From: Lachnospiraceae bacterium
GTDB lineage: Bacteria > Bacillota > Clostridia > Lachnospirales > Lachnospiraceae
Direction: 5' to 3'
DNA length: 40,403 nt
Assembly (NCBI GenBank): GCA_022794255.1
Contig: JAAWEL010000059.1
Coordinates: 1-40,403 of the forward strand
Under the pieces are notes generated by a model. That model saw only the letters and a list, made by a program, of their open reading frames with translations. It had not been told where the DNA came from and made no database searches. The translations under genes were made by a program, and so were the position numbers. Numbering within the stretch: position 1 is the first letter of the stretch; each line of letters starts with the position of its first letter. Shown here piece after piece: positions 1-40,403 of this stretch.

Positions 1-1
1 A

Positions 2-1330
2 ACTCCAGCAGATGGCGTGATCACCGGCTATGGAACCATCGATGGAAGCCTTGTGTACGTGTACAGCCAGGATGCTTCCGTACTGGGCGGTTCCTTAGGC
101 GAGATGCATGCAAAGAAGATTTCCAACATCTATTCCATGGCTATGAAGATGGGGGCGCCGGTGATCGGGCTGATTGACTGTGCAGGTCTGCGGCTTCAGG
201 AGGCAACCGATGCATTGAATGGCTTTGGTCAGATGTATTTAAATCAGGCTATGGCATCCGGTGTGATCCCCCAGATCGCAGCAGTGTTTGGCACCTGTGG
301 CGGCGGGATGGCTGTGTCCTCGGCTATGGCGGATTTTATTTTCATGGAAGAAAAGAAAGCAAAGCTCTTTGTCAATTCTCCCAATGCTCTTGATGGCAAC
401 CGCATTGAGACTTGTGATACCTCCAGCGCGGATTTCCAGAGCAAAGACACAGGCCTGGTGGATTTTACAGGAGATGAGGATGAAATCATAAATCAGATTC
501 GTACCCTGGTTTCAATCCTACCGGCCAACAATGAAGATGATATGTCTTACAGTGAGTGTGAAGATGACTTAAACCGTGTCTGCACAGGTTTGGAAAACTG
601 TGTAAATGCCACGGATATTGCCTTGGCGCAGATCAGTGACAACGGCTTTTTCCTGGAAGTGAAGAAGGCCTATGATCCTTCCATGGTGACTGGCTTTATC
701 CGCTTGAACGGTTCCACGGTGGGCTGTGTGGCCAACCGGACAGAGGTGTACGGGGAGAATGGTGTGAAGGAAGCAGAGTATGAGGCGGTTCTTACCTCCC
801 ACGGCTGCGAGAAGGCAGAAGGCTTTGTATCCTTCTGTGATGCCTTTAATATCCCGATTCTGACACTGGTGAATGTAAAGGGATACAAGGCCAGCAAATG
901 TACGGAGCGCAAGATTGCAAAGATGGCTGGCCGTCTTACCTATGCCTTTGCCAATGCCAGTGTACCCAAGGTGTCTGTGATCGTGGGAGAGGCTTACGGT
1001 ACTGCCTACCTGACCATGAACAGCAAGTCCATTGGAGCAGATATGGTCTATGCCTGGCCTACGGCTTCCATTGGCATGATGGATCCGGTTGCGGCTGCAA
1101 AGATTATGTATGCCAGTGAGCTGCTAGAAGCTGACGACAGTCTGTCTCTGATTAATGAGAAGGCAACTCAGTACCGGGAGCTTCAGTCCAGCGCTTTAGC
1201 GGCTGCAAAGAGAGGCTATGTGGATGATATCATTGATGCCTGTGACACCAGAAAGCGGGTGATTGCTGCATTTGAGATGCTGTTTACCAAGAGAGAGGAT
1301 CGTCCGGACAGAAAACACGGAACGGTCTAG
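2..1330 (+). CDS. mmdA: Biotin-dependent acyl-CoA carboxyltransferase subunit (methylmalonyl-CoA decarboxylase alpha / 12S type), 5' end missing
   Basis: The reading frame is open to the left edge, so the true start lies outside the window; roughly 50 residues are likely missing, judging by family length. The visible protein has the carboxyltransferase (crotonase-fold) hallmarks: GYGTIDG near the left end, DASVLGGSLGEMHAKKI, the oxyanion-hole segment GTCGGGMA in the N-half, and a second acyl-CoA-binding half (GFVSFCDAFNIPILTLV, YGTAYLTMNSKSIGADM). The family moves CO2 between an acyl-CoA such as methylmalonyl-CoA and carrier-bound biotin in the cytoplasm. The next genes supply the OadG-like subunit, biotin carrier and OadB-like membrane decarboxylase, so a Na+-translocating methylmalonyl-CoA decarboxylase or a transcarboxylase is the natural reading. 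A propionyl- or other acyl-CoA specificity is possible. The internal GTG at 17 is not the start. Confidence 0.9.
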   Translation, partial: TPADGVITGYGTIDGSLVYVYSQDASVLGGSLGEMHAKKISNIYSMAMKMGAPVIGLIDCAGLRLQEATDALNGFGQMYLNQAMASGVIPQIAAVFGTCGGGMAVSSAMADFIFMEEKKAKLFVNSPNALDGNRIETCDTSSADFQSKDTGLVDFTGDEDEIINQIRTLVSILPANNEDDMSYSECEDDLNRVCTGLENCVNATDIALAQISDNGFFLEVKKAYDPSMVTGFIRLNGSTVGCVANRTEVYGENGVKEAEYEAVLTSHGCEKAEGFVSFCDAFNIPILTLVNVKGYKASKCTERKIAKMAGRLTYAFANASVPKVSVIVGEAYGTAYLTMNSKSIGADMVYAWPTASIGMMDPVAAAKIMYASELLEADDSLSLINEKATQYRELQSSALAAAKRGYVDDIIDACDTRKRVIAAFEMLFTKREDRPDRKHGTV

Positions 1331-1347
1331 AATGAGGTGACGTGTAT

Positions 1348-2115
1348 ATGAAACAGATTATGAAACGATTATGGTTAATGGTGTGCATGGCACTCTGTCT
1401 GGGGATTCTCTCAGGCTGTTCCGCTGAGCAGACAGAAAAAACAGTCGAGGATGCAGAGCTGTATGGCTTTCTCTGCAATGCTGCCGAGGAAACCTTGAAA
1501 ACCTTTGTCGCGGTTCCGGAAGATCAGATCGACACGGTAGTGGAAGCACTTTTAAAGTCCCGGGATTCCGTTACAGCCAGCGGCCTTACCGGATGGCAGG
1601 GTGTGATGAAGGATACCGGCGCATTTGTGGATGTGCTTGCCAGCAGAGCCGTAGAAAATGAGGATGGCACTTATGAGGCGATTGTGGATGCCAGCTTTGC
1701 CAACCGGAAGGTAGAGTTTAAGGTGTTTTTTGAGCAGAACGACCAGGGCCTTGCCATTACCTCCTATTCCTTCTCCCCGGAATACACCACCGGCGAGAAG
1801 CTGACCAAGGCGGCCATGAATACGGCTATGGGTATGGGAACAGTGTTTTTGGTACTGATCTTTATCAGTGTGCTGATCAGCTGCTTCAAATATATCAATG
1901 CTTTTGAGAATAAGGCAAAGGCAGCAGCGGCTCCGGCCCCTGCAGCAGTGGCTCCGGCTCCTGTGACCGCACAGGCAGAGGAGGAGTTAGTGGATGATCT
2001 GGAGCTGGTGGCAGTGATTACAGCCGCCATAGCGGCATATGACAACACATCTGCTGATGGTTTGGTGGTACGCTCCATCAAGCGTGCAAGTGGTGCAAAA
2101 TGGAAAAGAGCATGA
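1348..2115 (+). CDS. OadG-like (gamma/delta) subunit fused to an N-terminal lipoprotein domain
   Basis: The N-terminus is a lipoprotein signal peptide with lipobox LSGC (Cys about residue 24). An extracytoplasmic domain of about 130 residues follows that I do not recognise. Then come a transmembrane segment (VFLVLIFISVLISCF), an Ala/Pro linker and a C-terminal stretch typical of OadG (ELVAVITAAIAAY ... VVRSIKRA). OadG-type subunits anchor and assemble the carboxyltransferase with the membrane decarboxylase. The start is ATG 1348, seven bases after GAGGTGA; a GTG at 1342 in the same frame is less well placed. It is 17 bases downstream of the carboxyltransferase and precedes the biotin carrier, so it belongs to the same operon. 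The lipoprotein extension means the subunit would be tethered on both faces of the membrane, unlike short OadG proteins of about 80-100 residues. Confidence 0.8.
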   Translation: MKQIMKRLWLMVCMALCLGILSGCSAEQTEKTVEDAELYGFLCNAAEETLKTFVAVPEDQIDTVVEALLKSRDSVTASGLTGWQGVMKDTGAFVDVLASRAVENEDGTYEAIVDASFANRKVEFKVFFEQNDQGLAITSYSFSPEYTTGEKLTKAAMNTAMGMGTVFLVLIFISVLISCFKYINAFENKAKAAAAPAPAAVAPAPVTAQAEEELVDDLELVAVITAAIAAYDNTSADGLVVRSIKRASGAKWKRA

Positions 2116-2152
2116 GAGTGCAAGAAAACAGGAGAACAGGAGGATTTTGATC

Positions 2153-2521
2153 ATGAAGAATTATACAATTACAGTCAATGGCAATGTTTATGATGTAACC
2201 GTAGAGGAAGGCGCTTCCACAGGAGCATTATCTGCAGCACCAAAGGCTGCTCCCAAAGCAGCACCGAAGGCTGCCCCTAAGGCAGCAGCTCCCGCAGGGG
2301 CTCAGGGCGCAGTGGCAGTGAGCGCTCCCATGCCAGGCAAGATTCTTGCGGTGAAGGCAAGTGCCGGACAGGCTGTGAAGAAGGGTGACGTGATCATGGT
2401 TTTAGAGGCCATGAAGATGGAGAATGATATTGTGGCTCCTCAGGACGGAACCATTGCCACGATTAATGTTGCCGTAGGCGATTCCGTAGAGCCGGGTTCG
2501 GCCCTTGCTACCATGAACTAA
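2153..2521 (+). CDS. mmdC: Biotin carboxyl carrier protein of the decarboxylase complex
   Basis: This 122-residue protein has a short N-terminal beta region, an Ala/Pro/Lys hinge made of repeated PKAA units (residues about 30-46) and a C-terminal biotinyl domain. The biotin attachment motif EAMKMEN puts the modified lysine at residue 88. It shuttles carboxyl groups between the carboxyltransferase(s) and the membrane-bound decarboxylase. AGGAGG lies about ten bases before ATG 2153; a longer frame opening at 2039 overlaps the previous gene and lacks such a site. Because the downstream OadA-type protein has no biotin domain of its own, this carrier may serve both carboxyltransferases. The subunit could equally be called gcdC or the 1.3S type; the symbol follows the methylmalonyl-CoA decarboxylase convention. 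Confidence 0.9.
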   Translation: MKNYTITVNGNVYDVTVEEGASTGALSAAPKAAPKAAPKAAPKAAAPAGAQGAVAVSAPMPGKILAVKASAGQAVKKGDVIMVLEAMKMENDIVAPQDGTIATINVAVGDSVEPGSALATMN

Positions 2522-2557
2522 TCTGCTGAATAACTTATTCCACATGGAGGGATTAAA

Positions 2558-3706
2558 ATGGATTATATTGCAACAACAATGTCTAATCTTCTTCAGCAGA
2601 CAGCATTTTGCAACCTTACCTTTGGAAATTTCCTGATGATTGGTGTGGCGCTTATATTTTTGCTGCTGGCCATCAAATACGGATTTGAACCGCTTCTTTT
2701 GGTTCCGATTGCATTCGGTATGCTGCTTGTCAATATCTATCCGGATATAATGGCAAGGCCTGAAGATATGTCAAATGGTGTGGGCGGACTGCTTCATTAT
2801 TTCTTCCTTTTGGACGAGTGGAGTATCCTGCCGTCCCTGATCTTTATGGGTGTGGGGGCTATGACGGACTTTGGTCCTCTGATTGCCAATCCCAAAAGCT
2901 TCCTTTTGGGAGCAGCCGCTCAGTTTGGTATTTACGCTGCTTATTTTATGGCGATCTTTATGGGCTTTAATGATAAGGCTGCCGCGGCCATCTCCATTAT
3001 TGGTGGAGCAGACGGCCCCACCTCCATCTTTCTGGCAGGAAAGCTGGGACAGGCAGAATTTATGGGCCCCATCGCAGTGGCTGCTTACTCTTACATGGCC
3101 CTGGTTCCCATTATCCAGCCGCCTATCATGAAGCTGATGACAAGCGAGAAGGAGCGGAAGATCAAGATGGAGCAGCTTCGTCCTGTCTCCAAGCTGGAAA
3201 AGATCCTGTTCCCGATTATTGTAACTATTGTAGTCTGTCTGATTCTGCCAACCACTGCTCCCTTGGTGGGTATGCTGATGCTGGGCAATCTTTTCCGGGA
3301 GTCCGGAGTGGTAAAGCAGCTGCAGGAGACAGCCAGCAATGCTCTTATGTACATTGTGGTTATTCTTTTGGGTACCTCTGTGGGAGCCAGCACCAGCGCT
3401 GAGGCATTTTTGAAAGTGACTACTTTACAGATCGTGGCTCTGGGCCTGATTGCTTTTGCCTTTGGTACGGCTGCAGGTGTGTTTTTCGGAAAGATTATGT
3501 GTAAGCTGACCGGTGGCAAGGTAAATCCTCTGATCGGTTCAGCAGGTGTGTCTGCAGTGCCTATGGCAGCTCGCGTATCCCAGAAGGTGGGAGCTGAGGC
3601 TGACCCCACCAATTTCCTGTTAATGCATGCCATGGGCCCTAATGTGGCCGGCGTAATCGGTACTGCTGTGGCAGCAGGTACCTTTATGGCAATTTTTGGT
3701 GTGTAA
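2558..3706 (+). CDS. mmdB: Na+-translocating decarboxylase membrane subunit (OadB/MmdB/GcdB family)
   Basis: This 382-residue protein has about nine to eleven hydrophobic segments and the family signature IGGADGPTSIFLAGKLG about 40% into the chain, a region known to bind Na+ and take part in carboxybiotin decarboxylation. A second conserved block lies near the C-terminus (SAGVSAVPMAARVSQK, MGPNVAGVIGTAVAAG). The length matches OadB/MmdB. It decarboxylates carboxybiotin and exports Na+ across the cytoplasmic membrane. GGAGG ends about eight bases before ATG 2558. The whole cluster therefore contains a complete pump module: carboxyltransferase, gamma-like anchor, carrier and membrane subunit. 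Confidence 0.93.
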   Translation: MDYIATTMSNLLQQTAFCNLTFGNFLMIGVALIFLLLAIKYGFEPLLLVPIAFGMLLVNIYPDIMARPEDMSNGVGGLLHYFFLLDEWSILPSLIFMGVGAMTDFGPLIANPKSFLLGAAAQFGIYAAYFMAIFMGFNDKAAAAISIIGGADGPTSIFLAGKLGQAEFMGPIAVAAYSYMALVPIIQPPIMKLMTSEKERKIKMEQLRPVSKLEKILFPIIVTIVVCLILPTTAPLVGMLMLGNLFRESGVVKQLQETASNALMYIVVILLGTSVGASTSAEAFLKVTTLQIVALGLIAFAFGTAAGVFFGKIMCKLTGGKVNPLIGSAGVSAVPMAARVSQKVGAEADPTNFLLMHAMGPNVAGVIGTAVAAGTFMAIFGV

Positions 3707-3746
3707 CCCATGGATGATGGCTTAAAATATTAGGAGGTAAAATAAA

Positions 3747-5156
3747 ATGGCAATAGAGAATAAGCCGGTTAAGATTGTGGAAACCGTCCTCCGTGACGCT
3801 CACCAGTCTTTGATCGCTACCAGAATGAGTACAGAGCAGATGCTGCCCATTATTGACAAGATGGACAAAATCGGCTATTATGCTGTGGAGTGCTGGGGCT
3901 GCGCCACTTTTGACGCATCCCTGCGCTTTTTGAAGGAAGATCCGTGGGAGCGTCTTAGGAAGCTGAAGGCAGGCTTTAAAAATACCAAGCTTCAGATGCT
4001 TTTCAGAGGCCAGAACATTCTGGGATACAACCATTATGCAGATGATGTGGTTGAGTACTTTGTGCAGAAATCCGTAGCCAACGGGATCGATATAATCCGT
4101 ATTTTTGACTGCTTAAATGACCTGCGCAACCTGCAGACTGCAGTTACTGCGGCCAACAAGGAGAAGGCCCATGCACAGATCGCTCTGTGCTATACATTAG
4201 GGGATGCCTATACAATGGATTATTGGAAGGATATTGCCAAGAGGATCGAGGATATGGGGGCGGATTCCATCTGTATCAAAGATATGGCAGGCCTTCTGAC
4301 TCCTTATGCGGCTCAGGAGCTGGTGGCAGCCCTGAAGGAATCCACCAGACTTCCTATTGATCTTCATACCCATTACACTTCCGGTGTGGCTTCTATGACC
4401 TATTTAAAGGCTGTGGAATCTGGTTGCGATATTATTGACACAGCCATGTCTCCTCTGGCCCTGGGAACCAGCCAGCCAGCAACAGAGGTGATGGTGGAGA
4501 CCTTCCGGGGAACTCCCTATGACACCGGCCTTGACCAGGTAAAGCTGGCAGAGATTGCTGACTACTTTACCCCAATTCGCGAGGAAGTGTTAAAGAGCGG
4601 CCTTTTAAATCCAAAGGTTCTGGGCGTAAATATCAAGACTCTGCAGTATCAGGTGCCAGGCGGTATGCTTTCCAATCTGGTTTCTCAGCTGAAAGAAGCC
4701 GGCAAGGAGGACAAATACAGAGAGGTGCTGGAGGAGATTCCGCGGGTGCGCAAGGACTTTGGCGAGCCGCCTCTTGTTACCCCATCCTCTCAGATCGTAG
4801 GGACCCAGGCAGTTATGAATGTAATCGCCGGAGAGCGGTATAAAATGGTTCCAAAGGAGTCCAAAAAGATCATGCTGGGCGAGTTTGGCCAGACAGTAAA
4901 GCCTTTCAATCCGGAGGTTCAGAAAAAGATTATTGGAGACGAGACCCCGATTACCTGCCGTCCCGCAGATTTGATTCCGCCGCAGCTTCCTCAGTTTGAG
5001 AAGGAGTGTGCCCAGTGGAAACAGCAGGAGGAGGATGTGCTTTCTTATGCTTTGTTCCCCAAAGTAGCAGAAGAGTTCTTTAAGTATCGGGAGGCACAGC
5101 AGACCAAGGTGGATGCTGCCGTGGCTGATACGGCCAGTAAGGCTTATCCTGTATAA
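3747..5156 (+). CDS. oadA: Oxaloacetate decarboxylase / pyruvate carboxyltransferase subunit (OadA / 5S type), no biotin domain
   Basis: The HMGL-like TIM barrel opens with VETVLRDAHQSLIATRM, followed by the IRIFDCLNDLRNLQTAV block, the carboxylated-lysine region SICIKDMAGLL, the metal-binding DLHTHYTSG and the conserved PLALGTSQPATE, and then a PYC/OadA C-terminal domain. It carries out carboxyl transfer between oxaloacetate/pyruvate and biotin. The chain stops at 469 residues, before the biotinyl domain that ends full-length OadA (about 590 residues), so it must use a separate carrier, most simply the one encoded at 2153-2521. AGGAGG sits before ATG 3747. Combined with the CoA-dependent carboxyltransferase, the pair matches the 12S/5S halves of methylmalonyl-CoA:pyruvate transcarboxylase. 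Confidence 0.92.
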   Translation: MAIENKPVKIVETVLRDAHQSLIATRMSTEQMLPIIDKMDKIGYYAVECWGCATFDASLRFLKEDPWERLRKLKAGFKNTKLQMLFRGQNILGYNHYADDVVEYFVQKSVANGIDIIRIFDCLNDLRNLQTAVTAANKEKAHAQIALCYTLGDAYTMDYWKDIAKRIEDMGADSICIKDMAGLLTPYAAQELVAALKESTRLPIDLHTHYTSGVASMTYLKAVESGCDIIDTAMSPLALGTSQPATEVMVETFRGTPYDTGLDQVKLAEIADYFTPIREEVLKSGLLNPKVLGVNIKTLQYQVPGGMLSNLVSQLKEAGKEDKYREVLEEIPRVRKDFGEPPLVTPSSQIVGTQAVMNVIAGERYKMVPKESKKIMLGEFGQTVKPFNPEVQKKIIGDETPITCRPADLIPPQLPQFEKECAQWKQQEEDVLSYALFPKVAEEFFKYREAQQTKVDAAVADTASKAYPV

Positions 5157-5163
5157 TGATATG

Positions 5164-5215
5164 ATAAAGCAATACCCGCCAAGAAGCAGTTGCTTTTTGG
5201 CGGGTATTGCTTTAT
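5164..5215 (+). terminator. Very long hairpin after the decarboxylase operon
   Basis: A 19-base perfect inverted repeat (5164-5182 with 5197-5215) is extended inward by a G-T wobble and five more pairs (5184-5188 with 5191-5195). This leaves a 2-base loop, so the stem is about 25 bp and almost continuous. It begins eight bases after the oadA stop codon. No long T-run follows, so it may act as a terminator or as a 3' stabiliser of the operon mRNA. Confidence 0.75.
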
Positions 5216-5331
5216 AGCAATGTGTAATGGCATTCCCTCTCAAAATCTCTTATCTGGACTAATGCGATCCTTATCTTCTATTAACACTTTCTTACGAATT
5301 ACTCCAAAAGTGTGAACTTTCTTCGATTTTA

Positions 5332-5361
5332 TTGACATAACCCGTCTTTTGTCATTATAAT
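5332..5361 (+). promoter_or_regulatory. Consensus sigma-A promoter for the cell-surface genes
   Basis: TTGACA at 5332-5337 and TATAAT at 5356-5361 are separated by 18 bases; both hexamers are perfect matches. The expected start of transcription is near 5368, about 34 bases before the ATG at 5402. The region between the upstream hairpin and this promoter (5216-5331) is AT-rich and holds no gene I can support. Confidence 0.85.
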
Positions 5362-5401
5362 AGGGATTATGCGAGAAAAGGAAAATTATTGGAGAATATA
5401 G

Positions 5402-7639
5402 ATGAAAAGACAAATGTGGAAAAAAAGGATGGCAATTTTTCTGGTATTGGCTATATGTCTGCAGTTGCCATTTGCTACATACGCTCCCTGGAGGCAGGCC
5501 TATGCATACACAGAACGTCAGGCTGTGGTTAATGCCTCTTCTTTGAATGTGCGGAGCGGCCCCGGAACCTCCTATTCCCGGGTGACAAATCTTTCAAAGG
5601 GAGCTTCTGTTACTGTAATCAATGAGGCCACAGGCAGTGATGGAAAGCTTTGGTATCAGATTCGCAGTGGTGGAAGCACCGGTTATGTACTGGGCTCTTA
5701 TTTGCGTTTTCCGGTTTCCTACAGTCAGGATTCCAATTTCGAGTCTTATCTCAATTCCCAGGGATTTCCGGAAAGCTATAAAACGGCGCTTCGACAGCTT
5801 CATGCCCAGTATCCCAACTGGGTGTTTGAAGCGCATCAGACCGGGTTGGACTGGAATACAGTGATTCAGAATGAAAGTGTTATTCCCAGAAGCCTGATTC
5901 ATAAAAACAGTATTTCTTCTCATAAGTCCACAGAGGACGGGGCTTATAACTGGGATAATGGCACATGGACCGGATTTGATGGAAGTAGCTGGGTAGCCGC
6001 CTCTGCAGATATAATCCGTTATTATATGGATCCGAGAAACTTTCTGGATGATGTGTATATTTTTCAGTTTATGAGCCATGGCTATGACGCCTCAACCCAG
6101 ACAAGAGAAGGATTACAGGCTATGGTAAGAGGGACCTTTTTGGATGGCAGCACTACCGGAGGGGGTACATGGAGCGGTGGTTCGGGGAGTAGCGGCTCTC
6201 TGGGGCCGGGGGGCGGTTCAGGAAGCAGCACCGGTGTTGTAGTGTCTCCCGGAGGTTCTGGCAACACAGGCGGACCAGGAGTGTCTGGCGGAAATAGCAG
6301 CACAACCATGTCTGGTGGGACAAAGGGACCAGGAGGCACTGGCACAAATCCAGGATCCTCAGGTGATCAGAAGGTTTACTTAAGACCGCCTTCTGCTGCT
6401 GTCAGCCGGCATGATGCGCCCTTGGTGGCCTCTTCTGTCCGGGTAGGGGTTAAACCAGGCCAGGATGGCTCAGGAGGCACGTCAGCTTCCCCAGGAGGCA
6501 GTGTGCAAGGGGGTGTCTCCCCATCTCCGGGAGGTGGTTCTCAGGCTGGAAAGCCTTCAGGGGGTACTTCCTCTTCGCCAGTGGTGGCACCAGGGAACAA
6601 TTCATCTTCTAATCCATCTTCCGGGACATATACTCCCGAAAACGGGGGTACTATATCCTATGTGGATGTGATTATGCAGGCGGCACAGGTTTCCGGTGTG
6701 AATCCTTATGTTCTGGCAGCCATGATTATACAGGAACAGGGATCTGATGGCCGAGGCAACTCCATTAAAGGGAACAACTCCTCCTATCCAGGATACTATA
6801 ACTATTTTAATGTAGGGGCGTATGCTGCTAATGGGATGGGAGCTGTAGAGCGTGGACTGTGGTATGCCTCTCAGTCTGACACCTATGGAAGACCATGGAA
6901 CACTCCTGAAAAGTCTATCATTGGCGGCGCCCAGTTTTATGGGGAAAACTATGTCCGGGCAGGGCAGGATACTTTTTATTTGAAAAAATACAATGTACAG
7001 GGAAGCAATCTGTACAAACACCAATATATGACAAATGTAGATGGTGCAGCCTCAGAAGGCTCTATTTTTGCTGAGAGTTATTCGGACAGGCTGAAATCCA
7101 CAGCTCTTCGTTTTAAGATTCCTGTGTACCGAAATATGCCGGACAGTCCTTGTGTGCGTCCTACCGGAGATGGGAGTCCCAACAACAAGCTTAGCGGGCT
7201 GGGGGTGGAGGGATTTTCTCTGACACCGACTTTCAGCCGGGATACCTATTCCTACAATCTGATTGTGGACAATTCTGTCAGCACGGTATCGGTGTATGCC
7301 AATGCCATTGATCAGACTGCATCCGTTAGCGGTACAGGAACCTTCCAGATATCTTCCGGAACCAATGAGATCCGGGTGCGGGTGCGGGCGCAGAACGGCA
7401 CAGAGCGGGACTATGTGATTTATGTAGTGCGCAGGGGAGGCGGTCCCACTTACAACAGCGGACTGCAGAACAATCCTTCTTCATCTGCGAATCAGACCAG
7501 TCCCGGAGGAAGCACAAATGCTGCCACAGGGCAGACCAGTCCGGTAATCGGACCAGGTGGAAGTGGCGGGCCGGGAACGAATACCGGAGGCGGAGGAGCT
7601 ACGCCAGGGGGAAATAATGTGATCATTATCAGCCCATAA
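5402..7639 (+). CDS. Secreted SH3b / endo-beta-N-acetylglucosaminidase-like cell-wall protein with cadherin-like domain
   Basis: Order of parts in the 745 residues: signal peptide (1-36, basic start, hydrophobic core); bacterial SH3b domain (about 40-102, NASSLNVRSGPGTSYS); a conserved block typical of Lachnospiraceae glucosaminidases (about 115-245, QYPNWVFEAHQTGLDWN ... DPRNFLDDVYIFQF); a Gly/Ser/Pro-rich linker of about 170 residues (246-420); the lysozyme-like catalytic region (about 420-560, GVNPYVLAAMIIQEQG, with a Glu in QEQG as the likely acid, and YYNYFNVGAYAANG); a cadherin-like beta-sandwich (about 600-680); and a second Gly-rich tail. The likely role is cleavage of peptidoglycan glycan strands outside the cell. 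No sortase motif or membrane anchor is seen. The linker splits what is normally one contiguous enzyme region. Confidence 0.82.
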   Translation: MKRQMWKKRMAIFLVLAICLQLPFATYAPWRQAYAYTERQAVVNASSLNVRSGPGTSYSRVTNLSKGASVTVINEATGSDGKLWYQIRSGGSTGYVLGSYLRFPVSYSQDSNFESYLNSQGFPESYKTALRQLHAQYPNWVFEAHQTGLDWNTVIQNESVIPRSLIHKNSISSHKSTEDGAYNWDNGTWTGFDGSSWVAASADIIRYYMDPRNFLDDVYIFQFMSHGYDASTQTREGLQAMVRGTFLDGSTTGGGTWSGGSGSSGSLGPGGGSGSSTGVVVSPGGSGNTGGPGVSGGNSSTTMSGGTKGPGGTGTNPGSSGDQKVYLRPPSAAVSRHDAPLVASSVRVGVKPGQDGSGGTSASPGGSVQGGVSPSPGGGSQAGKPSGGTSSSPVVAPGNNSSSNPSSGTYTPENGGTISYVDVIMQAAQVSGVNPYVLAAMIIQEQGSDGRGNSIKGNNSSYPGYYNYFNVGAYAANGMGAVERGLWYASQSDTYGRPWNTPEKSIIGGAQFYGENYVRAGQDTFYLKKYNVQGSNLYKHQYMTNVDGAASEGSIFAESYSDRLKSTALRFKIPVYRNMPDSPCVRPTGDGSPNNKLSGLGVEGFSLTPTFSRDTYSYNLIVDNSVSTVSVYANAIDQTASVSGTGTFQISSGTNEIRVRVRAQNGTERDYVIYVVRRGGGPTYNSGLQNNPSSSANQTSPGGSTNAATGQTSPVIGPGGSGGPGTNTGGGGATPGGNNVIIISP

Positions 7640-7685
7640 AGGGCTGGATGAAATATAATTACAGAATAGAGAGTCAGGAGAGATT

Positions 7686-9311
7686 ATGAACAGACAGGCA
7701 AGACAATTCATGGGCAGACTGTTGACAACAGTGTTGCTGGCTGCTGTGATGACATTTGAGAGTTTTGCGGCAAATGCGCGGATTGCATTTTCCGATCCGT
7801 CTGCCCAGGTGGGGCAGGAGGTCAGTGTTACAATGAAATTCAGCTCTACAGACGGACAGATGTTAGGAGACACAAAGGTAACACTGGATTATGATGCAGA
7901 GATGTTAGAGTATGTCAGCGGAACAGACAATGTAAGCGGCGGCACGGGAAAGCTTGTGATCCGCGGTGCTTCCGGCACAACAGAAGTAGTTTCTGAGCTT
8001 CGTTTTCGCGCGTTAAAGGCGGGCTCAGCGAAGATTACTGTCAGCGATTGGGAGGGATATGACAACAATGGAAGTGTTTTGGCAGATGTAAAAAAAGGTT
8101 CCTCCACCATCACGATTCAGGGACTGGCCACATCCTCGGATGATGCTTCCTTACAATCTCTGCAGATATCTCCGGGAAATCTGGAACCGGCCTTTACACC
8201 GGGAACAGAGAATTATACGGCTACAGTCGGGCTGGACACGGAGAATCTGACTGTCAGTGCCATACCAAACAATAGCAATGCTACTGTGGCATTAGAGGGT
8301 GATTCCGGCCTGCAGCAGGGAGAAAACACAGTTATCTGCCGAGTGACTGCAGAGGATGGAGCTACGGTTAAAACCTATACAATTGTAGTCAACAAGGTGG
8401 AAGGAGGAGAAAACAGCGGTGAGGCGGCTGTGCCCGAGGAAGTGCCAGAGGTACTTGCAGACCTTAATTCTCAGGCAAAGAAGGTACAGATTATTCCGCG
8501 TCCGGAGGATGTGGCGGCTCCGGAAGGAATGACGGAAAGTGAGATTACAATTAATGGATCTAAGGTGATCGGATGGGTGCCAAGTGGTCAGAGCAATCCT
8601 GCATATTGTGTGTTCTATTGTATCAATGAAAACGGAGAGAAGGGCTTCTATCGCTATGACCGGGGAGAGAAAACGCTTCAAAGGTATTTTGATGACGGAG
8701 CTAAGGTAGATCCAGAGCTTTTGACAGCAGGGGAGAAATATAATGCCCTGATTGATGACTATAATATGCTCAAATGGATTGCCATTGGTGGTGGTGGATC
8801 CTTGCTGGCATTGGTTCTTCTGCTTTTGATTCTTCTGATATCTGCCAGACGGAGTCAGGGAAATCGTGGAGGAGCTTCCAGCTATCCGGCAGCCAGAGAG
8901 GCCAAGGCGACATCGAGAATGACATCCGGAAAGCGGATGAGCCGAGAGGAGCGCTATATGATGGGCGAGGAAGAGGACTATGAGGAAGAAGATGAAGAGG
9001 ACGACTATGAGGAGGCGCTTCCTGTAGAGGCCTATCAGCCGGAACCGGCGAACCAGAGAGATTCCCTTGATTACCGTCCTGAGCCAGATTTTAAGAGAGC
9101 AGAAGTGACAAGAACCAAAAAGTCTGCCAGAGAGGAAAATTATCCGGCCCGGAGACCATCTCAGGCCAGATCAGGCCAGCAGGCGCCTATGGTGGATATG
9201 GAGAGAACTCTTGCCGCAAGCCTGGCCAGAGAGGCAGCAGCTTTAGAAGATGAGGCTTCCTATAGGGCAGAAGAGGGAGATGATTTTGAATTTTTTGACC
9301 TGGATGAGTAA
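7686..9311 (+). CDS. Membrane-anchored cohesin-domain protein with cadherin-like domain and acidic cytoplasmic tail
   Basis: A signal peptide (1-29) is followed by a cohesin-like beta domain (about 30-148: ARIAFSDPSAQVGQEVSVTM, VTLDYDAEMLEYVSG, ELRFRALKAGSAKITV), a cadherin-like domain (about 155-245, LQSLQISPGNLEPAFTPGT), an unrecognised region (about 255-350), one transmembrane helix (about 363-388) and a charged tail of about 150 residues that includes a run of Glu/Asp/Tyr (EEEDYEEEDEEDDYEE). Cohesins bind dockerins in cellulosomes, but single-cohesin proteins of this kind in gut Lachnospiraceae have no settled role. It lies 46 bases after the glucosaminidase-like gene and is probably co-transcribed. 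AGGAGA precedes ATG 7686. No dockerin was noticed in the window. Confidence 0.8.
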   Translation: MNRQARQFMGRLLTTVLLAAVMTFESFAANARIAFSDPSAQVGQEVSVTMKFSSTDGQMLGDTKVTLDYDAEMLEYVSGTDNVSGGTGKLVIRGASGTTEVVSELRFRALKAGSAKITVSDWEGYDNNGSVLADVKKGSSTITIQGLATSSDDASLQSLQISPGNLEPAFTPGTENYTATVGLDTENLTVSAIPNNSNATVALEGDSGLQQGENTVICRVTAEDGATVKTYTIVVNKVEGGENSGEAAVPEEVPEVLADLNSQAKKVQIIPRPEDVAAPEGMTESEITINGSKVIGWVPSGQSNPAYCVFYCINENGEKGFYRYDRGEKTLQRYFDDGAKVDPELLTAGEKYNALIDDYNMLKWIAIGGGGSLLALVLLLLILLISARRSQGNRGGASSYPAAREAKATSRMTSGKRMSREERYMMGEEEDYEEEDEEDDYEEALPVEAYQPEPANQRDSLDYRPEPDFKRAEVTRTKKSAREENYPARRPSQARSGQQAPMVDMERTLAASLAREAAALEDEASYRAEEGDDFEFFDLDE

Positions 9312-9349
9312 ATAGTAATGATCCAACTATTCAGTAAGTAACAGGAAAT

Positions 9350-9384
9350 GAAAGCGGCGTATTGACTTCGCCGCTTTCTTGTTT
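9350..9384 (+). terminator. Rho-independent terminator after the cohesin gene
   Basis: A 10-bp perfect GC-rich stem (9350-9359 with 9369-9378) encloses a 9-base loop and is followed by a T-rich run (TTGTTTT). It ends the transcript that begins at the 5332 promoter. The loop also contains the -35 box of the next operon. Confidence 0.85.
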
Positions 9385-9390
9385 TATAAT
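9362..9390 (+). promoter_or_regulatory. Promoter of the gntR-mcsA-mcsB-clpC operon, overlapping the preceding terminator
   Basis: TTGACT at 9362-9367 and TATAAT at 9385-9390 are 17 bases apart. The -35 box lies wholly inside the loop of the upstream terminator hairpin, and the -10 box begins directly after its T-run. Predicted transcription starts near 9397. Confidence 0.75.
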
Positions 9391-9413
9391 TGTTATAGTT
9401 TTTGTATAACAAT
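9389..9413 (+). promoter_or_regulatory. Inverted-repeat operator, likely autoregulatory site of the GntR protein
   Basis: ATTGTTATA (9389-9397) and TATAACAAT (9405-9413) form a perfect 9-bp inverted repeat with a 7-base spacer. It overlaps the end of the -10 box and the expected transcription start, 23 bases before the regulator's ATG. Small GntR/YtrA-type repressors commonly bind such repeats in their own promoters; the assignment to this protein is inferred from position. Confidence 0.65.
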
Positions 9414-9435
9414 GCAGATGAAAGATGGTGAGGGT

Positions 9436-9819
9436 ATGGTTCTGACAATTGATTTTGAGAGTGATGAGGCGATTTATATTCAGCTTCGGAACCAGATTAT
9501 TATTGGAATTGCTGCTGACCGGATCCGGGAAGGCGATTCTCTGCCATCAGTGAGGCAATTGGCAGATAATATCGGGATTAACATGCATACGGTAAATAAA
9601 GCATATGCTGTATTAAAGCAGGAAGGTTTTATCCGGCTGGATCGCAGGAAGGGAGCTGTAATTGCCCTGGATGTGGATAAGATTCGTGCTGTGGAGGAAC
9701 TGCGGCAGGAACTGGCGGTTATATTGGCCCGGTCAATCTGTAAAAGGGTCAGTCGTCAGGAGGTTCATGCGCTGGTGGATGAAATCTATGATTATTATGC
9801 AGGAAAATGCAGAGAATAG
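9436..9819 (+). CDS. GntR-family (YtrA-type) transcriptional regulator
   Basis: This 127-residue protein has a winged helix-turn-helix (IYIQLRNQIIIGIAADRI, SLPSVRQLADNIGINMHTVNKAYAVLKQEGFI) and only a short C-terminal helical tail, the layout of the YtrA subfamily, which lacks a large ligand-binding domain. ATG 9436 follows GGTGAGGG and fits the family start (VLTIDFES); upstream in-frame ATGs at 9412 and 9418 lie in or just after the operator. It is the first gene of the mcsA-mcsB-clpC transcription unit, where CtsR is the usual regulator in Bacillus, so it may control the protein-quality-control genes. No YtrA-type ABC transporter gene is next to it. Confidence 0.85.
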   Translation: MVLTIDFESDEAIYIQLRNQIIIGIAADRIREGDSLPSVRQLADNIGINMHTVNKAYAVLKQEGFIRLDRRKGAVIALDVDKIRAVEELRQELAVILARSICKRVSRQEVHALVDEIYDYYAGKCRE

Positions 9820-9850
9820 CTATACGGGAATACGTAAATGGAGGATTATT

Positions 9851-10429
9851 ATGTTGTGTGAACGCTGCAAGATCAGAGAGGCGAATATTCAGTATACAGA
9901 GGTGATCAATGGCGTAAAGAATGAACATCATTTTTGCACCCAATGTGCAAAGGAAATGGATTTTGGGCCCTATGCTGCTATTTTCGACAGTGAATTTCCT
10001 TTGGGGAAGCTGCTGTCCGGCCTTTTGGGGGTGGGAGAGGAGCAGGAAGAAAAAAAGGCCTATCAGGTGATTTGCCCGGCCTGCAGGACCAGTTATGAGG
10101 AGTTTATTAAAAACAGCCGGTTTGGATGTCCGGAGTGCTATGGAGTATTTGATCTTCTGATTAGTGAGAATATTAAGCAATTACAGGGAAGTGATGTTCA
10201 CAAGGGAAAACAGCCTCGGTATCACTACAGTGACGGGGAAACTCCTTTTTCTGTGGAGGATGTGTCAAAGGCAGGAGGAGACACTCCCGGAGGTGAATTG
10301 GACAGGGAGGAGCAGATCCGGCTTTTAGATGCCCGCCTTCATGAAGCTCTTGCCAGGGAGGAATATGAGGTGGCAGCAAAATGCCGGGATAAGATCAGAG
10401 AATTAAGAGAGGAAATCGGAAAATGTTAA
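9851..10429 (+). CDS. mcsA: McsA-like zinc-finger / UVR-motif activator of McsB
   Basis: Of the 192 residues, the N-terminal half holds four CxxC pairs (CERC, CTQC, CPAC, CPEC), which form two zinc-binding units. The C-terminus holds a UVR motif (EEYEVAAKCRDKIRELREE), the ClpC/UvrB interaction helix. McsA activates the McsB protein-arginine kinase and helps link it to ClpC. The start is ATG 9851 after GGAGGATT; an open frame extends upstream over the regulator but is not translated from a credible site. Its stop overlaps the mcsB start by seven bases, which suggests translational coupling. Confidence 0.9.
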   Translation: MLCERCKIREANIQYTEVINGVKNEHHFCTQCAKEMDFGPYAAIFDSEFPLGKLLSGLLGVGEEQEEKKAYQVICPACRTSYEEFIKNSRFGCPECYGVFDLLISENIKQLQGSDVHKGKQPRYHYSDGETPFSVEDVSKAGGDTPGGELDREEQIRLLDARLHEALAREEYEVAAKCRDKIRELREEIGKC

Positions 10430-11457
10430 AATGGTTTGAGCGTGTGGATCCGGGACGTCCCGGCATAATCAGCAGCCGGGTACGGCTGGTGCGCAACTGG
10501 AATCAGTATGTATTTCCATCCAGGCTTTCCCAAAAGGAGAGTATGGAGATGCTTCACCGTTTGGAGCTGGGACTGCAGAATTTAAATTCTCTGGATGGAA
10601 AGCATTATGAGTATCAATACCTGGGAGACATAAGTGAGCTTGATAAAAAGGCTATGCAGGAACGGAGGGTATTTAACGCTACCATTGCCTCGAAAAAAAC
10701 ACCTACCGGACTGCTTTTGTCAGAGGAAGAGGACACGTCCATTGTGTTAAATGGCACGGATCATATCCGTCTGCAGATGCTTTCTGCCGGGCTTCATTTG
10801 GAGGAATTATGGTCTGGCTGTGATCAGATGGATGATTATATCAATGCTCGTTTTCCCTATGCTTTCGACAAAAAATACGGATATCTCACTTCTTTCCCCA
10901 CCAATGTGGGAACAGGTATGAGAGCTTCTGTGGTTCTTCATCTTCCCACGCTTTCCATGGGAAAAAAATTTAATGGATTGGTTACGGAAATGGGGCGTTT
11001 TGGGGCTTCTATTCGTGGTGTTTATGGGGAGGGCAGTGAGAATTACGGAGCTCTTTATCAGGTTTCCAATCAGAAAACCCTGGGACTAACAGAAAAGGAA
11101 ATCTTAGATTTGGTAAACCGGGTAGCTTTACAGCTTTTGGCCCAGGAAAAGCAGGTTCGCAGAATGGCTTTGGAAAAGCATCGGCTGGAATACACAGATG
11201 AGGCTTATAAATCTTATGGGGTGCTTAAATATGCCAGACGGCTAAGTGCCAAGGATGCCATGGTATTTCTTTCTCAGATCATGTCAGGAATCGCTGACGG
11301 GATTTTGGAGACAGAGGGAGATTGTGCGGTTTACCGCATGATGTTGGGAATCCAGCCAGCCAATTTACAAAAGATATCTGAGCGACCCTTAAGCAAGGAA
11401 GAGCTGGACGAGGCACGGGCAGCATATATCCGAGGGGAATTGCCCGAGCTTAGATGA
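10423..11457 (+). CDS. mcsB: McsB-type protein-arginine kinase, with atypical active-site residues
   Basis: This guanido-phosphotransferase fold of 344 residues has SSRVRLVRNW near the N-terminus, TSFPTNVGTGMRASVVLHLP in the middle and GVYGEGSENYGALYQVSNQ, all matching ATP-binding and catalytic segments of McsB. McsB marks proteins with phospho-arginine for degradation by ClpCP. Two points differ from what I recall of Bacillus McsB: the NEED loop, which carries a catalytic glutamate, reads NGTD (residues 110-113), and the C-terminal RDxxRA allosteric motif reads LDEARA (328-333). The kinase may therefore have low or altered activity, or the family in this clade may use other residues. It overlaps mcsA by seven bases and clpC lies immediately downstream. 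Confidence 0.88.
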   Translation: MLKWFERVDPGRPGIISSRVRLVRNWNQYVFPSRLSQKESMEMLHRLELGLQNLNSLDGKHYEYQYLGDISELDKKAMQERRVFNATIASKKTPTGLLLSEEEDTSIVLNGTDHIRLQMLSAGLHLEELWSGCDQMDDYINARFPYAFDKKYGYLTSFPTNVGTGMRASVVLHLPTLSMGKKFNGLVTEMGRFGASIRGVYGEGSENYGALYQVSNQKTLGLTEKEILDLVNRVALQLLAQEKQVRRMALEKHRLEYTDEAYKSYGVLKYARRLSAKDAMVFLSQIMSGIADGILETEGDCAVYRMMLGIQPANLQKISERPLSKEELDEARAAYIRGELPELR

Positions 11458-11513
11458 AAAATCATGTGGATTGGAATGTTAGAGAAAATGAACCAGAAGG
11501 ATGGAAATTGACG

Positions 11514-13973
11514 ATGATAGACAGATTTACAGAACAGGCCAAAAAGGCTGTCAGTCTGGCTGTAGATGCAGCTCAGGAGCTGGATCACAGCTATGTGGGA
11601 ACGGAGCATTTACTGATCGGGCTATTACAAGAGGACAGTGGTGTGGCCGCTAAGGTTCTCTCAGAAAGCGGCGTGAAAGCGGACAAGGTGATTGAGTTGG
11701 TCAGCCAGCTGATCTCACCCAATCAGGCGGTGAGCCTGGTGGAGAAAAACACCTATACACCCAGTGCCCGGCGAGTGCTGGAAAACAGCTATCGGGAGGC
11801 AGTTCGTTTCAAGGCTCCTCTTATTGGGACAGAGCATTTATTGATTGCAATAATTCGGGAGAGTGATTGTGTGGCAGCGCGGCTTCTCAACACAATGGGA
11901 GTCAGCATTCAGAAATTATATATTGAAATTTTGTCGGCTATGGGTGAGGATGCGCCAGCCAACCGGGATGAGCTGCAGCCAGGCCGGCAAGGGAGGGGAA
12001 GGGCCAGTACTCCCACACTAAATAATTACAGCAGAGATTTGACCGCCCTTGCCAGGGAGGGAAAACTAGATCCGGTTATAGGGCGGGAGCAGGAGATACG
12101 CCGGGTGATTCAGATTTTGAGCCGCCGGACAAAAAACAATCCCTGCCTGATCGGTGAGCCGGGAGTGGGAAAGACGGCTGTGGTGGAAGGACTGGCTCAG
12201 CTGATTGTATCCGGAGATATTCCGGAAATTATTTCCCGCAAAAGGGTGTTGACTCTGGACCTTTCCGGTATGGTGGCGGGCTCCAAATACCGGGGAGAAT
12301 TTGAGGAGCGGATCAAAAAGGTGTTGGCAGAGGTGAAAGAGGATGGGGAGGTTCTTCTGTTTATTGACGAGATCCACACCATTATTGGTGCTGGAGGTGC
12401 AGAGGGGGCTATTGATGCCTCAAACATTTTAAAGCCATCCTTAGCCAGAGGAGAGATTCAGCTGATTGGAGCTACCACCATTGACGAGTACCGCAAATAT
12501 ATAGAAAAGGACGCGGCCTTAGAAAGACGGTTTCAGCCGGTGACTGTGGAGGAACCGGGGGAGGAAGAATCCATAAGCATTTTAAAAGGGCTTCGTCCCC
12601 GCTACGAGGAGCATCATAAAGTGACTATTACGGATGATGCTCTGACAGCGGCGGTACGGCTTTCAGCCCGGTATATTAATGATCGTTTTCTCCCTGATAA
12701 GGCCATTGACCTGATTGATGAGGCATCCTCGAAGGTTCGGCTGACTACCTATGTGGAACCTGCAGAAATCAAGGATTTGGAGCAGGAGATTGAGGCATTG
12801 GAGCAGCAAAAAGAGGCGGCCATCAAGGCAGAGGCCTACGAGAAGGCAGGAGAAATTAAGAAAAAGCAGGGGAAGAAGAGGGAAAAGATTGAGAAGATCC
12901 GCGTTCGCTGGCAGAAGGAGAAGAATTCCCGGAAGCTAATGGTGGATGAGGGGCAGGTGGCAGATGTAGTTTCCGGATGGACCAAGATTCCTGTGAGAAA
13001 GCTGGAAGAGGAGGAATCAGAAAGGCTTAAAAAACTGGAAATGATTCTTCATGAACGAGTGGTTGGCCAAACGGAGGCAGTTACAGCTGTGTCAAAGGCT
13101 ATTCGCAGAGGACGGGTGGGTCTTAAGGATCCAAAGCGTCCCATTGGATCTTTCCTATTTTTAGGTCCTACGGGTGTGGGAAAGACTGAGCTGTGCAAGG
13201 CTTTGGCTGAGGCTATGTTTGGTACGGAAAATGCCTTGATTCGTGTGGACATGTCCGAATATATGGAAAAGCACAGTGTGTCTCGCATGATTGGCTCTCC
13301 TCCAGGATATGTGGGATATGATGAAGGGGGGCAGCTCAGTGAAAAGGTGCGGCGCAACCCCTATTCAGTGATTCTTTTTGACGAGGTGGAGAAGGCACAC
13401 CCGGATGTGTTTAATATCTTACTCCAGGTTTTGGATGACGGTCATATTACAGATGCCCAGGGAAGGAAGATTGATTTTAAAAATACCATACTGATTATGA
13501 CTTCCAATGCAGGGGCGGAGAATATTATATCTCCGAAAAGACTGGGCTTTACCTCCTCAGATAATGAGCAGGAGCGATATAAGCTGATGAAGAGCCGGGT
13601 TATGGAAGAGGTAAAACGCCTGTTTAAGCCAGAGTTTTTAAACCGGATTGATGAGATCATGGTATTCCATCCTTTGAATCAGGAACATATGAGGGAAATT
13701 GTATCCATTATGTTGTGCAGTATTGTCAAGCGCACAGCTCGTCAGATGAATCTGGAGCTGTCTGTGGAGGATGAGGCAAAGGCGTTTTTGGTGGAAAAGG
13801 GATATGATGAAAAGTATGGTGCACGTCCTTTGCGGCGGGCTATCCAGAATCACTTAGAGGATAAACTTGCAGAGGCTGTGCTGGATGGGACAGTCCGGTC
13901 CGGAGAGCACGTGGTGGTTGGAGTGAAGGAAGGGGAACTTCACTTTAGGGTCGCTGAGATGTTGGGTGTTTAA
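11514..13973 (+). CDS. clpC: ClpC-type AAA+ ATPase, Clp protease ATP-binding subunit
   Basis: The family start is IDRFTEQAKKAVSLA. Two Clp N-repeats come first (AEQLDHSYVGTEHLL-like and again LIGTEHLLIAIIRE), then AAA+ D1 with Walker A GEPGVGKT (214-221) and Walker B LLFIDEIHT, a middle domain with a UVR-like coiled coil (about 418-470), and AAA+ D2 with GPTGVGKT (551-558) and ILFDEVEKAHPD. It unfolds substrates, including McsB-marked ones, for ClpP. The start is uncertain: ATG 11514 fits the family, TTG 11508 is better spaced from AAGGA (11497-11501), and ATG 11454 overlaps the mcsB stop but has no ribosome site. ClpP is not in the window. Confidence 0.95.
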   Translation: MIDRFTEQAKKAVSLAVDAAQELDHSYVGTEHLLIGLLQEDSGVAAKVLSESGVKADKVIELVSQLISPNQAVSLVEKNTYTPSARRVLENSYREAVRFKAPLIGTEHLLIAIIRESDCVAARLLNTMGVSIQKLYIEILSAMGEDAPANRDELQPGRQGRGRASTPTLNNYSRDLTALAREGKLDPVIGREQEIRRVIQILSRRTKNNPCLIGEPGVGKTAVVEGLAQLIVSGDIPEIISRKRVLTLDLSGMVAGSKYRGEFEERIKKVLAEVKEDGEVLLFIDEIHTIIGAGGAEGAIDASNILKPSLARGEIQLIGATTIDEYRKYIEKDAALERRFQPVTVEEPGEEESISILKGLRPRYEEHHKVTITDDALTAAVRLSARYINDRFLPDKAIDLIDEASSKVRLTTYVEPAEIKDLEQEIEALEQQKEAAIKAEAYEKAGEIKKKQGKKREKIEKIRVRWQKEKNSRKLMVDEGQVADVVSGWTKIPVRKLEEEESERLKKLEMILHERVVGQTEAVTAVSKAIRRGRVGLKDPKRPIGSFLFLGPTGVGKTELCKALAEAMFGTENALIRVDMSEYMEKHSVSRMIGSPPGYVGYDEGGQLSEKVRRNPYSVILFDEVEKAHPDVFNILLQVLDDGHITDAQGRKIDFKNTILIMTSNAGAENIISPKRLGFTSSDNEQERYKLMKSRVMEEVKRLFKPEFLNRIDEIMVFHPLNQEHMREIVSIMLCSIVKRTARQMNLELSVEDEAKAFLVEKGYDEKYGARPLRRAIQNHLEDKLAEAVLDGTVRSGEHVVVGVKEGELHFRVAEMLGV

Positions 13974-13990
13974 GTTATTATGCCGGGAGA

Positions 13991-14024
13991 AGCAGCTGAG
14001 GGATGAGAAATGCCCTCAGCTGCT
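13991..14024 (+). terminator. Hairpin terminator after clpC
   Basis: A 12-bp perfect stem (13991-14002 with 14013-14024) with a 10-base loop starts 18 bases after the clpC stop. The following run is only weakly T-rich, so read-through into the next gene is possible. Confidence 0.7.
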
Positions 14025-14080
14025 GTGTTCAATTGCATTGGATGTTTATGAAAATTTATGTGATGGGGACTAGCGTTTTT

Positions 14081-14150
14081 TTGCGGGTTAGGTTATACTC
14101 ATAGTATAGCTTCCGCAAACAGGCAGAGGAACATGTGAGTCTGTTTGCGG
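14081..14150 (+). promoter_or_regulatory. Putative promoter and leader hairpin of the small conserved gene
   Basis: TTGCGG at 14081-14086 and TATAGC at 14105-14110 (18-base spacer) could form a promoter. A short palindrome TATACT-CAT-AGTATA (14094-14108) overlaps its -10 region and may be an operator. A 10-bp perfect inverted repeat (14113-14122 with 14141-14150) with an 18-base loop lies just downstream and would form a hairpin at the 5' end of the mRNA, about 60 bases before the start codon. Confidence 0.45.
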
Positions 14151-14211
14151 CGGCTGGGTTTCAGGTATAACCTATACATATCAATACCATATTTACAGGA
14201 GGGCAACAGTT

Positions 14212-14625
14212 ATGCCAGTAGTTGAATCTTTAATTCGTTCGGAAGCAGATGGAACCATTAGTTTTGGCAATTATAAGCTATCCACAAAATCAAAGCTCCA
14301 GGATTTCGAGCATGACGGAGATTCTTATAAGATTAAAACTTTTTATGAGATCACTAAGCTGGAGCGCAATGGCATGTTTGTCTATGAGTCGGTGCCTGGA
14401 ACGGCAGTGGAGCATTTTCAGGTTACGAATGATGGAGTGGAGTTTGTGGTGGAGGGGGATAAGGATGCTCAGATCACCATTCAGCTAGAGGATGATACCG
14501 ACTATGAGGTATATGTGGATGATGTGGCTGTAGGCGGAATGAAAACAAATATGAGCGGAAAATTGATGGCCAGTGTGGAGCTGAATGAAGGCATGGGAAG
14601 CCATGTAAAGATTGTAAAGCGTTAA
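14212..14625 (+). CDS. Small conserved Lachnospiraceae protein (often labelled 'endosialidase'), function unknown
   Basis: This 137-residue protein has no signal peptide or membrane segment. It begins PVVESLIRSEADGTISFGNY and contains a hydrophilic beta-rich body (TKLERNGMFVYESVPGTAVEHF, QITIQLEDDTDYEVYVDD). I recall similar proteins across Lachnospiraceae carrying an 'endosialidase' label; no catalytic motif that would justify that name is visible. AGGAGG precedes ATG 14212. It sits between clpC and radA behind its own hairpin leader and possible promoter. The structured leader hints at regulated or stable expression, but nothing identifies the role. Confidence 0.75.
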   Translation: MPVVESLIRSEADGTISFGNYKLSTKSKLQDFEHDGDSYKIKTFYEITKLERNGMFVYESVPGTAVEHFQVTNDGVEFVVEGDKDAQITIQLEDDTDYEVYVDDVAVGGMKTNMSGKLMASVELNEGMGSHVKIVKR

Positions 14626-14671
14626 AGGATAAAAGTAAAAGAGCTGGTGCAATGGGAGGATAGACATACAT

Positions 14672-16042
14672 ATGGCAAGAGCGAAAACGACAGCGTTTTT
14701 CTGTAAGGAATGTGGCTTTGAATCTGCCAAGTGGACAGGCCAGTGCCCTGGATGTCGGGCGTGGAATACCATGGTGGAGGAGCCTGCCGGGAAAAAGGAG
14801 TCCTCCCGCAAAGCGGTTTCATTTGGCAGTGGAAGAAACGGAGCAAAACCGATAAAGCTGACAGAGGTGTCGATTGAGGAGCAGGACCGGGTATCTACCG
14901 GATATCCGGAGTTGGATCGGGTGTTAGGGAGCGGCATTGTTGCCGGCTCCCTGGTTTTAGTTGGGGGAGATCCGGGAATTGGTAAATCCACTTTGCTTTT
15001 GCAGGTGTGCCGGAATCTGGCAGCAAGTGGGCGGAAGGTGCTGTATATATCCGGGGAGGAATCTCTGAAACAGATTAAACTGCGTGCTAATCGGATCGGT
15101 ACGATCACCGGGGAGCTTTTATTTTTGTGTGAGACGAATCTGGATGATATTGAGGAGTCTATCCGAGAGACGAAACCAGAGATTGTGGTAATTGATTCCA
15201 TTCAGACTATGTACCGGGACGATGTAAGCTCAGCTCCGGGAAGTGTCAGCCAGGTAAGGGAGTCCACCAATATTCTTTTGCAGATTGCCAAAGGTATGGG
15301 GATATCCGTATTTATAGTCGGACATGTGACGAAGGAAGGGGTGGTAGCCGGTCCCCGGGTACTGGAGCACATGGTAGACACTGTGCTGTATTTTGAGGGG
15401 GAGCGCAATGCCTCCTACCGGATTCTCCGGGGAGTGAAAAACCGCTTTGGCTCTACCAACGAAATCGGTGTTTTTGAGATGCAGGAACAGGGACTTGAGG
15501 AGGTGGAGAACCCTTCTGAATACCTGCTTAGCGGAAGGCCGGAGGAGGCCTCCGGGGCGGTGGTGGCTTGTTCTCTGGAAGGGACAAGACCTATTTTGCT
15601 GGAGGTACAGGCACTGGTGGCTCAGACAAATTTTGGAATGGCCCGGCGGACGGCTGCGGGTACGGATTACAATCGGGTCAATCTTTTGATGGCAGTGTTG
15701 GAGAAAAGGTGCCATTATGAGATGTCCCGTTACGATGCCTATGTAAATATTGCAGGGGGAGTGAGAATGAATGAGCCAGCCTTGGATTTGGCGATTGTTT
15801 TGGCATTGGTTTCCAGTTTAAAGGATCGTCCGGTCAATCCGAAATGTATTATTTTCGGAGAGGTAGGACTGTCCGGAGAGGTGCGGGCCGTGTCCATGGC
15901 AGAACAACGGGTTCGGGAAGCGGTGAAGCTGGGGTTTGAGGCTTGTATTTTACCCCAGGTGTGCTTGGAAAAGATGAAAAAGGTGGAAGGAATCCGGCTT
16001 TATGGAGTTCGGAATGTGCGAGAGGCTATTGGAGTGATTTAA
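14672..16042 (+). CDS. radA: DNA repair protein RadA/Sms
   Basis: The protein is 456 residues, the usual length. The N-terminal C4 zinc finger has cysteines at 11, 14, 25 and 28 (CKEC ... CPGC). A RecA-like ATPase follows with Walker A GDPGIGKST (about 99-107) and the RadA signature KNRFG (about 255). A C-terminal Lon-like domain holds VNIAGGVRMNEPALDLA. RadA acts on recombination intermediates and branch migration. GGGAGGA lies 11 bases before the ATG. The placement downstream of mcsAB-clpC follows the Bacillus order, with one extra gene in between. Confidence 0.96.
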   Translation: MARAKTTAFFCKECGFESAKWTGQCPGCRAWNTMVEEPAGKKESSRKAVSFGSGRNGAKPIKLTEVSIEEQDRVSTGYPELDRVLGSGIVAGSLVLVGGDPGIGKSTLLLQVCRNLAASGRKVLYISGEESLKQIKLRANRIGTITGELLFLCETNLDDIEESIRETKPEIVVIDSIQTMYRDDVSSAPGSVSQVRESTNILLQIAKGMGISVFIVGHVTKEGVVAGPRVLEHMVDTVLYFEGERNASYRILRGVKNRFGSTNEIGVFEMQEQGLEEVENPSEYLLSGRPEEASGAVVACSLEGTRPILLEVQALVAQTNFGMARRTAAGTDYNRVNLLMAVLEKRCHYEMSRYDAYVNIAGGVRMNEPALDLAIVLALVSSLKDRPVNPKCIIFGEVGLSGEVRAVSMAEQRVREAVKLGFEACILPQVCLEKMKKVEGIRLYGVRNVREAIGVI

Positions 16043-16066
16043 GAGGCAATAAAAAGAGAAAATTTG

Positions 16067-16111
16067 ACAGACAGGGAATCGGATGAAACATGATTCCCTG
16101 TCTGTTTTTTT
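16067..16111. terminator. Strong rho-independent terminator between convergent radA and the RpiR gene
   Basis: A 14-bp perfect stem (16067-16080 with 16092-16105) with an 11-base loop is followed by a run of T on the plus strand. It sits between the ends of two converging genes; AAAA-rich DNA on its left gives it partial T-run character for the minus strand too. Confidence 0.9.
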
Positions 16112-16136
16112 GACATTCAGATTTAAAGTCCTGCTG

Positions 16137-17009
16137 TCACATCCGATTGGACAAGATGGCATTGATAGAAGGATTCAGTCCTGTGGGATTGTTTAAAAAG
16201 AGAGCGGACTGAATAATTCCCCAGATGGTGATCTCACAGATGTTGGGAAGGAACATGTAGTGCATATCATCCGGGATATCGTGGCTGTAATAGAGAATAT
16301 AATCAGCCAGTCTTGCCATAGTGGAATCTGGGGCGGACGTGATGGCAATAATGGTGGCGCCGGTTTCTTTGGCCAGGGAAAGAGGAACATTGACACTTTT
16401 GGCCTCCCCGCTGTAAGCGGAAGCCACCACCACATCATTTTTTGTAAGAAGGCTGGCAGCTACCTTCATATCCACGATATCATTGTAGGCCTGGCTCAAA
16501 ATCCCGGCAAGCATCAGCATCTGCTGTCCGTACAGGGAGGAGATATGGGCACTGCTTTGACCATAGATATGGATGGTGTGGGCAGTTTGAAGAGCATGGA
16601 TGATTTCCTTTAACTGTTTTAAATCAATCGTGCGCAATGTCTCAGAAAAGCACAAAGAGCCGGTTTTTAACAGTTTTTCTACAACCATATCCATGGAATC
16701 CGTCTTGGTGATCAATGTTTCTTCATTGTCAGGAAGCTTTCTTTGAGACATATGGAATTTCATTTCGCTGAAGCCGGAGTAGGACAGAGACTGGCAAAAG
16801 CGGGTGATGGTGGATGCTGCAATACCGGTTTTGCGGGACAGCGTGGTGATGGAACAGCGAATTACCTCGTCCTGATGAGAGAGAATATATTTTGCCAGTT
16901 TTTTTTGCTGTTTGGGCAGAAAGGAATATTGTGAGCTGATCCGGCTGATATATTCGTTGGTTTCGTCTTTTAGATTTAGGTCCTTGTGAATGTAATCATT
17001 GATGTTCAT
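16137..17009 (-). CDS. RpiR-family transcriptional regulator (HTH + SIS domain)
   Basis: This 290-residue protein has an N-terminal RpiR helix-turn-helix (about 25-95: LPKQQKKLAKYILSHQDEV, SITTLSRKTGIAASTITRFCQSLSYSGFSEMK) and a C-terminal SIS sugar-phosphate-binding domain (about 130-270: HIYGQSSAHISSLYGQQML, VASAYSGEAKSV). Such regulators sense phosphorylated sugars or related catabolites. The start is the ATG ending at 17009, preceded on the minus strand by AAAGGAG; a longer open frame upstream runs into the promoter region and is not credible. It is transcribed divergently from the TRAP operon and is the likely local regulator of it. Confidence 0.9.
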   Translation of the reverse strand: MNINDYIHKDLNLKDETNEYISRISSQYSFLPKQQKKLAKYILSHQDEVIRCSITTLSRKTGIAASTITRFCQSLSYSGFSEMKFHMSQRKLPDNEETLITKTDSMDMVVEKLLKTGSLCFSETLRTIDLKQLKEIIHALQTAHTIHIYGQSSAHISSLYGQQMLMLAGILSQAYNDIVDMKVAASLLTKNDVVVASAYSGEAKSVNVPLSLAKETGATIIAITSAPDSTMARLADYILYYSHDIPDDMHYMFLPNICEITIWGIIQSALFLNNPTGLNPSINAILSNRM

Positions 17010-17040
17010 AAAGGCTCCTTTACATAAGCTGTATGATTTC

Positions 17041-17237
17041 ATGGAAATAATATATATTATAGCACAAAAAGAACAGAATGGAAATATTTTCATAAATAGA
17101 TGTATATTAGTGGAAATGCTTATAAAAATGGAAAATATAGATTTACTTTTAGTTAAATTTGACATATAATTGAGGCGTAAAGGGAATAAAAAACAAAAAC
17201 TGTAAGTAAAAAAGTTCCATTATGGAATAGATTTCCA
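17041..17237. promoter_or_regulatory. Divergent promoter region with six TGGAAA-type repeats (likely RpiR operators)
   Basis: TGGAAA occurs at 17042, 17079, 17111 and 17129, TGGAAT at 17223, and the inverse TTTCCA at 17232. Two sites are palindromic: TGGAAATATTTTCA (17079-17092, one mismatched pair) and TTCCAT-T-ATGGAA (17215-17227, perfect). The plus-strand promoter is TTTACT (17142-17147), 17 bases, TATAAT (17165-17170). A minus-strand -10 TATAAT reads at 17061-17056, with the first palindrome covering the expected -35 position. The arrangement suits one repressor controlling both directions, and the leader site at 17215 lies downstream of the TRAP transcription start. Confidence 0.6.
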
Positions 17238-17271
17238 TTTTAGGGACACTGTAATTTAAAAGGAGGAAGAA

Positions 17272-18384
17272 ATGAGAAAAACAGTAGCTTTAGGAATGAC
17301 CATGATAATGACATGTGCATTGGCAGCATGTGGGAACAAAAACGCGGCAGACACTTCAACCCCTTCTCCATCTCAGGTATCACAGGAGGCAGAAGATAGC
17401 GGTGCAGGAGGAAAGGAAGCATCAGCTCCTTCTCAGGAAGTGATAAAACTGCGTTATGCAGATACCTGTGCAGATATTAATCCAGATGGATGGGGAAATG
17501 CAAAATTCATTGAATTGGTAAATGAGCGGACAAACGGACAGGTTTCGATTGAGTATTTTGATCGGTGTTCTTTGGGATCGGACAAGGAGATTACCCAATC
17601 ATGTCTGGATGGAACGTTGGATATGTGTAAATGTACATCGGGAAATCTTACAGAATTTTCAGATGGTCTTGCCATTTTCGATCTTCCAGGCTTGTTCCGG
17701 GATTTTGAGCATGCCAGGACGGTTGTGGAGGATCCCGAGATGCGGCAGTATTTTATTGATGATATTTATCAGGAGACCGGCCTGTATGCAATGATTTTTG
17801 AATTTGATGAGCCGAGAGGCCTTGGAACTACTGGTAAAGAAATCCGCACTCCGGATCAGGCGAAGGGACTAAAACTGCGTACTACAGGTGCTCCTATTGA
17901 GATGGCCCTGTTTAATCAGTGGGGTGTTTCCTCCATTGCCCAGTCTATGACAGAGGTATATACATCTCTTCAAAACGGAGTGATTGACGGGGCATATAAT
18001 CAGGCATATATACTGAATCAGGAAAGCTGTTCAGAGGTAATTGACAACTGGGTGCAGTTTAATCAGTCCTGGTGCTTGTCCGTAAAATTTATGGGGCCTA
18101 CTGCTATTGAAAAATTAGGCGGTGTGGATTCGGAACTGTTTAAGACGGTATTGGAATGTGCCCGTGAGGCAGAAACATGGCAGGCAGAACAGTGGCTTAG
18201 TTTTGTGGCAGAATCTCATAAGGATATGGCCGAAAAATACAATGTGAATGTGGTGAAACTGACGGATGAGGAGCTGGAAGTATGGTTTGATGAATCTCAT
18301 GCCATTTGGGATCAGTATGTTGGTGAGGGCAAACAATTCAGTCAGGATTTAGTTGATAAAATTCAGAAGCTGGCAAAAGAATAG
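17272..18384 (+). CDS. dctP: TRAP transporter substrate-binding lipoprotein, DctP family (first of two)
   Basis: This 370-residue protein has a lipoprotein signal (LAAC lipobox, Cys about residue 20), a Ser/Pro/Gly-rich linker and a DctP fold. Family landmarks include DGTLDMCKCTSGNLTEF, FDLPGLFRD and the GLKLRTTGAPIEMALF segment; the Arg there lines up with the arginine that binds the substrate carboxylate in TRAP proteins. It captures an organic acid outside the membrane and delivers it to the DctQM permease encoded next. AGGAGG is well placed before ATG 17272. A paralogue of the same length lies at 26068 in the same operon. The ligand cannot be read from sequence; a sugar acid is likely from the neighbours. 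Confidence 0.92.
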   Translation: MRKTVALGMTMIMTCALAACGNKNAADTSTPSPSQVSQEAEDSGAGGKEASAPSQEVIKLRYADTCADINPDGWGNAKFIELVNERTNGQVSIEYFDRCSLGSDKEITQSCLDGTLDMCKCTSGNLTEFSDGLAIFDLPGLFRDFEHARTVVEDPEMRQYFIDDIYQETGLYAMIFEFDEPRGLGTTGKEIRTPDQAKGLKLRTTGAPIEMALFNQWGVSSIAQSMTEVYTSLQNGVIDGAYNQAYILNQESCSEVIDNWVQFNQSWCLSVKFMGPTAIEKLGGVDSELFKTVLECAREAETWQAEQWLSFVAESHKDMAEKYNVNVVKLTDEELEVWFDESHAIWDQYVGEGKQFSQDLVDKIQKLAKE

Positions 18385-18408
18385 CAGACATGAGAAAGGT
18401 TTGGTGTT

Positions 18409-18912
18409 ATGAAAGATTTGATTCATCTACTGGATTCACTGAGTGGATTTTGCATGAAAATTGGTGAAATGATTATTGGAATCTGTGGGATCGGGATTCT
18501 GATCTCCATGATATTTGCCATTATACCACGTACTCTTTTTGGATTTTCCTTTGCCTGGCCGGAGGAGACATCCAGGTATCTGATGATATGGGTGGCATTT
18601 ATCGGATCCAGTGTGGCTATGAAACGCTGTGAGTTGGTCAGCTTTGAATTTTTTGTGAGCATGTTTCATGGAAAAAACAAATTTGCAGCAGCTTTGATTG
18701 CAAGAGCGATTACTTTGTATTTTTTGGTGATTTTTCTTCATGTGGGAGTTCAGATGCTTCCGTCCTACATGAAATCAAAGGCAGTTGGGCTTCCCATCAC
18801 TTTGTTTTGGCCGGCTTTAGGGTTGTTTGTAGGAGGAATCTTTATGCTGGTCCATACCATTGACGGAGGACTTCATGATATCCTGAGTTTGATGGGAAAG
18901 GAGGGGGCATAA
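18409..18912 (+). CDS. dctQ: TRAP transporter small permease, DctQ family
   Basis: This 167-residue protein has four predicted membrane helices and the family pattern FAWPEETSRYLMIWVAFIGSSVAMKR between helices 2 and 3. The DctQ subunit scaffolds the DctM transport subunit in the cytoplasmic membrane. Its stop codon shares one base with the dctM start (TAATG at 18910-18914), so translation is coupled. The ribosome site before ATG 18409 is weak. Confidence 0.93.
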   Translation: MKDLIHLLDSLSGFCMKIGEMIIGICGIGILISMIFAIIPRTLFGFSFAWPEETSRYLMIWVAFIGSSVAMKRCELVSFEFFVSMFHGKNKFAAALIARAITLYFLVIFLHVGVQMLPSYMKSKAVGLPITLFWPALGLFVGGIFMLVHTIDGGLHDILSLMGKEGA

Positions 18913-20201
18913 TGCAACTGGCTGTTTATTTGTTCCTTTTACTGTTTGGCATTTTATTTTTAGGAGTACCTATTGGAATTGGCATGTGTACCAGTGTACT
19001 TTTGGCTTTACAGATATGGGGGGAGATGCCTCTTAACATGATTTTCCGTCAGTATTATCAGGGAGTTGATTCTTACTCCCTGCTGGCGATTCCCATGTTT
19101 GTCCTGGCTGGAGAACTGATGATGCAGTGCGGGCTGATCCGGGATATTATGCGTCTCTGCAAAGTGTTTGTGGGACGTTTGCGGGGAGGTCTGGCTCATG
19201 TGAACATTCTGGCATCTGTATTGTTTGCTGCAATGTCCGGCTCTGCGGTGGCTGATACCGCATCCGTAGGCTCCATGCTGATACCTGCCATGGAGGAGGA
19301 GGGATATGATGCAGAGTTTTCAGTGGCAGTGACAGCATCCTCTTCCTGCTTAAGTCCCATGATTCCGCCTAGTATTCCCATGGTGGTTTATAGCTCCACC
19401 ATGTCTGTATCCACAGCCGCCATGTTTATGGGAGGAGTGATTCCTGGTATTCTCACAGCAATCGCTTTGGGGACGATTGTGGTTTATCTCAGCAAAAAGC
19501 ATAATTATCCTAAGGATGAGGAGAAAATTCCTGTAAAGGAGGCTGTGAGAACAGTCATCGAGTGTATTCCTGCGATTGTAACGCCTTTGATTATCATGGC
19601 AGGTATATTTACCGGATGGTTTACCGCAACGGAGTCAGCCGCCATTGCCTGTGTATGGGTATTGCTGGTAGGGAAATTTTTTTATCGCACACTGACAAAA
19701 GAAAAGGTATGGAAGGCATTGGTGACAAGCATGACAACCGCCGGAGGTATTTTGCTGATCAATGCGGCGGCAAAGCCATTAAGCTATCTGGTAGCTTTCT
19801 CTGGTGTGCCAACCTTGTGCGCTCAGTTTATTTCAGCTCATATATCCAGTAAATATGTGGTGCTGTTCTTGATTAATATTATTTTGCTGATTTTGGGAGC
19901 CATGATGGAATGCTCAGCCAATATTTTGATCTTTGCTCCGATTTTAGTTCCAATGGCAGTTTCTTATGGGGTGGATCCGCTGGCAATTGGAGTGGTATTC
20001 TGTATTAACTGTGCTGTCGGAATTTGTACTCCTCCTTTTGGGCCCACTTTGTTTATCGGTTCGGCGATTGCAAAAAAACCTGTAACCTCTTGCATGAAGG
20101 CTATTTTGCCCTTTTGTATGGCTGAGATTGCGATTGTGCTACTCATTACCTATGTGCCAGGGCTGATTACCTTCCTGCCTAAGCTTTTTGGTTTGTATTG
20201 A
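18912..20201 (+). CDS. dctM: TRAP transporter large permease, DctM family
   Basis: This 429-residue protein has about 12 hydrophobic segments. Family motifs are PMFVLAGELM, MSGSAVADTASVGSMLIPAM, SSSCLSPMIPPSIPMVVYS in the first half and NCAVGICTPPFGPTLFIGSAIA in the second; these form the Na+- and substrate-binding hairpins of the elevator-type transporter. It drives secondary uptake of the acid captured by the DctP proteins. It is the only permease pair for the two binding proteins of this operon. Confidence 0.95.
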   Translation: MQLAVYLFLLLFGILFLGVPIGIGMCTSVLLALQIWGEMPLNMIFRQYYQGVDSYSLLAIPMFVLAGELMMQCGLIRDIMRLCKVFVGRLRGGLAHVNILASVLFAAMSGSAVADTASVGSMLIPAMEEEGYDAEFSVAVTASSSCLSPMIPPSIPMVVYSSTMSVSTAAMFMGGVIPGILTAIALGTIVVYLSKKHNYPKDEEKIPVKEAVRTVIECIPAIVTPLIIMAGIFTGWFTATESAAIACVWVLLVGKFFYRTLTKEKVWKALVTSMTTAGGILLINAAAKPLSYLVAFSGVPTLCAQFISAHISSKYVVLFLINIILLILGAMMECSANILIFAPILVPMAVSYGVDPLAIGVVFCINCAVGICTPPFGPTLFIGSAIAKKPVTSCMKAILPFCMAEIAIVLLITYVPGLITFLPKLFGLY

Positions 20202-20216
20202 AAACTGCAGTGGAGA

Positions 20217-20242
20217 AAAGAGCCTGTATTAGCAGGCTCTTT
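20217..20242 (+). terminator. Intra-operon hairpin after dctM (attenuator or processing site)
   Basis: A 10-bp perfect stem (20217-20226 with 20233-20242) with a 6-base loop lies in the 71-base gap between the transporter genes and the catabolic genes. Only AAATATAG follows, with no T-run, so full termination is unlikely. It may set the relative amount of transporter and enzyme mRNA. Confidence 0.6.
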
Positions 20243-20272
20243 AAATATAGAGATGAAAGCAGAGGACAAAAT

Positions 20273-20944
20273 ATGAAGATGATTGATTTATCAACGGAGC
20301 TGCGGGACAATATGCCAAAGCCGCCCAGCGCTCCGGTTGTAGAGATGCGGTATGTTTTAATGCACTCGGCCCAGGAGGAAGCAATCAAGGGCTATACCAA
20401 CAAAATGGAACAGTTTACCATTACCACTCATGTGGCCACCCACATTGATGCGCCGTCTCATTTCTGTATGGACGGAAAAAACATTGATGAATATCCGGTT
20501 GATTTTTTCTATATGGTACCCACACTCATGCTGGATATTGAGCGGGATGTGTATGGAGAAATCTGCAAAACGGATATTAGGGAGGCAGAAGAAAAATGGG
20601 GGGAAATACGGCCGGGAGATATGGTAATTCTGAATACGGGCTCGTTCCATCGCTATGAGGAGGAGGATTACAACAAATCTCCTTATCTGACCGAGGATGG
20701 GGCTCAGTACCTGGCGGATAAGCAGGTGTCCATGGTGGCGATTGACTCCTTTACAGTGGATGATCCGAGAAAAAAAGAAAAGCCAGCCCATGTGATATTG
20801 CTTTGCAGATATGGAATACCGGTGATTGAATGTGTAGTAAACCTGGATCAGGTGCCGGAACATCGATTTAAGACTATCTGTATGCCTTTAAAGGTCAAAG
20901 AGGGTTCTGGCGCCTATACGAGAATGGTTGCGGTGCTGGACTGA
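20273..20944 (+). CDS. Cyclase-family metal-dependent hydrolase (kynurenine formamidase-like)
   Basis: This 223-residue protein has the metal-site motif HVATHIDAPSH (His53, His57, Asp59, His63), one Gly-to-Ala change from the family form HxGTHxDxPxH, and starts with the usual MIDLSTELRDNMP. Members hydrolyse amides such as formylkynurenine or isatin; other members sit in sugar-acid operons where their reaction is unknown. A tryptophan role is not supported here because no kynurenine-pathway gene is near. The start at ATG 20273 follows AGAGGA; an earlier in-frame ATG at 20198 overlaps dctM and would translate through the hairpin. Ring opening of a lactone or cyclic derivative of the imported acid is a guess. 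Confidence 0.82.
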   Translation: MKMIDLSTELRDNMPKPPSAPVVEMRYVLMHSAQEEAIKGYTNKMEQFTITTHVATHIDAPSHFCMDGKNIDEYPVDFFYMVPTLMLDIERDVYGEICKTDIREAEEKWGEIRPGDMVILNTGSFHRYEEEDYNKSPYLTEDGAQYLADKQVSMVAIDSFTVDDPRKKEKPAHVILLCRYGIPVIECVVNLDQVPEHRFKTICMPLKVKEGSGAYTRMVAVLD

Positions 20945-20962
20945 CAGGAAATGAGGTGGAAA

Positions 20963-21757
20963 ATGAATCTGGATTATGTGAAAGAAGTATTTTCGCTGGA
21001 AGGCCGGCAGGCTGTGGTGACAGGGGCAAGCTCTGGCATTGGACGTGGGATCGCCGTGTCCCTGGCGAATCTTGGGGCCCATGTGGCTTTGCTGGGAAGA
21101 AATCAGGAAGGACTTGACGAGACAGAGAGACAGATCCGGGAAAAAGGCGGAAGCTGTGAGTCCTACCAGGTAGACATAACCGTGGAGGATCAGGTGGAGG
21201 AATTTTTCCAAAAGCATCAGGATCTTCATGGGCAGATGGATATTTTTGTGGCAAATGCAGGAATCAACTATCGGGCAGAGCTTTTAGAGACCGAGATGGA
21301 AGCGGTGGACCGGATTATTAATACAGACTTTAAGGGAACCCTCTATGGAGTGATCCGCGCCGGAAGGATTATGAAAAAACAGAAATCCGGCAATATTGTT
21401 GTGATCACCTCCATCAATGGAATCAGTGCCATGGGAAATCTGGCTGTATACTCCAGTATTAAATACGCCCAGGAGGGGCTGGTAAAGGCTCTGGCCTCCA
21501 GCCTTGGTCCCTACGGCGTTCGCGTAAACAGCTGCGCGCCGGGAGTGATTCTCTCCAACATGAACAGGAATGTATATGGAGAGGAAGAAAATTTAAAGGC
21601 GAAGCTAAAGTCCATTCCTCTTGGCAGAATCGGCCAGCCCCGAGACATCGGAGATGTGGTGGCTTGTATGGTCAGCGATGGTTTTCGATTTATGACAGGT
21701 ACAACCGTTCTGGTGGATGGAGGAGAACTGATGAGAGGGATGCAGAAGCAGGATTAA
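20963..21757 (+). CDS. Short-chain dehydrogenase/reductase
   Basis: This 264-residue classical SDR has the nucleotide motif TGASSGIG (about 19-26), the NAG element (VANAGIN), catalytic Ser near ITSING and YSSIK as the Tyr-x-x-x-Lys pair, then APGVILSNMN and a C-terminal GTTVLVDGG. It oxidises or reduces a hydroxyl/keto group of a pathway intermediate with NAD(P). ATG 20963 follows GAGGTGG closely; ATG 20951 is the alternative but lacks a ribosome site. It is one of two SDRs in the operon, and the second (24285) is closer to KduD. Confidence 0.88.
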   Translation: MNLDYVKEVFSLEGRQAVVTGASSGIGRGIAVSLANLGAHVALLGRNQEGLDETERQIREKGGSCESYQVDITVEDQVEEFFQKHQDLHGQMDIFVANAGINYRAELLETEMEAVDRIINTDFKGTLYGVIRAGRIMKKQKSGNIVVITSINGISAMGNLAVYSSIKYAQEGLVKALASSLGPYGVRVNSCAPGVILSNMNRNVYGEEENLKAKLKSIPLGRIGQPRDIGDVVACMVSDGFRFMTGTTVLVDGGELMRGMQKQD

Positions 21758-21820
21758 GACCAGCGAAAGGAAGGATAATCCCCAAGAGACATTTATATTC
21801 GGGGAAAAGGAGAACAAAAC

Positions 21821-22090
21821 ATGAGAAAAGTAGTTAAATTTGCTCCAAAGGACAATGTGGCAATTGTTCTGGATGACTTGGTGCCAGATCAGGATATTGA
21901 TGTGGAAGGAGAGAACATACAGGTCAGGGATGAAATTCCCTACGGTCACAAAATCGCCTTGACAGACATTGCTGTGGGCTGCTGTGTCTATAAATACGGA
22001 GAGCCGGTGGCAAGATGTACCCATGAGATAAAAAAGGGAGACTGGGTACATGTACATAATGTGGAGAGTATAAGGGGGTTAGGACGATGA
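21821..22090 (+). CDS. UxaA-type dehydratase, small (SAF-domain) subunit
   Basis: This 89-residue protein matches the N-terminal domain of altronate/galactarate dehydratases (NVAIVLDDLVPDQDIDVEG, PYGHKIALTDIAVGCCVYKYGEPV, KKGDWVHVHNVES). In E. coli UxaA and GarD this domain is fused to the large domain; here it is a separate gene whose stop overlaps the next start (ATGA at 22087). The same split is known in sulfolactate sulfo-lyase (SuyA/SuyB) and in other split members. AAAGGAG precedes ATG 21821. It works together with the following protein. Confidence 0.88.
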   Translation: MRKVVKFAPKDNVAIVLDDLVPDQDIDVEGENIQVRDEIPYGHKIALTDIAVGCCVYKYGEPVARCTHEIKKGDWVHVHNVESIRGLGR

Positions 22091-23244
22091 GAAAAACATT
22101 TCTGGGCTATGCCCGGCCGGACGGGAGTTATGGGGTGAGAAATTATGTGGCAGTTATCAGCACAGCAGATAATTCAAATTTTGTGGCCAGGCGTGTGGCC
22201 CAGATGATTCATGGTACCATACCGGTCTGCCCCTGCTTTGGCCGGGGAGAGATCGGTCCGGATATGGAGCTGCACATCCGGACCATGGGCGGCATCGGGG
22301 CCAACCCCAATGTTCATTCTGCTGTGGTGGTGTCTTTGGAGCCTGCCATTGGAGAGAAGATCGCTGCCATAATCCGGGCAGCGGGCAAGAAGGCTCTGGT
22401 TTTCTCTATGGATGAATGTGGCGGTTCCATAGGATGTACGGAGCAGGCTGTGCGGGCAGCAAGAGAACTGATTATAGAGGCATCCATGGTAAAGCGGGTG
22501 GAGGTCGGCATAGAGAAGCTGCGTCTGGGAGTGGAATGCGGCGGGTCGGATACAACCTCCGGGGTGGTGTCAAATCCGGCTACCGGTGCAGTGGCAGACC
22601 GGCTGGTGGATGAGGGAGGAACGGTGATCCTTTCCGAGACTACTGAGTGGATGGGGGCAGAAAGCAACCTGACCGGCCGTGCGGTTACTCCGGAGCTGGG
22701 AGAGCGAATCGTAAAGGCAATTCAGTGGTATGAGGATTACATCAAAAGTATCGGGGTGGATTTAAACGGTTTTAATCCGGCTCCGGACAATATTAAGGGT
22801 GGTTTGTCCACCATTGAGGAGAAGGCTCTGGGATCCATCAAAAAAGGAGGGACCAGACCAATTCAGGACATGCTTACCTGTTCTCAGAAGCCGGAAAAGC
22901 CGGGAATGTATCTGATGGATGCACCTACCGGCGGGGTGGAAAATACCACAGCTTTAGCAGGAGCAGGGTGCCAGCTCATTATTTTTTCCACAGGGAAGGG
23001 GAATCCTTTGGGCAATCCGGTTGTGCCTACCATTAAGGTTACAGGAAACAACCGCACCATGGAAAAATCTGGTGAGAACATTGATGTGGACTTAAGTGCA
23101 GTGATTACGAAAGATATGAGTATAGAAGAGGCAGGCGAAATTTTATATGACAGAATGATTGATCATGCCAATGGGAAGCTTACAACAGCGGAGGCCCTGG
23201 GAGATTTGGAAATTGCAGTTACAAGAATTGGATTTACTGTATAG
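22087..23244 (+). CDS. UxaA/GarD-type dehydratase, large subunit, atypical cysteine pattern
   Basis: This 385-residue protein opens with LGYARPDGSYGVRNYVAVIS and carries the family blocks GVECGGSDTTSGVVSNPATG, SETTEWMGAE, KGGLSTIEEKALGS, LAGAGCQLIIFSTGKGNPLG and PTIKVTGNN. The family dehydrates (or eliminates sulfite from) 2,3-dihydroxy-acid-type substrates. Against E. coli UxaA as I remember it, Cys151 (ECGGSD) is kept, but four other conserved cysteines are replaced: Asp28, Arg53, Pro86 and Ser250. New cysteines appear at 48/50 (CPC) and 111/117. This suggests a separate subfamily with a different metal site or substrate. Sulfolactate lyase is an alternative that I cannot exclude; no sulfite-handling genes are nearby. 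Confidence 0.85.
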   Translation: MRKTFLGYARPDGSYGVRNYVAVISTADNSNFVARRVAQMIHGTIPVCPCFGRGEIGPDMELHIRTMGGIGANPNVHSAVVVSLEPAIGEKIAAIIRAAGKKALVFSMDECGGSIGCTEQAVRAARELIIEASMVKRVEVGIEKLRLGVECGGSDTTSGVVSNPATGAVADRLVDEGGTVILSETTEWMGAESNLTGRAVTPELGERIVKAIQWYEDYIKSIGVDLNGFNPAPDNIKGGLSTIEEKALGSIKKGGTRPIQDMLTCSQKPEKPGMYLMDAPTGGVENTTALAGAGCQLIIFSTGKGNPLGNPVVPTIKVTGNNRTMEKSGENIDVDLSAVITKDMSIEEAGEILYDRMIDHANGKLTTAEALGDLEIAVTRIGFTV

Positions 23245-23270
23245 GAAGTATTCCACGAGGAGGAGACAAA

Positions 23271-24272
23271 ATGAAAGCGATTGTTTATAAGGGAGCGGGG
23301 CAGATTGCCGTGAAGGATGTTCCCATGCCAAAGGTACCGGAGGGGTGGGCGCTTGTCAAAGTGTCTCACGCAGGAATCTGCGGAACAGACTTGAATATTT
23401 ATGGAGGGACCCATCCCAGAGCAAAGGCACCTCTGGTTATTGGCCATGAATTTTCCGGAGAAATGGCACAAGATGCCCCGGGACTTCCTAAGGGGACCCG
23501 GGTAACCGTATATCCTTTGCTTAGTTGTGGGAATTGTGAACCATGCAAAACCGGGAATACCCATGTATGTAATACCCTGGGACTTTTGGGGATTGACTGT
23601 GACGGGGGAATGGCGGAATATGTGGCCTGCCCGGTTGATAAGATTATTCCTGTGCCGGATATGGTTTCTGATAAGGTGGCAGCTTTTGTGGAGCCTATTG
23701 CCGTGGCAGTTCATGCTCTTCGGGAAACCGGCTTTGTGCCGGGAGACAACGCCATTGTGCTGGGAGCCGGCACAATCGGAATTGCCACAGCGATCACTCT
23801 GCGCAAATTTGGAGCATCGAAGGTAATTATCTCAGAGACAGATGAAACCCGCGCAAGTCTGGCAGCCAGTCTGGGATTTCAGGTAATAGACCCTGCAAGT
23901 ACGGATATGAGTAATTTCGGAAGAGAGAACTTAAAGGCCGGCGGCTTTGATTGGGTATACGATTGTGCAGGAGTGCAGGCAGTGGCAGATACGCTTCTGG
24001 ATCTGGTGAAGGTTCGGGGACATATTGTGATCATTGCTTCCTACAAGAAGCCGGCAGCCATGCCGCTGTTTAAGGGAATGGCAAAGGAGACAGATTTCCG
24101 TTTTTGCCGGGTGTACAGACAGAAGGATTTTGAGATTGCTGTCACCATGGCCCAGGATCCGGATTATGAGAAAATTATCACCCATGTGCTGCCTGTGGAG
24201 GATGCCCAGAAGGGATTTGATCTTTTGTTTACCAAGGGGACAGGAGCCGTGAAGGTAATGTTCCGGTTTTAA
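23271..24272 (+). CDS. Zinc-dependent medium-chain alcohol dehydrogenase (polyol/sugar-acid type)
   Basis: This 333-residue MDR has catalytic-zinc ligands in GICGTD (Cys) and GHEFSGE (His, Glu), the structural-zinc quartet CGNCEPCKTGNTHVC, a FVEPIAVAVHAL helix and the NAD-binding motif VLGAGTIGIATA. It resembles sorbitol/idonate/threonine dehydrogenases. In the operon it follows the dehydratase and precedes a KduD-like enzyme, so oxidation of a secondary alcohol of a sugar acid (such as an aldonate) is likely. AGGAGGAG lies before ATG 23271. Confidence 0.9.
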   Translation: MKAIVYKGAGQIAVKDVPMPKVPEGWALVKVSHAGICGTDLNIYGGTHPRAKAPLVIGHEFSGEMAQDAPGLPKGTRVTVYPLLSCGNCEPCKTGNTHVCNTLGLLGIDCDGGMAEYVACPVDKIIPVPDMVSDKVAAFVEPIAVAVHALRETGFVPGDNAIVLGAGTIGIATAITLRKFGASKVIISETDETRASLAASLGFQVIDPASTDMSNFGRENLKAGGFDWVYDCAGVQAVADTLLDLVKVRGHIVIIASYKKPAAMPLFKGMAKETDFRFCRVYRQKDFEIAVTMAQDPDYEKIITHVLPVEDAQKGFDLLFTKGTGAVKVMFRF

Positions 24273-24284
24273 AGGAGAAGGCTT

Positions 24285-25049
24285 ATGACGAATTTATTTG
24301 ATCTTACAGGTAAAAAGGCTATTGTCACAGGTGGAACCAGAGGATTAGGTCACGGAATGGCGGAAGGGCTCATGGAGGCCGGGGCAGAAGTTGTTATATT
24401 CGGAAGTAATGAAAAGGTGTATACAGTAGCAGAAGCCTTTTGCCAAAAGGGGTTTTCCTGTATAGGGATTGCTGTGGATTTAAGCGATTGTGACAGTCGC
24501 CGGATGGCTTTTTTGAAGGCAGTAGAGCTTCTTGGAGGCCTTGATATTCTGGTCAACTGTGCCGGAATCCAAAGGAGGCATAAAAGCGAAGAATTTCCTC
24601 TTGCGGATTGGCAGGATGTGTTAAATGTAAATTTGACAGCTCCCTTTGAGCTTTGCCAGATGGCGGCAAAGGAATTTATGGCTCATGGAAAGAAAGGAAA
24701 AATCATTAATATTTCTTCCATGCTGGCATTTTTCGGAGGATTTACTGTTCCGGCTTATGCGGCTTCCAAGGGTGGAGTCACCCAGATGACCAAGGCTTTC
24801 TGCAATGAGTGGGCAGGCAAAGGGATCAATGTCAACTGTATTGCCCCTGGTTATATGGACACAGAGATGAACGCGGCCCTGACTGATCCTGCAAATCCCC
24901 GTTATGCAGAGATTACCGACCGGATTCCGGCCCATCGGTGGGGGACTGGCGAGGATATGAAGGGGGCAGTGATTTTTCTTGCCTCAGCGGCATCCGATTA
25001 TCTGAATGGGGCTCTGATCCCGGTAGATGGCGGATATCTGGTGAAATAG
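24285..25049 (+). CDS. Short-chain dehydrogenase close to KduD (2-dehydro-3-deoxy-D-gluconate 5-dehydrogenase type)
   Basis: This 254-residue SDR has TGGTRGLGHGMA, CAGIQRRHKSEEFPLADWQDVLNVN split across its middle, ISSMLAFFGG, catalytic YAASK, and the C-terminal part INVNCIAPGYMDTEMN ... RIPAHRWGTGEDMKG ... VDGGYLVK. The IQRR, DWxDVLxVNL, PAYxASKGG and RWG elements are characteristic of KduD/gluconate 5-dehydrogenase-like enzymes, which interconvert keto-deoxy sugar acids. This is the strongest single pointer to a hexuronate- or aldonate-like substrate. AAAGGAG precedes the ATG and the gap to the gene before is 12 bases. Confidence 0.88.
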   Translation: MTNLFDLTGKKAIVTGGTRGLGHGMAEGLMEAGAEVVIFGSNEKVYTVAEAFCQKGFSCIGIAVDLSDCDSRRMAFLKAVELLGGLDILVNCAGIQRRHKSEEFPLADWQDVLNVNLTAPFELCQMAAKEFMAHGKKGKIINISSMLAFFGGFTVPAYAASKGGVTQMTKAFCNEWAGKGINVNCIAPGYMDTEMNAALTDPANPRYAEITDRIPAHRWGTGEDMKGAVIFLASAASDYLNGALIPVDGGYLVK

Positions 25050-25062
25050 GAGGAAATCACAA

Positions 25063-26049
25063 ATGAGAGTTATTGTTACGGATTGTGATCACGATAACAT
25101 GATTCAGGAGGAAGAGGTGTTTGAAAGGGCAGGAATGACTTTTGAACATCTGGTATGCAAAACAGAGGAGGATTTGATCGGGCAGGCAAAGGGCGGAGAG
25201 ATTTTGATGACCCAATATGGCCCCTTTACCAGGAAGGTCATGGAAAAGTTAAGGCCTGAACTGAAGATGATCGTTCGTTATGGGGTGGGAGTGGACACCA
25301 TTGATCTGGAAGCAGCAACGGATCTGGGGGTGCAGATATGTAATGTGCCGGATTATGGCATGAATGAGGTGGCTGATCAGGCTATGGGGATGCTTTTGGC
25401 GCTGGCGAGGAAAATCTGCTATATAAACGACTGCACCAAGCATAAAACATGGAATTATACGGAAGCAATCCCGGTTCGCCGGATTCCTGGTTCCGTAGTG
25501 GGAATTGTCGGACTGGGAAGAATCGGACGTACTCTTGCAAAAAGGCTTAAAGGCTTTGAATGTCGTCTGATTGCCTGTGATCCTCTCTATCAGGAGGGGA
25601 CAAAAGAAGCAGGGGTGGAGATTGTGTCTTTTGATACATTGCTGGCAGAAGCGGATATGATTTCCATCCACTGTCCCTTGACCCGGGAAACGGAAAGCTT
25701 GTTTGATTTAACCGCATTTAAAAAGATGAAGCAGAGTGCCATCCTGGTGAATACAGCCCGGGGAGGAATAGTCAATGAAGAAGATCTTTTGAAAGCATTG
25801 CAAGAGGAATGGATTGCCGGGGCTGCCCTGGATGTGGTAAAGAAGGAGCCAATGGAGGTGGGAGCTGCCTTATTTGCCCTTGATAATTTCCTGTGCAGTC
25901 CACATATGGCCTGGTATTCTCAGGAATCATCTCTGGAGCTGAAACGAAAAGTAGCCGAGGAAGCAGTCCGGTTTGCAAAGGGTGAACCTGTGAAAAATCC
26001 GGTGAATGTTTACAGAAGGGATAAGGGTTCAGAGACCATATTATCTTAA
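25063..26049 (+). CDS. D-isomer-specific 2-hydroxyacid dehydrogenase
   Basis: This 328-residue protein has the NAD-binding GIVGLGRIGRTLAKRL, the catalytic Arg in VNTARGGIVNEEDLL, the Glu in DVVKKEP and the His in SPHMAWYSQES. It is closest in appearance to the phosphoglycerate/hydroxypyruvate-type members of the family. It reduces a 2-keto acid or oxidises a 2-hydroxy acid in the cytoplasm. It could handle the short acid released after cleavage of the main intermediate. No aldolase is present in the operon, so cleavage would need an enzyme encoded elsewhere. TAGGAGG precedes ATG 25063. Confidence 0.88.
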   Translation: MRVIVTDCDHDNMIQEEEVFERAGMTFEHLVCKTEEDLIGQAKGGEILMTQYGPFTRKVMEKLRPELKMIVRYGVGVDTIDLEAATDLGVQICNVPDYGMNEVADQAMGMLLALARKICYINDCTKHKTWNYTEAIPVRRIPGSVVGIVGLGRIGRTLAKRLKGFECRLIACDPLYQEGTKEAGVEIVSFDTLLAEADMISIHCPLTRETESLFDLTAFKKMKQSAILVNTARGGIVNEEDLLKALQEEWIAGAALDVVKKEPMEVGAALFALDNFLCSPHMAWYSQESSLELKRKVAEEAVRFAKGEPVKNPVNVYRRDKGSETILS

Positions 26050-26067
26050 AAAGAAAAAGGAGATTAA

Positions 26068-27180
26068 ATGAAAAAAATATTAGGGAATATTCTTTTGGCT
26101 GCAGGTTTCATGATGGGAATTATGGGCTGTGGAAATCAGCAAACAGCTGCTACGACAGCAGCTGGAACGGAAAATGTGAGCATTAACGAGACAGAAGCAC
26201 CGGAAAAAAAGGAAGAATCCGCTGCAAAGGATACAATTGTCTTGAGATTTGGAGACACCTGCACGGATGAGTCGGGAGACGGACAGGGGAATTTGAAGTT
26301 TATAGAGCTGGTGGAGGAGCGTACAGATGGAAGAGTAAAGATTGAATATTATCCGGCTTCTCAGCTGGGATCGGACAAAGCGCTTACTCAGGCATGTATG
26401 GATGGAACCCTTGATATCGCCAAATGCTCTGCAGGAAATATGTCAGAGTTTACAGATGCCATGTTGTTCTTTGATCTGCCGGGATTATTCCACTCTGCAA
26501 AGCATATGCGGGCAGTTTGTAACAGTGAGATCATGGAAAATGTGAACAAGGAGATGTATGATTCCATTGGACTTTATGCTCTCATGATCAATATCGATTC
26601 CGGTGAGCCACGGGGAATTGCCGGACGGGGAAGTACCGTAAGAGTTCCTGCCGACATAGCAGGGAAGAAGATCCGTTCCACGGGTTCTAGTGTTGAGATG
26701 GCTTTATTTGACCAGTGGAAAGCAAGCTCCATATCTCTGCCCTTTGATGAGGTTTATAACGGTCTTAACACGAACGTTATCGATGCCACCTACAATCAGG
26801 CTAATATTATTGACATCAACAGTATGATTGAGGTTACTGATTATTTTACCCCAGTCAATCAGTCTTGGGTCGCAGGTGCCAAGCTTATAGGAAAGAGCGC
26901 AATTGAAAATCTTGGTGGACTTGACTCTGAGCTTTTTCAGATTATAAAGGAATGTGCCGAGGAGACCGATACCTTTAAGGATGAGAACAATATCATTTAC
27001 ACAGACGCTTCCTATAAAAAAATGAAAGAGAAAGGCATTGATGTTGTGGAGCTGACGGATGAGGAACAGGCCCAGTGGGACGCAGCTTCTGAAAAGGTTA
27101 GAGAGCAGCTTGTGGGGGATGGAAAGGGAATTTCTCAGGAGCTGGTAGACAGTATTATCTCCATAGATCCTGACAGATAG
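26068..27180 (+). CDS. Second TRAP substrate-binding lipoprotein, DctP family
   Basis: This 370-residue lipoprotein (lipobox IMGC, Cys about residue 21) is a clear paralogue of the protein at 17272, sharing FIELVEERTDGRVKIEY-, LGSDKALTQACMDGTLD- and SAIENLGGLDSELFQ-like blocks. It differs around the ligand pocket: GKKIRSTGSSVEMALF in place of GLKLRTTGAPIEMALF, and YNQANI in place of YNQAYI. No second DctQM pair is present, so both binding proteins probably feed the same permease and widen or switch its substrate range. AAAAGGAG precedes ATG 26068. It lies between enzyme genes, not with the transporter genes. Confidence 0.9.
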   Translation: MKKILGNILLAAGFMMGIMGCGNQQTAATTAAGTENVSINETEAPEKKEESAAKDTIVLRFGDTCTDESGDGQGNLKFIELVEERTDGRVKIEYYPASQLGSDKALTQACMDGTLDIAKCSAGNMSEFTDAMLFFDLPGLFHSAKHMRAVCNSEIMENVNKEMYDSIGLYALMINIDSGEPRGIAGRGSTVRVPADIAGKKIRSTGSSVEMALFDQWKASSISLPFDEVYNGLNTNVIDATYNQANIIDINSMIEVTDYFTPVNQSWVAGAKLIGKSAIENLGGLDSELFQIIKECAEETDTFKDENNIIYTDASYKKMKEKGIDVVELTDEEQAQWDAASEKVREQLVGDGKGISQELVDSIISIDPDR

Positions 27181-27215
27181 GTATAAACGGATAAATTGAT
27201 AAGGAGAAAAACAAT

Positions 27216-28400
27216 ATGCTTAATTTTGAATTTAACTTGACAACCCGCGTGATCTTTGGACGTGATGCAGAGGATAAGATCCCAGAGATTATCAAAGGAA
27301 ACGGTTTTAAAAAGGTGCTTCTTCACACTTATGACAAGGATTTTGCCCAAAGGATTCCCATATACAAAAAGGTGAAGAGTCTCCTGGAAGATGCAGAAAT
27401 TGAATATGTGGAAATGTTAGGGGTGGAGCCAAATCCCACTCTTGGAGTGGTGGAAAAAGGAATCGAGCTTTGTCGCAGAGAGGGTGTGGACTTTATTCTG
27501 GCTATCGGCGGTGGCAGCGTGATTGACTCTGCCAAGGGGATTGCCCTGGGCGTTCATACCAGTATTGAAGACGTATGGGCCTTTGCTGAGGGAAAGAAAG
27601 AGCCGGATTGTAATCAGACTTTAAAGGTAGGAGTTGTTTTGACAGCCGCAGCTGCCGGCTCTGAGACCAGCACGGCTACGGTTTTGACGAATGAGAAGAT
27701 GAACCTGAAACGAGGTGCTCATCATGACGCCAATCGTCCCCTTTTTGCTGTGATGAATCCGGAGGTTACTTATACGGTTCCCCCATTCCAGACAGCCTGT
27801 GGGGTGTTTGACAGTATTATGCATGCCTGTGAGCGTTATATGACTTCTTCCACAGATGCAATGCTCTCAGATCGTGTGGGGGAGGGAATTATTAAATCGA
27901 TTATTGAGGCCGGTTATGAGGTAATGAAAAATCCACAAAGCTATGAGGCCCGTGCGGCGGTTATGTGGGGCGCATCTATGGCTCATAATAATTTGATTGG
28001 CTGCGGACGCTTAAAAGGAAGCGGGATCCATCTGATTGAAGAGGAGATGCATTCGGTTAACCCGAAAATCATTCATGGTGCAGGCCTTTCGGTTGTATTT
28101 CCGTCCTGGGCGCGACAGGCAGTAAAAAAAGCACCCATGCGCCTGGCTCAATTTGCAAACCGGATATGGAATGTGGATATGGATTTTGAGCATCCGGAGA
28201 AAACAGCTATGAAGGGGATTGAGCATATGGAATCCTTTATCGATTTTTTGGGACTTCCCAGATTTATGCATGAAATTGGGGTAAAGGAAGAAGATTTTCC
28301 GCTGATTGTAGATCAGTGTACCAGAAATGGCAGAAGGGTGTCTCAGCTTTGCGATTTTACTCCGGAGGATGTTATGGAAATTCTTCAGAGGGTAAAATAA
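27216..28400 (+). CDS. Iron-type (group III) alcohol dehydrogenase with an altered metal ligand
   Basis: This 394-residue BDH/YqhD-type protein has the nucleotide-binding GGGSVIDSAKGIA, the metal-site residues Asp199 and His203 (FDSIMH), His272 and His287 (IIHGAGL). The usual HxIEHELSAxY element reads HLIEEEMHSV, so the third metal-binding His is Glu276. Carboxylate ligands can hold divalent metal, so the enzyme may still work with a changed metal preference. It likely reduces an aldehyde or ketone made by the pathway. TAAGGAG lies before ATG 27216. Confidence 0.87.
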   Translation: MLNFEFNLTTRVIFGRDAEDKIPEIIKGNGFKKVLLHTYDKDFAQRIPIYKKVKSLLEDAEIEYVEMLGVEPNPTLGVVEKGIELCRREGVDFILAIGGGSVIDSAKGIALGVHTSIEDVWAFAEGKKEPDCNQTLKVGVVLTAAAAGSETSTATVLTNEKMNLKRGAHHDANRPLFAVMNPEVTYTVPPFQTACGVFDSIMHACERYMTSSTDAMLSDRVGEGIIKSIIEAGYEVMKNPQSYEARAAVMWGASMAHNNLIGCGRLKGSGIHLIEEEMHSVNPKIIHGAGLSVVFPSWARQAVKKAPMRLAQFANRIWNVDMDFEHPEKTAMKGIEHMESFIDFLGLPRFMHEIGVKEEDFPLIVDQCTRNGRRVSQLCDFTPEDVMEILQRVK

Positions 28401-28467
28401 CAAGCGTGAAGCGGCATTTACAGCCGAACGGAAATGCTGGGGAGCTATCGGAAGATAAGGAGGAGCC

Positions 28468-29838
28468 ATGGCCGGCAGAATACATGAATTTGTATTTGAT
28501 TTTTCATGGAATAAAGCAGGAGAAAAAATATGTGAGCTGGCAGAAAGAGCCTTTATAGATACAATTGCTGCTATGTTTGCAGGTGTTTCCTCAGAACAGG
28601 TACGCCGTACCAGCGCTGCCTTGGAGATTGATTTGAGTAAAAAGGGAGACTTGGACAGTCCAACAATCATAGGATTCGGACATAAAAGTGTGACTTTATC
28701 AGAAGCAGTGCTGTTAAACGGTGTTCTGGCTCATTCCTGTGAGTACAATGATTTATTTTATAAACGCCCGGGGCATCCCAGCGCGGTTTTAGTTCCGGTT
28801 GTATTAGGGCTGGGAGAGAAGCTTCATAAAAGTGGACGAGAGGTGTTGGAGGCTTATCTCTGTGGTTTGGAGGTAACAGGACGGGTCAGTGAAAGCCTGA
28901 TGCCAGATCATCACATCAAGGGATTTCATTCCACCAGCACAGTGGGAATTGTGGGGGCAGCTATGGCCGCCGGAAAGCTTTTGAAGCTGTCAAAGAAGGA
29001 ACTTTTATATGCAGCAGGTCTTGCATGCACTTTCTCCTGTGGTCTGCGGGGCAATTTAGGATATATAGCCAATTCTCTTCATGTAGGGAATGCGGCATCT
29101 GGCGGGTTAAAGTCAGCGCTGTATGCGAAGGCTGGAATTCAGACAAGGGAAGATCTGATGACTATGCCAGATGGGTATATCTGTGCATTTGGGGGAAAAG
29201 CAGAATGGTTCCAGGAGCAGATGAATCTTTTGGGAAAAGTATCGGTTTTTGAAGCGCCAGGGCTGTTATTAAAAAAGTATCCGGTCTGCTTTTCTGCCTA
29301 TCAGGCAATTGAGTCTGCAATATGGCTAAAAGAGCATTATGCGTTTACCCCATATGAGATTGAGGAAGTGGTTTGTGAGACCTCGCCTCATCATTATCTC
29401 TCGTTGCCTATGGAATGGCCGGATAGTTTGTATGCGCAGCGGTTTTGTGTTCCTTTTTGTGTCTGCTGGGTTTTAAGCGGCCATCCGGTCAATGCAGAGG
29501 AGTTTGCAACTACTCACTATCAGGAACCGGAAATGACATATTTGCGAAGTCGGTTCCATTATGGAGTGGACCCGCTACAAGATGGAAACCAGAGTGTTGG
29601 AAGTACTTATATTCGGATTCGCCTGAAGGACAAAAGAAGGTTAGAGCGGCAGGAATTTCCTAAAAAAGAGGATAAGATTGAAAACTGGACCCAGGACGCT
29701 CTAAGAGAAAAGCTGGTCTTGTGCAGTAAGGAAATACTGGGAACTGAAGGAAGCCTGACACTCTGGAATGAACTGCATCAATTTGCCAGGACAGAGGATG
29801 TGGCAGAATGGCTGGACCGCATTCATATGAAGCGTTGA
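28468..29838 (+). CDS. MmgE/PrpD-family protein (2-methylcitrate dehydratase-like)
   Basis: This 456-residue protein has the helical N-terminal domain (AERAFIDTIAAMFAG, GVLAHSCEYNDLFYKRPGHPSAVLVPVVLGLGE), the HIKGFHSTSTVGIVGAAMAAG block typical of the family and the smaller C-terminal domain. Members include 2-methylcitrate dehydratase, cis-aconitate decarboxylase and iminodisuccinate epimerase, all acting on polycarboxylic acids; no methylcitrate-cycle genes are here, so the name PrpD is not assigned. It is the last gene of the TRAP operon, preceded by AAGGAGGAG, and a hairpin follows within six bases of its stop. Confidence 0.85.
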   Translation: MAGRIHEFVFDFSWNKAGEKICELAERAFIDTIAAMFAGVSSEQVRRTSAALEIDLSKKGDLDSPTIIGFGHKSVTLSEAVLLNGVLAHSCEYNDLFYKRPGHPSAVLVPVVLGLGEKLHKSGREVLEAYLCGLEVTGRVSESLMPDHHIKGFHSTSTVGIVGAAMAAGKLLKLSKKELLYAAGLACTFSCGLRGNLGYIANSLHVGNAASGGLKSALYAKAGIQTREDLMTMPDGYICAFGGKAEWFQEQMNLLGKVSVFEAPGLLLKKYPVCFSAYQAIESAIWLKEHYAFTPYEIEEVVCETSPHHYLSLPMEWPDSLYAQRFCVPFCVCWVLSGHPVNAEEFATTHYQEPEMTYLRSRFHYGVDPLQDGNQSVGSTYIRIRLKDKRRLERQEFPKKEDKIENWTQDALREKLVLCSKEILGTEGSLTLWNELHQFARTEDVAEWLDRIHMKR

Positions 29839-29840
29839 AG

Positions 29841-29882
29841 AAAAAACACAAGTCCATTTACCATAACAGGACTTGTGTTTCT
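29841..29882. terminator. Bidirectional terminator between the TRAP operon and the YesN gene
   Basis: A 12-bp perfect stem (29844-29855 with 29869-29880) with a 13-base loop. The AAAAAA flank at 29841-29846 becomes a T-run for the minus-strand transcript, so it is best for the response-regulator gene. On the plus strand the stem ends in TTTCTTT. Confidence 0.82.
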
Positions 29883-29910
29883 TTGTACTCCAAAGCGCAA
29901 TCCAAAGACT

Positions 29911-31425
29911 TTATCGTGATTTATATGCCGAATAAAGTCTGGAAAAATAGCTGAAGTTAGTAAAACCCAGCTTTTCTGCAATCTCATATTTTTTCAGATT
30001 TGTATTGCTGATCAGATAGCTGGCATACTCCATTTTCATATTAGTTACATAGGCATTAAAACTGATCCCTGTCTCTTTTTTAAACAGGCGTCCAAGATAA
30101 TCTGCGTTCATATGGATGGCATCTGCAGTTTCCTTTAAGGTGATATTTTCGCAGTAATGGCCCTTTATGTAAGAGATGGCATCTGTCACCGGCATACTGA
30201 ATTTGACCGGATTTTGAGGGACATAGAATCGGCCAATCAGTTCCAGAACTGCTTTTTGCACATCATCCAGATAGATACTTTCGGACAGCCTTTTTCGGAA
30301 CTCAGTATGAACTGATTTATCCAGGAATTGAAACTGCAGGGAATTGGACATGGTTACGGAGTGAATCAAATATACCAGCTCTAAAAAGTAATCTTTGACA
30401 GACTGGATATCGGATGGCCTGGAAGAACGAAAATAATCAAAGAGCTGATAAAGTCCTTTTTCCAGTTCTTCAAACGGACATGTTTTTGCAATATTCAGAA
30501 TATCTCTGCTGCAGGAATTTAAAATATTCGGGTCAAGAGTTTCATCTTTTGTCTCATAGATATATGTGATGCTGGCAGGCTTTTTGTAAAACCCGGAGTT
30601 TAAGGATATGAGCGCCTCGCTCAGCCCGTGATAAAGATCCGAAAAGCTTTGGTAAATGTTGCTGATCCCCAAATAGGCATAACTTATATGAGAGCAAAGC
30701 CAGCGCAGCATACCGGCAATAGAATGAAAGATCATAAGCTGGCTGGTTAGCTTATTCATCTCACAGACAAGAAAAAGGTCGGTTTTGTTGTAAACAACAG
30801 AATGCATGGCAGTGAGATGTTCCGAGATATCGGACAGAGGAATCGGATCCAAATGGACAATATCTTCCGACAAACAGCGGATTCCCACTACAAACAGATT
30901 CTTTGTATAAGAGAGAGGTCGTGGATATTTATTGGCAGTCTCTAAAAACTGTTTTTGGCTGGTGATAGTATGACGCAGGATCTGTTCACAGAGCAGCCGG
31001 ACTGTCTGACTCTCCGCCTCTGAGGAAAGATTCAGCAGGAGAGAATTTTGTTTTTGGGAAGCAGCAATTTTGTTTAAGCAAGCCATCAGGCTCTCCTCTG
31101 TGATCTCAGATTTGAGAAAATATTCCCTAGCTCCATTGCGCACAGCCTTCTGAATATATTCAAATTCTGCAAAATTTGTCAGCATAATAATACCTAAGCC
31201 AGGATGGATTTGACTAAGCTTTGGAAGAACCTCCAGGCCGTTTAGTCCTGGCATCATAATATCCAGAATAACAATATCAATATCCATGTTTTCTAATGCT
31301 TTCAGCCCTGCTTCTCCATTGGAGGCCTCTCCTGCAACCTGAAAGCAGGATCCAGACCGTTCAATACAGAATCGTATCCATTGACGGATAGGGATCTCGT
31401 CATCAATAATGAAAATTTTAATCAT
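29911..31425 (-). CDS. YesN-type response regulator with AraC DNA-binding domain
   Basis: This 504-residue protein has a receiver domain (1-120; acidic pocket DDE, phospho-acceptor Asp55 in VILDIMMPG, Lys in FLKSE), a long middle region (about 130-390) of unknown fold and a C-terminal AraC/XylS double helix-turn-helix (about 400-504: ENITLKETADAIHMNADYLGRLFKKETGISFNAYVTNMKMEYA, LGFTNFSYFSRLYS). On the minus strand AAGGAGG precedes the ATG at 31425; the start overlaps the sensor gene by eight bases, so the pair is co-translated. It should activate the divergent sugar operon. Confidence 0.93.
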   Translation of the reverse strand: MIKIFIIDDEIPIRQWIRFCIERSGSCFQVAGEASNGEAGLKALENMDIDIVILDIMMPGLNGLEVLPKLSQIHPGLGIIMLTNFAEFEYIQKAVRNGAREYFLKSEITEESLMACLNKIAASQKQNSLLLNLSSEAESQTVRLLCEQILRHTITSQKQFLETANKYPRPLSYTKNLFVVGIRCLSEDIVHLDPIPLSDISEHLTAMHSVVYNKTDLFLVCEMNKLTSQLMIFHSIAGMLRWLCSHISYAYLGISNIYQSFSDLYHGLSEALISLNSGFYKKPASITYIYETKDETLDPNILNSCSRDILNIAKTCPFEELEKGLYQLFDYFRSSRPSDIQSVKDYFLELVYLIHSVTMSNSLQFQFLDKSVHTEFRKRLSESIYLDDVQKAVLELIGRFYVPQNPVKFSMPVTDAISYIKGHYCENITLKETADAIHMNADYLGRLFKKETGISFNAYVTNMKMEYASYLISNTNLKKYEIAEKLGFTNFSYFSRLYSAYKSR

Positions 31426-33229
31426 AATCTGCCTCCTTGGGATTGATATCTGGAGCATAGATCTGGTTGGGAAACCAGAGATGAATGCTGGTTTGTTTGT
31501 TATCAGCTTTCAGGATTTCCAATCCGTATTGTTCTCCATAGATCTGCCGGATTCGCAAAAGGACATTAGACAGACCAATATGATTTTTGTTGCTGAGAGA
31601 TTTTTCTGTGTTGGATTCCAGTCGTTCCTTGAGGGAGAGATAGACATCCCTTTCCATATGACCATTGTCTGAGACAATAATATGGAGAATTTCCAGGTCG
31701 TTTTCTTCTTCCTTATATGCGTGGATCTGGATAAGACCATCTAACTCATTTCTGACAATTCCATGGAAAACGGAGTTCTCCACAATAGGCTGAAGAATCA
31801 TTTTTGGAACCATGGACATGTGGACAGCAGGACTAATATTTATCTCCATCTCCAGTGCATGACTGTAAACGATTTTCTGGATTTCAATATAATCGCGGAG
31901 CGTGGCAAGTTCACTGTCCAAAGGAACAAACATTTTCTCACCGCTTAATACGGTCCGCATCATATGAATGACAAAAACAAGGATTTTTGCCGCATCATTT
32001 GTGTTATTCATCATAGTCATACATCGAACAGAATTTAGTGTATTATAGATAAAATGTGGGTTGATTTGCGCCTGAAGAAAATGAATTTCTGCAATTCTTT
32101 TTTCATTTGCCTGTTCTTTGATGCGATGGATTAAATGATCAAATTCCTGTGTCATATGGTTAAATCCGTCAATCAGCCGTCCCAAATCATCATCCGTTTT
32201 TTTTGCCAACCGAAGTTGGAGATTTCCCTGCGAAACTTCCTTCATGCCACGGTCCAATTCTTCCATAGGCCGGGTCAGATACCGGGAAATGCTGTAGGAG
32301 ATGAGAAGGCTTGTAATTGTACAAATAAATGCAATGAATACCATGATTTTCAGGAAACGAGAGCTGGTTTTTATCAAGGTATGAATCGGTATGGATTCTA
32401 CAAGCCACCAGTTAGAGCTGGCAAGTCTCCGGCAGCTGATAAGGATCTCACCGCCAGCAGCAGAGGACCCTGTCACAGCCTGTTCTGTCCGGCTCTGAAC
32501 CATGTCTAAGGGAACGGGGGAATCCCAACAGGTACCGATCAGTTCTTTGTCCTTATGAGAAACAATAGTTTTATCTCCATCTACAATAAAATAGTTTGTG
32601 TCAGGGGAGATGGAGGTAGAATAAGTTCGGTAAAGGGCATCTTCGTCTATCATGATAGACAAAATACCGGCAGGAACCAGGCGTCTTCCGCAGCGAATGG
32701 CCCGGCTCATAATGTAGATCGGCTTGTGGGAAAAGGTTGCATAAGGGTCAGGCTGAGTGGGAATCCAGACCACACGGCCATTGGCCTCCAATACGGAATC
32801 AATCCAGGGAGCCTGGCAGAATAAGTCATATCGGAAGGCGGCTGCGCTGCTGTATTGAAATCCGTTAAATCCGATCAAGGTGGCATAGTAGCTGATCTGC
32901 AGGTTTTGATAGGTGGCGCTGTAATTGCGGAAAATTTCTTCTGCCTGCTGCTTAATCAGAAGACGTTCATAAGGATCCTCCGGCATTTCTTCTGTAAGCA
33001 TGTCCTGAAACTGGTTCTGAAAGGGACCGATGCTGATAGCAAACAAAAGCATGTTGGTGAGATGGTCAATGGTATCTGCCGCATGGCTTACAGTCTCGAT
33101 GCGGGAGGCCTTTACGTCCTCTGTCATTTGCTGATAAATATAGTGATAGAAGCAAAATAATATGACAGAGACAATCATAAAGGTGAGGACAAAATAGGTA
33201 AAAAATAATCTGGATTGTAGTTTTTTCAT
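31418..33229 (-). CDS. YesM-type membrane sensor histidine kinase
   Basis: This 603-residue protein has one transmembrane helix near the N-terminus (about 8-30), an extracytoplasmic sensing region (about 31-285), a second helix (about 290-315), HAMP (about 315-365), the His_kinase domain with His392 in QINPHFIYNTLNSVRC and a HATPase (PIVENSVFHG, VSDNGHM). This LytS/YesM class usually senses extracellular oligosaccharides, or the matching binding protein, and controls adjacent ABC transporters. A minus-strand promoter TTGCAC (33300-33295), 18 bases, TATTAT (33276-33271) is visible upstream. The ribosome site before ATG 33229 is weak. Confidence 0.93.
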   Translation of the reverse strand: MKKLQSRLFFTYFVLTFMIVSVILFCFYHYIYQQMTEDVKASRIETVSHAADTIDHLTNMLLFAISIGPFQNQFQDMLTEEMPEDPYERLLIKQQAEEIFRNYSATYQNLQISYYATLIGFNGFQYSSAAAFRYDLFCQAPWIDSVLEANGRVVWIPTQPDPYATFSHKPIYIMSRAIRCGRRLVPAGILSIMIDEDALYRTYSTSISPDTNYFIVDGDKTIVSHKDKELIGTCWDSPVPLDMVQSRTEQAVTGSSAAGGEILISCRRLASSNWWLVESIPIHTLIKTSSRFLKIMVFIAFICTITSLLISYSISRYLTRPMEELDRGMKEVSQGNLQLRLAKKTDDDLGRLIDGFNHMTQEFDHLIHRIKEQANEKRIAEIHFLQAQINPHFIYNTLNSVRCMTMMNNTNDAAKILVFVIHMMRTVLSGEKMFVPLDSELATLRDYIEIQKIVYSHALEMEINISPAVHMSMVPKMILQPIVENSVFHGIVRNELDGLIQIHAYKEEENDLEILHIIVSDNGHMERDVYLSLKERLESNTEKSLSNKNHIGLSNVLLRIRQIYGEQYGLEILKADNKQTSIHLWFPNQIYAPDINPKEADYD

Positions 33230-33373
33230 GGGATTCTCATTTTGTGCTTAAGGAATATTGTTACATTTCTATAATAATATAAAGGAAGCAGTCTGTGCAA
33301 CTGTTTGAAGAAATTAGTCGGAAAAAGTAAAAATTTTTACTAAAATTCCCAAAAAAGTGAGACAAAAACGAAT
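33230..33373. promoter_or_regulatory. Divergent control region between the YesMN pair and the sugar ABC operon
   Basis: This AT-rich gap of 144 bases holds the minus-strand promoter for the sensor gene (33300-33271). A perfect 16-base palindrome, AGTAAAAATTTTTACT at 33326-33341, sits about 33 bases before the permease ATG. A weak plus-strand promoter TTGAAG (33305-33310), 17 bases, TAAAAA would overlap this palindrome. It is a candidate operator for the YesN regulator, or could form an mRNA leader stem. Confidence 0.5.
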
Positions 33374-34345
33374 ATGGTAATAAAAGAATCAAAAATTGTA
33401 AAGGAAAGCAGAATCATCTGTGATAAAGTAAGATTACTAAGTGATAAGGAGTGTAAAAAACCTGTGAAAAAGAAAAAAAAGCAATCCGTTGCGGCTTATC
33501 TATTCATAGCGCCGTCATTTATAATCTATCTGATTTTTGTCCTGATTCCTGTGGTCTGCGCGATTTTTATGAGCCTTACCAATTACAATATGAGCAGGAT
33601 GAAATTTGTAGGATTCAACAATTACATCCGTCTTTTGAAGGACTCTGTTTTTATCCGGTCTGTGGGGAATACGGTGGTCTACAGTCTGGTGGTAGTAGGG
33701 GTTAATATCATCTTAGGGCTGGTTCTTGCGGCCATCTTAAATCAGGTTTGGTTTAGGGGAAGCGGATTTTGCAGAGCTGTATTTTATGTTCCCTACATTA
33801 TATCCACCATTGCTGCTTCTATGATCTGGCTTTATATGTATGATTCCAAGGTGGGAGTGATAAATGGTATTTTTAAGATATTCAAAATTCCCACTCAGTC
33901 CTGGCTGCAGAACGAAAAGCTGGCATTGGGCTGTCTGATTCTCATGGGAATATGGCAGGGGATGGGATACTGTCTGGTAGTATATTTTTCAGCCCTGCGG
34001 GCCATTCCTGCCTATCTTTATGAGGCAGCAGAGATTGATGGGGCATCAAAAATTGCTCAGTTTTTTAAGATCAGTGTGCCCATGTTGTCGTCAACAACTT
34101 TTTTTCTTCTGGTCATGTGCATGATTTCCTCCTTCCAGGTATTTGCTCAGATCATGGTTATGACTGGAGGAGGGCCATTAAACAGCACAACTATGATTGC
34201 CCATCAGATCTATGTAAATTCTTTTACAAATTATTCTATGGGATATGCAACCAGTCAGGCAGTGGTTCTGTTTATGATCATTCTTGTACTGACATTGGTA
34301 TTCTTTAAATACGGAAACCGGGAAGGAGATGGAGAGCTTGATTAA
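33374..34345 (+). CDS. Sugar ABC transporter permease (MalF/UgpA type)
   Basis: This 323-residue protein has a lysine-rich N-terminal tail, six membrane helices and the EAA loop EAAEIDGASKIAQFFKISVPML that contacts the ATPase. It imports an oligosaccharide or glycoside together with the second permease and the lipoprotein at 37361. The start is uncertain: ATG 33374 has no clear ribosome site, while GTG 33464, 12 bases after TAAGGAG, would give a 293-residue protein of more normal length. No ATPase gene is in the operon, so a shared MsmX-type ATPase encoded elsewhere is likely. Confidence 0.9.
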   Translation: MVIKESKIVKESRIICDKVRLLSDKECKKPVKKKKKQSVAAYLFIAPSFIIYLIFVLIPVVCAIFMSLTNYNMSRMKFVGFNNYIRLLKDSVFIRSVGNTVVYSLVVVGVNIILGLVLAAILNQVWFRGSGFCRAVFYVPYIISTIAASMIWLYMYDSKVGVINGIFKIFKIPTQSWLQNEKLALGCLILMGIWQGMGYCLVVYFSALRAIPAYLYEAAEIDGASKIAQFFKISVPMLSSTTFFLLVMCMISSFQVFAQIMVMTGGGPLNSTTMIAHQIYVNSFTNYSMGYATSQAVVLFMIILVLTLVFFKYGNREGDGELD

Positions 34346-35213
34346 CAAAAAGAGGAAGAAACGGATGGTGGAGGGAATCGTGTGGCTCGGCGTGATGGGA
34401 TTGACGGCCATGGTCTTAGGAACCTTGTTCATTGCATTTTTCACCTCCCTAAAGCCGCCAGAGGAAACGATTTCTGCAGCCTTTCAGTTCTTTCCCAAGC
34501 ATTGGAAATGGTCCAACTATTTGGATGTGCTGCGGGGAGATATCTGGTGGAGATATTACTTTAATTCTTCTTTCGTCACATTTATGGTGGTGATGCTCAG
34601 CATTTTAATCAGCTCCCTGGCAGGTTTTGCCTTTGCCAGACTGGAATTTAAAGGGAGAAATGTGCTGTTTATCCTGTTCCTTAGCGGTATGATGCTTCCC
34701 AGTCAGGTGTACATCATCCCTCAGTATATTCTTTTGAAATCTGTGCCTCTTATGGGAGGCAACAATCTGTGGGGAAAGGGAGGGATGGGATTTTTAAATA
34801 CCTATTGGGCTTTGATAATCCCGTTTTTGGCGGCTCCTTTAGGGGTGTTCTTGATTCGGCAGTATTATATGGGTTTTCCCAGGGCTTTGGATGAGGCAGC
34901 AACCTTAGATGGCTGCAAAAGCTTTGATATATACCGCTATATTTACCTGCCCTTAAGCAAGCCGGTGTTTGCCACTTTTGCAATCCTTAAATTTACCGGT
35001 ACCTGGAACGACTATTTTTATCCCTTGATTATGACCAACTCAAAATCCATGTACAATGTACAGATTGCTTTACAGAAATATAAGGGGGAATTTGGGGTGG
35101 AATGGAACTATCTAATGGCAGCGGCAGTTATGTCCATTCTGCCTATTCTGCTGGTTTTTATCTTTTGCCAGAAATATTTTACCCAGGGGATTGTCACCAG
35201 TGGGTTGAAATAG
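34338..35213 (+). CDS. Sugar ABC transporter permease (MalG/carbohydrate type)
   Basis: This protein has six membrane helices and the EAA motif (DEAATLDGCKSFDIYRYIYLPLSKP). It pairs with the preceding permease. AAGGAG at 34323-34328 touches the ATG at 34329 with no spacer, so TTG 34338, nine bases downstream, is the better-spaced start; ATG 34365 is another option. It overlaps the end of the first permease gene, typical of coupled permease pairs. Confidence 0.9.
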   Translation: MINKKRKKRMVEGIVWLGVMGLTAMVLGTLFIAFFTSLKPPEETISAAFQFFPKHWKWSNYLDVLRGDIWWRYYFNSSFVTFMVVMLSILISSLAGFAFARLEFKGRNVLFILFLSGMMLPSQVYIIPQYILLKSVPLMGGNNLWGKGGMGFLNTYWALIIPFLAAPLGVFLIRQYYMGFPRALDEAATLDGCKSFDIYRYIYLPLSKPVFATFAILKFTGTWNDYFYPLIMTNSKSMYNVQIALQKYKGEFGVEWNYLMAAAVMSILPILLVFIFCQKYFTQGIVTSGLK

Positions 35214-35261
35214 AGAAAGTATGTTTACAAAGAAGAAAAAAAGAAGGGAAGATCTTGGAAA

Positions 35262-36272
35262 ATGAAACAAAACAGGATTGGAAAAACAGACATAACGGCA
35301 TCCGTTATTTCCCTGGGTACCTGGTCCATGGGCGGGGACAAGCAGTGGGGTGTTTCGAATGATGCATCGTCCATAAAGGCCATTGATACGGCTGTGGAAA
35401 ACGGAATCACATTGATTGATACAGCTCCGGCCTATGGCTTTGGTCACAGTGAAATGTTGGTGGGACAGGCCATCCGCCGCTACAAAAGGGAAGATCTTGT
35501 CATTGAGACCAAATGCGGCGTGTGGTGGAAGGATGACAACGGAACCAAGATACTCAGCCGTGACGGAAAAACCATTCGCAGGAATCTAAGCCGGAAGGCT
35601 ATGCTGGAGGAGATTGATGACAGCCTGCTGCGTCTGGGGGTGGATTACATTGATATTTATGTGACGCACCAGCAGCCCCAGCCTCCTTTTCTTGTGGAGA
35701 TCAGCGAGGTGATGGGGACACTAAAGGAGATCCGGAAGGCAGGAAAAATCCGGGCCATTGGAATCTCCAATGCCACCACTCAGCAGCTGAAGGAGTATTT
35801 ACAGAATGGGCAGGTGGACTTAGTGCAGGAGCGCTACACCATGCTGGACCAACAAAAGATGAAAGAGTTTCTTCCTATATGTAAAGACAATCAGATCACA
35901 ATTCAGGCCTATTCGCCTTTGGAGCAAGGGCTTCTGACAGGGAAAATCGGTATGGATTATGTGTTAGATCCAACCAATGTCCGCAATAAGATAGAATGGT
36001 TTCAGCCGGAAAAGCGCAGGCATGTGCTACATATGCTGGATGGCTGGAACGATCTGTGCCTGAAATACGGATGTGAAACCACAGAGCTTGTGATTGCCTG
36101 GACATTGACCGGATATGACAAGATGAATGTGATCTGCGGAGGGAGAAAGGTGGAGCATGTTCTCGGATATATCCGGGGCGGGGAGCTAAAGTTAAAAGAG
36201 GCGGATATCCAGAGGATCAACAGAGACATTGACCAGTGTGTCAAAGACTGCATGGAAAACAAAAGAAAATAA
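35262..36272 (+). CDS. Aldo/keto reductase (first of tandem pair)
   Basis: This 336-residue protein has the catalytic tetrad in the usual places: Asp and Tyr in LIDTAPAYGFGHSE, Lys in IETKCGV and His in YVTHQQP. The NADPH-binding GISNATTQQL and SPLEQGLLTGK follow. The strand order matches the YajO/L-glyceraldehyde-reductase-like AKRs. It interconverts an aldehyde/ketone and an alcohol on a sugar or aglycone. It follows the permease genes and is followed 18 bases later by a paralogue of nearly the same length; they share ISLGTWSMGG/IGQGTWSMGG openings. Confidence 0.9.
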   Translation: MKQNRIGKTDITASVISLGTWSMGGDKQWGVSNDASSIKAIDTAVENGITLIDTAPAYGFGHSEMLVGQAIRRYKREDLVIETKCGVWWKDDNGTKILSRDGKTIRRNLSRKAMLEEIDDSLLRLGVDYIDIYVTHQQPQPPFLVEISEVMGTLKEIRKAGKIRAIGISNATTQQLKEYLQNGQVDLVQERYTMLDQQKMKEFLPICKDNQITIQAYSPLEQGLLTGKIGMDYVLDPTNVRNKIEWFQPEKRRHVLHMLDGWNDLCLKYGCETTELVIAWTLTGYDKMNVICGGRKVEHVLGYIRGGELKLKEADIQRINRDIDQCVKDCMENKRK

Positions 36273-36290
36273 AGGAGCAGGAGGAACTCT

Positions 36291-37328
36291 ATGATTCTAA
36301 GACAGGAGAGCCCATCAGGAATGAAAAGCTCTGTTATTGGTCAGGGAACCTGGTCTATGGGTGGGGACAGACAGTGGGGAGAGATGGATGAAAAGAGAGC
36401 CATTGATACCATCCGTTTTTCCCTGGAATCGGGAATCAATCTTATTGATACGGCTTTGGTGTATGGCTTTGGAAGAAGCGAGCGTCTGGTGGGGAAGGCT
36501 ATAGAGGGCTTTGACAGAAGCCAGGTCCTTATCCAGACAAAATGTGGTCTGTGCTGGAGAGGAGAAACGGGAGCCTTTCACATGGAGCGGGACGGAAAGG
36601 TCCTGCGCAGAAATCTGACAAAAAAAGGGATTTTTGAGGGGTTGGAGGAAAGCCTCTCCAATCTGGGAACCGACTATGTGGATATTTATATGACTCATGC
36701 CCAGGCCATAGAGCCTTTTAAGACACCGATTGCAGAGACAATGGAGGCGCTTATGGAGTTAAAAAGAGCGGGACGGATCCGTGGGATTGGGGTGAGCAAC
36801 TGTTCGAAGGAGGAGCTGATAGAATATTTAAAATATGGTCCGGTCGATGTGATCCAGGAAAAGTTCAGTATGCTTGACAGAGAAAAAGCGGAACAGCTTT
36901 TAGATATCTGTAAAGAAAACGGGATTTTGTTTCAGGCCTATTCTCCCCTGGAGCAGGGACTGCTCAGCGGGGAAATTTCCATGGATTATGTGATACCTCA
37001 GGGGCATGTGCGCAGCCGGAACATTTGGTGGAGGCCAAAGGCCCGCCGCCGCATCCTTGTCCTTTTGGAAAAGTGGAACCCACTCTGTGAAAAATATCAA
37101 TGCAGCATGACGGCTCTGGTGACGTCCTGGATTTGTGGATACAGCAGGCAGATGGTGGTTCTGGCGGGAGGAAGCCAGATAAAGCATATAAAGGATTATA
37201 TTCAGGGGGGCTTGTTTGTGATTGAGGAGAAGGACTGGCTGAAAATGAATCGGGAAATTGAAGAAACCATAAAGGAAATTTGGGAGCCGGGTATGGAAAA
37301 AGAAAGCGGAAGCAAAAAGCTTTCCTAA
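36291..37328 (+). CDS. Aldo/keto reductase (second of tandem pair)
   Basis: This 345-residue protein is a paralogue of the preceding one, with Asp/Tyr in LIDTALVYGFGRSE, Lys in IQTKCGL, His in YMTHAQA and SPLEQGLLSGE. The pair differ around the active site (WWKDDNG versus CWRGETG; HQQP versus HAQA), so they probably act on different substrates or on opposite faces of one oxidation/reduction step. GCAGGAGG precedes ATG 36291. Two AKRs inside a sugar ABC operon suggest the imported compound is altered by redox chemistry before or after hydrolysis. Confidence 0.9.
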   Translation: MILRQESPSGMKSSVIGQGTWSMGGDRQWGEMDEKRAIDTIRFSLESGINLIDTALVYGFGRSERLVGKAIEGFDRSQVLIQTKCGLCWRGETGAFHMERDGKVLRRNLTKKGIFEGLEESLSNLGTDYVDIYMTHAQAIEPFKTPIAETMEALMELKRAGRIRGIGVSNCSKEELIEYLKYGPVDVIQEKFSMLDREKAEQLLDICKENGILFQAYSPLEQGLLSGEISMDYVIPQGHVRSRNIWWRPKARRRILVLLEKWNPLCEKYQCSMTALVTSWICGYSRQMVVLAGGSQIKHIKDYIQGGLFVIEEKDWLKMNREIEETIKEIWEPGMEKESGSKKLS

Positions 37329-37360
37329 ACAAAAAAGCATCAAAAAAGGAGGAGCAAGCT

Positions 37361-38704
37361 ATGTTCAAAAAGGTATTGGCAGTTACATTGGCAGGGGTTT
37401 TGATGGCAGGGATGACCGCCTGCGGTGGAGGAAACAAGACAGAGCCGGTTACAACAAAGGCAGCGGCAGCAGAGCCGGAATCAAAGGATCATTCACCGGA
37501 AGCATCTGGGGAGAGCCATGAGCCGGTGACGATTTCTATGTGGTGGCCGGGATCCGGGGAGGGCTATGAACAGCTGGCAAAGGGTATGGCGGATCTGGTC
37601 CATGATACCTACGACTGGATCACCGTGGATTACCTGGTTATCCCCTGGGGGGATTATGATTCCAAGATGAATGTGGCCTTTGCGGGAGGAACCGCGCCGG
37701 ATATTTTTGGGGTAGGCATGAATCCTCTTCCCAACTATGTACAGACAGGAAATCTTTTGGAACTGGAAAATGTATTGCCAGAGGACTGGGACGGATGGAC
37801 AGATATCCCTCAGAACGTTCTTGACTGTGCCACTTATGACGGACATTTCTACGGAGTGATGATGTGTGATGTCCGTCCCATGATTTATCGGAAGGATCTG
37901 TTTGAAAAAGCCGGGCTGACGGATGTGCCTAAAAATAAGGAAGAGCTGTGGGATTATGCCAAGAAGCTGACAGAGCGGGGGGAGGATGGAAAGGTTACTC
38001 TGGCAGGCTTTCAGATTCAGACCACCGGCTATGCAGATCAAACCTTGTTTTTTGTCTCTCTGATGCACGGCCAGAAGCAGCTGTGGGATGACAATTACAA
38101 TCTTCTTTTACTGGAGCCGACTATGATCGATGCCATGGAGTATACGAAACGGTTCATCACAGAAGGACTGTGCGATTACAGTGATGCAGCAGTGGGAACC
38201 TCTGATTTTGCATCGGGGAAGGCAGCCATCAGCTTAAGTACTTCCTGCAATGAGCTGGGAAATATCCGGGGAACTTTGGGGCTGGATAAGATCGGGGTAG
38301 CGGCACCTCCTACAGACAAGGGTTCAAATTTCCTGGGAGGCACTATTGTCTCTGTGAATAATAAAAGCTCCCATATGGAGGCAACGATGCTGGCTTATGA
38401 AGTAATGACGGGAACAAAGGGATGTGAGCTGGCAGGTCTTTGCGCAGGCTTCTGCCCGCCGCGGGAATCGGCTCTTAAAGCCTATGTGGCACAGAACCCG
38501 GAAATCTACGGTGTGGTGGCGGAGATTCTTCCGTCAGCAAAGACTTATGGGCCCTTAAATCCTTATTTTTCAGACTTCCGCAATATAGCCCTGCTTCCCT
38601 GGATGGAGAAAATATATTATGGAAAGATCGATGTGAGGGAAGGCCTTGAGAATGCCATAAGGGATTATGACGAGGCGCGGAAGCAGCGGGATGCAGACAA
38701 CTAA
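37361..38704 (+). CDS. Sugar ABC transporter substrate-binding lipoprotein
   Basis: This 447-residue protein has signal peptide MFKKVLAVTLAGVLMAG and lipobox MTAC (Cys about 22), a short charged linker and a MalE/UgpB-type fold (VTISMWWPGSGEGYEQLA; NVAFAGGTAPDIFGVG; RPMIYRKDLFEKAGL). It captures the carbohydrate for the permeases at 33374 and 34338. Start ATG 37361 is preceded by AAAGGAGGAG; an earlier frame from 37280 overlaps the aldo/keto reductase and lacks a signal peptide at its start. Its position after the two reductases, away from the permeases, is unusual for this transporter class. Confidence 0.93.
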   Translation: MFKKVLAVTLAGVLMAGMTACGGGNKTEPVTTKAAAAEPESKDHSPEASGESHEPVTISMWWPGSGEGYEQLAKGMADLVHDTYDWITVDYLVIPWGDYDSKMNVAFAGGTAPDIFGVGMNPLPNYVQTGNLLELENVLPEDWDGWTDIPQNVLDCATYDGHFYGVMMCDVRPMIYRKDLFEKAGLTDVPKNKEELWDYAKKLTERGEDGKVTLAGFQIQTTGYADQTLFFVSLMHGQKQLWDDNYNLLLLEPTMIDAMEYTKRFITEGLCDYSDAAVGTSDFASGKAAISLSTSCNELGNIRGTLGLDKIGVAAPPTDKGSNFLGGTIVSVNNKSSHMEATMLAYEVMTGTKGCELAGLCAGFCPPRESALKAYVAQNPEIYGVVAEILPSAKTYGPLNPYFSDFRNIALLPWMEKIYYGKIDVREGLENAIRDYDEARKQRDADN

Positions 38705-38738
38705 AGAGCATGGGTTAAGAGAGAAAAGGAGAAGTGCC

Positions 38739-40316
38739 ATGATTTACAGAGTTAAAAAGCAAAAAAACGAGATGGACACCTATGTCCTTTACGATGTGGA
38801 CCGTATGCCTCAGGCTGTTTATGGGGTAGACCGGGGGGATGTGATGGAATTTGACAGTGACCTTGACAGAGCAGTGTTTTTCACCAAGCTTATGATTCCC
38901 GGATTCGGAGGAGCTCTCCTCTTTGCAGACAACTGCAAAGAGGGATATCTCCCTGGCGGGGAACCGGTGGATTTTTACTATGAATCTGCCTGCAGCCGTC
39001 TTTTTGCTCTAGATCAGTATGAGAAGGAGGTTGCGGATGCGTTCGGCCGGATCCCGGCCCGGTCCAAGTCCCGCCTGGAAAAGGCAAGGGTGCTTTTAGA
39101 ACCGGGGATAACCTCAGAGGAGGTGAGCCTTCAGGCACTATGTGAGCTTTTGTGGGCCGGGGAAGAGATAGTCTCCTATGAAGCGAAGAGCCGGATAGCA
39201 AAAGACGGAATGCGGGATGACTTTCTGGTAGGCTGTTCCACCAAAGGATTTACAGAAAGTTCAGATCAATGGAAAAAATATTTCCGTGAATTGTTTAACT
39301 GTGTGTGTGTTCCTACGCACTGGGGGATTCTGGAGCCGGAGCCAGGAAAAACGTACTATGAGGTTCTGGATGAGATGATCCGGTGGAGTAAGGAGCAGGG
39401 AATGATTGTCCGGGGACATGCCCTGTTTTGGTTTAGCCCGAATTGGGAGTGTAATACCTGGATTGAGAAGCTAAGCTATGAGGAAGTAAAGAAACTGGTA
39501 TTGGAGAGAGTTGATTTTCTGACCAGAGAATATAAAGATTTCTTTGATCTGATAGATTTCAACGAGCCGATTCAGGCCAATGCCAAAAATATGACCTTTG
39601 ATGAGCATTTTGTCATTATGAAGGAGGCCTATCAGATTGTCCGCCGCAATGCTCCGGACTGTAAAATAATGCTGAATTTTTTCAATGAATGGCAAGAGCT
39701 ATACGGACTGAATCGGGGGGATTTAAATCGTATACAAAAGGATTACGGACAGATCAAAAGCATCCAGCCCAGGGATAATGAGTGGTGTGTGACAATCTAT
39801 GAGTATCTGGATCGCTGTGTAAAGGAGGGAATTGATTTTGACTGTATCGGGATCCAGTGGCATGACCATCCCTACGATCTGTTCTCATCTAGGGAGATCA
39901 TCAAGAACTGGTACAGCCGATACCATCTGCCGATTCATCTGACAGAGCTGGAGGTGTCCTCCTCTGACCGTCCTGCATCTCTGGTGCGGTTTGGACGGCC
40001 CTTCCCGGCAACCCATATGTATTGGCATGATATATGGAACCCGGAGATACAATCGGAGTGGTTTCAGAGCTTTCTGGAGCTGATGTACAGCCTCAAAGAG
40101 GTAAGGGAATTTAGTGTGTTCAGTTTCTGTGATGCGCCGAAGCAATGGGGGAGCTATGTGGAAAAGTACCCTGTGGCAAAGCGGTTTCAGGTTGGAGCTC
40201 TGGCGTATGCAGGGATTTTGGATGAGGAGGAAAATCCAAAGCCAGCATATTTTGGACTTAAATATGCGATGAAACGTTTGGGGATAGAAAAGCATCCAAT
40301 AAACAAGAAAAAATAA
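38739..40316 (+). CDS. Cytoplasmic, divergent GH10-type glycoside hydrolase
   Basis: This 525-residue protein has no signal peptide. The N-terminal region (1-160) is unrecognised. The barrel runs from about 160 to 510, with FLVGCST at strand 1, RGHALFWF, the acid/base Glu276 in DFNEP and the nucleophile Glu403 in HLTELEVSS, matching the GH10 layout. The usual NEMKW motif that binds xylose at the -1/-2 subsites reads PTHWG (192-196), and the WHxQ after RGH is WFSP (231-234). These changes argue against a plain xylanase. It probably hydrolyses the glycoside imported by the neighbouring transporter inside the cell. AAAAGGAG precedes ATG 38739. Confidence 0.8.
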   Translation: MIYRVKKQKNEMDTYVLYDVDRMPQAVYGVDRGDVMEFDSDLDRAVFFTKLMIPGFGGALLFADNCKEGYLPGGEPVDFYYESACSRLFALDQYEKEVADAFGRIPARSKSRLEKARVLLEPGITSEEVSLQALCELLWAGEEIVSYEAKSRIAKDGMRDDFLVGCSTKGFTESSDQWKKYFRELFNCVCVPTHWGILEPEPGKTYYEVLDEMIRWSKEQGMIVRGHALFWFSPNWECNTWIEKLSYEEVKKLVLERVDFLTREYKDFFDLIDFNEPIQANAKNMTFDEHFVIMKEAYQIVRRNAPDCKIMLNFFNEWQELYGLNRGDLNRIQKDYGQIKSIQPRDNEWCVTIYEYLDRCVKEGIDFDCIGIQWHDHPYDLFSSREIIKNWYSRYHLPIHLTELEVSSSDRPASLVRFGRPFPATHMYWHDIWNPEIQSEWFQSFLELMYSLKEVREFSVFSFCDAPKQWGSYVEKYPVAKRFQVGALAYAGILDEEENPKPAYFGLKYAMKRLGIEKHPINKKK

Positions 40317-40321
40317 AAAAC

Positions 40322-40351
40322 GGCTGAGATTTCCAAAAGGAAATCTCAGCC
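40322..40351. terminator. Bidirectional terminator between the GH10 gene and the tRNA
   Basis: A 13-bp perfect stem (40322-40334 with 40339-40351) with an AAAA loop. On the minus strand it is followed by GTTTTTTATTTTTTC, a strong T-run that would end transcription of the tRNA-like gene at the right edge. For the plus strand it closes the sugar operon. Confidence 0.88.
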
Positions 40352-40365
40352 ATTCACTTAAGAAG

Positions 40366-40403
40366 CAGGGGAAGAGGGGCTCGAACCCCCATCTACGGTT
40401 TTG
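40366..40403 (-). tRNA. 3' part of a probable tRNA gene, cut by the right edge
   Basis: Read on the minus strand, the segment has a T arm with a 5-bp stem (40386-40390 with 40374-40378) around the loop TTCGAGC (40379-40385), the standard TTCRANY form. A 7-base acceptor strand and a G at the discriminator position follow. CCA is not encoded after it. Counting back from the T arm, position 36 would be C if the variable loop is five bases long. The anticodon and 5' half lie outside the window, so the amino acid cannot be named. A strong minus-strand terminator follows 15 bases downstream, as expected for a tRNA gene. Confidence 0.6.

Follow-up and report, generated by a model that had tools for sequence, protein, structure and literature searches.

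Here, we describe a 13-gene operon of a Lachnospiraceae bacterium (GCA_022794255.1, contig JAAWEL010000059.1, positions 1-40403, the whole 40,403-nucleotide stretch analysed, hereafter the window) that combines a TRAP transporter with a two-subunit lyase whose large subunit, UxaL, groups by its sequence with the SuyB lineage of sulfolactate sulfo-lyases, at a branching order that the trees leave unsettled. A sulfur-containing or comparable small acid is a more probable substrate than an ordinary polyhydroxy acid, and our best guess is a C3 hydroxysulfonate. A preliminary description had read the same genes as a complete uptake, oxidation and dehydration route for a polyhydroxy acid, with no match to sulfolactate pathways. 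Of that reading, TRAP uptake of an acid, the oxidoreductases and a single lyase from the UxaA/GarD/SuyAB superfamily remain, whereas the sugar-acid dehydratase, the missing sulfolactate match and the completeness of the route do not.

All 13 open reading frames lie tightly packed on the + strand between 17272 and 29838, as first described, with intergenic gaps of -4 to +71 bases given an ATG start at 20273 for the cyclase-family gene (Table 1). Pfam and NCBIfam profile scans assigned all 13 genes to the families originally listed, and neither a kinase nor an aldolase, also reported as missing, occurs among the scanned window genes. DctP, DctQ and DctM are all encoded, which makes a complete DctPQM transporter, and DctP2 is 45% identical to DctP1. 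The cyclase-family hydrolase would cleave a lactone, ester or amide, and the nearest solved relatives of the MmgE/PrpD protein are IDS-epimerase and cis-aconitate decarboxylase. A KduD identity was rejected for SDR2, given that its TIGR01832 score lies below the curated cut-off of 338.85. Matches to promoters (29, shuffle mean 33.1) and terminators (12, 15.5 in shuffles) are not in excess, so we place the borders of the operon by gene spacing and by what is conserved in a relative.

Table 1 Features of the operon and the adjoining genes, with profile or structure matches and the identity of copies in related loci.
Feature	Position	Strand	Match	Copies in relatives
MurR/RpiR-family regulator, divergent, upstream of operon	16137..17165	-	PF01418 69 bits, PF01380 55 bits	66% in 1_7_47_FAA, likewise divergent from TRAP genes
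DctP1, TRAP solute-binding protein	17272..18384	+	PF03480 147 bits	75% in 1_7_47_FAA
DctQ, TRAP small permease	18409..18912	+	PF04290 70 bits	82% in 1_7_47_FAA
DctM, TRAP large permease	18912..20201	+	TIGR00786 403 bits, above cut-off	89% in 1_7_47_FAA
Cyclase-family hydrolase	about 20273..20944	+	PF04199 106 bits	80% in L086 part of 1_7_47_FAA locus; 57-60% adjoining uxaSL in L001, L002, L003, L005
SDR1, short-chain dehydrogenase	20951..21757	+	PF13561 195 bits	56-80% near uxaSL in L001, L002, L004, L005
UxaS, SAF-domain small subunit (SuyA-like)	21821..22090	+	PF08666 30 bits	
UxaL, GD_AH large subunit, SuyB lineage, putative C-S lyase	22087..23244	+	PF20629 293 bits	
Zn-dependent dehydrogenase, accessory	23271..24272	+	PF08240 97 bits	
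KduD-like SDR2, accessory	24285..25049	+	TIGR01832 286.9 bits	
D-2-hydroxyacid dehydrogenase, accessory	25063..26049	+	PF02826 195 bits	not found in the relatives' loci
DctP2, second TRAP solute-binding protein	26068..27180	+	PF03480 167 bits	not found in L086 TRAP operon
Fe-dependent alcohol/aldehyde dehydrogenase (YqhD/BdhA-like)	27216..28400	+	PF00465 140 bits, 6l1k E 5e-77	66-79% adjoining uxaSL in L001, L004, L005
MmgE/PrpD-family protein	28468..29838	+	PF03972 163 bits	34-49% in L002, L003, L005, L086
AraC-type response regulator	29911..31458	-	PF00072, PF12833	65% in L004, 47% in L001, 43% in L005
Sensor histidine kinase	31418..33229	-	PF06580, HAMP	61% in L004
Two ABC sugar-type permeases	33374..35213	+	PF00528	each 81% in L004
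Two aldo-keto reductases (AKR1 YdjG-like; AKR2 by 47% identity to AKR1)	35262..37328	+	PF00248 200 bits (AKR1)	AKR1: 77% in L004, 53% in L001
ABC solute-binding lipoprotein (putative, from place and conservation)	37280..38704	+		75% in L004, 59% in L001 and L005
GH10-like glycoside hydrolase	38667..40316	+	PF00331 65 bits, 8b73 E 1.5e-14	81% in L004, 51-52% in L001 and L005

The lyase consists of a separate small SAF subunit and a large GD_AH subunit, as in SuyAB, an arrangement not exclusive to SuyAB because split dehydratases exist too (L049). UxaS aligns with the small subunits of L042-L044 at 31-40% identity over 53-91 aa. In a tree of 94/93 for the branch concerned (14 rows), SuyB-position proteins from hps/suy-type clusters fall together with UxaL and five close relatives, and a single origin of the UxaL-SuyB branch is found in 94% of 200 bootstrap trees. 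This tree excluded the long-branch rows L035, L036, L037, L046, L047 and L048, and also L050_8490, and added L082-L085; earlier trees, with the six long-branch rows present, gave the corresponding branch at 91/93 (9 rows) and 93/90 (10 rows). Within a 21-row branch, an alternative tree that sets the window clade apart from the 15 remaining rows survives the AU test (p 0.189). Identity of UxaL to SuyB references, which were named from gene context and not from tested proteins, is 38-40% (37.9% for C. pinatubonensis, 38-40% for the alphaproteobacterial ones), far below the >70% to experimentally tested SuyB that an extract of PMC6278857 gives as its search threshold.

According to an extract of PMC6336799, the UxaA/GarD cysteine set is conserved except in the sulfolactate sulfo-lyase SuyAB, and the spacing of our aligned cysteine columns nearly matches the set given there. 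Cysteines fill the first three of the four aligned positions in 41 of 60 rows and are absent from the window clade and SuyB alike: UxaL has N29, R53, a gap (deletion at 84) and C151, and L043 and L044 have I, R, a gap and C. Seven Anaerolineae rows and two others, with no known sulfonate context, also lack these cysteines; among the rows without them are L035, which has D,S,Y, and L050_7001, which has A,T,I, so cysteine loss by itself is no proof of SuyB kinship. SuyAB is called Fe(II)-containing in part of a review, and the loss is thus a lineage mark and no proof of another leaving group. Compared with the listed sugar-acid subgroups (without L039, L049, L050, L070 and L072), UxaL has 12 group-specific columns in common with SuyB that are rare in the sugar-acid groups, a two-residue deletion among them, and 0-6 in common with each of the latter. 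The first reading of the split pair as a sugar-acid dehydratase is therefore not supported, given the placement of UxaL with SuyB and its departure from the cysteine set of UxaA/GarD enzymes. Galactarate dehydratase was rejected for UxaL at 192.7 bits (curated TIGR03248 cut-off 730.85). Database records label even SuyB-position genes 'UxaA family hydrolase' or 'D-galactarate dehydratase', and genes of the lineage are easily missed under such names.

SuyB-position relatives lie in sulfonate-type gene contexts. The C. pinatubonensis locus (L082) holds hpsN, hpsO, an MFS transporter, a Zn-dehydrogenase-type gene and the UxaA pair; L043 and L085 hold TRAP, HisD, SDR, Zn-ADH, the pair, Ldh and a putative sulfate exporter, with TTT genes and a hydroxyacid dehydrogenase in addition in L085; L044 holds the pair, TTT, a hydroxyacid dehydrogenase, Ldh and a putative sulfate exporter; the record of L083 is without annotation. 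The nearest outside relatives of UxaL (SuyB, L067 and L042) adjoin sulfolactate-type genes, and a 51% relative in G668 is accompanied by TTT genes and by an Ldh that scores best in NCBIfam against L-sulfolactate dehydrogenase (301.9 bits, below the cut-off of 500). The claim that the operon matches no sulfolactate pathway is thus not supported, given the recurrence of TRAP, SDR, Zn-dehydrogenase, UxaA-family pair and hydroxyacid dehydrogenase in hps/suy/slc clusters, a correspondence that runs superfamily for superfamily over a large part of the operon only. At that level the SDRs and the Zn-dehydrogenase are 26-39% identical to their hps-cluster counterparts (Zn-dehydrogenase 39% over 152 aa and SDR2 37%, both to L043), and the 2-hydroxyacid dehydrogenase is 37% identical over 241 aa to one beside SuyAB-like genes in L042 and 28% to that of L044. 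This last enzyme, a candidate for an SlcC-like role, is the one D-2-hydroxyacid dehydrogenase among the 13 genes, in which no HisD/HpsN or Ldh/ComC was found. HpsN (HisD), ComC (Ldh), an aldehyde dehydrogenase and a sulfate exporter are absent among the scanned window genes, and the single TIGR00698 match of the window genome (C8) scores 87.7 bits, short of the cut-off. In L003 a putative sulfate exporter follows UxaL directly (PF03601 250 bits; TIGR00698 131 bits, below the cut-off of 232.6). A sulfoquinovosidase-type context was rejected for the sister Anaerolineae rows: the seven proteins that neighbour their UxaL and align with the GH4 of L006 lack the GH188 R-x3-L/Y-x-K spacing, and these loci are hence not counted as sulfosugar clusters. 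L006, the only Anaerolineae locus scanned for them, encodes a PFK and a Cgl0159-like aldolase.

The best solved relative of DctP1 is the isethionate-binding protein IseP (8t9t, E 4e-35). In a hand-read HMMER alignment DctP1 keeps the IseP contacts Asn98, Arg156, Arg177 and Asn217, replaces Ser95 by Thr, Tyr153 by Asp and His244 by Ser, and does not keep Trp200. With only general acid-binding residues and a few others kept, we did not adopt an isethionate-binding function.

The operon is part of a larger locus and no unit by itself, given that in Clostridiales bacterium 1_7_47_FAA the core genes adjoin the same cluster of histidine kinase/response regulator (HK/RR), ABC, aldo-keto reductase (AKR) and GH10-like genes that runs on 3' of the operon to the contig end at 40403. 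Five window genes (Zn-dehydrogenase, KduD-like SDR, 2-hydroxyacid dehydrogenase, DctP2 and AKR2) have no close counterpart in the locus of this nearest relative, which, with the larger locus, speaks against a complete route. Linkage of uxaSL to ABC/HK/RR/GH10 genes is seen in the window, L001, L004 and L005. SDR1 relatives also occur within GH10 clusters of G237 and G250, in which no uxaL match was found. Nearby or related modules carry ManD-type dehydratase, AKR and SDR genes (L001, L005, G237, G250), an RbsD/FucU-family gene (L005, and by reading G250) and aldose-epimerase-family genes (L002, L004). In the wider neighbourhoods L086-L095, BLAST against a labelled set found as aldolase only the KDPG-aldolase of L091, in a different cluster. 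A contig scan that detects close relatives only gave 12 loci, five at 65-88%. Searches for further clade members yielded few. Matches came from 1 of 24 genus genomes and, at E<=1e-110, 1 of 391 class genomes (the window's own in both). At E<=1e-60, 23 of 299 family genomes gave matches, of which only that in its own genome exceeded 42% identity, and at E<=1e-95 the count was 9 among 398 phylum genomes, its own included (best other 51%).

We infer the leaving group, the substrate and the role of each dehydrogenase as follows. A small hydroxy-acid anion would enter through TRAP, the encoded dehydrogenases would oxidise or epimerise it, and beta-elimination by UxaS-UxaL would yield pyruvate and, most likely, sulfite. 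3-Sulfolactate or a compound yielding it is the preferred substrate, and the 2-hydroxyacid dehydrogenase, with an SDR or the Zn-dehydrogenase, may invert the C2 centre in the SlcC/ComC role. Since the lyase would give pyruvate directly, no kinase or aldolase would be needed. An Asr sulfite reductase with genes elsewhere in the genome could take up the sulfite and reduce it: AsrB and AsrC score above cut-off in the window genome, with siroheme genes adjoining. AsrC is also above cut-off in the genome of L004 and was not found above it in those of L001, L002, L003 and L005 (four of five close relatives). We consider the chances of this scheme, TRAP import followed by a SuyAB-lineage lyase acting preferably on a C3 hydroxysulfonate, to be about even. 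The cyclase-family hydrolase, MmgE/PrpD protein, GH10-like enzyme and AKR have no role in the sulfolactate pathways surveyed, which counts against a sulfonate.

The same lyase might instead release a non-sulfite C3 leaving group, such as an alkoxide, phenolate or carboxylate, from an acid freed from a glycoside by the ABC/GH10 module. The linkage of uxaSL to that module, the sugar-type genes nearby or in related modules and the absence of AsrC over cut-off from four of the six genomes with the window clade all fit such a function. GH10 and GH5 enzymes cleave beta-glycosides, which misfits alpha-linked sulfoquinovosides. However, the sulfolactate-type surroundings of SuyB, L067 and L042 point the other way, no lineage member with a different leaving group came to our notice, and we regard this alternative as rather unlikely.

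An ordinary sugar-acid dehydratase, forming a 2-keto-3-deoxy acid from a polyhydroxy acid with kinase and aldolase encoded elsewhere, would suit the superfamily as a whole, which is that of UxaA/GarD. Sugar-acid operons often encode KduD-like SDRs and dehydrogenases of the Zn and Fe types. An HpcH/HpaI-family aldolase (127.9 bits) lies elsewhere in the window genome, and in the L002 genome a second TRAP cluster, which contains relatives of SDR1 and DUF362, also has a KDG-kinase-like gene (200.6 bits, below the cut-off of 400) and a KDPG-aldolase gene (157.2 bits, cut-off 156.05). The loss of three of four family cysteines, the grouping with SuyB and the low galactarate dehydratase score nevertheless make a sugar-acid dehydratase improbable. 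Very unlikely, in our view, is an operon for 2,3-dihydroxypropanesulfonate (DHPS), in which Fe-ADH, SDR and Zn-ADH would oxidise DHPS to sulfolactate, with sulfolactaldehyde as the intermediate, ahead of the SuyAB-like step. SDR and Zn-dehydrogenase genes do adjoin the UxaA pair in L082, L043 and L085, and HpsO and HpsP are DHPS 2-dehydrogenases according to part of PMC12330013, but neither HpsN nor an aldehyde dehydrogenase was found among the scanned window genes to take the aldehyde to the acid, and the SDRs and Zn-ADH match at superfamily level only.

In the literature surveyed we met no characterised operon with the identical enzyme set. Compared with the hps-suy-slc clusters of C. pinatubonensis, Paracoccus, Rhodobacteraceae and T. 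muris, the window shares SDR, Zn-dehydrogenase, SuyAB-lineage pair and D-2-hydroxyacid dehydrogenase, a TRAP transporter (as in L043, L085 and T. muris) and a sulfite reductase in the genome (DsrAB in T. muris). It differs in lacking HpsN, ComC and the sulfate exporter among scanned genes, in adding the cyclase-family hydrolase, MmgE/PrpD, Fe-ADH and second DctP, and in its large subunit of only 38-40% identity and the joined ABC/GH10 module. For T. muris, a gut precedent, the source as excerpted gives hpsN-dctPQM2-suyAB. The altronate, galactarate, idonate and arabinonate dehydratases (UxaA/GarD) share the SAF, GD_AH_second and GD_AH_C domains and have split versions (L049), but UxaL differs in the missing cysteines and two-residue stretch and in Arg at position 53. 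The tandem sulfofucose-sulfolactate pathway of Paracoccus wurundjeri, as far as an extract of PMC12421959 describes it, shares ABC uptake, an SDR dehydrogenase and SuyAB, an MR/MLE-family dehydratase (here in L001 and L005, not the window) and, in some clusters, an aldose epimerase (here L002 and L004); the present loci differ by added GH10-like enzymes and TRAP and by the lack of an aldolase or SMP-30-type lactonase among classified ORFs, many ORFs being unscanned. GH188 clusters (PMC11465081) resemble the locus in a SuyAB homologue, a PGDH-type (D-3-phosphoglycerate dehydrogenase) hydroxyacid dehydrogenase and an ABC transporter, whereas NAD-dependent glycosidase, kinase and aldolase are absent among scanned window genes.

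In the human gut, Agathobacter rectalis and Bilophila wadsworthia convert sulfoquinovose to H2S through DHPS transfer, and only aerobes have up to now been shown to degrade DHPS by the HpsN-SuyAB route, as an extract of PMC12330013 puts it. Anaerobes with SuyAB include Desulfovibrio DF1, and the enzyme is listed for 12 Firmicutes genomes at >70% identity (PMC6278857, in extract). A more speculative and rather unlikely reading is that a gut lineage of fermenting Lachnospiraceae/Oscillospiraceae has a sulfonate route of its own, in which a distinct SuyAB branch is fed free sulfonate by TRAP and sulfonated glycoside, with the sulfonate on aglycone or sugar, by the ABC, GH10-like and AKR genes, with Asr, where present, forming sulfide. 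If so, one cell with Asr would turn a dietary compound into sulfide without cross-feeding to Desulfovibrionaceae, and new pathway steps would fall to the cyclase-family hydrolase and the MmgE/PrpD protein. A short testable list of substrates is now available for the operon, and a gut-clostridial branch of the SuyAB lineage with TRAP uptake and, in some members, Asr may be an extra source of sulfite and H2S.

The thirteen open reading frames of the TRAP operon lie on one strand with intergenic gaps of -4 to +71 bases, and family scans matched the gene list that the preliminary description had given for them (see table). A divergent RpiR regulator lies upstream. The same description had read the split dehydratase, UxaSL, as UxaA-type. 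This reading is not supported for its large subunit UxaL, which is not a typical UxaA: it is without the first three family cysteines and groups with SuyB. The window's genome holds 20 DctP genes and two GD_AH_C genes, namely UxaL and a longer one on contig C53, whose protein groups with one annotated as altronate dehydratase family protein (L051).

Coordinates of the features, in the window unless a relative's locus is named
Feature	Coordinates	Strand	Content
Upstream set	17-5156		Carboxyltransferase, biotin-carrier, decarboxylase membrane subunit and pyruvate/oxaloacetate carboxyltransferase-like genes (read from translations); probably a biotin-dependent sodium-pumping decarboxylase set
McsA/McsB/ClpC-like set	9379-13973		McsA-, McsB- and ClpC-like genes, with a GntR-type regulator in the usual CtsR place (read from translations)
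TRAP operon	17272-29838	one strand	In order: DctP, DctQ, DctM, cyclase-family hydrolase, SDR, SAF small subunit, GD_AH large subunit, Zn-dehydrogenase, KduD-like SDR, D-2-hydroxyacid dehydrogenase, second DctP, Fe-dehydrogenase, MmgE/PrpD
UxaS	21821-22090	+	SAF small subunit
UxaL	22087-23244	+	GD_AH large subunit
Genes after the operon	29911-40316		HK/RR, ABC permeases, two AKRs, solute-binding protein, GH10-like enzyme
L068	8001-13188		Split UxaA dehydratase with cysteines and the isomerase, kinase and dehydrogenase genes near it
L074	7707-11466		Split UxaA dehydratase with cysteines and the isomerase and dehydrogenase genes near it

We gathered relatives of UxaL from genome contigs, from genomes of the family and beyond it, and from plasmids, and aligned 60 rows. 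The first three of the four family cysteines occur together in 41 rows and are missing in 19, while the fourth is kept in all 60. At the three positions, the window clade (UxaL and five close relatives, L001-L005) has N, R and a deletion, as do L042 and L067; the SuyB references L043 and L044 have I, R and a deletion, and seven Anaerolineae rows have Y, R and E. L050 and L035 are also among the 19. An excerpt of a paper on D-arabinonate dehydratase states that four cysteines are conserved in UxaA/GarD enzymes, sulfolactate sulfo-lyase excepted (PMC6336799). Given that the cysteine spacing in a Paracoccus single-chain row (36/35/68) nearly equals that from the residue numbers in this excerpt (39/35/68), the aligned cysteines were taken as the same positions. 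SuyAB is Fe(II)-containing according to an excerpt of a review (PMC12890257), and hence no case is made here for a UxaSL without metal.

In the UxaL tree, the window clade (support 100/99) falls in a 14-row branch that also holds L067, two Variovorax rows and the SuyB-position proteins from five loci (94/93; a single origin in 94% of the 200 bootstrap trees), and adding the seven Anaerolineae rows gives a 21-row branch (100/98). A tree that unites the other 15 rows of the latter and leaves the window clade out is worse by 6.25 log units but not rejected (p-AU 0.189), so the order inside the 21-row branch is not fixed. Twelve columns are common to the window clade and SuyB, each occurring in no more than 10% of the sugar-acid subgroup rows (D28, S30, R53, H63, a two-column deletion at 84, P86, A247, D261, N306, A349 and T379). 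The number of such columns in common with the window clade is 17 for L067, 16 for the Variovorax pair, 7 for the Anaerolineae and 0-6 for each of the eight sugar-acid subgroups.

The SuyB references were named from gene context; biochemically tested SuyB proteins exist from Desulfovibrio DF1, Bilophila and P. pantotrophus NKNCYSA. By annotation, L082 (C. pinatubonensis HN-2) has hpsN, hpsO, an MFS transporter and a galactitol-1-phosphate-5-dehydrogenase-like gene, then the UxaA pair; a published study deals with HpsN from this species (PMC11382572). L043 and L085 combine TRAP, HisD, SDR and Zn-ADH-type genes with the UxaA pair, Ldh and a putative sulfate exporter, L085 having TTT genes and a hydroxyacid dehydrogenase in addition. 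In L044 the UxaA pair is accompanied by TTT genes, a hydroxyacid dehydrogenase, Ldh and a putative sulfate exporter, and L083 is a record without annotation.

In the route that we propose, an acid would be imported by TRAP, the dehydrogenases would change its oxidation state or its C2 centre, and UxaSL would remove the C3 substituent by elimination to give pyruvate. From the lineage of UxaL, the leaving substituent is most likely a sulfonate. At the start of C59 in the window's genome, AsrB (323 bits, cut-off 289) and AsrC (376 bits, cut-off 324) are followed by a hemC-cobA-hemD-type siroheme gene, and none of 14 control genomes passes the AsrC cut-off. AsrC is above cut-off in three of the eight genomes searched, several of which are MAGs and may be incomplete; of the six genomes with the window UxaL clade it passes in only two (the window's and that of L004), which counts against this reading.

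Several points do not fit. The sulfolactate routes considered contain no step for the cyclase-family hydrolase, MmgE/PrpD, the GH10-like enzyme or the AKRs. GH10 enzymes cleave beta-linkages and are not known to act on the sulfoquinovosides of plant lipid, which are alpha-linked. The window genes that were scanned include no aldehyde dehydrogenase, HpsN or ComC. The best solved relative of the first solute-binding protein, DctP1, is the isethionate-binding IseP, several of whose sulfonate contacts differ in DctP1; for DctP2, IseP ranks seventh. A TIGR00698 match in the window's genome is below cut-off and lies on C8, not on the window's contig.

The neighbours of UxaSL differ among the five close relatives. 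In two Oscillospiraceae MAGs (L002 and L003) it stands with dctPQM, MmgE/PrpD and the cyclase-family hydrolase, and in L003 a PF03601 putative sulfate exporter directly follows UxaL. In L001, L004 and L005 it stands with HK/RR, ABC permeases, a solute-binding protein, a GH10-like enzyme and Fe-ADH. Both parts adjoin in Clostridiales bacterium 1_7_47_FAA (L004 and L086), where identities to the window are RpiR 66%, DctP 75%, DctQ 82%, DctM 89%, MmgE/PrpD 49% and cyclase 80% for the TRAP part, then RR 65%, HK 61%, ABC 81/81%, SDR1 80% and AKR1 77%, and finally UxaS 69%, UxaL 88%, Fe-ADH 79%, solute-binding protein 75% and GH10-like 81%. Most of the window's genes after the operon also adjoin it there. 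Zn-ADH, the KduD-like SDR, the 2-hydroxyacid dehydrogenase, DctP2 and AKR2 are without close counterpart in L004, L086 and L087; the best matches are an AKR (29%) in L004 and an SDR (29%) and DctP (28%) in L087, the latter two in a separate TRAP cluster. The window's GH10-like enzyme is divergent with an N-terminal extension, and the contig ends right after its gene, so the locus may extend further.

L001 and L005 carry an extra module with a ManD-type dehydratase (81-84% between loci), HIBADH, an M24-family protein, RspB-like Zn-ADH and SDR3. One to three GH10-like paralogues and ABC genes accompany it in L005/L090, L001, L076 (G237) and L077 (G250), and an RbsD/FucU-family gene in L005 (by Pfam) and G250 (by reading). 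The ManD/HIBADH module is also present in genomes G237 and G250, both outside the set of 23 family genomes (of 299) that have a UxaL match. The split UxaA dehydratases of L068 and L074, from two genomes of the phylum, lie near a PGDH-type dehydrogenase and a nickel-pincer isomerase of group 22 (LarA-like), with an FGGY-type kinase in between in L068; this looks like an epimerase-dehydratase pair. L071 and L073 each have a split UxaA dehydratase. In L071 a sigma-54-type regulator precedes it, and genes for a KdgT-like transporter, a D-threonate-kinase-like and a PdxA-like protein come after it; the ORFs of L073 have nearly the same sizes and order. Cysteine-less UxaL relatives (Y, R, E) of Anaerolineae/Chloroflexi (L006-L012) follow a GH4-like protein; L006 also has ABC genes, PFK and a Cgl0159-like aldolase there. 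The genome of L002 has a second TRAP cluster (L091, G717:C3) close to a relative of SDR1 (53%). This cluster includes a relative of DUF362, a cysteine-desulfurase-like protein and genes of KDG-kinase-like and KDPG-aldolase type.

Among the open-access papers listed on SuyAB/sulfolactate sulfo-lyase and gut desulfonation, on sulfolactate/UxaA/TRAP/Enterocloster and SuyB/sulfolactate with Lachnospiraceae/Flavonifractor, and on MmgE/TRAP/SuyA/altronate dehydratase, no title or opening of an abstract describes this locus. TRAP and SuyAB genes already occur together in a gut bacterium, Taurinivorans muris, as hpsN-dctPQM2-suyAB (PMC10507020). UxaSL would be a lyase of the SuyAB lineage, its identity as SuyAB putative, in a gene setting that appears new.
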